Below, piece by piece: positions 1 through 64,000 of a stretch of 64,000 nt of DNA. Where the stretch lies: the NCBI GenBank assembly GCA_947502835.1, contig CANNBJ010000001.1, positions 558,001 to 622,000 on the forward strand, in the 5' to 3' direction. The DNA comes from Bdellovibrionales bacterium (lineage in GTDB: Bacteria; Bdellovibrionota; UBA1018; CAIMNF01). The notes under the pieces are model-generated. The model made no database searches. It was not told the origin of the DNA and saw only the letters and a program-made list of their open reading frames with translations. The position numbers were made by a program, and so were the translations under genes. Position 1 is the first letter of the stretch. Each line of letters starts with the position of its first letter.

Positions 1-80
1 GGAGGCGTAGTGGTGCATGCGTTGACTGACTGAAGCGAGATTTGAAGATGTAAAAAAGGGAATTCGAAAGTGGAAAAAAA

Positions 81-157
81 TGGGGTGACCAACGGGGCTT
101 GAACCCGCGACACCTGGAATCACAATCCAGTGCTCTACCAACTGAGCTATGGCCACC
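81..157 (-). tRNA. tRNA-His (GTG)
   Basis: Read on the minus strand, this folds as a complete cloverleaf with encoded CCA. The anticodon loop reads TTGTGAT, anticodon GTG, and the T arm is GGGTTCAAGCC. The acceptor stem carries the extra 5' G that pairs with discriminator C, a hallmark of tRNA-His. Stem pairs are G-1:C73, G1:C72, U2:A71, G3:C70, G4:U69, C5:G68, C6:G67 and A7:U66. Confidence 0.96.
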
Positions 158-160
158 ACA

Positions 161-209
161 CACAGTTGAACTGTGGGTGAATGGTATAGATTCTAGACGC
201 CCCTGTCAA
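161..209 (-). promoter_or_regulatory. Probable sigma-70 promoter of tRNA-His with leader palindrome
   Basis: On the minus strand a perfect TTGACA (204-209) is followed after 17 bases by TACCAT (181-186), putting the start of transcription near 174, about 17 bases before the mature tRNA. A perfect palindrome with 7-base arms and a 1-base centre, CACAGTT-G-AACTGTG, lies at 161-175, covering the likely start of the leader. Promoter assignment is by consensus only. Confidence 0.55.
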
Positions 210-266
210 GATAAGAGCCCAATACTCTTGACTATTTCCGATAGTTCGGGTCACCTTGAAGAACTT

Positions 267-875
267 ATGAAAAAACACTGGCTTCTTCCCCTGTCTCTGC
301 TTCTTCTCCCCTCTCTGAGCTCCGCAAGTGTGTTCACGATTCCTCAGTTTGTGGAATACAAGTCATGGGCTGTTGGACTCGAGCCGGAAGCAACACTCTC
401 GACCTCGTCCCTTGGATCGGGACAGGGCGTGGCGTTCAATGCGAAATTCACCTACGGGATCAGCCCACTTTCAAATCTGCAGATCGGCGTTGGGCCGGGG
501 TCAGGAAATAAAACATTCCGATTCGGGGGAACCTATTCCTTTGATTTCATTCCCGATCTTTCTGGCCAAATTGGCGCAGGTCTGGCGGCTCAAGCATATT
601 ACTTTAATTTGCGGGATCGTTCTGGAAAAACAGAGATCCAAGCATATCCCTACGTCCACAAACGCTTCAGCACCTCATCGGGACTGGAATTTGATCCGTT
701 CCTCGCAATGCCCTATGGAATGGAATTCGTGGACGGAAAACACCAGGCAGTGTGGCAGTTGGCAGTTGGAAGCTACTTTCAATCCTCCGAGCACATCGGC
801 CTGAATACCGAACTCGGGTTGAGCTTGAAGAACGCCGATACCTATCTTGCTTTTGGCATTTCCTATCGGGATTGA
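267..875 (+). CDS. Small secreted outer-membrane beta-barrel-like protein
   Basis: The protein has 202 residues from the ATG at 267; longer in-frame extensions run through tRNA-His and are not credible. The N-terminus, MKKHWLLPLSLLLLP and on to SSAS, is a clean Sec signal peptide. The mature part alternates polar and hydrophobic residues with many Gly and aromatic residues in strand-like blocks, typical of small outer-membrane barrels, and it ends in an aromatic-containing strand (FGISYRD). No named family could be recognised. The HAD phosphatase gene starts 7 bases downstream on the same strand, so the two may be co-transcribed. Role unknown. Confidence 0.7.
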   Translation: MKKHWLLPLSLLLLPSLSSASVFTIPQFVEYKSWAVGLEPEATLSTSSLGSGQGVAFNAKFTYGISPLSNLQIGVGPGSGNKTFRFGGTYSFDFIPDLSGQIGAGLAAQAYYFNLRDRSGKTEIQAYPYVHKRFSTSSGLEFDPFLAMPYGMEFVDGKHQAVWQLAVGSYFQSSEHIGLNTELGLSLKNADTYLAFGISYRD

Positions 876-882
876 GGACTGA

Positions 883-1662
883 ATGCAGCCGCTGAAAGAA
901 CTCGAAAGGTTCAAGCCCAAGATCAAAGGGCTGTGCTTTGATCTTGATGACACCTTCACTTCACACGGCAAGATCACCGCGGAAGCATTTGATTCCCTTT
1001 GGAAACTGAAAGCCTCCGGGTTCACCCTGATTCCGGTCACCGGCAGGCCGGCCGGATGGTGCGACCACATTGCGCGATTTTGGCCAGTCGATGGAGTTGT
1101 CGGAGAGAACGGCGCGTTTTCATTTTTCATGCATCAAGGAAAACGGGTTCGAATCGATACATTGCCACCCGAAGACGCCCGTTCGGCTCGCAACAAGTTG
1201 CGGGAGCTTCGACTCGGAATCGAGGGCGCTTTTCCCGGCTGCTCTTTTGCGTCGGATCAAGACTATCGGGAGTACGATCTTGCCATTGATTTCTGCGAGG
1301 ACGTTTCGCCTTGGGCCGAGTCCGAGGTGGAGCGACTTGTGCGATTTTGTGAATCAAAGGGAGCAATCGCCAAGATTTCCAGCATCCATGTCAATGCATG
1401 GTTCGGAAACTATACGAAAATCGAGGGAATCCGGCATTTTCTCTCAAGTGCTCCGAAGGAACTGAATCTCCCCGGGTTTGACGAACTGGTCTTTGTCGGC
1501 GATTCCCCGAATGATGAACCGATGTTTCATGCATTTCAAATGAGTGTAGGTGTTGCCAATGTTCGGCCGTTCCTCGGCAAAATCAAAAGTCCTCCGAAGT
1601 TCATCACCTCTCGGGAATGCGGTTCCGGATTTGCGGAGCTTTCAGAATTTCTTCGAAGCTGA
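883..1662 (+). CDS. HAD-superfamily (type IIB) phosphatase
   Basis: This 259-residue cytosolic hydrolase resembles the sugar-phosphatase branch of HAD enzymes. Motif I is DLDDT near residue 21 (nucleophile and acid/base Asp), motif II is the VTGR threonine/serine region near residue 53, and motif III/IV is a conserved Lys before GDSPNDEPMF near residue 206. The cap between motifs II and III fits type IIB, the group with trehalose-, sucrose- and mannosyl-3-phosphoglycerate phosphatases; the substrate cannot be told. A GAGGA Shine-Dalgarno sits 5 bases before the ATG. Its last 59 bases overlap the 3' end of the convergent vanX-like gene. Confidence 0.85.
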   Translation: MQPLKELERFKPKIKGLCFDLDDTFTSHGKITAEAFDSLWKLKASGFTLIPVTGRPAGWCDHIARFWPVDGVVGENGAFSFFMHQGKRVRIDTLPPEDARSARNKLRELRLGIEGAFPGCSFASDQDYREYDLAIDFCEDVSPWAESEVERLVRFCESKGAIAKISSIHVNAWFGNYTKIEGIRHFLSSAPKELNLPGFDELVFVGDSPNDEPMFHAFQMSVGVANVRPFLGKIKSPPKFITSRECGSGFAELSEFLRS

Positions 1663-2227
1663 AGTCCATCACGGGCCACTCGCGCCTGGATTTGTGGTTG
1701 TAATGCCACCACTCATTCTCGATTCCCTCAAAATCATGTCTCTCCATGGTGGAGCGGAGCAAATCCCTTCGCTGTCTCTCAGTGAATTCACCCCCGGCAA
1801 AATCACGATAGGCTTTCTCATTCATCTCATCAAAATCGCTCGGCATGCGCACCGGACTTCCCGTGGTCAAATCAAAAAGGCCGAGGTCCACGGCACAACC
1901 TCGATTGTGAGAGGATCCATCCGAAGGATTTGCCAAGAATCTTCGGACCTGATCGTCCGACAGATCCCAGAAGAGTTTCGTTACACTCCAAGGACGATAC
2001 CCGTCAAAAAGAAGCAGTCCGAACCCGTACGGCTCCAACTCATCATGCACAGAGAGCAAATCCAAAGCCACATGCTCCAAGAGAAACACATGCGGGGACG
2101 GATACACCTGACGTTGGATGAAGTTGTCCGTTCGGGCATACCGCACATCAAGCTGCACCCCATGTTCCATCCGGTTCAGCTCCAGGAAGGAAACCGTTTT
2201 GCCGTCCACTAGGAGGGACCTAGTCAT
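1604..2227 (-). CDS. D-alanyl-D-alanine dipeptidase (VanX family)
   Basis: A 207-residue zinc dipeptidase that would cleave D-Ala-D-Ala or similar peptidoglycan-derived dipeptides. Family features are all visible: Arg in FDGYRPW (about R78), the zinc/activity motif SSHNRGCAVD (H107, D114) and ENEWWHY (catalytic E172, zinc ligand H175). The ATG at 2227 overlaps the stop of the deformylase gene by 8 bases and has GGAG upstream, so it is translationally coupled; a longer open frame runs through def and is rejected. No signal peptide is seen, which suggests cytosolic use in wall recycling rather than vancomycin resistance, since vanA and vanH partners are absent. Confidence 0.88.
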   Translation of the reverse strand: MTRSLLVDGKTVSFLELNRMEHGVQLDVRYARTDNFIQRQVYPSPHVFLLEHVALDLLSVHDELEPYGFGLLLFDGYRPWSVTKLFWDLSDDQVRRFLANPSDGSSHNRGCAVDLGLFDLTTGSPVRMPSDFDEMNEKAYRDFAGGEFTERQRRDLLRSTMERHDFEGIENEWWHYNHKSRREWPVMDFSFEEILKAPQIRNRIPER

Positions 2228-2765
2228 CCAGCGACTCCGCATCCTCATCCCCGTCCAAATGGTAGCGGGCATACTCTTCGGTAAAGGAGAGTAATGTCGC
2301 GCCCGGTGAGGTCTTGATCCGATCCACATACAAAATTCCGAAGAGATGATCCAGTTCATGCTGGAAAACCGTCGCAGGAAAACCCTCCACAGTGATCGAT
2401 CGGGGTTTCGCTGATTCATCGAGATAATCGATTTTCACTTTTCTCGGTCGCTCGACAAATCCCCTCAGCTCGGGAATGGACAAGCACCCTTCCCAATACC
2501 CTTGCAAGGTTTCATCAAGGATCGAGATCCGAGGGTTGAAAATGAGTTTAGGCTCTTCGTTTTGCGGATAATGGACGATCGCAAAAGCAATCGACTCGAA
2601 GACCTGGGGGGCCGCAAGTCCGATCCCTTCATAATCCTCAAGAGTCTCGAACATATCCTGAATGAGCCGCTTGGTTTCCGGGCTGGTGATCTCAGCGGGA
2701 CTGAGCTCGCGAGATTTTTTCCTCAGGACGGGAGCTCCCATCCTTGCAATTTTCCTGATTGCCAT
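2220..2765 (-). CDS. def: Peptide deformylase
   Basis: A 181-residue iron/zinc hydrolase that removes the N-formyl group from nascent proteins. The three family motifs are intact: GIGLAAPQV at about 47-55, EGCLS with metal ligand C94, and QHELDH with H136, catalytic E137 and H140. Length and start (MAIRKIARMGAPVLR) are normal. It is followed by the overlapping vanX-like gene and lies 31 bases downstream of the diguanylate cyclase gene on the same strand. Confidence 0.96.
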   Translation of the reverse strand: MAIRKIARMGAPVLRKKSRELSPAEITSPETKRLIQDMFETLEDYEGIGLAAPQVFESIAFAIVHYPQNEEPKLIFNPRISILDETLQGYWEGCLSIPELRGFVERPRKVKIDYLDESAKPRSITVEGFPATVFQHELDHLFGILYVDRIKTSPGATLLSFTEEYARYHLDGDEDAESLDD

Positions 2766-2796
2766 GCAAAGACCATATCACCAAATGCTCCGGCCG

Positions 2797-3810
2797 TTAA
2801 GATGCTTTCTTCTTGGTCTCGAGGGAAGGGCCAAAGGAAGTCACGCGATTCCTTCCCATTTCCTTGGATTGGTACAGAGCCTGATCCGCAGATTCCAAAA
2901 CCTTCTCAAAACTCCCTTGAACTTCGGGAAAGGAGGAAACTCCGATACTCACGGTGACTCGCCCAAGAGGCTGAAACTCACCAAAGGGGAATTCCGATCT
3001 CTCAATGGCCAAACGGATTCCCTCCGCGACACCCGCGGTGTCTTCAAGCGATGAATGACGGCAAACCATCACAAACTCTTCGCCCCCGTACCGTGCAGGA
3101 AGATCCTGGGTCCGCGCACAAGCCTTGAGGATCGATGCGACCTGCCGCAAAACCTCATCCCCTGCCGGATGCCCGTTCCGGTCGTTGAATTTCTTGAAAT
3201 GATCCACATCGATGAAAATCACACCATAGTTTTCATTTTGATGGATTGCGGAGTGATGCACCGTTTGCAGCACTTCTTTGAAATACCTGTAATTCCGGAG
3301 TCCCGTCATTTCATCTGTGGTGGAGAGCCTGGTCAGTGCTGAATTCATCTCTTTCAGATCGCGCTCCGCCTTTTTGACTTCCGTCACATCCCTTGCGATG
3401 AACTGAATGACCTCGATATAATCCAGGATTTTAAGATTGGTTGCAGCGATCTCGAAAATGCCTTCATCCCCGTGGGAGTTGTGGTAAACAAATTCGACTG
3501 CCTTGAACTCGCTTGAAAGGAGTCCCTTCAGGTATCCCTCGGCTTTGAAAAGCACGGGAAGCTCCATTCCCAGAATGTCGGGCTCCTGCACACCAAGCAA
3601 GTGGCAGGCAGCCTCGTTGCACTCCAAAACACGAAAAGAACTTCGCTCCACCAGGAACACAGCCTCGGACATCCGCTTAAACAGATCGGAATAATTGGCA
3701 AGCTGAGAAAGCGTTCCCCCCACCACACGCCCGTCCAGAAACTCGTGCAGCATATCTTTTTTGGGTTTGAATGCGGAATCCATCACTCTACGTATCGGCG
3801 AGAACGTCAA
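2797..3810 (-). CDS. PAS-domain diguanylate cyclase (GGDEF)
   Basis: This 337-residue protein makes the second messenger c-di-GMP from two GTP. A PAS sensor domain covers roughly residues 40-145, and a short coiled linker (KKAERDLKEMNSALTRL) leads to a GGDEF domain with active-site GGEEF near residue 240. An RxxD motif (RTQD) lies exactly five residues before GGEEF, so the product-inhibition I-site is present. There are no membrane segments; the PAS ligand is unknown. A second Met (residue 10) could also serve as start. A PilZ-type c-di-GMP receptor is encoded at 29951-30622. Confidence 0.92.
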   Translation of the reverse strand: MTFSPIRRVMDSAFKPKKDMLHEFLDGRVVGGTLSQLANYSDLFKRMSEAVFLVERSSFRVLECNEAACHLLGVQEPDILGMELPVLFKAEGYLKGLLSSEFKAVEFVYHNSHGDEGIFEIAATNLKILDYIEVIQFIARDVTEVKKAERDLKEMNSALTRLSTTDEMTGLRNYRYFKEVLQTVHHSAIHQNENYGVIFIDVDHFKKFNDRNGHPAGDEVLRQVASILKACARTQDLPARYGGEEFVMVCRHSSLEDTAGVAEGIRLAIERSEFPFGEFQPLGRVTVSIGVSSFPEVQGSFEKVLESADQALYQSKEMGRNRVTSFGPSLETKKKAS

Positions 3811-3842
3811 AACATGGAGCGAAAAAACGCAAGCCTATGGAT

Positions 3843-4373
3843 TCAAATGTCTTTTTTCAGCACGCGCATCCGGATCCGACCTGAATTCTCTGTATCGTCG
3901 ACGACAAACAAGCGGATGGCTGCTGACTTTGATCCCTGAAACTCGTTTCGAAAGAACCCGGAGAGCCACTTCGCACGACTTTCCCCGAGGGGGCCAAACC
4001 CGGTGATCTCAAGAACAAGACCCGGATCAAGTCTGGAATAAACCTCATGCCCAATTTGAATCAATGTCGAATGCCACGCAGTTTCAATCTCCTCGGAATC
4101 CACTCCGTACAAGTCAGATGCCTGAAGCTCAATGAGAAGTGAATCCTCCCGGCGTCCCAGTTCCACACCTTCCACTTTTCCCTGAAACACGGGAACTTTC
4201 CTGAGCCTGAGATAAAGCCCTGTCAGGGGATCCCCGCGGATTTCCTCCGGAGAGGAGAGAGATCCCGGTTCCTGGGTCGGGATCTCGGGCGAGGTACCTA
4301 CGCTTGCGTACAGACCAAACGAGAGCAAGAACAAACCTTGATAGATCCCGGGACTCCCAGATCTGCGGCTCAT
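3843..4373 (-). CDS. MotB/OmpA-like periplasmic protein, degenerate
   Basis: 176 residues with an N-terminal hydrophobic anchor (about residues 9-26) and a C-terminal region that reads like the MotB/OmpA peptidoglycan-binding fold: LLIELQASDLY, a helix with LIQIGHEV, then LVLEITGFGPLGESRAKWLSGFF. The gene overlaps the MotA-like gene by four bases (ATGA), the classical motAB arrangement. The anchor lacks the proton-carrying Asp found in real MotB, and the C-terminal domain is short. It may be a divergent stator, an ExbD/TolR-like unit or a structural remnant; assignment rests on context plus weak similarity. Confidence 0.5.
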   Translation of the reverse strand: MSRRSGSPGIYQGLFLLSFGLYASVGTSPEIPTQEPGSLSSPEEIRGDPLTGLYLRLRKVPVFQGKVEGVELGRREDSLLIELQASDLYGVDSEEIETAWHSTLIQIGHEVYSRLDPGLVLEITGFGPLGESRAKWLSGFFRNEFQGSKSAAIRLFVVDDTENSGRIRMRVLKKDI

Positions 4374-5101
4374 GCCCGCCCCGTTTGGATTCTCGCGCGC
4401 AAACGGTCCGATAAGAGCTCAGGATTCATCCCGGACTGGATCCCTGAAACCCCCGCCTCCAAAACTGCATAATAGTGATCCATCCGGGTACGCGCTTCGT
4501 TCCACCTTTTTCCGATCTCGGAGTCCAGCAGCATCTGAACCCCCAAGGCAATCAGGAATGGGAGAAATACATGTGCGATGCCGATCAAATCCTTGGATCG
4601 TTCGGGACGGGATAACACGCCCGACATCAGAATCAGGCTTGAGAGAAGACCAAGTCCTGGGATTTGACTCAAAAACCGGTCCAGGGAATCCGACAAATCA
4701 CGGAGCCCCTCCATGCGGGCATCCCTTTGATTCAAGACCCATGGAATCAGATCCTTGCCCTCGAACCCATCGAGGATCCGCTTTAACAAATAATTCAGGT
4801 TCGGATCGCGGATTTCCTTGCGTTTCGATTCGAGCGCCAGAAGTCCATCCTGCCGGATCACAGTGGAAATCTCCTCGATCCGATTCAGCAATTCTCGGGG
4901 GTCCAAGTTGGATGCCCCGGAGATCTCCTTCAAGATCCCGGGATTGCAGCTCCCGACATTCAGGAGGAACAGGGAAACGGTACCCAGTCCCACCGCGAAG
5001 GCAACACCGAGCACAAAACCGCCACCGGGGGCGCTGCTCAAGAGAAGAGTGCTCAGGAGAAGAAAAATCGCGAATCCTGCAAATCCCAAACCTTTGAACA
5101 T
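4370..5101 (-). CDS. MotA/ExbB-like inner-membrane protein
   Basis: 243 residues with four hydrophobic segments: two near the N-terminus (about 4-24 and 27-48) and two later, IPGLGLLSSLILMSGVL and HVFLPFLIALGVQMLL. This is the MotA topology with a cytoplasmic loop between segments 2 and 3. The loop holds a stretch very like MotA, ISTVIRQDGLLALES, and the conserved Pro-Gly of the third segment is kept. It is the first gene of the pair with the MotB-like partner. Function as a flagellar stator is doubtful because the partner lacks the key Asp. Confidence 0.6.
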   Translation of the reverse strand: MFKGLGFAGFAIFLLLSTLLLSSAPGGGFVLGVAFAVGLGTVSLFLLNVGSCNPGILKEISGASNLDPRELLNRIEEISTVIRQDGLLALESKRKEIRDPNLNYLLKRILDGFEGKDLIPWVLNQRDARMEGLRDLSDSLDRFLSQIPGLGLLSSLILMSGVLSRPERSKDLIGIAHVFLPFLIALGVQMLLDSEIGKRWNEARTRMDHYYAVLEAGVSGIQSGMNPELLSDRLRARIQTGRA

Positions 5102-5131
5102 ATTGGAATCCAGTGTACCTTAGAACGAAGG

Positions 5132-6169
5132 ATGAAATTCAAAAAAACTCTGATCACCCTTTTCCTTCTTTCCCTGGGTGGAAGCCTGTATCTCTTTTTT
5201 CAATCCTCGCCCCTCTACTCCTCTCTCAAGATTGAGGTGCTGAACAATTATTTTCCTGAAAAACCGGATGATGACCGGATCCTTCCGTTCGGCTACACGC
5301 TCGGTCCGTGGCCGAAAGAATTCCGGGGCGAACCCATTGTCACGAAGTTGACGTACAAAAAAGGCCCGCCGTTGAAGTTCATCGACACGTTGACTCAAAT
5401 CTGGAGACCCGTGGAGGTTGAACTTGCCATCACCGGTCCGAAAACAGTCGTGCCCGGGTTCAAGATCAACGAATGGCGGACTTGTTTTCAGAGCGAGTTC
5501 AGCTGTTCGAATGAAAAGATCCGGTTCTGGGATCGGGTGTTCCCGGAAGAGAGAAAACACGCGGGCAAAAGCATCCGGGCCACCTGGTTTGAAAGTCCGG
5601 ACCCTCGGGGTGTGCGCGGCGTCCACTTGGTGGTGCGGGCGGACACTTATGAAATCGACCGGTTTGCCGTGATCGTGCCGAATGGTTCTGTTCAAGTGTT
5701 CTCCCTGAAGTCGATCCCCAACGGTCCCGGCATAGAGGCTCGCGAGTCGTTCCTGAAGATCATGGGATCCTTGAAGGTCAATGAGGATCTTGCAAACAGC
5801 CGGGCTTGGATTGAGGGAAAAATCAAGGGAGTGAACCTGGAGCGAATCAAAAAAATCCCGAACCTGAAGGAGCGGTTTGAGAAGCTCATTCTGGTCCAAA
5901 ATTGGATTTTTTCCTACCTCAGCATCAACCCCACCGAACTCGATTCATTCTACCATTTGGCAGGCATCACCCACAGGCTTGCCATGGACCTCATGAAAAC
6001 CAGGGATCGGGTTTTCGAAAACCAAGAGGCTTGGATTTTGAACTTCCATCCGCTTCTTTCCACTTTGATCCGTTATGCCAAAGACTTCAGTGCAAGTGAG
6101 ACAAGAGTAAAAAGCATGGAAGCCCTGCTTGAGGATTTTCTCCTCAAGCAGAGCAAATTGAGTCGGTAA
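5132..6169 (+). CDS. Hypothetical membrane-anchored or exported protein
   Basis: The family is not recognised. The 345-residue protein begins with a basic n-region and a hydrophobic stretch (KKTLITLFLLSLGGSLYLFF), so it is either secreted or anchored in the inner membrane with the rest in the periplasm. The remainder is soluble-looking with a helical C-terminal third rich in Lys and Glu. Two Cys (in TCFQSEFSC) could form a disulfide. It is the only plus-strand gene between leftward genes and starts 30 bases from the divergent MotA-like gene, so the two promoters must lie very close together. Confidence 0.65.
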   Translation: MKFKKTLITLFLLSLGGSLYLFFQSSPLYSSLKIEVLNNYFPEKPDDDRILPFGYTLGPWPKEFRGEPIVTKLTYKKGPPLKFIDTLTQIWRPVEVELAITGPKTVVPGFKINEWRTCFQSEFSCSNEKIRFWDRVFPEERKHAGKSIRATWFESPDPRGVRGVHLVVRADTYEIDRFAVIVPNGSVQVFSLKSIPNGPGIEARESFLKIMGSLKVNEDLANSRAWIEGKIKGVNLERIKKIPNLKERFEKLILVQNWIFSYLSINPTELDSFYHLAGITHRLAMDLMKTRDRVFENQEAWILNFHPLLSTLIRYAKDFSASETRVKSMEALLEDFLLKQSKLSR

Positions 6170-6198
6170 ACATCCCTCTGAGTCCGGACCGCTCCGGA

Positions 6199-7119
6199 TC
6201 AGTAGCGCATATTCTCAAGCGCCTCGATTCGATCTTCGAGGGGCGGGTGGGAGGCGAAAAGACCGAGGATCCCGGACTTCCTCGAAGAAATCTGGAAGGC
6301 TTGCACCTGAGCAGGAACCGCATCCTCATCAAACGGCATTCCATAGGCTTGCTGGAGTTTCTTCAGAGCGGCGATCATCTTGTCACGACCGGCAATCTTC
6401 GCACTGCCAGAATCCGCCCTGAATTCACGATAGCGGGAAAACCACGCGACCACCATGGACCCGAGGATCATCAGGGCAAACTGGAATACCTGTACAAGAA
6501 TGAATTGAAGCCAGGGTGATGAACTGCGCTCCTCGCGGTCATTGTTGCTTCGAAGCATCTGACTCACAAAGAAAGCGAGAACTCTCGCAAGGAACATGAC
6601 GAACGCGTTCACAATACCCTGAAGCAGAGTCAGGGTGACCATGTCTCCATTCGCAATGTGGCAAACTTCATGCCCGATCACGCCTTCCACTTCGCGTTGA
6701 TCCATACGCGACAAAAGTCCGGTGGAAACTGCGACAAGGGCGCGGGAACGGCTCGGCCCCGTGGCAAATGCATTCAGGTCCGGCGAATCATAGATCCCCA
6801 CTTCCGGCATCGTGGTCAAGCCTGCAGCCCTCGAGTGCTCATGCACCATCTGAACCAGGCGCTGCAATTCGGGATCCCGGGTCGCAGGATCGATCACCTC
6901 CACGCCCATCAATCGCTTAGCCATGAAACGGGAAAGGAGGAGGGAAATCACGGAGCCTCCCATACCCCAGACCAAACAAATGATGGCAAGTGACCGATAA
7001 TCAATCCCGTAGCCTGTGTTCAAATACCCCTGAACCCCCAAGAGCCCCAGGATGAGGGAAATGGTGGTCATCACCAAGATGTTCACTGCAAGAAACAAGA
7101 AAATCCGTTTAAACCACAT
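6199..7119 (-). CDS. htpX: HtpX membrane zinc protease (M48)
   Basis: A 306-residue integral-membrane metalloprotease of quality control in the inner membrane. Two hydrophobic segments lie at the N-terminus (residues about 5-27 and 38-60) and two after the active site. The zinc motif HEVCHIANGD, around residue 147, matches HExxH, and FRADSGSAKIAGR supplies the downstream Glu ligand. The start has a full AAGGAGG ribosome binding site. The stop of the upstream mevalonate kinase gene is 38 bases away, so it may be read through from the suf-mevalonate operon. Confidence 0.95.
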   Translation of the reverse strand: MWFKRIFLFLAVNILVMTTISLILGLLGVQGYLNTGYGIDYRSLAIICLVWGMGGSVISLLLSRFMAKRLMGVEVIDPATRDPELQRLVQMVHEHSRAAGLTTMPEVGIYDSPDLNAFATGPSRSRALVAVSTGLLSRMDQREVEGVIGHEVCHIANGDMVTLTLLQGIVNAFVMFLARVLAFFVSQMLRSNNDREERSSSPWLQFILVQVFQFALMILGSMVVAWFSRYREFRADSGSAKIAGRDKMIAALKKLQQAYGMPFDEDAVPAQVQAFQISSRKSGILGLFASHPPLEDRIEALENMRY

Positions 7120-7157
7120 AGAAAACCTCCTTCGAAAGATGCTGAAATAATGAGCCC

Positions 7158-8039
7158 TTAAATTCCTTTGTCAAGTCTGCTCCCCGCGGATGGCCAAAGT
7201 GCGACCCAAAAGCCTCCCAAACCCGCTCCCGTCAACTTCACAGCCAAAGCTCCCTGTTTGAGAAGGTCAAATTTCTGAGTCAACAACTCGGGAGTTACCA
7301 GCCCCCATTGTTCAAAACATTCTTGTGCAAGCTCCATCGCAGCCTTGAGCTTCAGTTCCCCAACCTCGGGATTCAAGGAAAACACCTTGAGCCCCTCTGT
7401 TGCGAGAAGGCCCGCCTCGTGCATCCGAACGTCACAGGAATCCTTCAGATGGGGATTCTGCTTTTGCCAATGATGCACTCTCTCGATGCAATCCCGCGTG
7501 CTCCCTCGGAATCCGGAATCATACCACTCGAACGCGGGAGCTGCTCCCGACACGTCGAGTTTCTCGATTCCCCTGGAGACCGAGAATGCCACAGGAGCGC
7601 CATGAATGATCACGTTCACATCCATGCCGCTGCTCTTGCCGTGGAAAAAATCCTCCAAATGGGTGGCCAGGGAAACCCACAAGGAAAGGTCGCTCTTGGT
7701 TTTCCAAAGAACCAGCCTTGCGATCGCAGCACACAGGGCCGCGGAAGACCCAAGCCCTGCACCGATCGGAATCCCGCTCTCAATCTCCACTTCACCGTTC
7801 GGAAACGCGTTCTCCGGAATTTTGAGGTACTCCAGAGCCCGCGCCATCAGTTTCCGGATCTGGGACTGAAAGGGATTCGGGGTGATGGAAAAAGATTCCT
7901 GTTCCCGATAGGTGAGTTTGAGTTTGTAGCGTGAGAGCGGAAAGGCGATCGCAGTCTTTCCCCGCAAGACGCTATGCTCTCCCGTCAAAACCCACTTTGC
8001 CGGAAGTTCGATTCCAAATTCAGAAACCTTCGCTGGCAT
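7158..8039 (-). CDS. Mevalonate kinase (GHMP family)
   Basis: 293 residues. It phosphorylates mevalonate with ATP in the first kinase step of the mevalonate route to IPP. The GHMP ATP-loop PIGAGLGSSAAL lies near residues 90-102, the mevalonate-kinase signature HGKSSGMDV follows near 133, and the C-terminal motif KLTGAGLGGF near 269. The gene overlaps the upstream mvaD-like gene by 20 bases and is last in a three-gene mevalonate cluster. The HG-x-x-SG-x-D motif argues for mevalonate kinase rather than phosphomevalonate kinase. Confidence 0.82.
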   Translation of the reverse strand: MPAKVSEFGIELPAKWVLTGEHSVLRGKTAIAFPLSRYKLKLTYREQESFSITPNPFQSQIRKLMARALEYLKIPENAFPNGEVEIESGIPIGAGLGSSAALCAAIARLVLWKTKSDLSLWVSLATHLEDFFHGKSSGMDVNVIIHGAPVAFSVSRGIEKLDVSGAAPAFEWYDSGFRGSTRDCIERVHHWQKQNPHLKDSCDVRMHEAGLLATEGLKVFSLNPEVGELKLKAAMELAQECFEQWGLVTPELLTQKFDLLKQGALAVKLTGAGLGGFWVALWPSAGSRLDKGI

Positions 8040-9045
8040 AAACCGCTCCCTTTCCCGACCGTGCCACGAGGAACCGGAGTTCGGGAAACTGCCGTTTCAA
8101 AAACACCTCGAACTCATGACTCGAGGATGCGGGCAGGAAAACATGGACATTGGCTCCCGCATCGGCGGTCAGGATGGCATTTTCAAACGAAGTGCCGGAT
8201 CTCCAGGAACCCGAGAGCCAGAATCTCGACTGCTGATTCAAGTAAGAAAACGGCGGCATACTGGAATGAAACAGCTCATGCATCTCGAGCGCCTCGGTCC
8301 TCACCTCCTGCGCGAGCACGGGATGATTTGAAGATAGGAGTGCCTCCTTGATTTTCGCAAGGCGGCGTGCGGTGGCGCCCACCCTTGAAGGAAGAAGCGG
8401 GGAGCCTTGGACCCTCCGATGGGCATCACTCGAAGGCACCTCTTTCGGCGCGTCCTCGAGGAGGAGGATGAAATCGACAAATTCATCCTTTGCCGCAGAA
8501 AACGGAAGAATCTCGTTGCGTGTTGTCCATTCCACAAAAGGTCCATGGAATGACCGGCAGGCACTTCCGGAACCGAAGCGTGCGATCCGGGCGGCTCTCT
8601 CGGGAAGTCGCGAGTCGCTCCCGTACCGGGAGATCCACTCAGGTCCACGATCACCGGAAAGCTCATGAAGCCAGGCAAGGGTGAGTGCTGCGAATCCGGA
8701 TGCGCTCGTTGCGATTCCGGTTCCGGCTGGAACGTTGTTCGATGTGAGAATCCGGTATCGACCGGTCGGGCGCGTGCACCTGAATCCGCAATCCCGAAGA
8801 AGTGTGCTGAACAGCTCGAACTCAGAGAGAAACGAGTGGATTTTTCTTTGGCCGGACTCGGGCGGAACATACGGACTGCCCTCGAAATCAATCGTAAATC
8901 CCGAGGAGTCCCCCACCCGCTCAATCCGGGTACGACTCCCGAGTCCCTCCAGTGTCATCGAGAAAGAATCGTTTGCCGGACCATCCGGGGACTTCCCCAT
9001 GTATTTGACCCAGGCGATGTTCACGGGCGCAAAAACCGTTACCAC
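8020..9045 (-). CDS. mvaD: Diphosphomevalonate decarboxylase
   Basis: 341 residues. It converts mevalonate 5-diphosphate to isopentenyl diphosphate with ATP. The N-terminus (APVNIAWVKYMGK, then NDSFSMTLEGL) is the family hallmark, as is the GHMP loop PAGTGIATSASGFAAL near residue 108. The catalytic Asp region near the end (ILTADAGANVHVFLP) is present. It overlaps both neighbours, by 7 bases upstream and 20 downstream, so all three enzymes are translated from one message. Confidence 0.88.
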   Translation of the reverse strand: MVTVFAPVNIAWVKYMGKSPDGPANDSFSMTLEGLGSRTRIERVGDSSGFTIDFEGSPYVPPESGQRKIHSFLSEFELFSTLLRDCGFRCTRPTGRYRILTSNNVPAGTGIATSASGFAALTLAWLHELSGDRGPEWISRYGSDSRLPERAARIARFGSGSACRSFHGPFVEWTTRNEILPFSAAKDEFVDFILLLEDAPKEVPSSDAHRRVQGSPLLPSRVGATARRLAKIKEALLSSNHPVLAQEVRTEALEMHELFHSSMPPFSYLNQQSRFWLSGSWRSGTSFENAILTADAGANVHVFLPASSSHEFEVFLKRQFPELRFLVARSGKGAVYASEGF

Positions 9046-9884
9046 AAACGCTCCTGCAACTCTCCGATCGGAATGATGCCGAGACTTTCGGCGTGACGAG
9101 TGATTTGCGCCGAGAGTCCGGAATCCGCGTCGCTCCGAAGAATCACGAGAAACACATCATGAAGACCGGCACCACACCCTTTGACCGCCCAGACTCCAGC
9201 CTGTTTCAACAGGGACTCCCGGATCTCTCGTGCGTACGGAGTCTCATACCCTGCCTCGGAAAGCCTTCTGGCAAACTCATTGAGGTTCAAAAAGCCTTCT
9301 TCGAATCCACCCTGAAGGGCTCTGGCAACCCCCCTGCAAAGCGGGTCAAGCACTCCAGGATCAAGTTCGGGGCGCCGCCTTTGGAGATCAAGATGTGTGG
9401 GAAGCTTGTTTGAGGAGCTTGTTTTGAAAAGGAGAATCCGGCGCAGGATTCCGGGTCCCGGCCTCACCGTCTCCACATCCCCCCTGCCTGAGAATGAGTA
9501 CAAAACCCCGGAATCCCGTGTAGCAACCGCTTGAACCAAAAGATCCGCACCACTGGCATCCGGAAACCTGCTTTGGTACCACTCAAGCAACTCCGCGGGC
9601 TCCCATGCATCGGTCCCGAAACTCCTCGATGCTGCAATGAGTTCGGCGGTGGAGGATCCGAATCCTGGCCCCGGACCACCTGTCTCGAAGATCCCGCCCC
9701 GATCGGAGGAGAGGTTGAATTCAGCAAGGAACCGTCCGCAGGGTGATTCCGGATGGAGAGATGCTTCCGGACCACAGCCATAGGAATACGCGGGTTTCAA
9801 AGGCGCAAGAAGTGCATACCCGCCCCGGATTACGGAATACTCCCCCGTCAGAAACAGTTTTCCAGGGACTTCGATCGTCTTCAA
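9039..9884 (-). CDS. Probable phosphomevalonate kinase (GHMP family)
   Basis: 281 residues. The N-terminus (PGKLFLTGEYSVIRGGYAL) is typical of mevalonate-type kinases, the ATP loop is GPGFGSSTAELIAA, and the C-terminal GHMP motif reads AVKGCGAGLHDVFL. Since the other two genes of the cluster read as mevalonate kinase and diphosphomevalonate decarboxylase, this one should supply the missing phosphomevalonate kinase step; that assignment is by elimination. It starts only three bases after the sufB stop, which ties it to the SUF operon. Confidence 0.7.
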   Translation of the reverse strand: MKTIEVPGKLFLTGEYSVIRGGYALLAPLKPAYSYGCGPEASLHPESPCGRFLAEFNLSSDRGGIFETGGPGPGFGSSTAELIAASRSFGTDAWEPAELLEWYQSRFPDASGADLLVQAVATRDSGVLYSFSGRGDVETVRPGPGILRRILLFKTSSSNKLPTHLDLQRRRPELDPGVLDPLCRGVARALQGGFEEGFLNLNEFARRLSEAGYETPYAREIRESLLKQAGVWAVKGCGAGLHDVFLVILRSDADSGLSAQITRHAESLGIIPIGELQERLW

Positions 9885-9887
9885 GAC

Positions 9888-11312
9888 TCAGCCAACCGAT
9901 CCTTCGAGCTTCAATTCCAAAAGCCGGTTTGCCTCGAGGGCAAATTCCATCGGAAGTTGTTTGAAGACCTCGTCGCAATACCCGTTGATGATGAGCTTTA
10001 CCGCCTCTTCCGTTTCAATTCCGCGGGACTGAAGATAGAAAAGTTGCTCCTCATTCACTCTCGATGCGGTTGCCTCGTGTTCGACAACTGCTCCCGGATT
10101 CTTGACTTCGATGAAGGGAACCGTATTCGCCACACACTGGTCTCCGATCAGAAGGGAGTCACACTGGGTGTGGTTCCGCGCCCCTTCGGCTCCGGGCAGC
10201 ACCACTACGGCGCCACGGTAGGTATTCCGGCTCTTTCCGGTTGAAATTCCCTTCGAGAGGATCCTGCTCCGGGTGTTCTTCCCGATGTGGATCATCTTGG
10301 TCCCGGTATCCGCCTGCATGCACTCATTGGTAATCGCCACAGAATAGAATTCTCCCGAGGAATTGTCTCCCTCAAGGATGCAGCTGGGATACTTCCACGT
10401 GATTGAGGAGCCAACCTCAACCTGGGTCCAGGAGATCTTCGAACCCCTCCCCTTGCACAAACCACGCTTGGTTACGAAATTGTAAATCCCGCCTTTTCCC
10501 TCGGAATCACCCGCATACCAGTTCTGGACCGTTGTGTACTTGATGGTGGCATTCTCCATCGCAACCAATTCTACCGTAGCGGCATGAAGCTGATTCTCAT
10601 CCCGCATGGGCGCGGTGCACCCTTCCATGTAGCTGACCTCGGAGCCCTCCTCGGCCACGATCAGGGTGCGTTCGAATTGCCCGGTTCCCTGGGCGTTGAT
10701 CCTGAAATACGTCGAAAGATCCAAAGGACATTTCACGCCCTTCGGGATGTGCACGAATGATCCGTCACTGAACACTGCGGCGTTCAATGCCGCATAATAA
10801 TTATCCGTGTAGGGAACTACTGAGCCCAGATATTTTTTCACGAGCTCGGGATGTTCTTGCAAGGCCTCCGAAATGGAGCAGAAAACAATGCCGTGTTTTT
10901 TCAGTTCCTCCCGCTGCGTGGTCACAACCGATACCGAATCGAAGACCGCGTCCACGGCAACCCCCGCAAGGCGCTTTTGTTCCTCGAGAGGAATCCCCAG
11001 TTTTTCATAGGTCTCAATCAGCTTGGGATCAACCTCATCAAGACTCTTGTATTTCTGCCCCTGCTTGGGGGCCGAAAAATAGGAAATCGCCTGGAAGTCG
11101 ATCGGAGGATAGGAGACATCGGCCCACGCCGGTTCCTTCATTTTCTGCCATGCACGAAATGCCCTCAGGCGGTATTCCAACATGAACTCGGGTTCGTTCT
11201 TTTTTGCCGAGATAAAACGAACTGTGTCCTCATTCAGGCCGGGCGGCAACCTGTCTTCTTCGATGTCCGTAACGAATCCGTATTTTGAATAATCCTTGTT
11301 TTGAAAGTCCAT
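9888..11312 (-). CDS. sufB: SufB, Fe-S cluster scaffold subunit
   Basis: 474 residues, normal for SufB. With SufC and SufD it forms the SufBC2D scaffold on which Fe-S clusters are built. Recognisable stretches are the N-terminal YKYG-type start ([14 protein letters not shown]), [40 protein letters not shown], written here as separate blocks of the core beta-helix, EGCTAPM, and the C-terminal helical bundle with RGI and [13 protein letters not shown]. It is the last SUF gene, six bases after sufT, and leads straight into the mevalonate genes. Confidence 0.96.
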
Positions 11313-11318
11313 AATGAT

Positions 11319-11624
11319 TCACCAGATCCCGAGTCTGTCCTTCACTTCATCCGAAGCCATCGTCTTGGGGTCCCACTTCGGCTCAAATACGAGTTTCACC
11401 TCGGCGGACTCCATTCCGGGGTATTCGAGGAGTCTTTTTCTCACATTCTCCACAAAAGAATCGGCAACAGGGCAATGGGGGGAAGTCAATGTCATCTCCA
11501 CTTTGGATTTTGTCTTCCCTTCGACAAATTCAGCCACATAAATAAGACCAAGGTCCACCACCGAGATGAACATCTCGGGGTCCTGAACCGGATGAAGCCA
11601 GGTCAAGAGTTCCTCATTCCGCAT
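11319..11624 (-). CDS. SufT-like MIP18/DUF59 Fe-S assembly protein
   Basis: 101 residues of the DUF59/MIP18 family, small accessory factors in Fe-S cluster maturation. Visible features are the N-terminal helix LLTWLHPVQDPEM, the beta motif VVDLGLIYVAEF, and the conserved TSPHCPVAD segment with the single Cys; the end (EPKWDPKTMASDEVKDRLG) is standard. It overlaps the upstream sufU by 11 bases and precedes sufB by six. The family is commonly named SufT when encoded within suf operons. Confidence 0.88.
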   Translation of the reverse strand: MRNEELLTWLHPVQDPEMFISVVDLGLIYVAEFVEGKTKSKVEMTLTSPHCPVADSFVENVRKRLLEYPGMESAEVKLVFEPKWDPKTMASDEVKDRLGIW

Positions 11625-12072
11625 GGGTCGCCTCCAAACCTTTTTTCAAGGTTGTCCACGGGAGCAGAGCACACTTGATCCGGACGGGAAACCGCTTGAC
11701 GCCATAGAGGGCGGTAATGTCCTCCCCCGAATCCTCGGCGGGAAGAGAGAGAACCGTCTCCGAGCCCTGCATTTTTTCCCTGAAGCCTTCGATCAGCGCA
11801 CGCACATCAGGAACCTGCTTGTGCTGGATCATTTCACTCATGATGCTGGCGGAGGCCATGCAAATCGAACAACCCTCACCCTCGAAGGTGCAACGCTCCA
11901 AATGCTCGATTCCGGATGAATCCTTGCGGACAAGCAGTCGAAGCGTCACCTTGTCCCCGCACAAAGGATTGTACCCCTGCTCCTCGCGTGTGCACCCTGG
12001 CAGCGGTCCCCAATTCCTGGGCGATTCATGATGATCAGCAAGAATTTCTCCAAAGACATCACGGTAATTCAC
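11614..12072 (-). CDS. sufU: SufU-type sulfur acceptor/scaffold
   Basis: 152 residues of the IscU/SufU fold. SufU accepts sulfur from SufS and is a zinc protein in SUF systems that lack SufE. The three conserved Cys are in NPLCGDKV, GEGCSICMASASIMSE and RIKCALLPW, with the Asp of GDKV. The insert between the second and third Cys motifs supports SufU over IscU. It overlaps sufS by four bases, the usual sufS-sufU partnership. Confidence 0.92.
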   Translation of the reverse strand: MNYRDVFGEILADHHESPRNWGPLPGCTREEQGYNPLCGDKVTLRLLVRKDSSGIEHLERCTFEGEGCSICMASASIMSEMIQHKQVPDVRALIEGFREKMQGSETVLSLPAEDSGEDITALYGVKRFPVRIKCALLPWTTLKKGLEATHAE

Positions 12073-13301
12073 TTTCGCCTCCGCGCAAAAAAGGACGGGG
12101 CATGCGAGAGTGCATTCACCAATTGATCGGCCTCATCGAGTGTATTGTAAAAGCTGAAACTTGCCCGGCACGTGGCGGGCAGTCCGAGCTTGAACATCAA
12201 GGGATGAGCGCAATGGTGTCCGGCGCGGACGGAAATCCCTTCCATATCAAGATAGGTCGCCAGATCGTGAGCGTGAACCCCGTCAATGGCGATGCTGAAA
12301 ATGGGCGCACGATGGTGCGGGTCTGTGGGCCCGAGAAGACGGATCCCCGGGATTGCGATGAGTCGTGAGAGAATGTGGTCTGTGATGGATTGTTCGAACT
12401 CCTCAATCCTGTTTCGCCCGTGGGTATCGATATAATCAATCGCCGCACCAAGACCGATCACACTCGCAATGTCCGGTGTTCCAGCCTCGAACTTGTGGGG
12501 AAGTTCATTCCACTCGCTGTCAAAGTCACCGACGTGGGAAATCATGTTTCCTCCGAGCTGATAGGGGGGCATCCTTTCCAAAAGAGCTTCACGCCCCCAA
12601 AGCACGCCCACGCCCGTCGGACCGCACATTTTATGGGCCGAAAAAGTAAGAAAATCGATGGGACCAAGGGCATCGATCCTGACCTCGGAATGGGCAATCC
12701 CCTGTGCGGCATCCACCAGGATCGAGGTCCCCGCCATCTTGAAGCGTGCCGCGAGCGATGCCACGGGATTGGTCACACCTGTGACATTGCTCAGCAAGGT
12801 CACAGCCAGAACCTTCGGCTTCAACGCCAGGACCCGGTCAACTTCCTTCGGATCAAGCCTCCAGTCCTGAGTGAGTTCAATGATCTCAAAGCGTGCTTTC
12901 TTTCGTTTTGCAAGTTGCTGCCAAGGAACAAAATTCGCGTGATGCTCCATCCTTGTGACCGCAATCACATCTCCCTCCGAGATGCTCATCTCCCCGAAGC
13001 TTGTGGCAACAAGATTGATCGAATCGGTGGTACCCTTGGTAAAGATGATCTCCCGTTCAGTGGGAGCCCCGATAAACCTGCGAACCTTTCCGCGCACAGA
13101 CTCAAAGGCATCCGTCGCCTCCTGGGAAAGATGATAGACACCCCGGTGAACATTGGCATTGGTTTCCAGGTAAAAACGGGAGATCGCCTCGACCACCTTC
13201 CTCGGCTTCTGCGAGGTGGCTGCATTGTCGAGGTAACAAAGAGGCTTTCCATCAATCCTGCGGGCGAGAATCGGAAAGTCCCTGCGAATGAGTTCATTCA
13301 T
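12069..13301 (-). CDS. sufS: SufS cysteine desulfurase
   Basis: 410 residues, a pyridoxal-phosphate enzyme that takes sulfur from L-cysteine and hands it to SufU. The N-terminal YLDNAATSQKP, the PLP lysine in TFSAHKMCGPTG (about residue 222) and the catalytic Cys in SVRAGHHCAHP (about 363) are intact, which places it in the group II (SufS/CsdA) desulfurases. It overlaps sufD and sufU by four bases at each end. Confidence 0.96.
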   Translation of the reverse strand: MNELIRRDFPILARRIDGKPLCYLDNAATSQKPRKVVEAISRFYLETNANVHRGVYHLSQEATDAFESVRGKVRRFIGAPTEREIIFTKGTTDSINLVATSFGEMSISEGDVIAVTRMEHHANFVPWQQLAKRKKARFEIIELTQDWRLDPKEVDRVLALKPKVLAVTLLSNVTGVTNPVASLAARFKMAGTSILVDAAQGIAHSEVRIDALGPIDFLTFSAHKMCGPTGVGVLWGREALLERMPPYQLGGNMISHVGDFDSEWNELPHKFEAGTPDIASVIGLGAAIDYIDTHGRNRIEEFEQSITDHILSRLIAIPGIRLLGPTDPHHRAPIFSIAIDGVHAHDLATYLDMEGISVRAGHHCAHPLMFKLGLPATCRASFSFYNTLDEADQLVNALSHAPSFFARRRK

Positions 13302-14092
13302 GACCAGATCTCCTCGCGGATCCCGAGCCTCGCGTAGAGATCATCCCGGCACAGTGGATCGCCCACGCCTGAAATGGCCTGCCGGAGAAACCCCTGGACC
13401 ATCATCTCTTCTGCCTGTTCAGCACTAATCCCCCTTGCCTGGAGATACACAATCTGATCCGGCTCCAGGGTGCTTGTGGAGCTGCCGTGCGCACATTTCA
13501 CATTGTCATTTTCAATGAAAAGCTTCGGGAATGAATCCACCACGGCCCTTTTCGAGAGCATGAGATTCTTGTTTTTCTGATAGGCCTCCGAATGATGGGC
13601 GCCCTTCGCAATCTTGACGCTTCCGCTGAATACGGAGCGAGACTCATCCCGGGCGGCACACCATACCTGGAGATCACTGCTGGTGTGCGGAATGGAGTGA
13701 TTGACCTCCGCCCGAACTGAAAACTTTTGAGTTCGCTTTGCATTCTGCAAGCCCCGAAACTCGATCCGGGCGTCCGATCCGAGAAGTTCCGAGTCCAGCT
13801 CCACTTGGGAGCTCTGGCCGCCATCCTGAATCACCGTAAGGAGGATCTTTGCATGCGCTTCAACAACCGACTTGATCCGGATCCAGACGTTTCCGTTTTC
13901 AGGAATGTTCTGAAGAATCACAACCTCAAGCCTGGAATGGGTACCTGCATGCAAGGTGATGTCATGGATCAATCCCGCCTCACAGACCTCCTGAAAGTGG
14001 AAGGACGACTGTCCCGAACCGGATTCACACCGCCAGGCCTTTACGCCTCCCTGAAAATCCGCGGGTGTCTTGAAAAGAGTGAATTCCTTCAT
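13298..14092 (-). CDS. sufD: SufD, Fe-S scaffold subunit (short form)
   Basis: 264 residues, homologous to the core and C-terminal part of SufD/SufB (KNLMLSKRAVVDSFPKLFIENDNVKCAHGSS, given here as block features, then YLQARGISAEQAEEMMVQGFL). Most SufD proteins have about 400 residues; here the N-terminal helical domain is absent and the protein starts directly with the beta-helix region. Its conserved Cys and His (VKCAHG) are kept. It lies between sufC and sufS with tight spacing. The short form may still pair with SufB. Confidence 0.88.
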   Translation of the reverse strand: MKEFTLFKTPADFQGGVKAWRCESGSGQSSFHFQEVCEAGLIHDITLHAGTHSRLEVVILQNIPENGNVWIRIKSVVEAHAKILLTVIQDGGQSSQVELDSELLGSDARIEFRGLQNAKRTQKFSVRAEVNHSIPHTSSDLQVWCAARDESRSVFSGSVKIAKGAHHSEAYQKNKNLMLSKRAVVDSFPKLFIENDNVKCAHGSSTSTLEPDQIVYLQARGISAEQAEEMMVQGFLRQAISGVGDPLCRDDLYARLGIREEIWS

Positions 14093-14098
14093 GAACTC

Positions 14099-14842
14099 TC
14101 AGGCTCCCTCAATCCATTCATAGCCCTGCTCTTCGAGCTTGAGTGCGAGCTCGGGCCCGCCACTCTCCAGAATCCTTCCGCTTCCGAACACATGCACCAC
14201 ATCAGGCTTGATGTAATTCAACATGCGTTGGTAGTGGGTGATCACCAGCATTCCACGATCCGGGCTTCGATACCCTTGCAGATTCTCAGAAACAATCCGA
14301 AGTGCGTCGATGTCAAGTCCGGAATCAGTCTCATCCAGAACCGCCATCTTCGGCTTGAGCAGGCGCAGCTGCAGGGTTTCAAGACGTTTCTTCTCGCCAC
14401 CGCTGAACCCTTCATTCAAGGACCTTGTCATGAAACTCTCCGGGATTCCGAGGACCTTCAACTCCTCGCGAATCAGCGACCTGAACTGGGACGGCTGAAT
14501 CTCTTCTCCCCGAACCGATTTCAAGGAAGCCCTCAAAAAAGAGGCAACGCTCACACCCGGGATTGCCACCGGATATTGAAACGCCAGAAAAAATCGTTTC
14601 CGGGCGCGTTCCTCGGGTTTAAGGGAGGTGATCTCCTCGCCATCAAGAAGGATTTTCCCCGAGAGAACCTCGTATTTGGGATGACCCATGAGCGTATACG
14701 CCAGGGTGGTCTTCCCGGTCCCGTTGCGCCCCATGATTGCATGCACCTCTCCGCGGTTCACTTGAAGACTCACTCCGTTGAGAACTTTCTTGCCCTCCAC
14801 TGAGACATGCAGATCCTGGATTTCAAAAAGCACCTGACTCAT
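14099..14842 (-). CDS. sufC: SufC ATPase
   Basis: 247 residues, the ABC-type ATPase of the SufBC2D complex, soluble and cytosolic. Walker A is GRNGTGKTTL near residue 40, the signature is FSGGEKKRLE near 148, and Walker B MAVLDETDSGLD near 170, where the D-E-T-D-S sequence is characteristic of SufC. It overlaps the rrf2 regulator gene by four bases. Confidence 0.96.
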   Translation of the reverse strand: MSQVLFEIQDLHVSVEGKKVLNGVSLQVNRGEVHAIMGRNGTGKTTLAYTLMGHPKYEVLSGKILLDGEEITSLKPEERARKRFFLAFQYPVAIPGVSVASFLRASLKSVRGEEIQPSQFRSLIREELKVLGIPESFMTRSLNEGFSGGEKKRLETLQLRLLKPKMAVLDETDSGLDIDALRIVSENLQGYRSPDRGMLVITHYQRMLNYIKPDVVHVFGSGRILESGGPELALKLEEQGYEWIEGA

Positions 14843-15330
14843 ACCGATATTTCCTCTTTGAGGCGAGACGCACCCTCAAGTGCAATCGCCCGGGTCTTTC
14901 CCCTGGTGACTTCCTCACCCTGCAGGAGATCCTGAAGGGTGATCCGCGTGGTGAACTCCTCAACGTGCCGGGACAGGGTTTCCCAGAAAGGCCGGATCGA
15001 GCAGCCCTTGGATCTCACGCAGGTCTCCGACTTTCCCGAAAATGAATCGCAAAAACCCCGTGGTGCCTTTTTTGGCTGCTTGAGCGCATCGAACACCTCC
15101 TTGAGTGCGATTTCGGAGGGCGCCTTTGCAAGAAGAAACCCTCCCTTGATTCCGCGGATGGTCCTGACCAATCCGCCTCGCCTCAGAAGAAGCATGAATT
15201 TGGAGACGTATTCGACGGAAAGCCCTTCGCGTTCCGCAATCTCAGGCGCAGAAAGGCTCTCCCCCCGGGGCAGGGCTGCCAACTGGACTGCACATCGAAG
15301 ACCATATTCTTCAAGAGGAGATACATTCAT
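14839..15330 (-). CDS. Rrf2-family Fe-S-responsive regulator of the suf operon
   Basis: 163 residues. The N-terminal winged helix (EEYGLRCAVQLAAL, APEIAEREGLSVEYVSKFMLLLRRGGLV, seen as separate elements) is typical of Rrf2/IscR/SufR proteins. Three Cys near the middle (CDSFSGKSETC and SKGC) could bind an Fe-S cluster, so the protein would sense cluster status and repress the operon. It is the first gene of the suf-mevalonate operon and starts one base after an inverted repeat that may be its own operator. Confidence 0.88.
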   Translation of the reverse strand: MNVSPLEEYGLRCAVQLAALPRGESLSAPEIAEREGLSVEYVSKFMLLLRRGGLVRTIRGIKGGFLLAKAPSEIALKEVFDALKQPKKAPRGFCDSFSGKSETCVRSKGCSIRPFWETLSRHVEEFTTRITLQDLLQGEEVTRGKTRAIALEGASRLKEEISV

Positions 15331-15331
15331 A

Positions 15332-15358
15332 CCGGAATCCTTTAGCTTTAGGTTCCGG
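15332..15358 (-). promoter_or_regulatory. Candidate Rrf2 operator (inverted repeat)
   Basis: A 27-base element with perfect outer arms CCGGAA and TTCCGG around an A+T-rich centre containing AGCT. It ends one base before the rrf2 start codon and covers the AAAGGA ribosome binding site, about 20 to 45 bases downstream of the predicted transcription start. A repressor bound here would block the operon. The symmetry is seen; the function is inferred. Confidence 0.45.
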
Positions 15359-15383
15359 AGTCTTGCATGAAAGAAGAATCAAA

Positions 15384-15412
15384 ACAATACTTTTTTGTCC
15401 GGTTTAAATCAA
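15384..15412 (-). promoter_or_regulatory. Probable sigma-70 promoter of the suf-mevalonate operon
   Basis: On the minus strand TTGATT (15407-15412) is followed after exactly 17 bases by TATTGT (15384-15389). Transcription would start near 15377, leaving a leader of about 47 bases that includes the inverted repeat before rrf2. Confidence 0.5.
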
Positions 15413-15449
15413 ATTCATCAAAATTACAGCAACTTAAGCCAACTATAAC

Positions 15450-16580
15450 TCAGCGCAGGTAACGAAAACTGTAGAGATTCCCGCCTCGACTCAACCCAAA
15501 GAGCATGCGCTTGACGGGATCAAACGCGAGCCCGCCGGAAAACCCGGAATCGTATCCCACCTGATGCCGGTACACGAGCTTCCCGCTCAATCGTTCCAAT
15601 GCGTAAAGGTATTCATGGGTGGAGGCAAACAGCACATGGCGCTCTGTCACAACAATCCCTGAGGGAACCCCTGCATCGAGCTCAAAACTCCACAGGTCCT
15701 TTCCGGTTTTGACATCCACCGCATGTACCTTGCCCTGGGAAGTGGGTACGTACAGGACACCGTCCGCCGCGGTCACCCGCTTTGAACCTCCCAATTCATC
15801 TCTCACCCAGACGGGGTTTGCGGTCTTCGGGTTCAATGCATACAGAGCCTGATCATAGGCCGGTACAAAAACCAACCCCTCCGACTCCATGAGTTCGGCG
15901 TTCAGGCCTGAAAACCTCTTGCTTGAGTTGAGCTGCTTTTCCCAAAGAACTTTTCCATCCTTGCGGGACAAAGCGACCAGCGAGCCGTCCGCAAAGCCCA
16001 CCCAAACACTCTCTGCCAGAACCAATGGCTTTGTGGCACCGTGGATCACGGGGCCCGAAACATTCCGCCTCCGGTACTGCCACTGCCACTTCCCGGTTTT
16101 CTGCTCAAGGCTCAGCAAAACATCATCACTTGTGACGATGTAGAGATCCTCCCCTTTGATCGCGGGGGCCGAAGTCACAGGATTCCGCAGATCATAGGTC
16201 CAAAGAGTTTTTCCATTCTCGCCCGAAACCGAATAGAGCTTGCCATCCCCCCCGGTAAAAAAAACCTGGCCGTTGTGCACCCCGATCTGACTCACCACCC
16301 CGTTTTCAACGGGGAAACTCCATTTTTTGCGTTTGATCTCTGGATAAAAGGAAATCAAACCCGCCCTTGAACTTCCAAAAATCAAGGTGTTCTCTTGTAT
16401 GACCGGCGATACGTATTCAATCCCCCCCGGATGATTTCCCGAGGAGAGGGGCAGGATGGAATAGTTCCATGCTCGCTGAAGGACATCCTGTTGACTCTGG
16501 AATCCCGGTCGCAGGTTTCTGCTTGAACACGCGACAACGGACGCGATGATGAAAAGCAAAAGGAACGCCCGGACCATCAC
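15450..16580 (-). CDS. bamB: BamB-like outer-membrane assembly lipoprotein
   Basis: 376 residues. The N-terminus is a lipoprotein signal with lipobox SVVAC (Cys18). The rest is a beta-propeller of repeated PQQ-like blades, e.g. LYSVSGENGKTLWTYDL, LYIVTSDDVLL, VHAVDVKTGKDLWSFEL and LYALERLSGKLVYR. BamB is a peripheral lipoprotein of the BAM machine that inserts beta-barrels. The start overlaps the stop of the upstream yfgM-like gene (ATGA), the same order as yfgM-bamB in gammaproteobacteria, which strengthens the call. Confidence 0.85.
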   Translation of the reverse strand: MMVRAFLLLFIIASVVACSSRNLRPGFQSQQDVLQRAWNYSILPLSSGNHPGGIEYVSPVIQENTLIFGSSRAGLISFYPEIKRKKWSFPVENGVVSQIGVHNGQVFFTGGDGKLYSVSGENGKTLWTYDLRNPVTSAPAIKGEDLYIVTSDDVLLSLEQKTGKWQWQYRRRNVSGPVIHGATKPLVLAESVWVGFADGSLVALSRKDGKVLWEKQLNSSKRFSGLNAELMESEGLVFVPAYDQALYALNPKTANPVWVRDELGGSKRVTAADGVLYVPTSQGKVHAVDVKTGKDLWSFELDAGVPSGIVVTERHVLFASTHEYLYALERLSGKLVYRHQVGYDSGFSGGLAFDPVKRMLFGLSRGGNLYSFRYLR

Positions 16581-17224
16581 TTCACATCTTTCAACAGTTG
16601 ATTTGCCGACTCGGAGAGTTTTGTTCCCGGAAAATCCTTCCCGATCTGGCTTGAGATCTTTTTAGCCTCCTCGATGTCCTTCCTCTGAACATGGACCCGC
16701 ACGAGCGCGAGCAGGAACTCGCCCTTCATCGCTTCCACATTTTGAGAAAGACCGTCCTGAAACGCCCCTAAGGCCTCCTTGGCCTGATTCGCCTGCTCAA
16801 ATGCAGTTCCGAGCAGGTACTGGACCGAGGCACGCTGGATCCCGGACTTTGAAAAACCAACCCCCTCCCTGAGGGGAATCGTTGCTTTTTCAGGTTGCCG
16901 ATTCTCAAGATAGAGAGAGCCCAAACGGAATGCCGCCTCGTAAAGCGCCCGTTCTTCCACGCTCTTTGATTTCAGGATCGCGTTCAACTCGGCCACTGTT
17001 TTTGAAAACCGGGAGTCAACGTCCAAGGCCGCCCCGGGTACCTTGTCGGCCTCCGGAATCTGCTTGCTCTCTTCCTCGAATGTCTTCTGCACCTTGTAGA
17101 GTGCCGTTTTTCCCTCTTGTTCCTTCTTTTCCATCATGGATTGGAAAACATAAGTCCCAATCCCTGCAAGAACGAGAAACACGGAAATCACGAGGAGTCT
17201 TTTCTGATCAAACCAATTTTCCAT
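16577..17224 (-). CDS. YfgM-like TPR protein, inner-membrane anchored
   Basis: 215 residues: one N-terminal membrane segment (about residues 10-30) followed by tetratricopeptide-type helices (YEAAFRLGSLYLENRQPEKATIPLREGV and ASVQYLLGTAFEQANQAKEALGAFQDGL, seen as separate helical pairs). YfgM proteins are ancillary to SecYEG and periplasmic chaperones. The gene immediately precedes and overlaps bamB, the expected context. Confidence 0.78.
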   Translation of the reverse strand: MENWFDQKRLLVISVFLVLAGIGTYVFQSMMEKKEQEGKTALYKVQKTFEEESKQIPEADKVPGAALDVDSRFSKTVAELNAILKSKSVEERALYEAAFRLGSLYLENRQPEKATIPLREGVGFSKSGIQRASVQYLLGTAFEQANQAKEALGAFQDGLSQNVEAMKGEFLLALVRVHVQRKDIEEAKKISSQIGKDFPGTKLSESANQLLKDVK

Positions 17225-17290
17225 AGACTAAGGATGTAAGTCCTGAAACTGCTGTTGTCAAAAAAAAACCCTATGTTACGCTCAAGACCA

Positions 17291-17800
17291 ATGAACCCTT
17301 CTTTCCGGAAATCCGGTTTGCTTCTTCTTCTTTTGTGGACTTTCTTTGCAAACCCTGTTTCGGCAAAAGAACTCTTCGGCCGTGTCGGCGTCGGATACAA
17401 TGCCCAGTTCGCCAACTCCTCTCAGGCGAATGGAACACCCGGAGTCAGCATCAAATACGGAATCGCTCCCCGATCCATGATCGAGGTGATCGCGGGCTTT
17501 TATTCGGGATCCGGTGGCAGTGGCGTATTCGCAGCGAAATACATGCAAACCGTGCACTCCGAGAGTTATGCAAACTTCTACTTTCTCGGGGGAGCCGGCT
17601 ACGTGATTGCGAACCAGCGGAAGGGTGCCGAATTCCTTGGGGGCCTGGGAACCGAGTTCTTCATTCCCGGAGTGGACCATGTCGGGATCAGTTTCGAGGC
17701 GGGCATGAGTGCAGAAACGCTGAGCTCCGCTTCCGGTTCTCTTGTTTTGAAAACGTTTGGAGTGAGCTTCCTGAATGCCGGCATGCACTTTTACTTCTAA
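17291..17800 (+). CDS. Small outer-membrane beta-barrel-like protein
   Basis: 169 residues from the ATG at 17291, chosen because it gives a compact signal peptide (basic MNPSFRK, hydrophobic LLLLLLW, cleavage after VSA); starts at 17273 or a TTG at 17257 are possible. The mature part is Gly- and aromatic-rich with alternating strand patterns, ending in GMHFYF, a C-terminal Phe typical of outer-membrane proteins. It resembles other small barrels such as the one at 267-875. The next gene starts inside its last 26 bases. Confidence 0.62.
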   Translation: MNPSFRKSGLLLLLLWTFFANPVSAKELFGRVGVGYNAQFANSSQANGTPGVSIKYGIAPRSMIEVIAGFYSGSGGSGVFAAKYMQTVHSESYANFYFLGGAGYVIANQRKGAEFLGGLGTEFFIPGVDHVGISFEAGMSAETLSSASGSLVLKTFGVSFLNAGMHFYF

Positions 17801-18563
17801 ACATTTTTTCGCTTTCGCACTTCTCTCCGCATGCTTCTCACTCTTTGAGCCTGCTCCCCTTTGCCTTGCCCAAGGCGTCCCCCCTGCCGAGGGTGTGGCC
17901 CAATCGGCCCCAGCTGTTCCAAAGAAAGAGGAAACCGGGCTCTTTGACAGCTCCTCTCCGTACCTCGAGTACGGTGATTTCAACATGAACGAAGAAGAAA
18001 ATGAGGACACGCAGTTCTTCCAATACGGAAGATTCTTCGGCCTCTCCCTTGGTCTTGGCTATCAATCAGCCACCGGGAATCGGGGGAAACTCTACACCGC
18101 CGCCCTTCCCCGCTTCGATGCACGGATCCAGTATTGGTTTGGATTCAACCTCGCCGGTGACCTCGGTGTGTTTTTCGCCAATCACAGTTTTTCAACCGGG
18201 AGCGTAAATTACGAGGCAAGACTGATCGGCTACGGATTCCATCTGAAATATTATTTCGATGTCAAAAACGCCTCCGCCCCTATCTCGTTTGCAAATCCAT
18301 TCATCATGGGGGGAGTTGGCGCGATGAGCAAATCTCAGAGCAGCCTTTCCTCCACCCAACCTGATTCCGATTCGACCATGAGTGTGGACGTCGGGGGTGG
18401 ATTTGAGTTTCCTGTGGTCTTCAAGAGAACCTACATGACTGTTGAGGCTCTCTATCACACCCAGAATTTCGCCGACACCCAGGACCCTGACCTGAGCCCC
18501 GACCAATCCCTGCTGACAGGCGGGTTCTTTTCGCTCATGGTCCACTTCATGTTCGTCTGGTAA
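17775..18563 (+). CDS. Outer-membrane beta-barrel-like protein
   Basis: 262 residues with signal peptide (MPACTFTSKHFFAFALLSACFSLF, cleaved after an Ala-Gln-type site), a short acidic linker (MNEEENEDTQFF) and a C-terminal barrel of roughly 190 residues with strand-like repeats (FGLSLGLGYQ, FDARIQYWFGFNLAGDLGVFF, seen in part) and terminal VHFMFVW. The gene overlaps its upstream neighbour by 26 bases in another frame. No family name is supported. Likely a porin-like or structural outer-membrane protein. Confidence 0.6.
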   Translation: MPACTFTSKHFFAFALLSACFSLFEPAPLCLAQGVPPAEGVAQSAPAVPKKEETGLFDSSSPYLEYGDFNMNEEENEDTQFFQYGRFFGLSLGLGYQSATGNRGKLYTAALPRFDARIQYWFGFNLAGDLGVFFANHSFSTGSVNYEARLIGYGFHLKYYFDVKNASAPISFANPFIMGGVGAMSKSQSSLSSTQPDSDSTMSVDVGGGFEFPVVFKRTYMTVEALYHTQNFADTQDPDLSPDQSLLTGGFFSLMVHFMFVW

Positions 18564-18643
18564 TCCCCTCCCCGTCAGATCCCGCCTTCTTACACTTAAT
18601 GCACCGCGCACTTCAAAAATGTCGATTTCTCGTAAACATGACA

Positions 18644-18671
18644 TTGCCCCAGCATAAAAATACTGTAGAAT
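18644..18671 (+). promoter_or_regulatory. Probable promoter directly before a start codon
   Basis: TTGCCC (18644-18649) and TAGAAT (18666-18671) are spaced by 16 bases. The ATG of the next gene begins six bases after the -10 box, so the message would be leaderless or nearly so; no Shine-Dalgarno is seen before this ATG. Confidence 0.4.
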
Positions 18672-18677
18672 AGTTTC

Positions 18678-19256
18678 ATGAGCCGAGACAAACTTTTGTA
18701 CCTCAAAGAAAATCTCCCTCCCGGCTCGGAGGAGGGTGCAAAATGGACCGCCCTTCTTCATCCCCGACTCACTCATGGTGGTCCAGCATCGCGGGGGAAA
18801 CGCAAGGCGGCACGCCCCTACTTCTCGAATGTCCCTCAGGTATTCCTTTTGAACTCGAAACGGGCACGGGGCAGATGGGACCTCGCGCACCGAAGGCATC
18901 GCTCAAGAATCACAAGCCAGATCTATGTCTACGCGAAACGCTTCCGAGTTCGGGTGTTTCGGGCCTCCGTCGCAAAAGGGCAAATCCGCGTGTTGGTGAA
19001 GGCCTCAACTCGAAAGGATTTGGCCGATTTCTTCAGGGTTCTTGCCGGACGAACAGCGGTTTTCATCACGGGCGCCCGCAAAGGTGCCAAACGGATCGGC
19101 AGATTCTGGGATGAACTGTGTTTCTCAAAAATGATCCCCTGGGGCCGGGAGTTTCATCGCATTCAGGCTCTCATTCAGACCTCGAACATCCCGTTGCATC
19201 TTGGGGAAGTCGTTCTTGGCAAGAGCCCGCACAACCCGCTGTCACGCGGCTCATGA
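18678..19256 (+). CDS. REP-associated tyrosine transposase-like protein without the HUH motif
   Basis: 192 residues. The order of elements matches the Y1/RAYT transposase domain: basic N-terminal segment after HGGPASRGKRK, PYFSNVPQVFLLN where RAYTs have the first strand, then KGQIRVLVKAS aligned with the usual NHIHLLVEA, and RFWDELCFSKMIPWGREF aligned with the catalytic-helix region. The two His of the HUH metal site are replaced by Gln and Arg and no clear catalytic Tyr is seen, so the protein should not cleave DNA. A domesticated DNA-binding role is possible. Similarity is judged by eye and is weak. Confidence 0.5.
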   Translation: MSRDKLLYLKENLPPGSEEGAKWTALLHPRLTHGGPASRGKRKAARPYFSNVPQVFLLNSKRARGRWDLAHRRHRSRITSQIYVYAKRFRVRVFRASVAKGQIRVLVKASTRKDLADFFRVLAGRTAVFITGARKGAKRIGRFWDELCFSKMIPWGREFHRIQALIQTSNIPLHLGEVVLGKSPHNPLSRGS

Positions 19257-19257
19257 T

Positions 19258-19935
19258 TCAGAGATAAGGGTTGTTGCGCTTTTCGTGACCAATCGAGGTC
19301 ATCGGTCCGTGCCCCGGCCAGGCGCAGGTGTCATCGTCCAACGAAAAAAGCCTTGTTCGAATGCTCTGGAGAAGAGTTTCCTCATCCCCGCCCCATAGAT
19401 CGGCTCTCCCGATATCCTCTTTGAACAAGGTATCTCCTGTAAACACTGTTTCCTTGACACCCAATGAAGAATCCTCATGCAATCTGAAACACACCCCTCC
19501 GGGCGAGTGTCCCGGAGTATGCAAGATCGTGAAACGGAGCTTTCCCACTGCGAGACGCTGATCGTCCTCTAGATACCGGTCCACCGGCAGCGGGTCTTTC
19601 AGTTGAAATCCGAAGCGTGCCGCCTGTTTCGGCAACATCGAGTAAATGAACTCATCCGCCTTGTGTAAAAAAATCTGGGGTGCTGTGACTCCTGCAGCAA
19701 GGTAGTGTTCCTTCACATCCCTTGACGCTCCAATGTGATCGAAATGAGCGTGGGTGTGAAACAAAGCTTTCAGCTCAATCGGCCCCCCGAGTTCCCTCTC
19801 GATTTCTGAAAGAGTCTTCAGAATCCGGCCGGGCTCCTCTCCCGGATCAATGACCAATGCATGACGGGTCTCAGGACAAACAAGAACCTGGCAATTGCAG
19901 AGAAAGGCGCCGACTGGCAATGTTTTCTGGATCAT
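19258..19935 (-). CDS. Metallo-beta-lactamase-fold hydrolase (glyoxalase II-like)
   Basis: 225 residues from the ATG at 19935, which overlaps the queA stop by four bases. The zinc motif FHTHAHFDHIG (HxHxDH) is near residue 65, followed by the later ligands in HTPGHSPGG and FTGDTLF with WPGHGP at the end. These are the metal ligands of the glyoxalase II/persulfide dioxygenase-like hydrolases; the substrate is not determined. A longer frame to 20109 lies in queA and is rejected. Confidence 0.87.
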   Translation of the reverse strand: MIQKTLPVGAFLCNCQVLVCPETRHALVIDPGEEPGRILKTLSEIERELGGPIELKALFHTHAHFDHIGASRDVKEHYLAAGVTAPQIFLHKADEFIYSMLPKQAARFGFQLKDPLPVDRYLEDDQRLAVGKLRFTILHTPGHSPGGVCFRLHEDSSLGVKETVFTGDTLFKEDIGRADLWGGDEETLLQSIRTRLFSLDDDTCAWPGHGPMTSIGHEKRNNPYL

Positions 19936-21035
19936 CGATCGAGAATTAGCATGGCATCCCCATAACTGTAAAACCGGTACCGCTCCTGAATCGCCTTTTG
20001 ATAAACCTGAAGAGTAAACTCGGGATCCCCGATCCGTGCTGCCACCATCATGAGGAGGGTGCTGCCGGGAAGATGGAAATTCGTAAGCATTGCGTCCACC
20101 CATTTCCACTCGTGTCCGCTTCCGGGATGGATGTAGAGATTTACCTCCTTGCTTCCGGGCTCAAGCCATGGGGGATCGCTCGAAAGAAGGGCCCTCCCCT
20201 CGAGGGTCCTCGCGGAGGTGGTGCCGACCGCAAGGATCTTCCTCCCCGATCGTTTTGCTTCATTCAATCGTTCGGCAACATCCCGCGGAATGAGACTCAT
20301 TTCCCCGTGCATAGAATGATCCCGGATGTCACTGCAGCTCACCGGTTTGAAGGTTCCGATCCCCACATGAAGAGTGATCTCCTCCCAATGAATCCCCTGC
20401 TCTCTCAGTTGATTCAGGAGTTCAAGGGTAAAGTGCCTGCCCGCCGTCGGAGCTGCGACGGACCCTGACTCCTTTGCAAATACGGTGTTGTAGTTTGCAA
20501 GCTCATCACTTGTGACAGCGTTCTTGCCCTCACTCTCGCGTCTTTGCACGATGTAAGGGGGAAGGGGAACTTCACCCGCATTCGCTTCCACAGGATCCTC
20601 GCTGAATGAGGCCTCAAAAAGCGCTCCCCCCTCCCGTTCAAGCCGTGAAATCACCTTTGCCTGTATCTTTCCCCCCGAAGGGGTCGGCACCGTAAAGGAA
20701 AACCCCGGAGCGACCCTCGCTCCCGTCTTCATCATTCCCTGCCAGGCAAGAGGGCCTGTTTTCGAAAGCAGGAAAAACTCGACCTTTCCTCCGGTACCCT
20801 CCCTCTCCCCCAGGAGACGCGCCTTGAACACCTTGGTGTTGTTGGCAACCAAGAGGTATCGGGGCCCGAGAATCCCGGGAAGGTCATAAATATGCTTGTG
20901 TTCGATGGTTCTTTGGATCCTGTTCACGACAAGAAGACGTGCATGGTCCCTTGCTTTGAGCGGAGAGTCTGCGATCAGGGATGCGGGAAGTTCAAAATGA
21001 TAGGTACCGGTGCGAAAGAGATCCACACCAGGCAA
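19932..21035 (-). CDS. queA: S-adenosylmethionine:tRNA ribosyltransferase-isomerase (queuosine)
   Basis: 367 residues. QueA moves the ribosyl part of S-adenosylmethionine to preQ1 in tRNA to give epoxyqueuosine. The N-terminus (YHFELPASLIADSPLKARDHARLLV) and VANNTKVFKARL are diagnostic; APTAGRHFT, LHVGIGTFKPV and TNFHLPGSTLLMM are all intact. It is followed by the overlapping hydrolase gene and preceded by the SixA-like gene. Confidence 0.96.
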   Translation of the reverse strand: MPGVDLFRTGTYHFELPASLIADSPLKARDHARLLVVNRIQRTIEHKHIYDLPGILGPRYLLVANNTKVFKARLLGEREGTGGKVEFFLLSKTGPLAWQGMMKTGARVAPGFSFTVPTPSGGKIQAKVISRLEREGGALFEASFSEDPVEANAGEVPLPPYIVQRRESEGKNAVTSDELANYNTVFAKESGSVAAPTAGRHFTLELLNQLREQGIHWEEITLHVGIGTFKPVSCSDIRDHSMHGEMSLIPRDVAERLNEAKRSGRKILAVGTTSARTLEGRALLSSDPPWLEPGSKEVNLYIHPGSGHEWKWVDAMLTNFHLPGSTLLMMVAARIGDPEFTLQVYQKAIQERYRFYSYGDAMLILDR

Positions 21036-21048
21036 TCTAGCACCTCAA

Positions 21049-21534
21049 TCAGACTTTTTGAATCAATGCGGTCAGAAAATAATCTCCCGCCACGCCTTCG
21101 ATCTGGGCAATCCCGGCTTTCTTGATTCCGATCCTGGCCCCCGTCAGACGCTGAACACAAAGTGGAATGACATCGCCATGCGAGCAGACCAGGGTCACCT
21201 CCGAACTCTTTTCCTTCCAATCCTGAAGGAAAGCATCCAGACGTTCCCGAACCAGAGCCTCCGACTCCATCGGGGACACCTCCGTGAGACGCGGATCGAT
21301 GTCCCATTTCATTTCGAGGGCAGCAGCGATGGGCTCCAAGGTTTGGATGCACCTTTTTTTAGGGGAACAAAGAAACCTGATTTTTGCGTCCGGATGCTCC
21401 CGTTCGCAAAACGACTTGAAATGGCGAACCAACTCCTCGACCTGCTCCCGCCCCTTCTCGCTCAAGCCGTTGTCCCGGGAGGGATCCGAGGTATCACGAT
21501 GGGCATGACGGATAAAAATCAGGGTTCTGCTCAT
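21049..21534 (-). CDS. Histidine phosphatase (SixA-like)
   Basis: 161 residues from the ATG at 21534. The catalytic RHAH motif (RTLIFIRHAHRD) is near the N-terminus and the second His lies in VCSHGDVIPL near residue 125, with the Arg in FLCSPKKRCIQT between them. SixA-type phosphatases act on phosphohistidine proteins, but small molecules are also possible. It precedes queA by 13 bases on the same strand. Confidence 0.82.
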   Translation of the reverse strand: MSRTLIFIRHAHRDTSDPSRDNGLSEKGREQVEELVRHFKSFCEREHPDAKIRFLCSPKKRCIQTLEPIAAALEMKWDIDPRLTEVSPMESEALVRERLDAFLQDWKEKSSEVTLVCSHGDVIPLCVQRLTGARIGIKKAGIAQIEGVAGDYFLTALIQKV

Positions 21535-21739
21535 GGATCCGAACCCTACCATGGAAACCCATGGTTCCGGGGTGTAAAAAACCTGTACAGCTGTGTGTAA
21601 AAGTTGTTTTCGTTCGGGCTGACCGCGTTCCTCAATGGATTCGATTTAAAAAAAAGAGCCGTCTTTCCATGAGCTTGGCCCCTCAATTTTCTTCACTTCA
21701 TCTTTCCCAATTGGCACTGATCTTGTACTTCTACCTCCC

Positions 21740-22798
21740 ATGAAAGGTGCGAATCGATCAGTGAAGAAGCTCAACCTCGTAGTGCCTCTCCTCGTCCTCT
21801 TCTCAACCGCTGCTCATTCCTTCCCCGGAAGGAGTCTCAAGATTCGCAACTGGGGGCTTTCCAATCAGGCCTCCAATATTGAAAAGGCCTGGTCTCTGCC
21901 GGCCGGAAACCGCAAGGTGATCGTTGCGGTAATCGACACCGGGATTGATGCAAATCACCCCGATCTTAAGCCGAACCTTTGGAAAGCTCCCTCGAGCCTC
22001 CGGAACTCCCGCATGGATCCGGTGTATGGATGGGATTTCGTATCAAAGTCGCCGAATCCAAGCGACCTCCACGGACACGGAACTCACATCGCGGGAATCA
22101 TCGGTGCAGTCGCAAACCACAAGACGGGCACCTCCGGTGTGAGTCAGGCGGTGCAGATCATGCCCGTCCGGTATTACTCGGAATCCGCTCCCGGCTCGGT
22201 GAATCTCGCCAACACCATCAAGTCCCTCCACTACGCGATCGACAACGGCGCAAAGATCATCAATTACTCCGGAGGAGGCCCTGAGTATTCCGAAGAAGAG
22301 TACCAGGCCATGAAAAAAGCGGAACAGCACGGTGTATTGATCGTCGCCGCTGCCGGCAACGACCACCACAACACCGACGTGGAAGACTTTCGATATTATC
22401 CCGCCGCCTACCAACTGAAGGGGCTTCGAAACATCATCACTGTAGCCTCGATCGATGCGGACAACCAAATCCTCGCCTCCTCGAACTGGGGAGTTCGTTC
22501 CGTCGATGTGGCGGCTCCCGGAGAAGGAATTCTCAGTACGATTCCCGGTGGCCGGTACGGGAAAATGACCGGAACCTCCCAAGCGACTGCTTTCGTTTCG
22601 GGGATCGCGGCCTTGATTCTTTCACGTGACCCGGGCCTGCTTCCGTCACAGGTCAAGGAACTGATCATCAACAACAGCACTCCCGTCGCCGGCCTTCGCG
22701 GCAAAGTGGCTTCCGGCGGCAAGGTGGACGCCTACAGATCGCTTGCTGCAGTGGAATTGAGCCATTCCGTGGGACGCACCACTGCCTCGAAAAAATAA
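21740..22798 (+). CDS. Secreted subtilisin-like serine protease (S8)
   Basis: 352 residues. A signal peptide (basic NRSVKKL then VVPLLVLFSTAAHS) is followed directly by the catalytic domain, with at most a very short pro-region. The triad is visible: Asp in AVIDTGIDANHPDL, His in HGHGTHIAGI and Ser in GTSQATAFVSG, with oxyanion Asn in AAAGNDHH. The usual GTSMA is GTSQA here, a minor variant. Exported endoprotease; a predatory or scavenging role would be speculation. Confidence 0.93.
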   Translation: MKGANRSVKKLNLVVPLLVLFSTAAHSFPGRSLKIRNWGLSNQASNIEKAWSLPAGNRKVIVAVIDTGIDANHPDLKPNLWKAPSSLRNSRMDPVYGWDFVSKSPNPSDLHGHGTHIAGIIGAVANHKTGTSGVSQAVQIMPVRYYSESAPGSVNLANTIKSLHYAIDNGAKIINYSGGGPEYSEEEYQAMKKAEQHGVLIVAAAGNDHHNTDVEDFRYYPAAYQLKGLRNIITVASIDADNQILASSNWGVRSVDVAAPGEGILSTIPGGRYGKMTGTSQATAFVSGIAALILSRDPGLLPSQVKELIINNSTPVAGLRGKVASGGKVDAYRSLAAVELSHSVGRTTASKK

Positions 22799-22837
22799 TT
22801 CCTCCCTCCCGATTCTTTGGTAGTCTTTGAACCATTC

Positions 22838-24454
22838 ATGTCCACTGCCATCCTGCTGGCTCTCTTGAGCGGTGTTCTTTATGTTTTTTCTTTTGCGCCT
22901 TGGGACCAGGCATGGCTCCAATGGATCTGCTTTGTCCCGCTGTTTTCGGCACTGGACCGGATTCCGCACTCCAGGAGAAACACCCGCGCGGTCTTTCTGA
23001 TCGGAATGATTCCCTCCCTTGTCATCTGCCTCGGTGGATTCTACTGGATGGTTCACGCAACCCAACAGTACGGAGGCCTCCCACTCCCCGCGGCGATCGC
23101 CCTTTTCCTTCTGTTTTGTCTGATCGGTCAACTGCAGATCCCCTTTTTCCTTGTGCTCCGGGAACGAGTCCGGAGTCATCCTTGGATCTCGAAACGCTCT
23201 TTTGTCCTTGGTCTGGTCCTTGGATTGCTTTATTCAGGAATCGAATCCCTTTATCCCAAACTGTTCCTGGACACAGCGGGGCACGCCTTTTACCACTCGC
23301 GAGTCATTCGGCAGCTTGCCGACATCGGAGGGCCTTTTTTCCTAACGACCTTGGTGATCCTGATGAACAGCCTCCTCTATCAGTTTGTTCATACCCGGTC
23401 CAAACAAGTCCTCGCCCAATGTGCCCTGCTCGGAACGCTCATTGCCGGGTACGGATGGATTCGCATCACGGAGTATCGAGCAGTTCAGTCCGGAAATGTC
23501 CCCTCATTGAATCTTTCGATGATTCAAGCAAACATCGGAGATTATCTTAAAATTGCAGCGGAGCGGGGCGCAGTGGATGCCACCGATGCTGTCATGGGGA
23601 AATACCTGGCCTTGAGCAACCAAGCCCTCAGCGCCGAAATCAAGCCTGATGTGATTGTGTGGCCGGAGACGGCGTATCCTGCCATTTTCCAGAAGCCCAG
23701 AACCGACCTCGACCATCGCTTGGAAAACCGGCTCGGCTCCTTTCTGGAAGGTTTCCCGGGAAGCCTTGCATTCGGAGGATACGACTCGGATGACAGTCTT
23801 CAGGAATACAATTCTCTTTTCACCTATCACGCACCGACCAGGAAAAAGGACGTCTATCACAAAGCGGTTTTGCTCATGTTCGGCGAAACCCTTCCTTTTG
23901 CCGAGGAGTTTCCCTCCATGAAGAGTTGGTTCCCCACCATGGGATTCTTTGGTCGTGGTCCGGGAGCGGAACTGAAGACCCTCAGGAATCTCTCGGGTGA
24001 ACCCTTTCAAATTGCGCCCTCGATCTGTTACGAGGGTCTCTTTACCAGTCATGCGGTCAAGGGTGCACTTCTGGGAGCGGATGCCCTTCTGAACATCACC
24101 AACGATTCCTGGTTCGGACCTTATGGAGAGCCCTATCTTCACCTTGCCCTCACGCAGTTCCGGAGCATCGAAACACGCTTGCCCCTACTCCGCTCCACGA
24201 ACACCGGTATCAGCGTTTTCATTGATCCACTGGGTGATACCATGGGGTCCACCGGGGTGGGCGTGGAGGCGATTCTCCCTGCCACGATCACCCGCCGCAA
24301 GATGCCGCAGTCTCCCTACCTCTGGACTGCGAGGCGATTCGGGGAGGCTTGGTACGAACGAATCTGCCAAGTCCTGCTCGGCATGGTGCTTTTGCTGCTC
24401 AAGTTTCGCTTTGGCTCGACCACGAACACCGCCAAACTCAATGATTCTCATTAA
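22838..24454 (+). CDS. lnt: Apolipoprotein N-acyltransferase
   Basis: 538 residues, an inner-membrane enzyme that adds the third acyl chain to lipoproteins. Six to seven hydrophobic segments precede a nitrilase-type domain with Glu in WPETAYPAIF (about residue 275), Lys in YHKAVLLMFGE (about 341) and nucleophile Cys in PSICYEG (about 396), then a final membrane segment. NDSWFGP and FRSIETRLPLLRSTNTGIS are family stretches. It starts 39 bases after the subtilase stop; an upstream non-ATG start is less likely. Confidence 0.95.
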   Translation: MSTAILLALLSGVLYVFSFAPWDQAWLQWICFVPLFSALDRIPHSRRNTRAVFLIGMIPSLVICLGGFYWMVHATQQYGGLPLPAAIALFLLFCLIGQLQIPFFLVLRERVRSHPWISKRSFVLGLVLGLLYSGIESLYPKLFLDTAGHAFYHSRVIRQLADIGGPFFLTTLVILMNSLLYQFVHTRSKQVLAQCALLGTLIAGYGWIRITEYRAVQSGNVPSLNLSMIQANIGDYLKIAAERGAVDATDAVMGKYLALSNQALSAEIKPDVIVWPETAYPAIFQKPRTDLDHRLENRLGSFLEGFPGSLAFGGYDSDDSLQEYNSLFTYHAPTRKKDVYHKAVLLMFGETLPFAEEFPSMKSWFPTMGFFGRGPGAELKTLRNLSGEPFQIAPSICYEGLFTSHAVKGALLGADALLNITNDSWFGPYGEPYLHLALTQFRSIETRLPLLRSTNTGISVFIDPLGDTMGSTGVGVEAILPATITRRKMPQSPYLWTARRFGEAWYERICQVLLGMVLLLLKFRFGSTTNTAKLNDSH

Positions 24455-24539
24455 GCTCCTCCAACCCCCGCTTTCCCTGTCAGCTGTCTAAATGGTTTAC
24501 AGTTTGTTTGGAAAAACCTGAATGAATTCGGGGTTCAGC

Positions 24540-24556
24540 TTGGCATCTCCTTTGCA
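24540..24556 (+). promoter_or_regulatory. Sigma-54 type promoter
   Basis: TTGGCATCTCCTTTGCA carries the GG of the -24 box and the GC of the -12 box separated by exactly ten bases, matching TGGCAC-N5-TTGCA with one change. Transcription would start near 24567, leaving about 24 bases with an AGAGGA ribosome binding site before the lipoprotein start. Only the motif is seen; an activator site is not identified. Confidence 0.6.
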
Positions 24557-24590
24557 ATATCCACAGGTAAGGGACAGTTGAGAGGACAGT

Positions 24591-25106
24591 ATGAAAATGA
24601 ATGGAAAAATCTTTGGAATCATCGGCATTTCGATTCTCATGAGCGCATGTGGAAATCAGGTTCAAACCCCTGATCCTCGCTTCATGCCAGGCAACATCAC
24701 CAACGAGACCTCCACAAACAACTCAAACCTCCCCGGATACATGCAGTGCTCACAAACCATCAACATCCGGAATAGCGGCGGGGATTTGAGCAAGGAATAC
24801 CGCGCCTGCGGAGTCCAGGGAAGCATGGGCTCGATCCGGATCTATCCAGTCATTCAAAACTCCGAACCCGTGTGTGTATTTCCCTCCCAGGGCGGAACTC
24901 CGATCGTATACGGAAATCAATACATCGCCCAGTGCGGGTCATTGACCTCCGCAGGAACTGTATTGAACTTCCAAGGGTTCAATCTCAACTCGATCTATGT
25001 GGTTCCGCAGTCCAGAGCATCACAGTTCAGTCAATGCCTGTACTACCAGAATCCATCCGCCTGCGCGAACCAATCAGGATTCACCTACGCATTCGGCCAG
25101 ATCTGA
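24591..25106 (+). CDS. Hypothetical lipoprotein
   Basis: 171 residues. The signal ends in lipobox LMSAC (Cys20), so the protein is lipid-anchored. The mature part contains several further Cys (MQCSQ, RACGV, PVCVF, AQCGS, SQCLY, ACANQ), enough for disulfide pairs. No known domain is recognised. It has its own sigma-54-type promoter, unusual in this window and shared only with the gene at 27887. Confidence 0.75.
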   Translation: MKMNGKIFGIIGISILMSACGNQVQTPDPRFMPGNITNETSTNNSNLPGYMQCSQTINIRNSGGDLSKEYRACGVQGSMGSIRIYPVIQNSEPVCVFPSQGGTPIVYGNQYIAQCGSLTSAGTVLNFQGFNLNSIYVVPQSRASQFSQCLYYQNPSACANQSGFTYAFGQI

Positions 25107-25109
25107 CCC

Positions 25110-26045
25110 TCAGTGAACATTCTTTCTGACTTTTTCGGAGGCTTCCTCGCTCGCGGAATCGGCCGACTTGCCTCCAAGAACTTCCTTTTTTCCGTGCCTG
25201 CACAATGCGATCAGCTCGGGATCCCGCGTGGGAAACACATCGATGATCTCAATTTGGGTCTCATCCGCGGTGTCTTTGGCAATCACCACGTACCAAAAGG
25301 AATCCTCGTGGTCGTAATGCTTGATAAAATGATAAATCCTCTTCGCTGACTTGGGCAGGTAACTCCAGAGCTCGTTCGGGTTCTGAAGTGTTTCCTCGAG
25401 ACACTTCTGATAAAAGCCAAAATCCTCAACCGGAATGTCGCCCGTCTTTCTCCCCTTGAGAAGCAAGGCGCGGAGTGAGTCGGCCTCGGTCCAGGCCTCG
25501 GCCAGGCGGTCTGAAATCTGCGTATTAGAAGGGGAATTCTGCTCCTCCTGATCCTCTGAGACCTTTTCCCGAACCACCTTCATCTGGTCCCCTCTCCTGA
25601 ATTCATCCACCAGATTGCGATCCGCACTGACGAACGCCAGATAGAGGAAGCTAGGCTCTCCCCGAAGCATCAAACACACGGAAACCGCCCACACTTTTTT
25701 CTGCTCCGGCTTGTATTCCGCGATCAACGTGTAGCGATGATCCCCTTTTTGCGTTTCCTCCCGCCAAATCTCGTCCGGATTCTCCAACGCCATCCACCGG
25801 AAATGGGCATACCGTTCGCGCTCCTCACCCGAAAGATCGGTCGGCGATACATGCCGGCCGTATTCACGCTCGAGCTTTTCAATTTCGGGGGTGAAGTGAC
25901 TGACGATGCAACTTTCTTCACAAAAAAACCGACCCACCTCTTCTTCGACGAAAAGGGCTTCCTCGCGTGCAGGAATGGTCTTCTTGCATTCGAAACACTG
26001 AACTTTCTTGGACTTTTTTGCGACTCCGCGCGGTTTCGAACTCAT
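25110..26045 (-). CDS. Zinc-finger protein with a duplicated domain, function unknown
   Basis: 311 residues. The N-terminus holds a Cys-rich finger, CFECKK then FFCEESC, of the treble-clef or MYM kind (residues about 17-45). Two similar segments follow: ALENPDEIWREETQKG with a beta-rich tail (ends near residue 155) and TLQNPNELWSYLPKSA with a similar tail near the C-terminus. The repeated LxNPxExW start recalls the PBECR barnase/EndoU-like fold known from phage and toxin proteins, but this is a visual resemblance only. Its stop is four bases from the convergent lipoprotein stop. Confidence 0.6.
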   Translation of the reverse strand: MSSKPRGVAKKSKKVQCFECKKTIPAREEALFVEEEVGRFFCEESCIVSHFTPEIEKLEREYGRHVSPTDLSGEERERYAHFRWMALENPDEIWREETQKGDHRYTLIAEYKPEQKKVWAVSVCLMLRGEPSFLYLAFVSADRNLVDEFRRGDQMKVVREKVSEDQEEQNSPSNTQISDRLAEAWTEADSLRALLLKGRKTGDIPVEDFGFYQKCLEETLQNPNELWSYLPKSAKRIYHFIKHYDHEDSFWYVVIAKDTADETQIEIIDVFPTRDPELIALCRHGKKEVLGGKSADSASEEASEKVRKNVH

Positions 26046-26076
26046 CCTGAATTCCTCCGGGAAGCATCCCGATTTG

Positions 26077-26095
26077 AGGCCCGATCCGTGGGCCT
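26077..26095. repeat. Inverted repeat before the zinc-finger gene
   Basis: AGGCCC and GGGCCT arms of six bases flank seven bases. It lies 32 bases upstream of the leftward gene that starts at 26045. It could be an operator or a weak terminator; no T-run follows on either strand beyond TTT. Confidence 0.3.
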
Positions 26096-26282
26096 TTGAT
26101 CAAGTGTCGGCCTTTGCAGAGTCCCCGTCAATGACAGGATTTTGATCCTCAAATCGATCCCGAAAGCCTCTCAGGTGAGGCACTTTTTTGTCGTTGCGGA
26201 TCCACAGGTTTCAACAGAAAATACTTTAAGGGAAATAGGATGTTTCCCCCTGTCATCCACTGGCCCAGGAGGGGTCGTCCCG

Positions 26283-26591
26283 ATGATCACCATCAATCAA
26301 ACCCAGCTCGACTCTGTTGAATATCTCATCCAGCAATCCGCCCAGGGAAACCACATTCTTTTTGAGGTTGACCAGGTCAGGAAGGTCTTCAGCATCAACC
26401 CTCCCCCGATGACGGAAGAGCAGGTCCGGGAAGTGGAAACCCATATTGAGAAACTGATTACGATTGGGAGCTTCAGTCAGCAGAAGAGCTACATCCAATC
26501 CCTCCCCGAGGAAGTCCTCGTCAGGGTGATCAAAACCTATTTCAACATCGTTGAGAACAGCGTGTTCGAGAAGAGTCCCGTTCGGCACTGA
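26283..26591 (+). CDS. Small hypothetical protein
   Basis: 102 residues from the ATG at 26283, preceded by GGAGG at good spacing; an upstream start at 26142 has no such site. The product is soluble and mostly helical, with ITINQTQLDSVEYLIQQ at the N-terminus and a Glu-rich middle (MTEEQVREVETHIEKLI). Family not recognised. The coiled-coil/Hsp20-like gene follows after 28 bases, so they probably form one unit. Confidence 0.6.
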   Translation: MITINQTQLDSVEYLIQQSAQGNHILFEVDQVRKVFSINPPPMTEEQVREVETHIEKLITIGSFSQQKSYIQSLPEEVLVRVIKTYFNIVENSVFEKSPVRH

Positions 26592-26619
26592 AGCCGCACT
26601 GGAAGAAGGGAAGAACCGA

Positions 26620-27756
26620 ATGAATTCAATTCAAGGGCAAGCCCGGCAAAACGAGGAAATCACCGACTCCCTTCGCGCCCAAAGAAAACAAAAAGAGGAA
26701 CTCCAGACCACCCATGAACGCGAGATGGAGAACCTCAAGGCCTCCTACTCCGCGGAAAAGGCTCATGCCACGGATCGCTTCGAATCCGCGGCACAGAATG
26801 AGCGGCTCCAGCATTACGAGAACCTGCGAAAACTCAAGCATCAGATCAGCCGTGAGGAGCGCGACCTTGAGTCCCGTGGAAAGGATGCGATTTCAGACAA
26901 AACCCTCCGTCTCCAGAAAGAGGAAATCATGGCGGACCAGGAGGGGCGAAAGCGGGTCGAGAGTACGATGAAAAAATATGCCGCCCTCGAGGAATACGAG
27001 CGCCAGGCCACCCAACAAGCAAATGAAAATGCCCGTGAATTGCGCAAAATTGGCTCTCAACAGATTACGGAAGAGGCCGAGAGCAGCGTCGAGAAGATGC
27101 GAATCGAGAAAAACAACTATCTCGCCGGTCGCAAACAAAACCACTCCGATGCTCTCGGTGGAATCGAAGAACATTACCGGAATCTTCGGGAAACTTTTGA
27201 GGAACAACAACGGGAGGAGCTCACCTCGCTTGAAGAACGGGGATTTCGCGAACTGAATCAAAAACGCATCGATCAGGCACAAGCGATCTCCCTGCATTCG
27301 GAGAAAACAACGGATCCTTTTTACCAGCTTCGACGCTTTGAAAGCGCGATGATCGATGAAGGACCTTCGTATCGACTGAACATCAAAGTCCCTCCCCACG
27401 AGAGAAAGGGGCTCAGGATCCAGGCAAACGGCCAGGACGTGCAAATCATCGGTGTGCGCGTCAGCGATCAGGAGGCATTCGAGCAGGGACGCTCCATCAG
27501 CACCCGGACCCATCAATCCTTCTCGGAGAAAATCTCGCTAGATTCCCCCATTGATGCAAAAACCATCACTCGAACCGAAACCGATTCCGGCGTGGAATTC
27601 AAAATCCAAAAACTCGGGGCTTCCCGGAATGAGACCAAGGAACCGGACCCGGAAACCCGAAGCAACTCAAGGATCGCAAAGCAGATCCGCTTCTCGGAAA
27701 CACTCCCCTCGCCCTCGTTCTCTACCCCTAAAAGTGGCAAAGGAACGATAAGTTGA
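26620..27756 (+). CDS. Long coiled-coil protein with C-terminal Hsp20-like domain
   Basis: 378 residues from the ATG at 26620. About 210 residues of charged heptad-type helix (HEREMENLKASYSAEKAH, NLRKLKHQISREERDLES and similar) form a long coiled coil. A region of about 90 residues then reads like the alpha-crystallin domain: YRLNIKVPPHERKGLRIQ, VQIIGVRV, QSFSEKISLDSPIDAKTI and VEFKIQKLG, in the same order as strands of small heat-shock proteins. The tail is disordered and Ser/Pro-rich. Such an N-terminal coil is not usual for Hsp20. Role inferred as holdase or scaffold. Confidence 0.6.
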   Translation: MNSIQGQARQNEEITDSLRAQRKQKEELQTTHEREMENLKASYSAEKAHATDRFESAAQNERLQHYENLRKLKHQISREERDLESRGKDAISDKTLRLQKEEIMADQEGRKRVESTMKKYAALEEYERQATQQANENARELRKIGSQQITEEAESSVEKMRIEKNNYLAGRKQNHSDALGGIEEHYRNLRETFEEQQREELTSLEERGFRELNQKRIDQAQAISLHSEKTTDPFYQLRRFESAMIDEGPSYRLNIKVPPHERKGLRIQANGQDVQIIGVRVSDQEAFEQGRSISTRTHQSFSEKISLDSPIDAKTITRTETDSGVEFKIQKLGASRNETKEPDPETRSNSRIAKQIRFSETLPSPSFSTPKSGKGTIS

Positions 27757-27842
27757 TTCAGGTGTCCACCTTTTGGACAGCAATGGAATCCATTTAGGGA
27801 TCCCAACTCCTTGTTTTTTCATGGAAGAGGCACGCAAGAGTC

Positions 27843-27859
27843 TTGGCATCGGCATTGCA
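27843..27859 (+). promoter_or_regulatory. Sigma-54 type promoter
   Basis: TTGGCATCGGCATTGCA has GG and GC separated by exactly ten bases, and it shares TTGGCAT-N5-TTGCAA with the promoter at 24540. Transcription would start near 27870, just before an AAGGA ribosome binding site and the ATG at 27887, which supports that start over in-frame ATG/TTG codons upstream. Confidence 0.58.
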
Positions 27860-27886
27860 ACTCCATGGGTAGAAGGAAAACAACTC

Positions 27887-28192
27887 ATGTCAGCAACACG
27901 CGACTCAGCCCGAAACGCAACCTTTGTCTTCTCAAATTTCTACCATCTCTACCAAAAAGAGAAATCAAGATCCGGAACCCCATCTTCCCCGATCACAGGA
28001 ATTGTCCTGGCCCAGAGAGCGGAAGCAACCGTGGTCCTTCCCACCGACCAGGAGTCCTACCAGAGTTGGGCAAGGAACGAAGTGAAAGCCGGCAAAAAGA
28101 GCCTTGCAGCCGAGTTGCTCGAGTTGCGGAATGCACGAAAAAGGCTCTCCTTTTTGATCCAGGAAATGGACGAGCTTTTGAAACGCGAGTAG
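27887..28192 (+). CDS. Small hypothetical protein behind a sigma-54 promoter
   Basis: 101 residues from the ATG at 27887, which has AAGGA nine bases upstream and follows the sigma-54-type promoter. The sequence is basic and helical at the C-terminus (KSLAAELLELRNARKRLSFLIQEMDELLKRE region), suggestive of a short coiled coil. No domain is recognised. The upstream alternative start at 27821 would lie before the predicted transcription start. Confidence 0.55.
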   Translation: MSATRDSARNATFVFSNFYHLYQKEKSRSGTPSSPITGIVLAQRAEATVVLPTDQESYQSWARNEVKAGKKSLAAELLELRNARKRLSFLIQEMDELLKRE

Positions 28193-28213
28193 TTGGCGTC
28201 CCTTCAGGAGGCG

Positions 28214-28558
28214 TCAGACCAAGGAAGAATTGGCATCCTGAGCCTGCTTTTCCTTCACTTTGATCTTCACCTCGAGAGTGATCTCATTCTTTTTCAGGAA
28301 ATCAGCCATCATCACGGAGGGATCGAATTTGTCCTGAACCTTGGACATCATCTCGCTCACGACATTCTGCATGAATTCCTTGCGAACATTCTTTGCACCA
28401 TCGAGAATGCTGCCTACAATCTCCTTGGGGAGCTTGAACTCGGACACAAGGGTTCTCAGGGCCTCTTCCGTGAGGAAGAAAGCGCCGACTCCCGCTGTCA
28501 TGAGCTTCTTCGCCCAGGAAATCGAACCGGCCTGGTCGTCCCGATCCTCCGGGCTCAC
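28214..28558 (-). CDS. Small hypothetical protein coupled to a START-like gene
   Basis: 114 residues. A semi-hydrophobic stretch (WAKKLMTAGVGAFFLTEEAL) is followed by helices rich in Val/Lys (KEIVGSILDGAKNVRKEFMQNVVSEMM and KVKEKQA, in part). The start overlaps the stop of the SRPBCC gene by four bases, so both are made together. The pattern vaguely recalls phasin-type amphipathic proteins, but no family assignment is made. Confidence 0.6.
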   Translation of the reverse strand: MSPEDRDDQAGSISWAKKLMTAGVGAFFLTEEALRTLVSEFKLPKEIVGSILDGAKNVRKEFMQNVVSEMMSKVQDKFDPSVMMADFLKKNEITLEVKIKVKEKQAQDANSSLV

Positions 28559-28986
28559 AGAGACCGGGCCCTCTCGAAAAAACTATTCATCATGGTCGGA
28601 AGAGACCCTTTCACGATCCCCTTCAGGATCAAGGATGGCACTGAAAAACTGAATTCCACTTCCAACGCATACCTCACTTTGCATGAGTTCGGCCCTGTGG
28701 AGGTGATCTTCCAGGAACCATTGTTCACCTTGAAGAAATCGCTTTTCACGAGAGTCCAGTTCACCTCTCCTTGAGCCGGGTTTTCCTTGATCTTCAACGT
28801 ATAGCTCATGTCCTTTGACATCATGGAAAGATCGTAGTGGGCAGTGATGGTTGCGTCGGCGTTTCTCTCCGCCTTCACATTCTTCATTCCATCAACAAAC
28901 TTCGGGTAATTCTCATACTCGGAAACAGCCTTGAAAAACTTCTCCGCACTCACTTCGTAACTCTTCTCACTCTCAGCCTGAGCCAT
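28555..28986 (-). CDS. SRPBCC/START-like lipid- or ligand-binding protein
   Basis: 143 residues. The N-terminus VSAEKFFKAVSEYENYPKFVDGMKNV and the central beta strands with GEVNWTLVKSDFFKVNNGSWKI (in part) match the polyketide cyclase/COQ10-like branch, which have a deep hydrophobic pocket behind a long C-terminal helix (ILKGIVKGSLPTMMNSFFERA). The ligand is unknown. It is the first of a two-gene unit and lies 14 bases after the glpX stop. Confidence 0.75.
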   Translation of the reverse strand: MAQAESEKSYEVSAEKFFKAVSEYENYPKFVDGMKNVKAERNADATITAHYDLSMMSKDMSYTLKIKENPAQGEVNWTLVKSDFFKVNNGSWKITSTGPNSCKVRYALEVEFSFSVPSLILKGIVKGSLPTMMNSFFERARSL

Positions 28987-29000
28987 GCAGTTCTCCTCGT

Positions 29001-29954
29001 CTATTGGTCATTCTTTTTCTCAAACCGGTGTTCGGTTTGAACATAACGGATGGTACCGGTTTCGGAACGCATCACCACGGAATGGGAATGCGCCCCACCG
29101 GGAAAGAAACGAATCCCACTCAAAAACGTGCCTTGAGTGACTCCCGTTGCGCAAAACATGACATTCCCCTTGGCCAGATCCTGAATCCCGTAAATCCGGT
29201 CCTTGTCGGCAATCCCCATCTTTCGTGCCCGCTCGAGTTCATCGGGTCGACTGAACAGGAGACGGCCCATGAAGTCTCCCCCCCTGCATCTGAGAGCTGC
29301 CGCTGCAATGACCCCCTCGGGAGCACCGCCGCTTCCAAAAAGCACATCGACGCCGCTGAATGGCTCTGTGGTCGCGATCGCGGCGGAAACATCCCCGTCT
29401 CCGATCAACCAGATTCTCGCCCCGCTCATGCGAACTTCCTTGATCAATTCCTCATGGCGCGGACGGTCGAGAATGATCGCGGTCAGATCGGAAACGGAGC
29501 ACTTTTTTGCTCTTGCGATTTCCTTCAGATTCCGCGTGGGTGTGTAATTCAAATCAATCGCACCTTTTGCCTCAGGCCCAACCGCAATCTTTTCCATGTA
29601 TACATCGGGGGCGTGAAGAAAATTCCCATCTTCCGCGATCGCGATCACGGAGATGGAATTGTTGAGTCCCTTTGCACAGATGGTGGTTCCTTCAAGCGGA
29701 TCCAGAGCGAGATCCAGGCGGGCCGATCCGCCTTTCCCCACTTTTTCGCCAATGTAAAGCATGGGTGCCTCATCGCGCTCACCTTCCCCGATCACCACCC
29801 GCCCGTCAAACTCGATGGAATTGAGTGCATTCCTCATGGCATCCACCGCTGCCTGATCCGCAAGCTTCTCATCTCCTCGCCCCATCAAGCGCGCGCTCGA
29901 AAGTGCTGCCGCCTCTGTCACACGGACGAATTCAAGCGCAAAGTTTCGATTCAT
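29001..29954 (-). CDS. glpX: Fructose-1,6-bisphosphatase class II
   Basis: 317 residues. GlpX removes phosphate from fructose 1,6-bisphosphate in gluconeogenesis. The N-terminus (FVRVTEAAALSSARLMGRGD), the metal site GEGERDEAPML and LDLALDPLEGTT are conserved, as are the GSGGAPEGVIAAAAL and ATGVTQGTFL blocks. Length is normal. Its start overlaps the PilZ gene stop by four bases. Confidence 0.96.
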   Translation of the reverse strand: MNRNFALEFVRVTEAAALSSARLMGRGDEKLADQAAVDAMRNALNSIEFDGRVVIGEGERDEAPMLYIGEKVGKGGSARLDLALDPLEGTTICAKGLNNSISVIAIAEDGNFLHAPDVYMEKIAVGPEAKGAIDLNYTPTRNLKEIARAKKCSVSDLTAIILDRPRHEELIKEVRMSGARIWLIGDGDVSAAIATTEPFSGVDVLFGSGGAPEGVIAAAALRCRGGDFMGRLLFSRPDELERARKMGIADKDRIYGIQDLAKGNVMFCATGVTQGTFLSGIRFFPGGAHSHSVVMRSETGTIRYVQTEHRFEKKNDQ

Positions 29955-30622
29955 GAGGAAGCCACTCCATTCAAGTGGTTCAAGACAAGACTCTTCAACT
30001 CCGGGTTGTCAATGGGCGCATGCGCCACAAGATCCCTGGCCGCACGGACCAGTGTCCGATCGATCATGGAATCATACTCGATCAAGCGGGTCTCCAGGCG
30101 AACAATTCCATGGGAGTATCCTTCATCCGCTTCTGCAAGAGCCTGTCCGGTCTGAACCCCGGAATCGGATTCCCACTGAATGAAATTCTGGTGAATGTAC
30201 AGCATCCAACGATCCGACTGATAAAAGAGAAGATCGACTCCGACAGGATTGTGGAACCAGTGGGTGGCTTTCACCTCGGGAAGGTCAAACTTCCGGAGCT
30301 TTTCCCCGAGTCTTCCCGGATGGGAGATCTCCTCAAGGTGTTCGATGAGATCAGCACCGGGTTCGACCCACTCGGCTCCGATGAGGGTTCCGCGAATGTT
30401 GCGAACCTGGAAGGAGCAGGGCAACTTCCGCCCCTCAACCTTGATCATGCCGGAATGGACCGAGGAAACCGCAAACTTCGGGAGATCCAAGCGATCCATA
30501 AGCCGTATCGCAAGACCGCCCCGCGAAACGTCCTGAACGGGAAAGGTCTTGGTTTCCCCTGAATCCAAGAACTGACAGTGGGTGATGTGGAACCTCGGGA
30601 GCTTGCGTTTTTCCTGGTGCAT
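29951..30622 (-). CDS. PilZ-domain protein
   Basis: 223 residues. The c-di-GMP binding signature is at the N-terminus: RKLPRF (RxxxR-type) and DVSRGGLAI ([DN]xSxxG) about 25 residues later. The C-terminal half (FHNPVGVDLLFYQ, WMLYIHQNFIQWE) is not recognised and may be the effector part. It probably links c-di-GMP, made for example by the GGDEF protein at 2797-3810, to some output. It is co-transcribed with glpX. Confidence 0.8.
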   Translation of the reverse strand: MHQEKRKLPRFHITHCQFLDSGETKTFPVQDVSRGGLAIRLMDRLDLPKFAVSSVHSGMIKVEGRKLPCSFQVRNIRGTLIGAEWVEPGADLIEHLEEISHPGRLGEKLRKFDLPEVKATHWFHNPVGVDLLFYQSDRWMLYIHQNFIQWESDSGVQTGQALAEADEGYSHGIVRLETRLIEYDSMIDRTLVRAARDLVAHAPIDNPELKSLVLNHLNGVASS

Positions 30623-30709
30623 ACGAAAGCGAGTTTATCCTCAAAAATCGTTGAAATGCAAAACTTTTGGATTTTACAAAACCGAGAAACAGGCGCATTC
30701 TCATGCCTC

Positions 30710-31384
30710 ATGGAATCCGGCCAGGAACCCTTCGATCAGCTCACCTTCCATACCACTCCGAATTACCTGACCCTGCTTCGTGTGATCATGGTTCCCGCGG
30801 TAATCCTTGCCCTTTTTCAAAAGACCCCCCTGGGGGACTTTTTGGCTGCCGTGTTTTTCGGAGTCGCCGGGATTACGGACTATTTTGACGGATACCTTGC
30901 GCGGAAATACAAGATCGAAACCGTCTACGGGAAACTTCTTGACCCCTTGGCCGACAAATTCCTCGTGATCTGCTCCTTGATCATGCTTCAGCATTTGAAC
31001 CGGATGAGTCCGGTGGTGGTAATGGTTCTTGTGTGCAGGGAGCTGACCATTACGGGACTTCGGGCTCTCGCCTCGGCAGAAGGGGTGATTGTCAGTGCCT
31101 CCGCGGGCGGAAAGTGGAAAACCGCGATCCAGATGACCGCCATCCCTTGTCTCATGATCGGGGATGCCTTCGGGATTCCGTTTTTCTCGATCGGCATGTG
31201 GCTCACCTACCTTTCCCTTGCGTTCTCCCTTTGGAGCGCAAAAGACTACATTGTGGACTTTTTCAGGGGGCTGAAGGTCGCCTCGGCCATCCGCAAGGAG
31301 AGGCGGATTCAGAAAAAAATCGCGCGCCAGAAAAAACGTGAACTCCGTTTGAAGTCGAAACTCCAACGCCGCTCACCTGTTTGA
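30710..31384 (+). CDS. pgsA: CDP-alcohol phosphatidyltransferase (phosphatidylglycerophosphate synthase)
   Basis: 224 residues from the ATG at 30710. The enzyme makes phosphatidylglycerophosphate from CDP-diacylglycerol and glycerol 3-phosphate in the inner membrane. The signature DYFDGYLARKYKIETVYGKLLDPLADK fits D-x2-DG-x2-AR-x8-G-x3-D-x3-D, here split over about residues 50-77. Several membrane segments (TLLRVIMVPAVILALF and others) follow, then a basic C-terminus rich in Lys/Arg. An earlier ATG at 30656 is possible; no strong ribosome site helps choose. Confidence 0.87.
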   Translation: MESGQEPFDQLTFHTTPNYLTLLRVIMVPAVILALFQKTPLGDFLAAVFFGVAGITDYFDGYLARKYKIETVYGKLLDPLADKFLVICSLIMLQHLNRMSPVVVMVLVCRELTITGLRALASAEGVIVSASAGGKWKTAIQMTAIPCLMIGDAFGIPFFSIGMWLTYLSLAFSLWSAKDYIVDFFRGLKVASAIRKERRIQKKIARQKKRELRLKSKLQRRSPV

Positions 31385-31425
31385 TCGAACCCACAAGCAT
31401 TTTTAAGCGGGAATGACCTTCGGGG

Positions 31426-31998
31426 TTATTGAGGCGAACCCCTTTGGTTCTTGGGAGGCAACCACTTGGTTTCACTCTGCCCCAACACCTGATTTACAAA
31501 CCGAGCCATCACAAAGAGATAGTCGCTCAACCGATTCAGATAGCGAATCAACTCCTGGCGAACGGGCTCGTTGTGACCCAAGTCCACACATTCTCTTTCC
31601 GCCCTTCGAACGATCGTACGAGCCAGGTGGAGAGCCGCCCCCGCTGAGCTGCCATTCGGGAGGATGAAGTTCTTCAAGGCCGGGAGCGCCGTCTCCATCT
31701 CATCAATCTCAACCTCTAAACGAGCAATCTCAGAATCCTCAACAAAGGGGCAACTCGTGCTGGCGCCGTTCTGGGTGGCAAGCTCAGAGCCCACCTGAAA
31801 CAACTCGTTTTGGATCCGAATGAGTCGAGCATGGATCACCGGCTCGTTGGCCGGAAAAAAAGACAAGGACAGCCCAATCATGGAATTGGCCTCATCCACG
31901 GTCCCGTAGGCATTCACTCTGGGGTGCGACTTCATGACCCTGCTGCCCCCCCAGAGGGATGTTTCGCCCTGATCACCTGATTTCGTATAAATTTTCAT
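31426..31998 (-). CDS. Cob(I)alamin adenosyltransferase (PduO type)
   Basis: 190 residues. It transfers the adenosyl group of ATP to cob(I)alamin. The N-terminal MKIYTKSGDQGETSLWGG is the ATP loop of PduO/ATR enzymes, and HPRVNAYGTVDEANS and RTIVRRAERECVDL are conserved helices. Full length, probably a soluble trimer. It is the last recognisable chromosomal protein gene before tRNA-Gly. B12-dependent enzymes are not encoded in the window. Confidence 0.92.
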   Translation of the reverse strand: MKIYTKSGDQGETSLWGGSRVMKSHPRVNAYGTVDEANSMIGLSLSFFPANEPVIHARLIRIQNELFQVGSELATQNGASTSCPFVEDSEIARLEVEIDEMETALPALKNFILPNGSSAGAALHLARTIVRRAERECVDLGHNEPVRQELIRYLNRLSDYLFVMARFVNQVLGQSETKWLPPKNQRGSPQ

Positions 31999-32040
31999 GA
32001 GTTAAGCCTAAATGACCAGGCCCCTTGCTGCAATAAATTC

Positions 32041-32070
32041 TTGACCACTGACCCCAAGATGCGGTATTCC
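32041..32070 (+). promoter_or_regulatory. Probable promoter of tRNA-Gly
   Basis: TTGACC (32041-32046) and TATTCC (32065-32070) with an 18-base spacer lie 33 bases before the mature tRNA. The assignment is by consensus and position. Confidence 0.45.
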
Positions 32071-32103
32071 TCTCGGACTAGCTCTTTACAAGACTATCTC
32101 AAT

Positions 32104-32180
32104 GCGGGAGTAGCTCAGTTGGCTAGAGCGCCACGTTGCCAACGTGGAGGTCGAGGGTTCGAGCCCCTTTTCCCGCTCCA
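32104..32180 (+). tRNA. tRNA-Gly (GCC), attachment site of the element
   Basis: A complete cloverleaf of 77 bases with CCA encoded. The acceptor arm is GCGGGAG paired with TTCCCGC, the anticodon stem-loop is CACGTTGCCAACGTG with anticodon GCC, and the T arm is GAGGGTTCGAGCCCC. The 3' end faces the low-G+C region that starts directly afterwards, as expected when an element integrates at a tRNA 3' end and restores it. Confidence 0.96.
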
Positions 32181-32338
32181 TTTAATTTCAGTGGTTTCGT
32201 CATCAATTCAGAAAGAGCAGTTAGAACAAGTACATGAAATCATGGAGCTTGTTTTCTGTGCTTTTCAGCAAGACCCCCTAAGAGCCCTCTAGATAGCTCT
32301 AGTTCCCTGCCACGCCCCTGCCACCGCAATCTCTCTTT

Positions 32339-32387
32339 GGAAACTTTTCCAGATGTTCGAGTTTCTCGAACTCTCGGAAACATTTCC
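32339..32387. promoter_or_regulatory. Symmetric array of three palindromes
   Basis: GGAAACTTTTCC (32339-32350) and GGAAACATTTCC (32376-32387), each a palindrome GGAAA-N2-TTTCC, flank the perfect palindrome GTTCGAG-TTT-CTCGAAC (32355-32371). The three centres are at 32344.5, 32363 and 32381.5, i.e. evenly spaced by 18.5 bases. The array ends 56 bases before the tandem-HTH gene. It looks like an operator for a dimeric regulator, or a recombination/excision control site next to the attachment site. Confidence 0.6.
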
Positions 32388-32443
32388 TACTTTTCAAAAA
32401 CTCATCACCAAAACCCCGAAAAACACGAAGAAAGAGAGATTTT

Positions 32444-33019
32444 ATGGATAACTACGGACTCATTTTAAAACATATTCGCAAGCTTTCCGGCCTGAGCCTT
32501 CATGCTACCGCAAAAAAGATCGGAAAAAGCGTTGGATGGCTTAGCGAAATCGAAAACGGCAAAGGGCTTGCCCGTATTACTGAACGCGAATTTCAACGAA
32601 TCGTCGAATGCCTAGACGGAACCAAACACCGTCCTATGTTTCGTACATGGGTAGCAAATTTTAAGAACCGTGAGCGCGTAAATAAAACATTCGATGGTGC
32701 GGTTTTTAAATACATCCGAAAAAAACAGGGTCATACACTTTCCAATGCGGCAAGCCTCATTGGAATTTCAAAAGGCCAGCTTTCAAAAATTGAATCTGGT
32801 CGGAAGACAATCTCAGTAGCGGAGCGTGGAAAAATTATGCGAGCCTACGGCTACACCCCATCGAGCTTCAAAAATTTGGCTACTGACCCCGTTCGATCAA
32901 AGGTAGTGCCACTACGTTTTAAACTTCAAATACTTTTGAAAAACATCCCCGACGAACAAGTTGAACTGGTGTTTAGATTTATTCAAGAGCTAGGCAGAGA
33001 AAAACAGGAGGTGATATAA
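32444..33019 (+). CDS. Regulator with two XRE-type helix-turn-helix domains
   Basis: 191 residues with two Cro/C1-type HTH domains, at about residues 7-60 (IRKLSGLSLHATAKKIGKSVGWLSEIENG, in part) and 88-145 (IRKKQGHTLSNAASLIGISKGQLSKIESG, in part). Both keep the full five-helix pattern. The C-terminus is a short helix (EQVELVFRFIQELGRE) that may dimerise. It is the first gene inside the element and lies just downstream of a three-palindrome array. A role in controlling excision or transfer is plausible but unproven. Confidence 0.82.
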   Translation: MDNYGLILKHIRKLSGLSLHATAKKIGKSVGWLSEIENGKGLARITEREFQRIVECLDGTKHRPMFRTWVANFKNRERVNKTFDGAVFKYIRKKQGHTLSNAASLIGISKGQLSKIESGRKTISVAERGKIMRAYGYTPSSFKNLATDPVRSKVVPLRFKLQILLKNIPDEQVELVFRFIQELGREKQEVI

Positions 33020-33068
33020 ATCCAAAGGATTCTTTACTGAATACCTTATTAAATCCTTACTCAGCTTT

Positions 33069-33296
33069 TTATTCAAATCGGATCACGAGTTTCTTTTTGA
33101 GTGCTTTCGCGATGCCGCCGAGAGTGGACACAGTACAGTCACGGCGTTCTTCTCGTAAAATTCGAGACACCGTCGATTTAGGAACGCCTGTCTCTCGCTC
33201 AAATTCGTCGAGACTCTGAAACCGTTCAGCAATCAGTGCTCGAATTTGTTGCTTTAACCCTTTGTTGAAAAATTCAGTGTGTTTTTTTCGTGCCAT
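33069..33296 (-). CDS. Small XRE-family HTH repressor
   Basis: 75 residues, practically a single helix-turn-helix domain (SLDEFERETGVPKSTVSRIL and VSTLGGIAKALKKKLVIRFE, in part), of the size and shape of HigA-type antitoxins or phage Cro proteins. No toxin gene is adjacent. Its start codon lies inside the first of two direct repeats that may be operators, so autoregulation is likely. It is divergent from the small protein/response regulator pair at 33378-34041. Confidence 0.8.
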   Translation of the reverse strand: MARKKHTEFFNKGLKQQIRALIAERFQSLDEFERETGVPKSTVSRILREERRDCTVSTLGGIAKALKKKLVIRFE

Positions 33297-33347
33297 TTAA
33301 GCAACGGTATCAATCAAGTAATTAAAATGTGTGCCCTTTAAGCAACG
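33292..33347. promoter_or_regulatory. Two direct repeats, candidate operators
   Basis: GCCATTTAAGCAACG (33292-33306) and GCCCTTTAAGCAACG (33333-33347) match in 14 of 15 positions and start 41 bases apart, about four helical turns. The first covers the start codon of the HTH gene, the second lies in the divergent intergenic region before 33378. Confidence 0.5.
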
Positions 33348-33377
33348 TATGATATAACTCAGGTTTAAGGTTTGAAT

Positions 33378-33641
33378 ATGAGTAAAAGTAATACACCCCA
33401 GAGGTCGAGAAATTATGACGAAGAGATCCCTTGTCTTGACGACATTCATCACGATCTCTTAGTGATTCGGCGAAAGATCTTAGGAGTGGCCAGATTGTAC
33501 TCTAAGAGCGCTACCGATGAATCCGGAGCACTCGATATCGACGAATCTTCCATAGGACTCGGAGAAATTTTTACGGAGATTTCTGATAAAATAGATCATT
33601 TGGCGAGCGCTGTTAGCAAGCATGCTGTGAGGGTAAAATAG
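33378..33641 (+). CDS. Small acidic hypothetical protein
   Basis: 87 residues from the ATG at 33378 (a TTG at 33372 is less likely). Acidic and helical (CLDDIHHDLLVIRRKILG, FTEISDKIDHLASAVSKHAV), no recognised family. The gene stops one base before the response-regulator start, so the two are translated together; a partner or accessory role for the regulator is possible. Confidence 0.6.
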   Translation: MSKSNTPQRSRNYDEEIPCLDDIHHDLLVIRRKILGVARLYSKSATDESGALDIDESSIGLGEIFTEISDKIDHLASAVSKHAVRVK

Positions 33642-33642
33642 G

Positions 33643-34041
33643 ATGCGAAAGCCTAAAGTGATGATAGTTGAAGACGATGACCTAGTTCGGGAATCACTCA
33701 CTTTGTTGCTTCAAAATTATTTTGAGGTGCATTCGTTTTCTACTCCCGAAAAGGCGATTTCGGCTTTCCAAGGAGATGAAGAATACGATCTCCTCATTAC
33801 CGATTTCGATCTAAAGGCAGAAGCCATGGATGGATTCTCTATTGCTTCGGAATTTAGAGAAAATTTCCCATCAACACCCATGCTCATGCTCTCTGGATCA
33901 CTGTCGACTCTTCCGCGAATTCGAGCTTTTTTAGAGATGCCTTGTACACAATTTTTTGAAAAACCGTTTGATACCCATCAACTATTAGAAATTGCTACAG
34001 CCTTAACGATAAGTAAATCTTCAACCACTCACCGATTTTAA
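33643..34041 (+). CDS. Single-domain response regulator (receiver only)
   Basis: 132 residues that make up one receiver domain and nothing else. The acidic pair EDDD is near residues 10-13, the phosphoacceptor D54 is in LLITDFD, the Ser of MLSGS and the Lys of FEKPFD complete the site. There is no DNA-binding or output domain and no kinase nearby, so it must work through a partner protein, like CheY-type regulators. Its 3' end overlaps the convergent DUF3703 gene by four bases. Confidence 0.88.
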   Translation: MRKPKVMIVEDDDLVRESLTLLLQNYFEVHSFSTPEKAISAFQGDEEYDLLITDFDLKAEAMDGFSIASEFRENFPSTPMLMLSGSLSTLPRIRAFLEMPCTQFFEKPFDTHQLLEIATALTISKSSTTHRF

Positions 34042-34388
34042 TGGTGCTCATCATGCAAAATTCTTTCTAACTCGTCAGAGATTTTCATTGGCGTAAAAAT
34101 TCCGACATTGGATCGCCCTGTATTACCTTTTGGAGCACGTCCAAAAAATGATCCGGGTCCTGCAAGGATTAACCTAGGAATCTGTCCTAGGATTTCTCGA
34201 AAGTCCATTGTGCGAACAGCAATAACAAACATTCTCCAATGCACATAAATATGTGGCCAAACAAAAGCTTGGCTCAATATGTGCGCTCTCTCTAGGTGAT
34301 ACCAAGCGGCTGCGAAAGACTTCTGGAGCTTCTTTTCCTGAGCTATTTTCAGTTCGGAATTAAATGCTTGATTCACTTTTAGATTCAT
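34038..34388 (-). CDS. DUF3703 family protein
   Basis: 116 residues. The start ATG at 34388 overlaps the CDF stop (ATGA) and has GGAG upstream. Conserved family stretches are AWYHLERAHILSQ, HIYVHWRMF, REILGQIPRLI and GNTGRSNVGIFTPM. DUF3703 proteins are commonly encoded beside cation efflux transporters; the biochemical role is unknown. It is the last gene of the long metal operon. Confidence 0.83.
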   Translation of the reverse strand: MNLKVNQAFNSELKIAQEKKLQKSFAAAWYHLERAHILSQAFVWPHIYVHWRMFVIAVRTMDFREILGQIPRLILAGPGSFFGRAPKGNTGRSNVGIFTPMKISDELERILHDEHH

Positions 34389-34996
34389 TTCATCTCCATC
34401 CACGACAGGCGCAGAATTTTCAAGGAGCCCTGAAGTCCCATTGCAGCAAGAAAGACAGCAACAGCTATATCTGGGTAACGAGAGTCCGTTAAAAAGACCC
34501 CTGCTGAAGCCAAAAGAACTGCAATATTCCCTAAAACGTCATTTCGGGTGCAGATCCAAACCGACTGCATATTGCTATCTCCGTCTCTGAATTTATACAG
34601 CATGACTGCAACAGTTGCATTCGCACATAGGGCAATGGCACCTACAACACCCATTGTTTCAACGGATGGAAGTGCACCTGAAAATGATCTCTTTATTGCA
34701 ATACTGAAAACCACGAGCGCATAAGTGAGCATGACTAAGCCCTTTGTCATGGAGAGTCTGGCACGCGCCCTTAAAGAGTACCCAAATACAATCAAACTAG
34801 AGGCGTAGTTAACGGAGTCACCCAAGAAATCTACAGCGTCGGCAGTCAAAGAAAGAGACTTGCCTTTAAAGCTAAAAACGATCTCTACCAAGAACATCGT
34901 GAAATTAATAAACAGTGCTGCCCAGAGGGCACGATAAAATACTCTACTGGGCGGCACTGAAGTTTCTACTGCTGAAATCTCACAGCAGTCCTTCAC
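34385..34996 (-). CDS. CDF-like cation transporter
   Basis: 203 residues from a GTG at 34996 that shares one base with the upstream stop; an ATG at 35020 is an alternative. The N-terminal DCCEIS motif followed by about six membrane segments fits the short cation diffusion facilitator group often found with mercury, zinc or cadmium loci. Metal-site region LTADAVDFLGDSVNYASS lies in the second segment and RNDVLGNIAVLLA in the fifth. No long cytoplasmic domain. Presumably exports divalent cations from the cytoplasm. Confidence 0.8.
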   Translation of the reverse strand: MKDCCEISAVETSVPPSRVFYRALWAALFINFTMFLVEIVFSFKGKSLSLTADAVDFLGDSVNYASSLIVFGYSLRARARLSMTKGLVMLTYALVVFSIAIKRSFSGALPSVETMGVVGAIALCANATVAVMLYKFRDGDSNMQSVWICTRNDVLGNIAVLLASAGVFLTDSRYPDIAVAVFLAAMGLQGSLKILRLSWMEMK

Positions 34997-35304
34997 TAGC
35001 GGCCCCCACGGCCTTCCCACGCCTTGTTTGCGCGTTTCACATGCGATTCAATATGGTCGTTGAATTTATCTCGGGCGGCAGCGCTTGAAAAATAGTAGGT
35101 CACTCCATTATGACTTAGCGTGTAGTCTGGATTTCCTTCGACGTTAAATTTTCCGTTTTCAACGCTATAAGCGCATTTCCCCTCGTACTGTGCCTTATCC
35201 TCGTGATGATGGTGTTCGGCTACATTTTCATGTGTAGACGCGCATCCCATAACTCCTGACATTCCAAATAACATTAGAAACATACTGATTTTTGCAGTTT
35301 TCAT
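34996..35304 (-). CDS. YHS-domain lipoprotein
   Basis: 102 residues. Lipobox GVMGC (Cys21), a His cluster (EHHHHED), then a YHS-type domain (KCAYSVENGKFNVEG, THNG-like SHNGVTYYFSSAAARDKF, in part). YHS domains are small metal-associated modules found on copper and other metal transporters. As a periplasm-facing lipoprotein in a metal operon it may bind or buffer metal for efflux. Confidence 0.8.
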   Translation of the reverse strand: MKTAKISMFLMLFGMSGVMGCASTHENVAEHHHHEDKAQYEGKCAYSVENGKFNVEGNPDYTLSHNGVTYYFSSAAARDKFNDHIESHVKRANKAWEGRGGR

Positions 35305-35357
35305 TATCCTATTTCCTTTCGTTTAAATTTCGTTTTCGGTTTCCATCTGTAAAAAAT

Positions 35358-35843
35358 TTATTGCGATACCTCCCTAAGATTACACTCTTGTGTGGCCTCA
35401 AATCGTTTTCGATTGCTCTCATCCAATTGTTTCCTGAATGACTCTTTCAGTTTTTCGTACTCTTTGACTTTCTCTGAACAAAGAAAGTAACGATTCTTCG
35501 TGCAGTTCTTCACCAGTCTTTGGTAGGTCTCTGCGTTTAACCAAAGCTTAGGACAAGAGGCTACGAAATCGAGTTCTGAAAATACTTCGTTGAACCTTTT
35601 ATTAAGCCTCCAGTCATCCGACAGAGATCCATTTAGCTCATCAATATTCTCGAAGTACCCTTTGATCGCTGAATGCTGCTCTCCACGATAAGGGGTATTG
35701 TCGATCTGATTCATGAAAGCCTCCTTTTTCGCTTCAAGAAGCTTAATGAGTTGTTTTGATTCCCTCACGCGAGCCTGTCCGAAGGCAAAACCTGGAAGCG
35801 CTAAAAATAGACTTAAATAAATGACAATTTTGGATAGCTTCAT
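35358..35843 (-). CDS. Hypothetical periplasmic protein of the metal operon
   Basis: 161 residues with a signal peptide (MKLSKIVIYLSLFLALPGFAFG) and a helical, charged mature part with four Cys in the second half (FVASCPKLW, KNCTKNRYFLCSEK, QECNLREVSQ). Family not recognised. It overlaps the upstream TolC-like gene by four bases. Its place in the efflux operon suggests an auxiliary periplasmic role. Confidence 0.65.
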   Translation of the reverse strand: MKLSKIVIYLSLFLALPGFAFGQARVRESKQLIKLLEAKKEAFMNQIDNTPYRGEQHSAIKGYFENIDELNGSLSDDWRLNKRFNEVFSELDFVASCPKLWLNAETYQRLVKNCTKNRYFLCSEKVKEYEKLKESFRKQLDESNRKRFEATQECNLREVSQ

Positions 35844-37120
35844 GGTTTTCTTCCTTCTTCAATTTGCTCTTTGGCGTTCGGCAATTTTCCATAGTCACCG
35901 TGAAAAATGAGTCTAGCAAGCCTATCTTCGTTCAGCAGAAATCGGTACTGGACTGAGTAGAACGAAATTGCTGCCGAAAGATGGTTTCTCGATGCCTCAA
36001 CCAGAGTCAGCATATCGAAATTCTCGCCCATACTGAGTCGTTCAAAGAGCTGCTTTAAAGCCGCTTTGGCAAGCTCAGTGCGTTTTTTTAGGTTCCGGTA
36101 ATTCTCAAGATCGAGGTTGTAGTTGTTTACGAGAAGCTTAAGCTGTCTTTTGATGACTTCCTCAGCTCCTAGTTTTTGGAGTTTTAAGATGTCTTTTTGC
36201 GCAGAAACGATCCTCATCGAAGGCGCCGTTCCAAACCCTAATCCTGGGGTCACTGGAATATTATCGAAGACTCCGCCTCCAGCGCCACGGCTCATGCTTG
36301 ATGCTCCCAAGAAGGAATACATCGTCTCGCGCCTGACATAATCAGAGGCTTCGATGAAATAATCGTATTGATTGATCTCAGGAGCGCTATCAACTGCACG
36401 GAATTCAAAATCGTCGTAGTTTAACGGCTCAAGAGTGGCCATATTAGGAAGATCTATCTGCGTAAGTTCCAAGGTTGTTTGAGCGGGCATTCCCATGGCA
36501 AACGAAAGCTGTGAAAGCTCTTCTTGCAGTAGAACTTCCATTGAGCGCTTGTCTTCTTGAAGTGCGAGAAGCCTAATCTCAATCTCTCGCGCAGATCCCT
36601 GAGGGGCGCCGCCTAAAAGCTCTCTCATCTGAACGATTTTATGGATATTGCTTACTTCTTCAATGTTGTGAAGAATGTTTTCCCTTAAGGACTGATCGAG
36701 TACGACGTGCATGTAGAGCGCTTTTGCAGACATGAGCTCGTTTGCCCAAAGCGCCTGATAACCTAATTGATCCGCCTGATAGAGAAGCTTTACTTCTTGA
36801 ACCCTAAACCAGTTCGCAGGAATGAGAAACGGAACAATGTCGCTGATTAAACCGACAACTCCTGCGCCGCCAGTTCCTCCGCCTGTATAAATATCAGCAG
36901 CAGCTCCAGCAATGTCCCAAAGGTTTAGGTGTGGGAGTAAGTTTCCACGAGCGGCCTTAATACTTTCTTTGGCCTGATAGACTCGAATTGCATTCTGATA
37001 AACAGCGAAATTGGATTCAGAGACTCGTTTTGTTACATCCTGAAGCGTGATTGTTTCAGGTGGATTAGCCCTGGCAGAAGTAGACAAAAGGGCCATGAAT
37101 AAAATGACTGAGGTTTTCAT
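35840..37120 (-). CDS. TolC/OEP-like outer-membrane protein
   Basis: 426 residues with signal peptide (TSVILFMALLSTSARA). Long helices with the repeat-like halves of the outer-membrane efflux protein fold are visible (LQDVTKRVSESNFAVYQNAIRVYQAKESIKAARGNLLPHLNL and, in the second half, AEEVIKRQLKLLVNNYNLDLENYRNLKKR, given in part). It is the second such channel protein in this operon (see 41429-42706). Whether it forms a channel with CzcA or serves another export line is unclear. Confidence 0.75.
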   Translation of the reverse strand: MKTSVILFMALLSTSARANPPETITLQDVTKRVSESNFAVYQNAIRVYQAKESIKAARGNLLPHLNLWDIAGAAADIYTGGGTGGAGVVGLISDIVPFLIPANWFRVQEVKLLYQADQLGYQALWANELMSAKALYMHVVLDQSLRENILHNIEEVSNIHKIVQMRELLGGAPQGSAREIEIRLLALQEDKRSMEVLLQEELSQLSFAMGMPAQTTLELTQIDLPNMATLEPLNYDDFEFRAVDSAPEINQYDYFIEASDYVRRETMYSFLGASSMSRGAGGGVFDNIPVTPGLGFGTAPSMRIVSAQKDILKLQKLGAEEVIKRQLKLLVNNYNLDLENYRNLKKRTELAKAALKQLFERLSMGENFDMLTLVEASRNHLSAAISFYSVQYRFLLNEDRLARLIFHGDYGKLPNAKEQIEEGRKP

Positions 37121-37125
37121 GGGGT

Positions 37126-37782
37126 TTAATCCTTTCTGGTGGCTACGACCGAGTAAATCGAAGCATTGGTTGAAGGCTGAACTTCACCGATGACTGCTTC
37201 CACTTTTTCCATCTGACCGTAAGAAATCCATTCCGACATACGGCGAGAGTAAGCAGGACTATTTTCTTGGTTTCCACCGCTCACTTCACCAATTCGGAGT
37301 CGATAAAGATTTGAGCAAGATTCAGATGCAATAGTGATCTCTCCATTCATGATGTCGGGTCGAATTTGAGAGACTCTACACCCCACAGCGCTCGTTGAAG
37401 ACGACGGATTCCACTGAATCACTTGGACGTTCAGATAAAGATTATTGAGGTCGGATGCGATTTCCTCAAGTTGCCTGACACGATCCGTTTTGTAAGGAGG
37501 AAGGCTCGGAGAAAAAGTTATTCTGAAATTGATCTCTCCGATTTCGGATTGAAAAGAGCCTTCGTACTTGCCTTTGAGCGCCTGATAGAAACGATGACGT
37601 TTCTCTAGGTCTTCTTCCATGGATCTTGATTTTTTGAACAAATTTTCGTTTTCGGCTTTAATCTGTGCTTCGGTTTGAACCGCAGAGACTTCCGAGAGCC
37701 TTTCATCTCCTTGGCAACCACTGAGGAGGAGTGCGCCTCCTAGAGCGATCATCCCGAACATTGGGTGGGTTTTCATATTCAT
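37126..37782 (-). CDS. Hypothetical lipoprotein of the metal operon
   Basis: 218 residues with lipobox LLSGC (Cys23) and a helical start (EAQIKAENENLFKKSRSMEEDLEKRHRFY, in part), then a mixed domain with two Cys (VGCRVS, SCSNLY). No recognised family. It overlaps czcA by four bases and precedes the TolC-like gene by five. A role as accessory to the efflux pump is inferred from position. Confidence 0.65.
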   Translation of the reverse strand: MNMKTHPMFGMIALGGALLLSGCQGDERLSEVSAVQTEAQIKAENENLFKKSRSMEEDLEKRHRFYQALKGKYEGSFQSEIGEINFRITFSPSLPPYKTDRVRQLEEIASDLNNLYLNVQVIQWNPSSSTSAVGCRVSQIRPDIMNGEITIASESCSNLYRLRIGEVSGGNQENSPAYSRRMSEWISYGQMEKVEAVIGEVQPSTNASIYSVVATRKD

Positions 37783-40700
37783 ACTTCTTTTCCTTTCTTA
37801 AACAGTTTTGAGAACAAATTTGATCCAGACTTTTCTTCAAACCAAAGATAGAGGGTCGGCAAAATGAGAAGCGTCAGTAACGTCGATGAAATCACGCCAC
37901 CAATGACGACCGCTGCTAGCGGCCGTTGCACTTCGGCTCCGATGCCTGTTGAAAGCACCATGGGGATGAATCCAAAGATATCCACGAGTGCTGTCATAAG
38001 GACGGGCCTTAGACGCGCCATCGTTCCTTCTTTCACTCGTTCTCTAGGCGACAATCCTTTTTCCTTCAGCTGATTGAAGAAATTGACGAGCACGACACCA
38101 TTCAAGACCGCGATACCCGACAGCGCGATGAAGCCAACGCCTGCTGAAATACTAAATGGAAGTTGAAATGCCATGAGTCCAAGAACTCCACCCACTAAAG
38201 CCAGTGGCGCGCACATGAATACCAAGGCCGTCTCCCAGATATTTCTGAATGCGGCATAGATCATGAGAAGAACGAGCATGAGCGCAAGTGGAGTTAGTAC
38301 AAAGAGCCTTTTTCTTGCCTCTTGGAGGTTTTTAAAGTTTCCACCCCACTGAATCGTATAGCCTTCAGGGAGCTTCACTTTACTTTTGACGACTCCCTGT
38401 GCTTCATTCACAAAGCTTTCTGTGTCTCGCCCACGCAAGTTAATGAGAACGGCGGAGCGCCTGTGACCTTCTTCACGAGAAATCGAAGCATACGTTTCGC
38501 TAAATCCAACGTTTGCTACTTCTTTAAGTGGTGTTGTGGCATTCGCTGCTAAACCCACAGGTAGATTTTCGACTTCTTCGATATTGGACCTGATTGAATC
38601 ATCGAGCCTTACGATGATGGGGAATCGCTTATCCTTTTCAAAAAAGAATCCTGCTTCTTCACCGCCTAGAGCGATACTGATCGTTTCAAGCACTTCTTGT
38701 GCAGACATTCCCAGGCGTCTTAGAATCTCTTTTTTTGGTTCTGCTCGAAGCACGGGAGAGGTGCCGGCTAGATCCATCTCTACGTCACCAGCGCCACTAA
38801 CACCTTCGACTGTTTCTTTGATCTCTTTACCTAGATTCATGAGCACTTTCAGATCAGGACCAAAGATTTTAACGCTGACATCGGCTCTTGTTCCTTCTAA
38901 AAGCTCATTGAATCGCATTTGAATTGGCTGTGAGACGAGATAACGCTGGCCGGGAACATTCTTTTCAAGATCGGCAATCAGGTTTTGAATGAATTCAGGT
39001 TTTGGTTTTTCTTTCAGCATCACATAAGTGTCAGCGACGTTTACACCCATGGGGTCAGTCGCAACTTCGCTGGTTCCCATACGGGAGAAAACGGTTCTGA
39101 CTTCGGGATATTTTCTAATCACTTCTTCGGCTTTTAACTGCACAGCAAGAGATTGATCCAAGCTCGCATTCACCGGTCTAATCATATGAAAAGCGTAAGA
39201 GCCTTCAGAAAGCTGCGGAAGGAACTCACCGCCTAAGAAGCTAAAGAAAATGCCTCCAGCAGAAATGGCGCTCACCGCAATGATTGTAACTAGTTTTCGC
39301 TTAGGCAGCAGTACAGCCAAGAGTCTTCCATAGTGGTCTCGAATCCATTCCATGATCTTGGGCTCTTTGTCTTCGGCTTTACTGGATAAGAAAATGCTTG
39401 CAAGTGCTGGAGCCAGTGTAAATGACAAGCAAAGAGCCGCAATCACTGCGATAGAGAAAGTTGTCGCCATCGGGTGAAACATTTTTCCTTCGATTCCAAC
39501 CAGCCCAAAGATTGGAAGAAAAACGATCACGATGATGATTTCACCAAAACCTGCTGCGGTACGAATCTCAACTGAAGCGTCATAAACCGCTTGTCGTCGC
39601 TCATCGAGTGTAAGCGCCCGTTTTAAGGCATGGGTTCTTTCGTGAATGATCCTAACGCAGTTATCGAGAACGATGACCGTTCCATCGACGATGATTCCGA
39701 AATCAAGAGCGCCAAGACTTAAGAGGTTCCCAGAAACTCCGAGTGGCTTCATGACAACGAAAGTAATCAAAAGCGTAACGGGGATCGTAACTGCTGTAAT
39801 GAGGGCCGCTCTTACGTTACCCACCAAAAGCAGAAGTACGATCACAACCAGAAACGAGCCCATGAGAAGGTTATGCTCGACTGTTCCGAGTGTAGCGTCC
39901 ACCAGTTCGCTTCGATTATATACCGTTTCGATTTTCACGCCTTTTGGGAGTTCGGACCTGATTTCTTGAACTCTTGCATCGACTCGTTTGGAAACAGTTC
40001 TGCTATTTTCTCCAAGTAGCATCATGGCTGTACCCAAGACGGTTTCATTTCCGTTTTGAGTAGCTGCCCCAGTCCTGAGTTCTTTGCCAAGCTTTACAGT
40101 GGCTACATCTTTAATTGAAACCGTCTTGAAGGTTTCAAGAGACTTAATGGGAAGTTCTGCAATATCTTCGATGCTTTCAAATAGCCCAATCCCTTGAACG
40201 AGGTACTGTTCTGAAGTCTGCTGAACGTTACCGCCACCAACGTTCTTATTGGAATTTTCAAGAGCGTTTAGAATGTCACCAAAGTGAACGCCGAATTGGC
40301 TCATTTTTCTAGGGTCAGGCTGAACGTGATACTGCTTCTCATAGCCACCTGAAGAATTCACTTCTGCGATACCTGGGACCGTAAGCAGTCTTGGCTTTAC
40401 AAAGTAGTCTTGAAGAGTGCGAAGCTCGACAAGCTCCAAAAATCTTTTCTCAGGGTCTTTCGATGGATTTTCGTAATCTAATACATACTGATAGATCTCC
40501 CCAAGACCCGTTGAGATTGGGCCTAGCTTAGGAGCTGCTCCCTTAGGCAGGAACCCACTCAGTCCTTGCACTCGCTCGGTCACAAGCTGCCTTGCTCTGT
40601 AGACATCCACCTCATCGCCAAAGACGACAGTGACTTGGCTTAATCCGAATCGAGTGATCGAGCGAACCTGAATCGCTCCTGGCGTTCCACGAAGTGCTGT

Positions 40701-40910
40701 CTCAATAGGAAATGTAACTGTTCTTTCGATTTCCTCCGGGGCCAGACCCTCAACCTGGGTATTGACCTGAACTTGGTTGTTTGTGATGTCAGGAACCGCA
40801 TCAATGGGGAGTGACTGAAATGCGATAAGTCCCGCAATGATTGCGAGAAAGGTCATCACTAGAACGGTTGTGCGGTGGTAAACTGAGAAATGAATAATTT
40901 TATTAATCAT
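37779..40910 (-). CDS. czcA: CzcA-type heavy-metal RND efflux pump
   Basis: 1043 residues, full-length inner-membrane RND pump of the heavy-metal (HME) group with twelve membrane segments and two large periplasmic loops. The N-terminus (LPIDAVPDITNNQVQV) is diagnostic. The proton-relay motif in segment four reads DFGIIVDGTVIVLDN, near residue 403, where CzcA has DFGxxxDGAxxxxEN, so it resembles the Co/Zn/Cd class, with Asp in place of the usual Glu. It would move metals from periplasm or cytoplasm across the outer membrane with an adaptor and an outer channel. It follows the mini-adaptor by 18 bases. Confidence 0.93.
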   Translation of the reverse strand: MINKIIHFSVYHRTTVLVMTFLAIIAGLIAFQSLPIDAVPDITNNQVQVNTQVEGLAPEEIERTVTFPIETALRGTPGAIQVRSITRFGLSQVTVVFGDEVDVYRARQLVTERVQGLSGFLPKGAAPKLGPISTGLGEIYQYVLDYENPSKDPEKRFLELVELRTLQDYFVKPRLLTVPGIAEVNSSGGYEKQYHVQPDPRKMSQFGVHFGDILNALENSNKNVGGGNVQQTSEQYLVQGIGLFESIEDIAELPIKSLETFKTVSIKDVATVKLGKELRTGAATQNGNETVLGTAMMLLGENSRTVSKRVDARVQEIRSELPKGVKIETVYNRSELVDATLGTVEHNLLMGSFLVVIVLLLLVGNVRAALITAVTIPVTLLITFVVMKPLGVSGNLLSLGALDFGIIVDGTVIVLDNCVRIIHERTHALKRALTLDERRQAVYDASVEIRTAAGFGEIIIVIVFLPIFGLVGIEGKMFHPMATTFSIAVIAALCLSFTLAPALASIFLSSKAEDKEPKIMEWIRDHYGRLLAVLLPKRKLVTIIAVSAISAGGIFFSFLGGEFLPQLSEGSYAFHMIRPVNASLDQSLAVQLKAEEVIRKYPEVRTVFSRMGTSEVATDPMGVNVADTYVMLKEKPKPEFIQNLIADLEKNVPGQRYLVSQPIQMRFNELLEGTRADVSVKIFGPDLKVLMNLGKEIKETVEGVSGAGDVEMDLAGTSPVLRAEPKKEILRRLGMSAQEVLETISIALGGEEAGFFFEKDKRFPIIVRLDDSIRSNIEEVENLPVGLAANATTPLKEVANVGFSETYASISREEGHRRSAVLINLRGRDTESFVNEAQGVVKSKVKLPEGYTIQWGGNFKNLQEARKRLFVLTPLALMLVLLMIYAAFRNIWETALVFMCAPLALVGGVLGLMAFQLPFSISAGVGFIALSGIAVLNGVVLVNFFNQLKEKGLSPRERVKEGTMARLRPVLMTALVDIFGFIPMVLSTGIGAEVQRPLAAVVIGGVISSTLLTLLILPTLYLWFEEKSGSNLFSKLFKKGKEV

Positions 40911-40928
40911 GAATCGCCTCCCATCACC

Positions 40929-41432
40929 TTAGTGGTGATGACCTCCTTCTTCTCCAGAGAAGACATCGACTTCAATATTCCTTAAAAAATGAACCCCTTG
41001 GACAGCGATCAAGCCAGTGATCTCGTCGTGTTCAGATTTCACGAAAGCATTCGCGCCTGAGCTACGGACAATGGAAACTTCGACTGGTTTGTAGAATCCG
41101 CCGTTAAAAGTGTAGATAAAACGCTCACGTTTAACGGCTGCGATCGCGGATTTTGGAACTAAAAATGTGTTTCCCTCTTTTTGAAGAGGTGCGGTTTTGA
41201 TCCCTAGATGCTTATTCGCTTCGACTGTAAGTTTAAATCCCTTAGCTTTGGAGGCTTCCAAAACACCTTTGTCTTCTCCGACGTTACTGACCGCAGCTTC
41301 TTCCTCTTTTTCGTCGCCATGATTTTCTTCGGATTCCTCATGGGAGTGAGCTTTCTCGTCATGGTCATCTCCAGAGAAGGCAGGCTGATTGAAAACCAAA
41401 AATCCCATAATTAAGGTGAAAATGAGTTTCAT
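40929..41432 (-). CDS. Miniature CzcB-like adaptor with His-rich N-terminus
   Basis: 167 residues: signal peptide, a His/Glu-rich stretch (residues about 22-50, DDHDEKAHSHEESEENHGDE), and a segment that aligns with the C-terminal part of CzcB-type adaptors: FKLTVEANKHLGIKTAPL, VPKSAIAAVKRERFIYTF and GVHFLRNIEVDVF, ending in GGHHH. Ordinary adaptors have 350-500 residues with a helical hairpin and lipoyl domain; both are missing here. It lies between czcC and czcA, exactly where czcB belongs. A reduced adaptor or metal-delivery protein is inferred. Confidence 0.72.
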   Translation of the reverse strand: MKLIFTLIMGFLVFNQPAFSGDDHDEKAHSHEESEENHGDEKEEEAAVSNVGEDKGVLEASKAKGFKLTVEANKHLGIKTAPLQKEGNTFLVPKSAIAAVKRERFIYTFNGGFYKPVEVSIVRSSGANAFVKSEHDEITGLIAVQGVHFLRNIEVDVFSGEEGGHHH

Positions 41433-42706
41433 AGCTGTTTCTCCTCAAGACGATCAGCGATCATATAAAGATCCCAAAGATTACCCATGACAAAATTTTC
41501 GCTCTGGTGGCGTTGAATCAAAAAATCAACCAGTGCTCGGTGTGCTTCGACAATGAGTGCTGGTGAAACCAGTCCCCGGAAGAAATTTTTCTCAACTTGA
41601 GTGTGTTTTTGATGAAGATTGGATTGTGTAGGAAGGACTGAGAGACGAGATTTAGCAGAATTGATAGTCGTGATCGTTCTTTTGATTTCAAGCTCAACCT
41701 CAGAGGTTTGGATTCTGATTTTGTGCTCAAGCAGGCTTGCCTGCTTTTCAGCAGCCGCTACCTGATACCCATTTTGGTTCCAAACCGGAAAAGGGATGTT
41801 GAGCGCCAGTCCAAATAAGTTCTGCTGTAATGGCCCATCGCGGTTCACGGCCATCATGGGACCGATGCTGATATCTGAAAACGCATCGCCTCTTGCTTGG
41901 AAAGCTGTTGCATGGGCTTGCTTCAGTTCGGCCTGAGATGTGAGAATTTCAGGAGCTTTTTGAGTAAGCGCTTCTGCTTCAAATGAATCGATCTCTTTTT
42001 CGGAAGGCTCTTGGTAAAGAGGTAAAATCTTTTCGTATTTGGAAATATCGAGTTTAAGTGTGGCTTGAAAGAAGTTTAAAACCTGCAACTCTTCATTTTT
42101 CTTTTCAACCAGACGTAACTCGTAATCTCCCTGGGCTAACTTAAAAATTGAGAGTGAGACTTCTTGTTCTGGAGTAAGCCTTGGGCGTCCTTGATACTGC
42201 GCAACGAGTTTTTTGAACGTGTCTGCTGCTTCTTGGATCGCATCAATTTCACCTTGAAGTTGGCGATAGCGATAAAGACCAAGAGCCGTTTGCTTTAAGA
42301 ATTGCCCCTGTTCAATTCGGCTTCTTGCTTGAAACCCAAGGGCATTGGACTCACCGGATAGGATTTGAGCCTGTCTTTTGCCACCCGTCTGAATGGGCTG
42401 GTAGAGGGCTACTTGAACTTGAAGCTGCTCGTTACCAAGGCTTCTTCCTCCCATACCTTGGGATTGGATTTCAGGGTTAAGCCACCTTCTTCCTCCGCGC
42501 CTTGAATCCTCTTCGGCTGATCTCAGGTTTTTTGCTGCAATGAACGCGGGCTGCTTGGTTCGCAAACACCGCATGATGTCTAAGGCTGATTTGATGCCTT
42601 GGCAAAGAGACGCCTCGACTTCCTCGGCCAACGCCATGGATGGAGTAGTTACAGCCAGTAGTACGCACATTAAGTGCGCAGAAATTTTATGACTCAATTG
42701 GCACAC
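41429..42706 (-). CDS. CzcC-type outer-membrane efflux channel
   Basis: 425 residues. N-terminal signal (AHLMCVLLAVTTPSMALA), then the two long helical repeats of the OEP/TolC family (SRIEQGQFLKQTALGLYRYRQL, IRIQTSEVELEIKRTITTINSAKS and others, in part). It is the first gene of the czcCBA-like unit, preceded by a CzcI-like gene, and overlaps the mini-adaptor gene by four bases. Named by context as CzcC. Confidence 0.85.
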   Translation of the reverse strand: MCQLSHKISAHLMCVLLAVTTPSMALAEEVEASLCQGIKSALDIMRCLRTKQPAFIAAKNLRSAEEDSRRGGRRWLNPEIQSQGMGGRSLGNEQLQVQVALYQPIQTGGKRQAQILSGESNALGFQARSRIEQGQFLKQTALGLYRYRQLQGEIDAIQEAADTFKKLVAQYQGRPRLTPEQEVSLSIFKLAQGDYELRLVEKKNEELQVLNFFQATLKLDISKYEKILPLYQEPSEKEIDSFEAEALTQKAPEILTSQAELKQAHATAFQARGDAFSDISIGPMMAVNRDGPLQQNLFGLALNIPFPVWNQNGYQVAAAEKQASLLEHKIRIQTSEVELEIKRTITTINSAKSRLSVLPTQSNLHQKHTQVEKNFFRGLVSPALIVEAHRALVDFLIQRHQSENFVMGNLWDLYMIADRLEEKQL

Positions 42707-42803
42707 ACGCCTAATCTCCCAGTTTCGATTGATTATTCTTATGAATACAAGAGCGCCATTCGATGAACCCCCAGCTAGGAGCTATCAAATGACAAGGGGG
42801 TCT

Positions 42804-43169
42804 TTAGGCGAGGAAGGAAGGAGGACGTAAGTTGGAAGAAACCAACTCGAAGAAGAAGAAATTCGGCGTCACGCCGTAAGAATGGTCTTTTGAATTGGGA
42901 ATGAGCCTGATTTCAGACGAAGTCAGAAACGCACAGCAGCTGCCGGTTGGATGGCTTTTGCAGTGATGATGTCCAGCAGGAGACGACTCATTATCGGTAT
43001 CGTGAGAAGAGTAATCCTGAGAGGCTAACCCCGTGGCATCAGACACGTTAGAGGCTGCAATTGAACTGGGTTTGCCTTGAAGTGAGTGGGAATCAGACGC
43101 CTTCACGGCACCGCCCATTTGCAGCGCAATCACTAGTGTCAGCGATAGTTTAATCAATGTTCCCCACAT
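42804..43169 (-). CDS. CzcI-like small exported His/Cys protein
   Basis: 121 residues with signal peptide (KLSLTLVIALQMGGAVKA). The centre has GHHHCKSHPTGSCC, a metal-ligand cluster, and the C-terminus reads NLRPPSFLA, the RPP-type ending seen in CzcI proteins. CzcI is a small periplasmic regulator encoded immediately before czcC, and the position here is the same. Confidence is limited because the family is short and variable. Confidence 0.6.
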   Translation of the reverse strand: MWGTLIKLSLTLVIALQMGGAVKASDSHSLQGKPSSIAASNVSDATGLASQDYSSHDTDNESSPAGHHHCKSHPTGSCCAFLTSSEIRLIPNSKDHSYGVTPNFFFFELVSSNLRPPSFLA

Positions 43170-43205
43170 AAGACTGTCCCAGAAGCTATATTATTCGTCC
43201 TATAC

Positions 43206-43221
43206 TGTCAACGAAGTGACA
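43206..43221. promoter_or_regulatory. Short inverted repeat overlapping a TTGACA box before the czcI-like gene
   Basis: TGTCA-N6-TGACA overlaps a perfect minus-strand TTGACA (43206-43211). The best -10 candidate, TATAGC (43185-43190), is spaced by only 15 bases, so the promoter is uncertain. The rest of the 261-base gap between 43169 and 43431 shows nothing recognisable. Confidence 0.3.
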
Positions 43222-43430
43222 ACATAGGCTCAGTATTCGTTTTAATGCTTATCGGCGAAACTTGGAAAAAATTGACGTACCCTAGGCGGATAGGCCCACA
43301 TGCGCGACCTCTCATGAAATAAGTGACAAGAAGCAGATCGGGCCAGGTTGCGGCAAACAATGGCCTGGGAATCTGAGCCATCAATATCCTGGAAGTCTAT
43401 TTCTAAACGCCCAGTGAATCAAAACTGATT

Positions 43431-43958
43431 CTACGAATTTGAAGTCTTTAACCGAAATCCAACCTCCAGCACCAACGCGCCTCCGGCTATCGATCCTAGC
43501 ACCCAAGCTAATGCAAAGCTGGCTACTACGCTGCTTGGGTCCAGCATGATAAAAAAACCAAGGGATAACAATGTAAGCGCTCCAAGTTCTGCGAAGCGAT
43601 GAGAGCGAAGCACTCTTAGTTCTTGCCCCCTTAAGAATGGTGTTGCAGCAATTAAGCTTGTTCCCAAAAAGAACGAACCGCATGCCATCGGACACCCCAT
43701 TGATCCGAGAGACATAAAATAATGCATGATCCCCATTCCGTCACCTAAGATGCGGAAGCCAAACTGGGGGCAAATACTGAGCGTGAAAAGTGCTGAGAGA
43801 AAATGAATTAAGGAAAGCTTTGAGAAGACTCCCCAAGGAGAAACTTTCAAATCTCTTTCGACTAATCCCAAAATCCTTTCAGATACTTCTTTCGGAGGAG
43901 TGACCCCTTCTAAATTTTTGAATTCTTCGAATTCTGATTTCCATTTTTGGTCATTCAT
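43431..43958 (-). CDS. Membrane partner of the ECF sigma factor, probable metal-sensing anti-sigma
   Basis: 175 residues from the ATG at 43958, which lies just after the sigma-factor stop; the longer frame overlaps that gene. A soluble N-terminus of about 50 residues (the expected sigma-binding part) is followed by about five membrane segments. Between the first two runs a Met/Cys/His-rich stretch, GMGIMHYFMSLGSMGCPMACGS, a good candidate for metal binding. Function as anti-sigma is inferred from order and topology. Confidence 0.62.
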   Translation of the reverse strand: MNDQKWKSEFEEFKNLEGVTPPKEVSERILGLVERDLKVSPWGVFSKLSLIHFLSALFTLSICPQFGFRILGDGMGIMHYFMSLGSMGCPMACGSFFLGTSLIAATPFLRGQELRVLRSHRFAELGALTLLSLGFFIMLDPSSVVASFALAWVLGSIAGGALVLEVGFRLKTSNS

Positions 43959-43974
43959 TTTTTTAGCCTCGCTT

Positions 43975-44520
43975 TCATTCCGTATTTGCGCTTCCTGCGT
44001 TACGGAGCTTCTTGATCGCCCGACTGAAGAGTTGTCTGACACTGACCTCAGTTCGTTTTAACTTATCTGCGATCTCGCTATAGGTGAGTTCATCTAAAAC
44101 CCTTAATTTTAATACCTCGCTCTGTTCGGCAGAGAGCTGTTTTAGATCAAGTAGCTCATCTACTTGGGAATACGACGATTGGGGCTCTTTTTGTGACAGC
44201 GGATCTGCAATTTTTTCAACCTCCATTGATGAATCGATTTGGAGTCCCTCTTTAAATCTTCGCTTCTGTTTTACATAATCAAGCAGAACGCTTCTTGCGA
44301 TTACGAATAGCCACTGTTCAAAAAGATACTTTGAATCGTATTGGGAGCGAGAACGGTGAAGCTTCAAAAAGACGAGCTGAAAAACATCATCGGTTTCTTT
44401 TCCGAGCTTCTTTTTTAGGTAGGCGTAAAGCTTAGATGAGTTCTTCTGATAAAGAAGCTCAAAGGCATGGGAGTCCCCATCCTGATAAGCTCTCATCAGT
44501 TCCTCATTTGTTTTAGCCAT
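43975..44520 (-). CDS. ECF RNA polymerase sigma factor
   Basis: 181 residues with sigma region 2 (HAFELLYQKNSSKLYAYLKKK, DDVFQLVFLKLHRSRSQY, FEQWLFVIARSVLLDYVKQKRR) and region 4 (LSAEQSEVLKLRVLDELTYSEIADKLKRTEVSVRQLFSRAIKKL, in part). There is no extra C-terminal domain. Upstream of the gene, and upstream of two rightward genes, lie copies of one promoter motif, so the gene is probably self-activating. It is followed by the gene for its membrane partner. Confidence 0.92.
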   Translation of the reverse strand: MAKTNEELMRAYQDGDSHAFELLYQKNSSKLYAYLKKKLGKETDDVFQLVFLKLHRSRSQYDSKYLFEQWLFVIARSVLLDYVKQKRRFKEGLQIDSSMEVEKIADPLSQKEPQSSYSQVDELLDLKQLSAEQSEVLKLRVLDELTYSEIADKLKRTEVSVRQLFSRAIKKLRNAGSANTE

Positions 44521-44530
44521 CTAATAAGGA

Positions 44531-44557
44531 ATACGACATTTAGTGAGATTTTGTGAC
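44531..44557 (-). promoter_or_regulatory. ECF-type promoter of the sigma-factor gene
   Basis: On the minus strand GTCACAAA (44550-44557), 14 bases, CGTAT (44531-44535). Both boxes and the spacer length are identical to the two rightward promoters at 44564 and 45075. Transcription would start only a few bases before the ATG at 44520. Confidence 0.65.
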
Positions 44558-44563
44558 CCCCTT

Positions 44564-44590
44564 GTCACAAATACCTAAAAACAGGCGTAT
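44564..44590 (+). promoter_or_regulatory. ECF-type promoter of the haem-binding-domain gene
   Basis: GTCACAAA (44564-44571), 14 bases, CGTAT (44586-44590). Its -35 box forms an inverted repeat with the -35 box of the divergent sigma gene (TTTGTGAC and GTCACAAA separated by six bases). The next ATG is eight bases after the -10 box, so the message is nearly leaderless. Confidence 0.65.
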
Positions 44591-44598
44591 TCCATTCA

Positions 44599-45069
44599 AT
44601 GGACCTGCCTAAAGCTGTCTTTATCGCGATCCTATCGCTTTTGCCGCTAGGATACGTTTTGGCGCATAAGAATCACTCTCATCAGAGGGCAATGCCCGTG
44701 GAAGCCCCGGCTTTAAAAAAGATCAATTCCGCCTATATACGAGATGTAAAACCCATTTTTCAGAAGAAGTGCTTTGACTGCCATAGCGGCGAGACGCGCT
44801 ATCCCTGGTACGCAAAGCTTCCGATCGCAAAAACGATGATTGAAGGCGATATCCAGGAAGCCAAGTCGCACCTCGATTTCTCAAATGACTTTCCATTTAA
44901 AGGCCATGGATCTCCACAAGAAGATCTTGAGGAAATTTTGAGATCTGTCAAATCAGACGAAATGCCGCCTCTTCGTTACCGAATCCTTCACTGGGGATCG
45001 AAAGTAACCCCAGAGGAAAAAGCCACGATTCAAGCTTGGGTTGCGGAGAGTCAAAAGCCTTTAAAATAA
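44599..45069 (+). CDS. Exported haem-binding-domain protein (Haem_bd type)
   Basis: 156 residues with an N-terminal signal or anchor (AVFIAILSLLPLGYVLA) and a single cytochrome-c-type haem motif, CFDCH, in the context PIFQKKCFDCHSGETRYPWYAKLPI (shown as key parts), followed by FKGHG and DEMPPLRY with a Met that may be the distal ligand. This matches the Haem_bd domain of small periplasmic c-type proteins. Expression from the ECF promoter links it to the metal stress response. Confidence 0.8.
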   Translation: MDLPKAVFIAILSLLPLGYVLAHKNHSHQRAMPVEAPALKKINSAYIRDVKPIFQKKCFDCHSGETRYPWYAKLPIAKTMIEGDIQEAKSHLDFSNDFPFKGHGSPQEDLEEILRSVKSDEMPPLRYRILHWGSKVTPEEKATIQAWVAESQKPLK

Positions 45070-45074
45070 GCCCT

Positions 45075-45101
45075 GTCACAAACTCCACTTTGCGGTCGTA
45101 T
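45075..45101 (+). promoter_or_regulatory. ECF-type promoter of the Cys-rich peptide gene
   Basis: GTCACAAA (45075-45082), 14 bases, CGTAT (45097-45101), third copy of the same promoter. A leader of about 40 bases with AGAGGAG precedes the ATG at 45149. Confidence 0.65.
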
Positions 45102-45148
45102 GCATAATTAGAAGTAAAACTATAACCTTCTAAGAGGAGAAGAAATTT

Positions 45149-45361
45149 ATGCGTTTCGCATTAGCAATGTCACTAGCCATGTTGTCGTTTAGCCCAACCC
45201 TCAGCTTTGCAGAAAGCTGCGGCTGTAGCACCCAATGTATGAAAGATTGTAAAGCGGGCAAACACGTGGACTGCAAATGTACCAAGTGTAAGTGCAAGAA
45301 CGATAAAGCCGATGCTGAAAAATGTAACGGCCACTGCGAGACTGAGCACAAACACAACTAG
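45149..45361 (+). CDS. Secreted Cys-rich metallothionein-like peptide
   Basis: 70 residues. A signal peptide (MRFALAMSLAMLSFSPTLSFA) leaves a mature peptide of about 48 residues with ten Cys, arranged as CGCSTQC, KDC, DCKC, TKCKC, KC and HC, plus Lys and several His (EHKHN). This density and CxC spacing resembles metallothioneins, but bacterial metallothioneins are cytoplasmic, whereas this one should be exported. It is driven by the ECF promoter and ends before a strong terminator. No family name is assigned. Confidence 0.75.
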   Translation: MRFALAMSLAMLSFSPTLSFAESCGCSTQCMKDCKAGKHVDCKCTKCKCKNDKADAEKCNGHCETEHKHN

Positions 45362-45372
45362 CCTTGATTCGA

Positions 45373-45406
45373 GCCGGGGCATATTTTTTTGCCCCGGCTT
45401 TTTTTT
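45373..45406 (+). terminator. Strong rho-independent terminator
   Basis: A nine-base G+C-rich stem, GCCGGGGCA paired with TGCCCCGGC, an eight-base loop, then eight T. It ends the Cys-rich peptide transcript. Confidence 0.92.
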
Positions 45407-45413
45407 AAAACTG

Positions 45414-46400
45414 ATGCTTTCATTGCGTAAAACCGGAGAACGAATTCTTTTAGACCGACGAGACTATCCGTTTCTTCGATTGTCCTTAACTCTTTTTTTC
45501 ATCTTCATTCCTTCCGCACTATTTATTTTTAAAAATCCGACCCCGTGGATTTTCATTCCTTATCTCGGCCTGATTTTTTTCCACTTTCTAGGGCCATACA
45601 CATTAATGCTTCATAACCTCTGCCATCAAAAAGTTTTCAATAAGAAAGGGCATTGGTTGGAGTTTCTAATAGTTTGGGTTTTAGGGCCACTGTTTGGCCA
45701 AACCCCTGGCACCTACTACGCCCATCACATAGGCATGCACCACGTGGAAAACAATAAGCTAAGCGATCTCAGTTCGACGATGAAATTCCAAAGAGATAGT
45801 CTCACTGATTTCTCAAAGTATATGATCGCCTTTTTGGTAGGAGTAATTCCTACTCTAGGTATTTATCTTTGGAAAAAGCGTCGACATAAGCTCCTTAAAC
45901 GAATCCTAATTGGTGAAGGAGTATATTTTTTATTCGTTGGAACGATGCTGAATGTAAACTGGCTTGCCACCCTCGTTGTTTTTCTGATTCCGCTAATGGT
46001 GGTCAGGTTCGCAATGATGGCTGGCAACTGGGCACAACACGCGTTTATTGACCCTAAAAACCCGTTCAATGTTTATCGCAATAGCATCACCTGTATAAAA
46101 ACGAATTATAACGAAAAGTGCTTTAACGACGGATATCATATCGGCCATCACTTAAAGATGAACCGTCATTGGTCGGAAATGCCGAAGGACTTCGAAGCAA
46201 ATATCGAAATTTATCGATCTGAAGATGCTATTGTTTTTGAGAAGCTTGATTATTTTGTGATTTGGGTTTTGCTCATGTCAAAAAACTATACTCGACTAGC
46301 TCAGTGCATGGTTAATCTAGGTGGCCCGGAGAGATCGATAGCCGAACGGATAGCTGTACTAAAGTCACGTCTCAGTCCTATTTCACTTCTAGGGTCTTAG
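45414..46400 (+). CDS. Fatty-acid desaturase-like membrane protein
   Basis: 328 residues from the ATG at 45414. Hydrophobic segments and three His boxes typical of membrane di-iron desaturases are present: HNLCHQ, HHIGMHH and DGYHIGHHLKMNRHW. The start codon lies eight bases after the terminator and shows no ribosome site, so either the start is further in or a promoter inside the T-run region drives it. It ends 13 bases from the convergent copper gene. Substrate unknown; alteration of membrane lipids under metal stress is speculation. Confidence 0.78.
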   Translation: MLSLRKTGERILLDRRDYPFLRLSLTLFFIFIPSALFIFKNPTPWIFIPYLGLIFFHFLGPYTLMLHNLCHQKVFNKKGHWLEFLIVWVLGPLFGQTPGTYYAHHIGMHHVENNKLSDLSSTMKFQRDSLTDFSKYMIAFLVGVIPTLGIYLWKKRRHKLLKRILIGEGVYFLFVGTMLNVNWLATLVVFLIPLMVVRFAMMAGNWAQHAFIDPKNPFNVYRNSITCIKTNYNEKCFNDGYHIGHHLKMNRHWSEMPKDFEANIEIYRSEDAIVFEKLDYFVIWVLLMSKNYTRLAQCMVNLGGPERSIAERIAVLKSRLSPISLLGS

Positions 46401-46412
46401 CGGCTAGCGGGT

Positions 46413-48842
46413 CTAAAATTGAATCTGCGCTCCAGCGCCGATGCTTTTTTCGGTGAACATGAGTCCTGCGGCCCATGACCACGTTGGGCCATACATTAGG
46501 CTAATCTCAAACTCCGTATCGCGCTCACCACCCCAATTCGGGCGCCAGCTAAAATCAGCATCCGTAAAAATCGTTTTCGTCCATTGGAAGCGTCTTTCTA
46601 CATCAAAGCGGAATCTTAAATCGTGATTGCGCACGACTACGTCGTGATTGACCGAGACACTGGCTTCAATCAACATCGGAAGGATATAGCCAACGCCTAC
46701 TGTAGCGTAGCCTTTCTCGTTATAAAAAGATCCGCCTCCAAACACGTTAAAGAAATTTGAAAACCATCTACGGTAGTAAATATCGCCTTCAGTTTCCCAC
46801 TGCTGCCCGAAAGTGAAATTCTTCCCTTCGATGTCCGCTGTCTCAATTCGCAGATCGAGCTCATCCCAAGTGCGCATGAGTTTAAATCGCCCGATTGCGT
46901 GGTTACTGGAAGCTTCAAGCTGAGTGTACGTGTAAAGGTGATCGTGAAGATGGGGATCGTGGTGATCGTTTTTCGCCATCTCGGGGGTGAGCTTAAAATC
47001 ATTGTAGCGCACGACTCGCGCCATCCCGGTCTTCATGTGATAAAGATTGTGGCAATGAAGCATCCATTGACCAGGTTCGTTTGCGTAGAGCTCAATCGTT
47101 CTTGTCATATGAGGCGGAACATCGACCGTGTGCTTGAGCGGTGATTTTTCGCCTTTCTCATTAATCACCCGAAAGAAATGCCCGTGAAAATGCATCGGGT
47201 GATGCATCATGGTTTTATTTTCAAACGTAAAGCGCACGATCTCACCACGATTAATCATCAAAAGACGATCTTCTTGAATCGTTTTTCCGTTTAGGTGCCA
47301 GATGTAGCGTTCCATGTCTCCGCCGAGACTGAGCTTCACATCATGAACCTTGGCGTTTTTAGGAAGAGTCGTAGGCTTTATTGCTTCAAGTTTATCGACC
47401 GTGAGCGTTTCGATGGGCTTTGCTCCAGAAGCAGTCTTTAGGTCACGAGCAGAATCGTTTTGCTTAAGCATCGCATCGGACTGAGTGCTCCAGTCGATTC
47501 CACCGCTTGAAGCTTTTTTAGGGGCTTCGGTAGAAGTAGCAGCGTCATGTCCTCCTCCGTGCATCGAATGGTCGGCAGTGGTGCTGTGCCCAGCGTGTTC
47601 ATCTTGATGCGAAGAATGGTTCTCGTGCTCTGAGTGGCCGCCGCCCGCAGCAGGTTCTTCACGCCCAGTTGTGGCTTTCGTTCCATGATCTCCATGAGAA
47701 GAGTGATCTTCTTTGGTTGAAGCTTCCGTATGCCTAGAGTGACTCGTATGAGCACTCATTCCCTCATGACCGCTATGATCTCCGCCGTGCCCTGAGTGCG
47801 CACCATGGCCTGCACCGTGATCCATGGTTGCATAAAGATCGGGATAAGGAACATTGGGGGCCGCTACTTTTTCACCCATTCCAATCCAAGCGGATGCATA
47901 GCCTGTCACGTCCTGAACGGTGGCTCGAATTTCGTAATTCTTATGCGCAGGTACGGTAAATAAAACGTCATAGGTTTCAGCCATCCCCGTGAGAATCTGC
48001 TTGGCTTGCACAGGCTTGATATCCACGCCGTCTGCTGAAATGACAGTCATCGGAACACCCATGCCGACGTAGAAGTAGCTTGAGGCTCCTGCATTGATGA
48101 TCCTAAGCCTAATTCGCTCGCCCGGATGCGCTTTCAGAAGCTGGGAATCGCGCTTTCCGTTAATCAAAAACGCATCGTAACCTACGTCCGAAAGATCCAT
48201 TCCTCCCATTCGGGTCCACTCGTTATAAAGCTGGTTTTTTAAGCCGCCCGCTTGAATGGCTCCAATGTAAGAGCGAACCGTATCTTTTTTGTAGAGATAG
48301 TAGTCACCGTCTTTTCTTAGGTTTCGGATGATATGGTCTGCGTTTTCATCCGACCAATCGCTTAGAACTAAAACTGCGTCTTTATCGTACTGAATGGCCT
48401 TTTTCTTTGGATGAATGATGAACGCGCCATAGACGCCTTTTTGTTCCTGCACCATGGTATGCGAGTGGTACCAGTAGGTTCCGTTTTGCCGGATTTTGAA
48501 CTTAAAGAGTCTGGAAGTGCCTGGATGAATAGGAGGTGTGTTGACGTAAGCGACACCATCTTCTTCAGGGGGCAAAAGAATCCCATGCCAGTGAATCGAA
48601 ACTTCCTCTTTTGGGATTTCGTTTTTAACCAAAATCTCAGCATCATCGCCTTCAGTAAATTCAAGTGTAGGTGCTGGAATCCCGCCATTGACGGTTAAGG
48701 CAAAATCCACTTCCTTTTTGCCGCTTAGATTTACTTTCTCATTTCTGACCGTAAGCTCGTACCGAACGGTCTTTGCCTGAGATTCAGAAATCCCTAAAAA
48801 TAAAGCCGCAAGCATCCAGGAAAACAAAAGGGGGTATCGCAT
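46413..48842 (-). CDS. Multicopper oxidase (CopA/PcoA-like) fused to a CopB-like outer-membrane barrel
   Basis: 809 residues from the ATG at 48842, which has GAGGA upstream and a clean signal peptide; an ATG at 48881 overlapping the ATPase stop is also possible. Residues about 24-330 and 480-620 form the multicopper oxidase, with copper ligands SIHWHG, WYHSH, HPMHFHGHFF and WMLHCHNLYHMKTGM. A His/Gly/Ser-rich insert (about 340-440) interrupts it. From about residue 640, LEASSNHAIGRFKLMRTWDE and strand repeats follow the CopB fold and end in AQIQF, a C-terminal Phe. Normally CopA and CopB are separate periplasmic and outer-membrane proteins. Confidence 0.85.
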   Translation of the reverse strand: MRYPLLFSWMLAALFLGISESQAKTVRYELTVRNEKVNLSGKKEVDFALTVNGGIPAPTLEFTEGDDAEILVKNEIPKEEVSIHWHGILLPPEEDGVAYVNTPPIHPGTSRLFKFKIRQNGTYWYHSHTMVQEQKGVYGAFIIHPKKKAIQYDKDAVLVLSDWSDENADHIIRNLRKDGDYYLYKKDTVRSYIGAIQAGGLKNQLYNEWTRMGGMDLSDVGYDAFLINGKRDSQLLKAHPGERIRLRIINAGASSYFYVGMGVPMTVISADGVDIKPVQAKQILTGMAETYDVLFTVPAHKNYEIRATVQDVTGYASAWIGMGEKVAAPNVPYPDLYATMDHGAGHGAHSGHGGDHSGHEGMSAHTSHSRHTEASTKEDHSSHGDHGTKATTGREEPAAGGGHSEHENHSSHQDEHAGHSTTADHSMHGGGHDAATSTEAPKKASSGGIDWSTQSDAMLKQNDSARDLKTASGAKPIETLTVDKLEAIKPTTLPKNAKVHDVKLSLGGDMERYIWHLNGKTIQEDRLLMINRGEIVRFTFENKTMMHHPMHFHGHFFRVINEKGEKSPLKHTVDVPPHMTRTIELYANEPGQWMLHCHNLYHMKTGMARVVRYNDFKLTPEMAKNDHHDPHLHDHLYTYTQLEASSNHAIGRFKLMRTWDELDLRIETADIEGKNFTFGQQWETEGDIYYRRWFSNFFNVFGGGSFYNEKGYATVGVGYILPMLIEASVSVNHDVVVRNHDLRFRFDVERRFQWTKTIFTDADFSWRPNWGGERDTEFEISLMYGPTWSWAAGLMFTEKSIGAGAQIQF

Positions 48843-48877
48843 TTTAATCCTCAGACCCGTATACGACTGAGAAGCCC

Positions 48878-51331
48878 TCATAGTGACACCTTTTTAAGCC
48901 TAAGCGCATTTCCAATCACGGAAACCGAACTCAAACTCATGGCAAGACTTGCCAGCATGGGGCTTAAAAGGACTCCCGTAAGCGGATAAAGAAGTCCTGC
49001 TGCAATAGGGACGCCTAGCAGGTTATATCCAAAGGCAAACACAAGATTCTGTCTAATGTTTTTCATGGTCGCATGGCTTAGGTGACGGGCACGAACCAGT
49101 CCCATTAAATCTCCTTTAATGAGAGTAATTCCGGCACTTTCTATAGCGACATCCGTTCCTGAGCCCATCGCTACACCTACCTGCGCTTGGGCAAGAGCGG
49201 GAGCATCGTTAATTCCGTCTCCTGCCATGGCAACGAATCGACCTTCGGATTGAAGTTTTTTGACCACTTCCACTTTTTGATGAGGAAGAACATCTGCCTC
49301 AATCTCAGTAATCCCAAGCTTCGTAGCCACGGCTTTTGCAGTCGTTCTACTATCGCCCGTGAGCATCACAAGCCTGATACCTAAAGCCTTCAGCTCCTGA
49401 ATGGCTTCATGCGTGGTTTTTTTAATCGGATCAGCTACTCCTAAAACTCCGACTGCTTTTCCTTCAACGGCAAGAAACAAAACGGTTTGCCCTTCACTAC
49501 GAAGGGATTCAGCAACCACTTTGATCTCTGAAGTATCAATGCCGTCTTTTTCAAGAAGCTTTGCGTTTCCAAGAAGCACTTTTTTACCATGAGCAAGACC
49601 TGTCACTCCCATTCCGGTTACGGATTGGAATTGCGAGATCTCAGGAGCGTGAGTGATGTTTCGTTCCTTTGCACCCTGAAGAATCGCTTTTGCAATCGGG
49701 TGCTCACTTCCTTTTTCAAGCTGAGAGGCCACTCCTAGAATCGCAGCTTCTGTAAAATTAGAAAGCGCTTTTACTGTAACAAGCTTTGGCTTTCCTTCAG
49801 TGAGTGTTCCTGTTTTATCAAAGACAAGAGTATCGACTTTCTCAAAGCTCTCTAGGCTTTCAGCGTTTTTAATCAAGATTCCGGCTTGAGCGCCTCGGCC
49901 AGTGCCCACCATAATTGACATCGGAGTTGCAAGACCCAAAGCACAGGGACAAGCGATAATGACGACTGAAATCGCGTTTACGAGCGCGAAATTAAGCGCA
50001 GGCTCAGGTCCAAAGACAGCCCAAACGATAGCCGTAAGAACAGCTACCCCAATCACTACTGGGACAAAGATCGCGGCTACTTGATCGGCTAAGCGCTGAA
50101 TTTGGGCGCGACTGCGCTGCGCTTGGCTCACCATTTGAACGATCTGAGATAAGAGTGTATCTTTTCCAATTCGCTGAGCCTGCATAAGAAATGATCCAGT
50201 GCCGTTTACCGTCCCACCAGTCACTTTTACGCCTGCTATTTTTTCAACCGGAGTGGGTTCGCCCGAAATCATCGACTCATCGACAAAGCTTGTGCCTTCA
50301 ATGAGAACGCCATCTACCGGAACCTTTTCACCTGGACGGACCCTGAGCAAATCCCCAAGCTTCACGTGCTCAAGCGGGATATCTTCTTCATGGCCGTTTT
50401 CGACTTTTCTAGCAGTCTTTGGAGCAAGACCTAAAAGCGCACGAATCGCACCACTGGTTTGTGATCGCGCTTTCAGCTCTAAAACTTGGCCAAGAAGAAC
50501 CAGAGTCGTAATGACAGAAGCTGCTTCAAAATAAAGTGGCACTCCTGAGTGCGTTCTTAGTGATTCAGGAATTGATCCTGGGAATAAGACTGCAAACAGG
50601 CTGTATCCAAAAGCAGCGATGACACCGATTGCAATCAAAGTGAACATATTGAGATTGCGAGAGCGGATGGATTGATAGCCCCTTTCAAGAAGTGGCCATC
50701 CACCCCAAAGAACTACAGGCAGAGCAAGAATTACTTGAATCCATTTGAATAATGAATCGCCTAAAAACTGGTGAGCAGAAAGCGAAGGGATCATCTCGCT
50801 CATGGCAATTGCAAATAGAGGCACTGAAAAAAAAGCGCTCCATTTAAATCGCTTCGTCATGTCGATCAGCTCATGATTGGGTTCTTCATTTAAGGAAACC
50901 TCTTCAGGCTCAAGCGCCATTCCGCAGATCGGGCAATTTCCTGGACCCTTTTGCCTGATCTCTGGATGCATGGGGCACGTGTAGATTGCGTCCTTTGAAA
51001 CAGGCTTTGCTTCTTTTTCTTCTTCATCCAAAAACGATTTTGGATTTTTCTTAAATTTGCTCAGGCAGTGGGTCGAACAGAAGTGATAGGTTTTTCCTTC
51101 AAACTCAGTACTTCCTGCCGAATCATCAGGATCAACATCCATTCCGCAGACGGGATCTTTTACCGTGTTCTTTTCTGAATGGCTTTCATGCTCATCGTGG
51201 GAGTGATGGCCATGATGGTGGCCATGTCCGTGAGCGTGATGGCTAGAGTGATTTTTTTTAGGTTCGATAGGGCAAGATTGCTCCGAGTCTTTTGGCTGGC
51301 AGCAGCTATGGGATTCCGATTTTGACTTCAT
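48878..51331 (-). CDS. copA: Copper-transporting P-type ATPase (CopA) with YHS and heavy-metal-binding domains
   Basis: 817 residues from the ATG at 51331 (GGAGA six bases before). The cytosolic N-terminus has Cys and His clusters ([20 protein letters not shown]), a YHS domain ([18 protein letters not shown]) and a second CPMHPE/CPICGM heavy-metal-binding module. Eight membrane segments follow with the CPC motif [10 protein letters not shown] near residue 460, phosphorylation [11 protein letters not shown] near 503 and hinge [10 protein letters not shown]. It exports Cu(I). The earlier in-frame start would precede the predicted transcription start. Confidence 0.95.
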
Positions 51332-51355
51332 AATATTCTCCGTTTCACCCTTTAA

Positions 51356-51381
51356 GACGGACACCACCTCCCGTTCTTACA
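51356..51381 (-). promoter_or_regulatory. Candidate ECF promoter of the copper operon
   Basis: On the minus strand TGTAA (51377-51381) and CGTC (51356-51359) are spaced by 17 bases, an arrangement typical of ECF sigma factors. Transcription would start near 51349, 18 bases before the ATG at 51331 with its ribosome site. The neighbouring CorE-like sigma gene is the obvious candidate activator. Confidence 0.45.
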
Positions 51382-51485
51382 GTTTGAAATCAAAATATCG
51401 GATAAAGCCATAAAATCCAATCATATCAGCAAGATACAATTGGCCCATCCAGCATCTCTAATAGGTATTTGTAATGTATTGGGAA

Positions 51486-52073
51486 TTACGAGCAGGTGCA
51501 GTTTAAGCATCCATGCTCAGTGCATGTACCGCAGGTGCGCTCAAGGCTTGTTTTTAGTGCCTGTCTTGCTCGGTGAAGCCTAACGGTGAGGTTGTTTTCC
51601 GTTACCCCTAAATCACGGGCTACTTCAGAAATCGTCTCGCCACCCAGATCAATTCTTCGGATGAGTTCGGCGTAGGTTTCTTTCAGGGTAGGCAAAAGCC
51701 CGTTCATGCACTCGCATACGGCTGCTTCGATCTCATCCATGGGAGCTACTTTCGTTTTTCCATGAACATCAGAAGTCAGCTCAAGCTCCTGATACTTCTT
51801 TTCCTCTGAAGCTTTGGCACGGTAATAATCGGTAAGCGTGTTTTTAATGACCGTAAAGAACCACGCAACAACGCCAGCTTCCTCGACGGAAATCGGAGGA
51901 TGCTCGATCGCCTTTTTCAAGCTCTGTTGCAGAATATCTTCAGCGACTTCTTTGCTCCCCACGCGTTTAGCGAGAAACGATTGAAAACGGCGATGATTCT
52001 CAACAAGAAGCCGAGCAACTGATTCGTCCAGTGGCTGGAGAGCATGGTCTGAGTGGGCCTCGGAATCCTTCAT
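51486..52073 (-). CDS. ECF sigma factor with C-terminal Cys-rich domain (CorE-like)
   Basis: 195 residues. Region 2 (FQSFLAKRVGSKEVAEDILQQSLKKA, WFFTVIKNTLTDYYRAK) and region 4 (ISEVARDLGVTENNLTVRLHRARQAL) are intact. The C-terminus carries C181, C184, C189, C192 and C194 in CGTCTEHGCLNCTC, the Cys-rich metal-sensing tail of the CorE-type (copper-responsive) sigma factors known from myxobacteria. No anti-sigma gene follows, as in that group. It lies upstream of the copper ATPase and oxidase genes in the same orientation. Confidence 0.85.
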   Translation of the reverse strand: MKDSEAHSDHALQPLDESVARLLVENHRRFQSFLAKRVGSKEVAEDILQQSLKKAIEHPPISVEEAGVVAWFFTVIKNTLTDYYRAKASEEKKYQELELTSDVHGKTKVAPMDEIEAAVCECMNGLLPTLKETYAELIRRIDLGGETISEVARDLGVTENNLTVRLHRARQALKTSLERTCGTCTEHGCLNCTCS

Positions 52074-52136
52074 TGATAGACGAGTCTACTATAAGTCCTC
52101 AAAAAAGTCTTTGAACTCCGCCCAGATAGCAACAGG

Positions 52137-52169
52137 TTGACAATTCCAAATAATTCTATTATTCTAGAA
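52137..52169 (+). promoter_or_regulatory. Promoter and palindrome of the ars operon
   Basis: TTGACA (52137-52142), 17 bases, TATTCT (52160-52165). The first arsR ATG is at 52172, six bases after the -10 box, so the mRNA is probably leaderless. TTCTAGAA (52162-52169), a perfect palindrome overlapping the -10 box and start, is a likely ArsR operator half. Confidence 0.6.
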
Positions 52170-52171
52170 CT

Positions 52172-52507
52172 ATGGAAATGTATGAAGCCCTGGAAGCTTT
52201 TTCGTCACTGTCTCAAGAAACCCGTCTTCGGGTTTTTAAGCTTTTGATTGAATACGGAAGCGACGGCGTTTTGCCGGGTAAGATCGCTGAGAAGCTCAAG
52301 ATCCCGGACAATACACTTTCCTTTCATCTTTCTCACATGAGTAAGGCAGGTCTCGTCACTTCTAAAAAAGAGGGACGCCAGATCACTTACTACGCAAACT
52401 GCGATTTAATGGACGATTTGATTAAGTATCTCGTCGAGAACTGCTGCTCAAAAGAGGCTAAGTCGAAAGGCAAGGCCAAGAATAACTGTAACGAAAGGAA
52501 GTGCTAA
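52172..52507 (+). CDS. arsR: ArsR-family arsenic-responsive repressor
   Basis: 111 residues. A winged-helix domain (LSQETRLRVFKLLIEYG, LPGKIAEKLKIPDNTLSFHLSHMSKAGLVTSKKEGRQITYYAN, in part) is followed by a tail with Cys (NCCSKE and NNCNERKC), the probable As(III) site since the usual CVC motif in the DNA-binding helix is absent. It is first in an operon with arsI, arsC and an aquaglyceroporin gene, which supports the arsenic assignment. Confidence 0.9.
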   Translation: MEMYEALEAFSSLSQETRLRVFKLLIEYGSDGVLPGKIAEKLKIPDNTLSFHLSHMSKAGLVTSKKEGRQITYYANCDLMDDLIKYLVENCCSKEAKSKGKAKNNCNERKC

Positions 52508-52508
52508 T

Positions 52509-52949
52509 ATGAAACGCTTACATATTCACGTTGGTGTGAAGGATATTGAAAAGTCGGTGCAATTCTACTCGACTCTATTTGGAGTTAAACCCTCTAAACA
52601 GAAAACGGATTACGCAAAGTGGATGCTGGAAGATCCCAGAATCAATTTTGCAATCTCCACTCTCACTAAAACCACAGGAGTCGATCACTTGGGCATTCAG
52701 GTCGATGAGCCTAAGGAACTAGAAGAGATAACCGAGCGCCTGAAAAAAGCAGACTTGGGAGTCTATGATGAAGGTGAAACGACCTGTTGCTACGCCAGAT
52801 CCAATAAGGCATGGGTTGAAGATCCAGCAGGAGTAGCATGGGAAGCATATCAAACCATGGCTGATGTAGAAGTCTTCAAAGAAAAGACGGAAGATTCGGA
52901 TGCCGCGTGCTGCGCAACCGATGACGCTTCTGAATCAAGCTGTTGCTAG
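52509..52949 (+). CDS. arsI: ArsI-type C-As lyase (VOC family)
   Basis: 146 residues of the vicinal-oxygen-chelate fold. The N-terminal HIHVGVKDIEKSVQFYSTLFG, metal-ligand region GVDHLGIQV, the Cys pair in ETTCCYARSNKAWVEDPAGVAWE (C93/C94, with the last Glu as ligand) and a Cys-rich tail (AACCATDD, SSCC) match ArsI/CadI. ArsI cleaves the carbon-arsenic bond of organoarsenicals. It follows arsR by one base. Confidence 0.88.
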   Translation: MKRLHIHVGVKDIEKSVQFYSTLFGVKPSKQKTDYAKWMLEDPRINFAISTLTKTTGVDHLGIQVDEPKELEEITERLKKADLGVYDEGETTCCYARSNKAWVEDPAGVAWEAYQTMADVEVFKEKTEDSDAACCATDDASESSCC

Positions 52950-52952
52950 ACT

Positions 52953-53369
52953 ATGAAACTCTTATTCATGTGCGTAGCGAATTCTGCGAGGTCTCAGCTT
53001 GCGGAAGGACTGGCTAAAAAAGTCTTCCCGCAGGCTGAGATTCAAAGTGCCGGATCTCATCCCGGTAAACTGAACCCCTATGCTGTCGCGGTAATGAAGG
53101 AGATCGGCCTTGATATTTCGAAGCACTATTCGAAGTCAGTCGAGGATCTTTCCCCCGCGTTCTTAGAAAACCTAGACTACGTTATTACCCTTTGCGCGGA
53201 AGAAGTTTGTCCAGTTCTGCTCTCCAAAGCGAAAAAGCTTCATTGGCCGCATCCTGATCCAGCATCAAAAACTTCCCTCACAGATAACGAAATGCTCACA
53301 CGTTTTAGAAGCGCACGAGACGCTATTCTAAAGAAGCTCGAAGAATTCAAAAAGGAAGTGAAGGCATGA
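52953..53369 (+). CDS. arsC: Arsenate reductase (low-molecular-weight phosphatase type)
   Basis: 138 residues. The P-loop CVANSARSQ (C7, R13) is at the N-terminus, the redox Cys pair is in TLCAEEVC near residue 83, and the Asp motif HWPHPDPASK near 107. These are features of thioredoxin-coupled ArsC enzymes that reduce arsenate to arsenite. It overlaps the next gene by four bases. Confidence 0.92.
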   Translation: MKLLFMCVANSARSQLAEGLAKKVFPQAEIQSAGSHPGKLNPYAVAVMKEIGLDISKHYSKSVEDLSPAFLENLDYVITLCAEEVCPVLLSKAKKLHWPHPDPASKTSLTDNEMLTRFRSARDAILKKLEEFKKEVKA

Positions 53370-54010
53370 ATGCGCTTTTAGCTGAGTTCCTAGGAACCGC
53401 AGGTCTTCTTATTGTAGTTGTAGGATCTGGAATAATGGGGGAATCGCTTTCTCAAGGAAATGCTGCAATCGCTCTACTAGCGAATTCTCTAGCTACCGGG
53501 GCAGGACTCTACGCGCTCATTCAAACTTTCGGACACATATCGGGGGCACATTTTAATCCGGCGGTGAGTTTTATTGAATGGCTCTGGAAAAAACTGAAAA
53601 CAAAGGATTTGATTTTGTACATTTCAGTTCAGATTTTAGGCGCTATCGTGGGCGTGATTCTTACTCATGCGATGTTCGGGCAAAGACTCTTGCAGTTCTC
53701 CACCCACGATCGCGGTGGCTTTAGATTTCTTCTCTCTGAAGTGATTGCAACTTTAGGCCTTATCCTGGTGATCGGTCTCTCTGGAAAAAAGAATGTTGAA
53801 AAGACCCCAGCCGCTGTTGCAACCTACATTACAGCAGCCTATTGGTGCACTTCCTCAACCTCGTTTGCAAATCCTGCTGTGACCATCGCAAGAAGTTTCA
53901 CCGATACCTTTTCGGGAATCCTTTGGACGGGAGTGCCGAGCTTTATTGCTGCTCAATTTCTGGGCGTAGGTCTTTCCTGGCTATGTTTGAGGTTGACTGC
54001 CAAGCGGTGA
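53366..54010 (+). CDS. Aquaglyceroporin/arsenite channel (AqpS-like)
   Basis: 214 residues with six membrane segments and two NPA boxes, HFNPAVSF and FANPAVTIARSF. The MIP family channel sits last in the ars operon instead of ArsB or Acr3, the arrangement described for AqpS, where arsenite leaves the cell by facilitated diffusion. There is no other arsenite efflux gene here, so it is the likely exit route. Confidence 0.9.
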   Translation: MNALLAEFLGTAGLLIVVVGSGIMGESLSQGNAAIALLANSLATGAGLYALIQTFGHISGAHFNPAVSFIEWLWKKLKTKDLILYISVQILGAIVGVILTHAMFGQRLLQFSTHDRGGFRFLLSEVIATLGLILVIGLSGKKNVEKTPAAVATYITAAYWCTSSTSFANPAVTIARSFTDTFSGILWTGVPSFIAAQFLGVGLSWLCLRLTAKR

Positions 54011-54125
54011 GACATAGTGTGACTTTCGTTCGATCGGGCTACGCTTCTTTTGGCGTTCCCCCCTTGGTCCCCCTCTAGCCAGCCTCCCCAGCCCCCCCTG
54101 GGAGCAGAGCGACCCTCCGCGACTG

Positions 54126-54163
54126 AAGTCTCTCCCTTTAGGGAGAGGAAGAAGCGGAGACTT
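54126..54163. repeat. Nested hairpins in the arsenic operon 3' region
   Basis: CTCTCCCTTTAGGGAGAG (54130-54147) forms a seven-base stem with a TTTA loop. AAGTCTC (54126-54132) and GAGACTT (54157-54163) form an alternative outer stem. There is no T-run, so rho-independent termination is not certain. The surroundings (54056-54122) are unusually C-rich. Confidence 0.45.
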
Positions 54164-54169
54164 TCCACT

Positions 54170-54403
54170 TCATATGCCCAGCCACCGGCTAACGAAGGCC
54201 GCAATGATTGCGAGTCCAACGATCGCGCCCAGAGGGTTTCGCACGAGTTGCGCGAAGAATCCCCAGATAACAAGTCCGACGAATTTCAACACCAACCATA
54301 GGGCAAGAAAGGAACGATTCAGCAGAAAGCCTAGCGCATATACGACTTGATGCGACCACTTTAGCTTTTCCACTTCTTCTGAATTCTGTCTTACTGGCAC
54401 CAT
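54170..54403 (-). CDS. Small membrane protein
   Basis: 77 residues from the ATG at 54403, preceded by GGAG seven bases upstream; longer in-frame starts run into low-complexity C/G-rich DNA. Two hydrophobic helices, SFLALWLVLKFVGLVIWGFF and LGAIVGLAIIAAFVSRWL, make up most of the product. No family name. It lies between the ars operon and the structured element before the abiE genes. Confidence 0.55.
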   Translation of the reverse strand: MVPVRQNSEEVEKLKWSHQVVYALGFLLNRSFLALWLVLKFVGLVIWGFFAQLVRNPLGAIVGLAIIAAFVSRWLGI

Positions 54404-54457
54404 CGTTGTCTCCCTCTCCCCATCCCCAACACCACCACCTACCATAACCACCTCACT

Positions 54458-54643
54458 CCCGCGCGCTCTCACTCATTACTCATTCTCTCTGGTCCCACCC
54501 ACACCATCCGGCTCCAGACCACCCATACACAACCGAAGGGTGTGGGTGGGTGGTCTGGAGCAAAAGCCGAAGGATTTTAGGATGATGGGGGTGGGATCCA
54601 GAGGGCTTTAACCGAGGGCTTTTTGAGCGAGAGCGCGCGCGGG
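54458..54643. repeat. 186-bp G+C-rich nested inverted-repeat element
   Basis: Three pairs of arms are nested: the outer arms at 54458-54474 and 54625-54643 (CCCGCGCGCTCTCACTC against a near-identical complement), a middle pair around 54487-54511 and 54580-54609 (CTCTGG-type with CCCACCC), and an inner perfect 15-base pair GCTCCAGACCACCCA (54511-54525) with its complement at 54547-54561. The whole could fold into one long hairpin. It differs in composition from the A+T-rich element around it. It may be a MITE-like remnant, an RNA gene or a bidirectional terminator. Confidence 0.6.
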
Positions 54644-54671
54644 CGTAATTCTTGATGTTCATTTTTAAAAC

Positions 54672-55511
54672 TCATTTCTTCGATTTTTTATCACCAGCCC
54701 ACGGTTCGCCTTTGAGCAGCGGTGCAATTTCGGTTTCGACCACTCGAAATGCTTCTGCTATGTCGAAAGCTTCTTGTTCGTGCTTCTGTAAAAGTTGTGC
54801 AACATCGAGCCCAAAAGTCGAACTTGCCTTTTTCGCTGCCAAGTTCTGTTCAAACTCCGCCCTCGAAATCTTATTGCCTTCGTGTTCGATGTATTTCTCA
54901 AACGCCTTGATTGCTTCCATAGGAACAAAGTCTTTTCGATTTTTTGAAATCCAGTAGAGGTCAAAAAGATCTCGGCCTTTCTTCCTTTGGTAGAGCGCAC
55001 GAATTTTTGTACCCATGAGTTCGTTCAAATTGTAGGTCAAGCATTCGGCTTTTCCGCTGAACCACTTTGAGGAAACCTCAAAAGGGAGCTTTGAAAGTGG
55101 GTAGACGTTAAAATGTTCGGCGATATTGATTTCGATTTTTAACTTGAGAGGAATCGCAGGTACGTCTGAGGACTCGAAACGATAAATGATCGTTACACGT
55201 CCTTCTTTGCGATTCACCTGCGGTTTTTTGGGGAAAATGGGGTCCAGTTTTTCTCGTATCTCATCAAGAACTTTCCCGATGGGTTCTTTTTTGATTTGAA
55301 CAAGGTCAATATCTTCAGAATAGCGAAACGGTGTTTTGACAAATAGTTTTTGCAAAGCGGTACCGCCCCGGAAGGCAATCGAATCCTTCACGCTTTCGCA
55401 TTTATAGATTTCAACAACGCAACGAGAAAGAATAAGATCTTGTTCAATCTGATGGTCTCCACGCCAAGGCGCTTGCGGTTTCCATTCTTGAATGAAGGCT
55501 TTTGAGATCAT
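54672..55511 (-). CDS. abiEii: AbiEii toxin, nucleotidyltransferase
   Basis: 279 residues. The nucleotidyltransferase motifs FRGGTALQKLF and RYSEDIDLV (near residue 50-70) and KGRDLFDLYWI near residue 180 match AbiEii/DUF1814. The enzyme transfers nucleotides to a target and arrests growth; with AbiEi it forms a type IV toxin-antitoxin and phage-defence pair. It overlaps the antitoxin gene by four bases. Confidence 0.92.
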   Translation of the reverse strand: MISKAFIQEWKPQAPWRGDHQIEQDLILSRCVVEIYKCESVKDSIAFRGGTALQKLFVKTPFRYSEDIDLVQIKKEPIGKVLDEIREKLDPIFPKKPQVNRKEGRVTIIYRFESSDVPAIPLKLKIEINIAEHFNVYPLSKLPFEVSSKWFSGKAECLTYNLNELMGTKIRALYQRKKGRDLFDLYWISKNRKDFVPMEAIKAFEKYIEHEGNKISRAEFEQNLAAKKASSTFGLDVAQLLQKHEQEAFDIAEAFRVVETEIAPLLKGEPWAGDKKSKK

Positions 55512-56335
55512 ACGTCTGACTCCAATTCTTCGTTGATTATAACTCTCCAGGTTTCGTCGATTTTAAAATCGGCTTTCTGAAAGTTTCTCACTGGAACGAG
55601 CGGAATCATCCGCAAGCTTTGCTGCCCCAGGTGTTTTTTTAGTGGTTCGACGAGTTTTTCAAAACCAAGCGTTGATAGAAGATGGCCTAGGCGTTGCGAA
55701 ATCGAGACATCGGATTCGATTTCTGAAACTTGAACGAGTTTTTTTGCATCTAGGCGCTCCGATAATTCACTGAGCACCGTCACAATATGCTGGTATCCGC
55801 CTGACTGTTTATGAAACTGCAAAAGATCAAACGCCGTCACCTCGGGCGTTGAAAGTCGAAAGTAGCCCGTTTCGGTTTGAGCTTCCTGAAATGGAAACTT
55901 TGAAAGATCGCTTTTATGAATGGTCGAAATAGTTTGTTTTCCAGCTTTGATCGGTTTGATTCGATTTGCGGTTAAAACCTGAAACGTCTGAACCGCTTGA
56001 TGAGTTGCTCCATGAAAGGTTGCGGCAGAAAGGAGCCCTACACAGTAATCGGTTTTGCGAAGGCGCATGATCGCATCAATGAACCAAACCGTAGGAGGAG
56101 TACCCTGATCCCGATACGCAGGCGGGATAGGAACCACGATCCCAGGCTGAACCCTAAGAAGCTTGTTCTTTCCCTGAAGACGATCAGCGGCCCGTTTAAA
56201 CGCTATAGGAGTGACTTTGCACGCCTTGATTGCCTCATCCGCATGGAAAGCAAAACCACCGCGAGCCAAGTGCTCATCAATGTAGTCTTGGAGCCAGTTT
56301 GAGGAGTGTGATGTAGCTTCTGCTTCGCGTCCCAT
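55508..56335 (-). CDS. abiEi: AbiEi antitoxin/repressor
   Basis: 275 residues from the ATG at 56335; an ATG at 56344 is also in frame. The N-terminal winged helix (YIDEHLARGGFAFHADEAIKAC, AFKRAADRLQGKNKLLRV) and the middle TVWFIDAIMRLRKTDYCVGLLSAATFHGA (in parts) are typical of the AbiEi family, followed by STPEVTAFDLL. The protein represses its own promoter through inverted repeats and counteracts AbiEii. A TATAAT overlaps repeat 1, and transcription would start at about the chosen ATG. Confidence 0.88.
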   Translation of the reverse strand: MGREAEATSHSSNWLQDYIDEHLARGGFAFHADEAIKACKVTPIAFKRAADRLQGKNKLLRVQPGIVVPIPPAYRDQGTPPTVWFIDAIMRLRKTDYCVGLLSAATFHGATHQAVQTFQVLTANRIKPIKAGKQTISTIHKSDLSKFPFQEAQTETGYFRLSTPEVTAFDLLQFHKQSGGYQHIVTVLSELSERLDAKKLVQVSEIESDVSISQRLGHLLSTLGFEKLVEPLKKHLGQQSLRMIPLVPVRNFQKADFKIDETWRVIINEELESDV

Positions 56336-56336
56336 T

Positions 56337-56400
56337 AGTACCATTATAAGGTACTTTTCGGACGCTGTACAGAGTTCCTTAAGTACCGTTTCAAGGTACT
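56337..56400 (-). promoter_or_regulatory. AbiEi operators with overlapping promoter
   Basis: Two identical inverted repeats, AGTACC-N7-GGTACT, at 56337-56355 and 56382-56400, 45 bases apart, are each followed by TTTTCGG. On the minus strand TATAAT (56343-56348) lies within repeat 1 and TGTACA (56366-56371) is 17 bases upstream, so binding would cover the promoter from both sides. Double inverted repeats before abiE are known for characterised systems. Confidence 0.75.
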
Positions 56401-56444
56401 TTTCGGCCCTTATGCGTCAAACATCTAACGCTATATATTCAATT

Positions 56445-58172
56445 TTAAAGGCTTTCTATTATATCTTCAAATAATGGAATTTGAAGCCCACGAACTCTAC
56501 TAGGCGACTTCTCAATAACTACCGCCTGACCGATTCTAAGCTGCTTAAGAACGTCATGCTCGATCTGCATTTGCTTAGCCTCTCGCATATTACCCATACC
56601 CGTTCGGTTCGCTATAAGCTCTCCTGAGACCTGGTAGCTCTGCTTTAATGTATCGAAGGTGCCAGCAGTGGCGCAGAACTCTTCAACGGTCTCATGGTCA
56701 TCCATGCGAAGACCTATTTTAGTCATCGTATTAGAAATCACCTGCCGCCGAAATTCAGGAGTAACAGCATCCATATCTTCAAGGCCCTGACAGAAAGCAT
56801 GGATTCCAAACTTCGCACCCCTGGATTGTTTTAGGAATTCAATGAATTCCCGAGAAGCAAAACTTCCAAACTCGTCGATGAAGATGGGAAAGAAAATACG
56901 GTCATTCTCATTTGGCTCACTCTTATAAACTTCAGAGGACATGCTTTTTAAATCCTCGATAATCATTCTTCCCAAACGTCTAGCTGAGTCCCCATTTCCA
57001 AGCGTGTCGAGTTGAAAATAAGCAATGCCTCCCGTTTTTCTAATTTGCCTAAGATCAATTTCGTTCTGAGATTTCTCAAACGACAAAAGATGCCCGAAAG
57101 TTGGATTGTTCAAAATTGAAATTTGAGCTCCAAGACCCGAAAGTTCTTCTTCCTTGGCCTTAGAAAAAAAAGGACTGATGAGATGAAAAAGCTCTAGCGC
57201 ACGCTGATTTCCAGAATCGAATTTTTCCTGAAGCTGCTTCAGTATCGCCGCTCTTTCTTCCTTCGCTAAAAGAATCTTTGAAACTCGCTCCAGGTTTAGC
57301 GGAATACCCAATAACTCCGTACATGCAGTGAATGCCGTCAGAAAACTTGCTGATACGTTTTGATAATAGGGCTCTGACCAAACAAAAGCCTCCATCATCC
57401 GATCTTTAAGTTGGTTTGCATTCCCGTGTTTTAGAGGGTTGTAATTTGCAGAAATCGTCGGAGCAGACATAGAAAAAACCTGAAGTCGGCTTTCAAAGTC
57501 TTCACTCAAACGATTTCCGTACTCCCGGATTAATTCCAATGACGAGCTTTCGCCTTTTGGGTCAATCACAACACAAGGCTGGCGATGGCGAATGGCATGA
57601 AGAATCAGATTCGTCATTAAATTAGTCTTACCTGTTCCAGTCGCGCCAATGACTAGAACGTGAGCAGAGCGCTTCTTCTGCGGTAAAGCGATTACTTCTT
57701 CCGTTTTTACGTCGTGCCCAAGTGGAACTAGATCGTGCCTATAAAAAACATCTGCGATGCTTGCGTTACTTTTTCTGAGATCAATAAAATCCCTAGTACG
57801 CAGACCCTTTTCTTCGGACCGAAAAGACAGAATAAAGGGAGTCAGTGCATGACTTAAGAATAAAAGAGCACTCCAGATAGACGCCACACGAGCACAAATC
57901 AGAAAATTCTTATTTGCTTTAAGAAGATCAACATCATAAAGCGGAAATGGATCAACGAACGAGATCCAGAAAAGAGCTACAAAAAATACTCCCGCTAAGG
58001 GAATTAAAACATTCGCCCTAAAACGAAATTTTTCGTTTCGTGAGTTTCTCCAGCGAACCCACCAATAAATTGCGACTGGAAGGAAAGAAATGGTAACTGT
58101 AGCTATTGCAAGACCTGCAACTGCCTTTAAAATTTCCTCATCACGAGAGTTAGTATCGCCCACTGCCCACAC
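56445..58172 (-). CDS. Type IV coupling protein (TraD/VirD4-like)
   Basis: 575 residues. Three or so membrane segments at the N-terminus (about 16-38, 50-70 and 90-110) are followed by a large ATPase with Walker A GATGTGKTNL near residue 175 and Walker B FFPIFIDEFGSF near 430, both characteristic. It links relaxosome and secretion channel during conjugation. Its start overlaps the upstream gene by 23 bases. Confidence 0.9.
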   Translation of the reverse strand: MWAVGDTNSRDEEILKAVAGLAIATVTISFLPVAIYWWVRWRNSRNEKFRFRANVLIPLAGVFFVALFWISFVDPFPLYDVDLLKANKNFLICARVASIWSALLFLSHALTPFILSFRSEEKGLRTRDFIDLRKSNASIADVFYRHDLVPLGHDVKTEEVIALPQKKRSAHVLVIGATGTGKTNLMTNLILHAIRHRQPCVVIDPKGESSSLELIREYGNRLSEDFESRLQVFSMSAPTISANYNPLKHGNANQLKDRMMEAFVWSEPYYQNVSASFLTAFTACTELLGIPLNLERVSKILLAKEERAAILKQLQEKFDSGNQRALELFHLISPFFSKAKEEELSGLGAQISILNNPTFGHLLSFEKSQNEIDLRQIRKTGGIAYFQLDTLGNGDSARRLGRMIIEDLKSMSSEVYKSEPNENDRIFFPIFIDEFGSFASREFIEFLKQSRGAKFGIHAFCQGLEDMDAVTPEFRRQVISNTMTKIGLRMDDHETVEEFCATAGTFDTLKQSYQVSGELIANRTGMGNMREAKQMQIEHDVLKQLRIGQAVVIEKSPSRVRGLQIPLFEDIIESL

Positions 58173-58893
58173 CTAAAAAATCAAAGACCGTTTGTGAGCC
58201 CCGGAATCTTGAAAAGACTTTAGACGGCTTATTTGTTAGGGCAAAACCGATCTTTGGAAACCTGGCAGCTTTTTCCAAGAGATCTTCATACAAAGTTTCA
58301 TTCTCACAAAAATAAACAATCCGCTCATATCCAGATCTTTCGTAACGAGAAAAACGTTCAAAGTATCGAAGATTGCTCTTTTGATTCCGCTCTAGTTCAA
58401 ATGCATAGCTTCGGCCTTGGACCCTCCAAACCAAGTCGGGAATTGGAATGTCTTCTATAGATCCAAGTCGAAGCTCCTCTAGGCGTATTTCAGGATCCGA
58501 AAGATAAATACCCTCGGGAGGAAGCGTCTTTTCAAGAAATGTCCTAAGCTCATTAAGCCCTAGTTGGTGCTGGGCGAACATAGGAGCAACAATCGTCAAG
58601 GAATGCTTCGCTTTTGTTTTAAACCGCGCTCCCAACGAATACACTTTCAGGCGCTCAACGTTTCGCCTTTCTTCCCTTAGTTTTTTTACCAAAGGGAGCA
58701 TCTTTGACGGAACCGCCGAAGCAAAACTCAGTAATAGAGCGGATTCGACATACCCGTTTTTTAGCAAAGGCCTCACTCTAGTCCAAAAACATTCTTTGTT
58801 TGGAAAAAACCGTTCAGTAAGCTGATCGGATGTTGCAAGACCCTGCTCTGATAAATATTCCATCAATTGAAGATCTCGAACCGTAAGCCTCAA
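58150..58893 (-). CDS. Replication-relaxation-like winged-helix protein
   Basis: 247 residues. The N-terminus (MRLTVRDLQLMEYLSEQGLATSDQLTERFFPN, key elements) and PEIRLEELR, IPIPDLVWRVQGRSYAFELERNQKS fit the replication-relaxation/MobC-like family found in conjugative and mobilisable elements, where the wHTH binds near oriT. It lies just before the coupling-protein gene. The assignment is by pattern, no relaxase being in the window. Confidence 0.65.
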   Translation of the reverse strand: MRLTVRDLQLMEYLSEQGLATSDQLTERFFPNKECFWTRVRPLLKNGYVESALLLSFASAVPSKMLPLVKKLREERRNVERLKVYSLGARFKTKAKHSLTIVAPMFAQHQLGLNELRTFLEKTLPPEGIYLSDPEIRLEELRLGSIEDIPIPDLVWRVQGRSYAFELERNQKSNLRYFERFSRYERSGYERIVYFCENETLYEDLLEKAARFPKIGFALTNKPSKVFSRFRGSQTVFDFLGVGSGRY

Positions 58894-59282
58894 GCAACAC
58901 CTGCCTCAGTTCGTTCAGTTTTTCGCTTCTTGCTTGATGAGTCGGAACCAGCACGTTGCTGTTTTTCTAATCCTCGCTTCGCTTTCTTAATTAAAGCCAT
59001 CATCAGTACAGGATCGCTCTTAGCCTGCTCAAAGATAAACGTATCTGGAGTCAGTCGTTCAATTTGTCGATTCCAATATCGCTCATCCACTCGTTCAAAG
59101 AGTTCTTGAAAGATTTCCTCCAACTTAATGTCTGCTCCGCGCTCTTTAAGCACTTGTAGTGTTTCATTTGCTTTTGAAGCTACGTCTTCGGGCAACGAGA
59201 CTCTCTGCAAAGAACTCTTTGTCTCTGACTTCCTTTTATTTTTATTCTCTTCACTTCCAATAGATTCAATTTCAGTATTCAT
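58890..59282 (-). CDS. Small RHH-like protein of the conjugation operon
   Basis: 130 residues. A charged start is followed by LQRVSLPEDVASKANETLQVLKERGADIKLEEIFQELF (in parts), a strand-helix-helix arrangement reminiscent of ribbon-helix-helix proteins that act in relaxosomes. It ends in a Lys/Arg/Ser tail. A strong AAGGAG ribosome site precedes the ATG at 59282. The gene overlaps the next by four bases. Function inferred. Confidence 0.6.
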   Translation of the reverse strand: MNTEIESIGSEENKNKRKSETKSSLQRVSLPEDVASKANETLQVLKERGADIKLEEIFQELFERVDERYWNRQIERLTPDTFIFEQAKSDPVLMMALIKKAKRGLEKQQRAGSDSSSKKRKTERTEAGVA

Positions 59283-59346
59283 ATTTTCTCCTTTTTTAGT
59301 TAATTTTTGAGTTCAGCTCATCCAGTCGAAATCTAGTTCCTCATAG

Positions 59347-60246
59347 CTAATTCACCTCCGTCGGCTCATCTTGGACGATCACTTGAATCGTCTGATAGCC
59401 GTCCACATTTGTGTACTCTGGGGCCTGACGAGACTGCTCTGCAAAGCGATCGGCAGATTTTGACAAAGCAGTTACAACGCCAGACTTTGCACTATTCTGA
59501 AGTGAAGGTTCCTGGGTGTAAGTTCCGAATGCATTTTGGTTCCGATTAATCGTAGCGTCTAGGAATCCGGCAGCGGTAGCCGAGGCAAGTTCTGCGACAA
59601 AAAACTTTCCAGCCTGTGAATGGTATTCACCCTCAAGACCAATTGTTCCTGATTTGGAAAGTCCAGAGGCTCGAACATTGTAGGTTTTTCCATCCGAGGT
59701 GCGTATTTTGGTAAAGCCCAGAAGCACTCTTTTCAGCTCTCTATCAAGAATTGCTTCACCGACGAAAAAGCCACCTTTTAAACCTCCAGTAAGGACCATG
59801 GCTCTGATTGGCGTAGATACACTTGGGGAAGCTTTGATCTCTTGATCGACTACGGCTCTAAAAATATCGCCCGTTTTTACTCCATTCAGACGAACAGAGG
59901 CATTCTGAGGAACATAAACAACTCGATCTGATGCTTTGAAGTTTGATCGATCAATGCCCCTAAGATAGCTCGGAAGATTGCTAGTCTCGTAAAGAGGTGC
60001 CGATCTAGTAATTTTTATTGAATCGACTTTTGCTGAAATTCTTTTCTTTGGTTTTATTTCCTTTTGCTCTTCCTTTTTAGCTTCAATCAAAAGACTTCTA
60101 CGTTCGATCCGGCCCTGAATATCAAAAACACCAAGAGGCTGATCTGTAATTTCATAAGAAGCACCAATACTTTTTCCTCTAGGAGGAGTGCCTGCTAATG
60201 AACTTGGAGTTAGGGCTGAGTAAATTAAAAGTATAAGAAAAATCAT
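59347..60246 (-). CDS. VirB10/TraB-like channel protein
   Basis: 299 residues, short for the family. A hydrophobic N-terminus (MIFLILLIYSALTPSSLAG), a Lys/Glu-rich linker and a C-terminal domain with VVYVPQNASVRLNGVKTGDIFRAV and LTGGLKGGFFVGEAILDRE match the VirB10/TrbI/TraB fold that spans the T4SS core complex. It overlaps the gene before it by four bases. Confidence 0.75.
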   Translation of the reverse strand: MIFLILLIYSALTPSSLAGTPPRGKSIGASYEITDQPLGVFDIQGRIERRSLLIEAKKEEQKEIKPKKRISAKVDSIKITRSAPLYETSNLPSYLRGIDRSNFKASDRVVYVPQNASVRLNGVKTGDIFRAVVDQEIKASPSVSTPIRAMVLTGGLKGGFFVGEAILDRELKRVLLGFTKIRTSDGKTYNVRASGLSKSGTIGLEGEYHSQAGKFFVAELASATAAGFLDATINRNQNAFGTYTQEPSLQNSAKSGVVTALSKSADRFAEQSRQAPEYTNVDGYQTIQVIVQDEPTEVN

Positions 60247-60704
60247 TTCGCCACTCCTTTTGCTTTCACCAGCTTTTGATCTGAACTTTCAATTAGCTCG
60301 GCACCCTGAGTCTCAATGGCCGCGCCACCATAGCTGCCCAAAACCTCAATTGTGTCTTGGTGAACTTCTTTTGATGGGACGATATCGAAAACATATTTCT
60401 TCGCATTTGAACGAATGATTAGATTTGTTGGTTTTGCGGAACTGTCTTTAAGCACCAAAGTGACTTCATTTTCGGGCTTCTCAGGACGGTAGTATTGAAC
60501 CGCATCAGGATTCCCTAGTCTAATGCCCGTAACAGCAGTGGGAATCTCTACTAACGTCGCCATTCCAGGCACCATGTAAATGGTATGAACTCTTCCCAAG
60601 TCCAAAAGTTGTCCTGAAATTCTTCTCGGCAAATGGATTTCTCCCGCGAAACTCGCAAGAGCTAGTCCACTTAGCGCAAACGCACTAAATAGTTTGCTCA
60701 TCAT
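60243..60704 (-). CDS. VirB9/TraK-like periplasmic T4SS protein
   Basis: 153 residues with signal peptide (KLFSAFALSGLALASFAG). The core VHTIYMVPGMATLVEIPTAVTGIRLGNPDAVQYYRPE resembles the N-terminal domain of VirB9/CagX and TraK, given here only as key parts, followed by LVLKDSSAKPTNLIIRS. The C-terminal domain of VirB9 is lacking, as in TraK. A second Met at codon 2 is another start. Confidence 0.68.
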   Translation of the reverse strand: MMSKLFSAFALSGLALASFAGEIHLPRRISGQLLDLGRVHTIYMVPGMATLVEIPTAVTGIRLGNPDAVQYYRPEKPENEVTLVLKDSSAKPTNLIIRSNAKKYVFDIVPSKEVHQDTIEVLGSYGGAAIETQGAELIESSDQKLVKAKGVAK

Positions 60705-61239
60705 AAGTAATGACCTCCCATGGGTAAGGCTTGGATGAAGTTCTTGGTGATGGTTTTAGTTCAACCGACACTCTGAGTTTAAGAGCCGCTTTCTTCAAAC
60801 GGTTCGTAATTGAAAGCTCGATATCCGCTTCAAAATGGGTTTCATCAATTTCCCGGATATCTGTTATTTTTGCCTTTTGAGTTAGAGATTCGGTTTTCAT
60901 TCGATTGGATATCGAAATAAACTCTGCCCGCTTGCGATCCCAGAGCTCTACGCTCATGAACTCACCAACTTCCGAAATACGGTCATCGAAGTTGGTCTCG
61001 TCGTAGCTATAGAGATAAACTAAGAATCGCTTGAGAAGATTTTCTTTCTCTGCCTTCAGAATGGAATCGCCATATTGACCTACGACTCTTGTTCCATAAG
61101 GATCAATTCCGATGACTAAAGGTTTCGGATCAAGTCGAAGCAGCAAAACCGTCGTTAGTACGCAGTAGGCAAGAAGCGCTAAAACCATAAACCTCTTCAT
61201 TCCTGAGTAAATGGACGCTTTTGTAATATTTTTTATCAT
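60685..61239 (-). CDS. VirB8/TraE-like T4SS protein
   Basis: 184 residues: a short cytoplasmic start, one membrane segment (MVLALLAYCVLTTVLLL) and a periplasmic domain with FLVYLYSYDETNFDDRISEV and RMKTESLTQKAKITDIREID. Topology, length and gene order fit TraE/VirB8. It overlaps the next gene by 20 bases and the preceding one by four. Confidence 0.72.
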   Translation of the reverse strand: MIKNITKASIYSGMKRFMVLALLAYCVLTTVLLLRLDPKPLVIGIDPYGTRVVGQYGDSILKAEKENLLKRFLVYLYSYDETNFDDRISEVGEFMSVELWDRKRAEFISISNRMKTESLTQKAKITDIREIDETHFEADIELSITNRLKKAALKLRVSVELKPSPRTSSKPYPWEVITYDEQTI

Positions 61240-62936
61240 CGCTTTTTATTCCTTCCGTCTTTTTGAATCGGTTGAGCTTTTAGTCCACGTATAAACGTCG
61301 AAAGATGCCCCGTCTTTCCCTGAGGCTTCTCATTTGTATTCAAAGCAAAGGCTTTGGCTTTTGTTGAAGCTCTACCTTCAGGTTTGCTTAAATCCGAATA
61401 GCGTCTAGGTTCCGGCTCCGAGGATTTTGCATTTGAGTAGCGACTCTTTAGCTGGTTCATGGCGTATCCCTGAACGCTACCGACCATCCTGCCCACAGAA
61501 GGGAGGTTGTTTTTTCCAAATAAGCTTGCTGCTGGGTTTGCGGATAACATTCCATCCTTAGCAGCGTTTCTCTCTTTATTTGCACCCACCATGCTTTGAA
61601 TTGCTTTGGTAAACGGCTGGGCAAACGACGTTGCGCCATCTTTAATCGCTTTGGATAGACTCTGTCCCGACATGAGCTTGATTCCCACGACTGGTGAAAC
61701 GAGCTGAATCAAAGACAGAAAAACGGAATAGAGAGATTCAGCAAATGTCTTTTGGTTTTGATCCCAGGAAAGTTGGGCTGCTAGACCAACTAGGTTCCAA
61801 AAAATAGGCCAGAGGCAAATGGTGATGAAGCTTCCGATGAAAATAGGCCATGCGATGGCGAAGTTGAGCATCTGGCTTGAAAAGACGATGATTGGAAACA
61901 GCATGACCATGAAGCTGATTCCAAAGGTCATGATGAAGTCGATGATCGAAAACGCCGTGTATCTGATCCACTCAAAGAGCCATGCTAAGAATAGTTTCGT
62001 AGAGGTGCTTGCTTCTTTTAGTCCTGGAAGAACTAGCTCTTTGGGCTGAATGCTTTCAAGTCTGGTATCCCCAATCTTGTCAGCCAGAAGTTCAGTATAG
62101 TGCAAGATTGCCCTAACCAAGTCGGGGTAAACCATCAGAAGTAGGAAACAGAGAATTGTATCCCTAAGCAGATCACCGTATCTAGCAACACCAGAAAATC
62201 CCATCTGGTAAAAAACAACCCGCATCAAAAACGCAAATAAAACAAAACCAATAAGAGCAGATCTCAAACGGTTTGCAACCGTGATGGAATTTTCAACAAC
62301 TCGCTCAGTTTTGGGAAAAGAAAGGACACCGCTTTTTCCGAAAGTTTTTGCGCCTTTTCCCTTTAGCTCTGTCTTGAGTCCTTCGATTTGTTTTTTCTTC
62401 TCCACTAGGTCCTGAAGATCACGTTTTGTGGCCTGAAGATTTGCTTCATTCTGAAGACGAATCATTCTGTAGGTAGCCGCAAGCTGTTCCTTTTGAAGTT
62501 GAGCCGATTCCACCTGGGCTAGTTTTGCTTTTTGATCGAGCTTCATAACGAGCTTAAAGGCCCGCTTGCCAGCTCTTACGGCACGAGTCACTGCTCGTAA
62601 AGTAGTAGAGAGTTTCTTTAGCTCATTTGGATCTTGATGACCAAGGCTGTCGATTTCTTCAAGCGTATAGCCTGCTTCTTCCGCAAGGCTTTGAATTTCT
62701 CTCACCTCGTCGATGATCTTTTGGCCGTCTTCGCTAATTTGAGCATCCGAGTCGATCTCGGAGTAAAGTTCATTAAAGGCATCAGCAGAACTTGCGATCT
62801 CGCCAGCAGCTTCGCTCGCTGCACTCACTCCATTTGCGACCGCTCCGCCAACAGCCGCTATGGTAAACGGGTCAAACGAATACGAATTCGAAACAGGAAA
62901 TACTAAAATGAGAAGGCAGCTCCAAGAGAGCCTCAT
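61236..62936 (-). CDS. VirB6/TrbL-like polytopic T4SS protein
   Basis: 566 residues. A signal-like start, a long helical coiled region (about residues 45-200), then about six membrane segments between roughly residues 240 and 425 (LIGFVLFAFLMRVVFYQMG, TILCFLLLMVYPDLV, SIIDFIMTFGISFMVMLFPIIVF and others, in part), ending in a basic disordered tail. This is the TrbL/VirB6 type. It overlaps the VirB4-like gene by four bases. Confidence 0.75.
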   Translation of the reverse strand: MRLSWSCLLILVFPVSNSYSFDPFTIAAVGGAVANGVSAASEAAGEIASSADAFNELYSEIDSDAQISEDGQKIIDEVREIQSLAEEAGYTLEEIDSLGHQDPNELKKLSTTLRAVTRAVRAGKRAFKLVMKLDQKAKLAQVESAQLQKEQLAATYRMIRLQNEANLQATKRDLQDLVEKKKQIEGLKTELKGKGAKTFGKSGVLSFPKTERVVENSITVANRLRSALIGFVLFAFLMRVVFYQMGFSGVARYGDLLRDTILCFLLLMVYPDLVRAILHYTELLADKIGDTRLESIQPKELVLPGLKEASTSTKLFLAWLFEWIRYTAFSIIDFIMTFGISFMVMLFPIIVFSSQMLNFAIAWPIFIGSFITICLWPIFWNLVGLAAQLSWDQNQKTFAESLYSVFLSLIQLVSPVVGIKLMSGQSLSKAIKDGATSFAQPFTKAIQSMVGANKERNAAKDGMLSANPAASLFGKNNLPSVGRMVGSVQGYAMNQLKSRYSNAKSSEPEPRRYSDLSKPEGRASTKAKAFALNTNEKPQGKTGHLSTFIRGLKAQPIQKDGRNKKR

Positions 62937-64000
62937 TCGACTCCCTTCATAGTCATAACGGAGATCAATTGGCTTTCACTAAGCCAAGGAGCGGCAAGTC
63001 TTAGTCCCTCAAGCTGATCGACCTCTTGACGGCTAGAAGTTGCCGTCCAGTAGTCCTTCTGAGTGAGATAAAGGCGACAAAGCCTTGTTCCCGTGTCGTC
63101 TTGCAAAACAAATTGGCGGAACTCCTTTCCACGGTAGGGATGAGTTTTTAGAATGGAGATTTCACGATCTCCAAGGTTGAAAATGTCTCTGTAAACAGAC
63201 TCCTTTGATTCACTTTCAAAAAACACTCTCACTGGAGAGTTGATAATAATTCCTCGGTCTTCCCCCTCTGGAGTTTTAAGAATAAAACTTTCGATGTCTT
63301 GTCCTTTTAGTATAGTGGCGTGCCCAAACTTTCTTGAGTTCGCTGTGGTCAAAAGGAAAAACGCGGCATTTCGTTGGATAAAAAATTTTGTTTCATCCAC
63401 ATCAAAAACGAGCCTTGATCCAATGGCTCTTTGCTCTGGAGTGGAAAGCGCAATCATTCGAAGATTTACAGCCGCAATGACGGCCGCCATTACGCCTGAC
63501 GCGTAGTCTGAATTTGCTGCTGAATTAATGCCTTCGAAATTGTAATAGATGTATCTATTGTCGGACCTGCCGCTTCCTGGATGGATGGCGTTTTCGAAAA
63601 CACCGCCTTTGGCCCATCTTTCAAGAATGTTCTGTCTGGGCAGGTTCTTTGTGGTCACAATAAAATCCGAAAGAGATCGGTTATTCTTCCGTTCTCTAAA
63701 ATAAGTACGAATTCCTTTCTCAAAATCCGCTCGGATACTCTTTGAAACGAATGCTTCGCCTTCCTCCAGGGCGAGAGTACAAACCAGCTCGACCATTACG
63801 GTAAGTTCTTCGTTTGAAATGTCTCCAGGTTTTGAAGAAAAGAAAGGATCAATTCCACTAGGGCGATCCAGATGAAAACCTATTTCCAATCCCTGGTTTA
63901 GTGCGCATTCCCTTCGATAGCTGCCGCCTACATCAACCTTGATGATATGAATATTTGGGTCATTTAATAGACTTTGGGAAAGAGCGTTTCCGAACACACT
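62933..64000 (-). CDS. VirB4/TraC-like T4SS ATPase, 5' end beyond window
   Basis: At least 354 residues of the C-terminal half; the reading frame is open to the window edge, so the start and the Walker A region lie outside. Features are a conserved ATPase core with VFDVDETKFFIQ (Walker B, near residue 216) and FFLLTTANSRKFG, then SQLISVM at the end. VirB4/TraC powers pilus and channel assembly. It is the first visible gene of the leftward operon. Confidence 0.8.
   Translation of the reverse strand, partial: SVFGNALSQSLLNDPNIHIIKVDVGGSYRRECALNQGLEIGFHLDRPSGIDPFFSSKPGDISNEELTVMVELVCTLALEEGEAFVSKSIRADFEKGIRTYFRERKNNRSLSDFIVTTKNLPRQNILERWAKGGVFENAIHPGSGRSDNRYIYYNFEGINSAANSDYASGVMAAVIAAVNLRMIALSTPEQRAIGSRLVFDVDETKFFIQRNAAFFLLTTANSRKFGHATILKGQDIESFILKTPEGEDRGIIINSPVRVFFESESKESVYRDIFNLGDREISILKTHPYRGKEFRQFVLQDDTGTRLCRLYLTQKDYWTATSSRQEVDQLEGLRLAAPWLSESQLISVMTMKGVE

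Follow-up and report, generated by a model that had tools for sequence, protein, structure and literature searches.

A CopA/PcoA-type multicopper oxidase continuous with a predicted CopB/PcoB-like outer-membrane barrel in a Bdellovibrionales bacterium

The window analysed here is a stretch of 64,000 nucleotides from a Bdellovibrionales bacterium, a relative of predatory bacteria (contig CANNBJ010000001.1). One of its genes appears to encode two partners of copper resistance, an oxidase (CopA or PcoA) and an outer-membrane barrel (CopB or PcoB), as a single polypeptide, which raises the questions of whether the fusion is genuine and what such a protein would do with copper. The gene is complete (Table 1). 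Its product consists, from N- to C-terminus, of a signal peptide, a CopA/PcoA-type multicopper oxidase with a His-rich insert, a His-rich linker and, at the C-terminus, a domain of some 175 residues whose last residue is Phe. The unbroken run from oxidase into tail and the terminal Phe, both claimed in the original prediction (which did not give the strand), are borne out by a frame of 809 codons on the minus strand, and the Phe is conserved among homologous tails. A second possible start in the same frame, the ATG at 48881, lies 13 codons before that at 48842 and shares the sequence ATGA with the end of the preceding copper ATPase gene, whose stop codon it overlaps. The ribosome-binding sequence is plausible for both ATGs, and the start at 48842 is preferred because the signal peptide opens the protein directly in most relatives.

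Table 1. Positions of the fusion gene, its parts and the adjoining operon genes in the window
Feature	Position	Strand	Residues or length	Basis or remark
Oxidase-barrel fusion gene, complete	46413..48842	(-)	809 aa	One unbroken frame, 48842→46413
Signal peptide, Sec type	48774..48842	(-)		MRYPLLFSWMLAALFLGISESQA/KTV, twin-arginine motif absent; read from the sequence and comparison with relatives
Cu-oxidase_3 domain	48402..48749	(-)	32-147	Pfam; HWHG and HSH ligands
Cu-oxidase domain	47889..48200	(-)	215-318	Pfam
His-rich insert, boundary of oxidase domains 2 and 3	47433..47825	(-)	about 340-470	Low conservation
Cu-oxidase_2 domain	47001..47330	(-)	505-614	Pfam; HPMHFH and HCHNLYHMKTGM ligands
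Conserved linker	46935..47000	(-)	615-636	DPHLHDH motif; invariant D/H columns in the tail-family alignment
CopB/PcoB-like outer-membrane barrel domain, predicted	46416..46934	(-)	637-809	C-terminal Phe; family-level homology
CopA-type copper P-type ATPase, upstream of the fusion	48878..51367	(-)		Profile match
ECF sigma factor, Cys-rich C-terminus CGTCTEHGCLNCTCS	51486..52073	(-)		Directly upstream of the ATPase-fusion operon

Profile matches extend over residues 19-614 (Cu-oxidase_3, 1.1e-37; Cu-oxidase, 8.2e-18; Cu-oxidase_2, 5.3e-30; TIGR01480 CopA, 2.5e-115), and the copper-ligand motifs are located at residues 84 (HWHG), 126 (HSH), 548 (HPMHFH) and 596 (HCHNLYHMKTGM). The three cupredoxin domains and four motifs, which are conserved in 14 homologues, supply the T1, T2 and T3 ligands and agree with the complete multicopper oxidase that had been predicted. 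The fusion scores 386 bits against TIGR01480 (NCBIfam, copper resistance multicopper oxidase), below the curated cut-off of 479 that only the two standalone CopAs pass in the phylum; the fused oxidase therefore represents a sister group of the TIGR01480 subfamily and not a strict member. The long His-rich insert described earlier is present, with 21 His within residues 336-480, but is not distinctive, being found in all 14 aligned homologues with a variable sequence and a length of 53-192 residues. Pseudomonas CopA bears Met/His repeats in a comparable region, and an insert of this kind is therefore ordinary.

The C-terminal domain had been read as a CopB-like barrel. A Pfam search with the tail (residues 637-809) gave no match even at an E-value of 10, PF05275 (CopB) included, an outcome from residue 640 on that formally counts against this reading. 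PF05275 had no match in the whole source genome, and sequence searches of the PDB with the tail and with the tail alignment returned neither PcoB nor anything relevant. The part of the claim that stands is carried by the homologous tails. Among 30 diverse tails scanned against Pfam, PF05275 was matched most often, by 5 of the 30 with a best E-value of 6.4e-6, and generic models of outer-membrane barrels came next. For the tail from genome G203, the PF05275 match was 6.5e-5 when genomes were searched and 1.8e-5 by hmmscan, and the Ilyobacter and G140 tails matched at 6.3e-4 and 8.5e-4; a related tail reaches 24.9 bits against a cut-off of 27 bits, the source protein being unmatched. Alignment of the 30 tails with six CopB proteins by hhalign gave an E-value of 8.7e-5 and a probability of 60%; with only 14 close tails it was weak (E-value 0.047). 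The tail-CopB comparison scored 37.7; the highest score among 200 column-shuffled profiles was 25.0, and the reversed profile reached 12.5. Single CopB proteins scored 17.2-30.3 against the tail profile, whereas the E. coli barrels Tsx, OmpT, OmpW, PldA and NanC scored 10.5-16.7. The homology is confined mainly to the central part of the tail (about 100 columns). By an amphipathicity scan the tail has about 13 strand-like windows, compared with 12 for CopB. AlphaFold models of the tail and of the full protein from a 7-sequence alignment had pLDDT values of 34 and 37, too low to be usable, probably owing to too few sequences. Because homologous tails match PF05275 and the profile comparison clearly outscores the controls, both shuffled profiles and E. 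coli barrels, the tail is, on sequence comparison, a divergent CopB/PcoB-like barrel of predicted fold.

The fusion is real, old and widespread. A census with TIGR01480 (about 229 bits or more) over 291 genomes of the phylum identified 65 CopA-type oxidases, 61 of which occupy open reading frames 686-918 codons long and were judged fused by this length. The remaining four comprise two broken genes (one at a contig end, one frameshifted) and two short ones (597 and 618 codons). These two standalone oxidases occur in the only genomes that have a free PF05275 CopB above the cut-off, and in both the copB gene directly follows the oxidase gene. This complementarity of fused and split forms supports the reading of the protein as a single-chain PcoA-PcoB. 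A profile built from 14 tails found matches in 53 of the 291 genomes. The search for the same fusion in related genomes, as proposed with the original prediction, thus showed it to be the rule in the phylum and common in Bacteroidota plasmids, plasmids being the sample taken from Bacteroidota. The fused proteins came from Bdellovibrionota, from plasmids of Hymenobacter, Pontibacter, Mucilaginibacter, Flavobacterium and Spirosoma (Bacteroidota) and from an Ilyobacter plasmid (Fusobacteriota). In an unrooted tree of the oxidase domains only, the 29 fused proteins form a clade apart from the 6 split ones (support 100/100), a pattern that fits one old fusion that later spread. The fused gene is absent from eleven other genomes of the source genus and was therefore probably acquired horizontally in the source genome. 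A fused oxidase gene also lies just upstream of a complete split pcoA-pcoB pair, with one strand used throughout, in G157 (L065 3701-8652), one of the two genomes with a standalone oxidase.

The two forms differ in their export signals. None of 33 fused proteins has a twin-arginine motif (the true N-terminus being uncertain or out of view in a few), whereas a Tat motif is present in five of six split oxidases, the exception being the Acinetobacter form. PcoA-type oxidases are normally exported by Tat, and a polypeptide that ends in an outer-membrane barrel has to pass Sec unfolded. The change from Tat to Sec therefore fits an outer-membrane barrel, and export by Sec would imply that copper is loaded in the periplasm.

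With the single frame, the intact oxidase ligands, the barrel homology, the conservation, the operon context and the Sec-type signal as observed features, the product is probably a single-chain PcoA-PcoB copper detoxification protein, exported by Sec, with a barrel inserted by BAM and a tethered periplasmic oxidase that passes Cu(II) outward. We infer its location and topology, the channelling and the direction of copper flow as follows. The unfolded chain would leave through Sec, and BAM would insert the C-terminal domain in the outer membrane, where it would form a CopB/PcoB-like barrel of roughly 12 strands whose N-terminal side faces the periplasm. In that compartment the oxidase would fold and load copper while anchored at the inner opening of the barrel. 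The co-encoded CopA ATPase would export cytoplasmic Cu(I), the His-rich insert and linker would catch it, and the oxidase would convert it to Cu(II), which would be handed to the barrel pore and cross the outer membrane. The formation of Cu(II) and its passage through the barrel are proposed by analogy with PcoA and PcoB. The PcoB barrel has 12 strands and both of its termini are periplasmic (PMC9210255); the fused oxidase would therefore be tethered at the periplasmic face of the membrane and not at the cell surface, and the surface handling of copper that had been suggested is not supported. Loss of the disordered N-terminal region of PcoB raises cell copper and destabilises PcoA, which suggests docking (PMC12509749).

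The barrel could instead be an outer-membrane anchor only, too short or plugged for copper, with the oxidase alone detoxifying periplasmic Cu(I). The tail is indeed shorter than the PcoB barrel and has no long last loop, and among the PcoB pore residues mapped onto the tail alignment a clear conserved counterpart was found only for E187 and not for the acids E130, E223 and E207; the pore-residue alignment is, however, uncertain, the affinity of the tail is specifically to CopB and not to other barrels, and fused oxidases replace the copA and copB pair in the phylum, so a mere anchor is unlikely. It is harder still to believe that the tail is an unrelated small barrel that replaced CopB and resembles it only generically. 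Some tails do match OMP_b-brl (1.4e-5), DUF2490 (3.8e-5) and other barrel models, and the source tail itself has no match at all, but PF05275 is the commonest and best match among the tails and the E. coli barrels fall far below CopB in the same profile comparison. An error of sequencing or assembly that merged two separate genes, a possibility raised with the original prediction and one for which no supporting point was found, is ruled out to a vanishing likelihood by the recurrence of the same oxidase-tail junction in complete plasmids and across dozens of genomes assembled independently of one another. The single-chain PcoA-PcoB also allows a more far-reaching view, in which an ancient, phylum-spanning, Sec-exported Cu(I) oxidase-pore would pass oxidised copper straight into its own outer-membrane pore, the oxidase serving an outer-membrane exporter as its metal-delivery step; this view is tentative and somewhat doubtful.

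The fused PcoA-PcoB architecture is already known. It was reported in five Legionella species by Hernandez-Montes in 2012 (PMC3548706), where one polypeptide comprises PcoB and a multicopper oxidase of PcoA type; that report is a single sentence, concerns Gammaproteobacteria and is likened here by description. The multicopper oxidase G2EDV6 of Bizionia argentinensis, described in 2024 (PMC11213822), likewise contains a signal peptide, three Cu-oxidase domains and a porin-like C-terminus (residues 611-809) with some similarity to PcoB, but belongs to Bacteroidota, has no experimental study and is likened by its published description. These two papers and the 61 long frames of the phylum show that the fusion is not unique. 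The split PcoA/PcoB (CopA/CopB) systems of E. coli, Klebsiella plasmids and Caulobacter share a homologous oxidase (about 40% identity), a homologous barrel and an adjoining copper ATPase; unlike the fusion, they consist of two genes, the oxidase is usually exported by Tat, and a disordered N-terminal region rich in His and Met belongs to PcoB itself. The PcoC-PcoD fusion (YcnJ, PMC7558416) also joins two Pco partners in one chain, but these are other components and are located in the inner membrane. In the open-access literature, no report was found of the fusion in Bdellovibrionota, of the complementarity of fused and split forms or of the Tat-to-Sec difference.

Both the cooperation of PcoA with PcoB and the direction of copper through PcoB are debated (PMC9210255, PMC12509749), with uptake favoured in PMC9210255 and efflux versus uptake in dispute between the two papers, and a one-chain form bears on both questions. 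The natural fusion fixes the PcoA:PcoB stoichiometry at 1:1, holds the oxidase at the periplasmic face of the barrel and provides structural studies of the two partners with a stable construct. That one gene replaces copA and copB in the phylum is evidence that both act as one unit, and supports the view that the usually separate PcoA and PcoB do so as well.

The neighbours of the fused gene vary in relatives: many have a CopA-type ATPase, and further neighbours are a haem-binding-domain protein, MerR regulators and, in some cases, an ECF sigma factor with its partner. The ECF sigma factor upstream of the ATPase gene in the window is likely the regulator of the operon, and it may resemble the metal-sensing ECF sigma factors of CorE type, which have a Cys-rich domain. 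At 43431-44520, a second ECF sigma factor gene overlaps a gene for a small membrane protein with no Pfam match, which is likely an anti-sigma factor. In L022 and L024, homologues of this pair directly precede the fused oxidase, and a homologue of the sigma factor lies near it in L079. The haem-binding-domain protein encoded at 44599-45069 (PF14376, 4e-32) recurs beside the fused oxidase in L021, L022, L024, L025, L069, L072 and L079.

Other genes of the window may also be concerned with metals. Those at 52172-54010 were read as encoding an ArsR-like regulator, a glyoxalase-fold protein with a Cys-rich end, an ArsC-type phosphatase and an aquaglyceroporin, and likely form an arsenic resistance cluster. 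Conjugation-type genes at 56445-60246 encode a TrwB/TraG-like coupling protein, a Replic_Relax protein and a TrbI-like protein; their homologues adjoin the fused oxidase in L070, and such genes suggest a mobile metal-resistance element. Beside the copper operon, an RND efflux pump (ACR_tran, 3e-271) and an outer-membrane efflux protein are encoded at 37779-42706 and probably constitute a metal efflux system.
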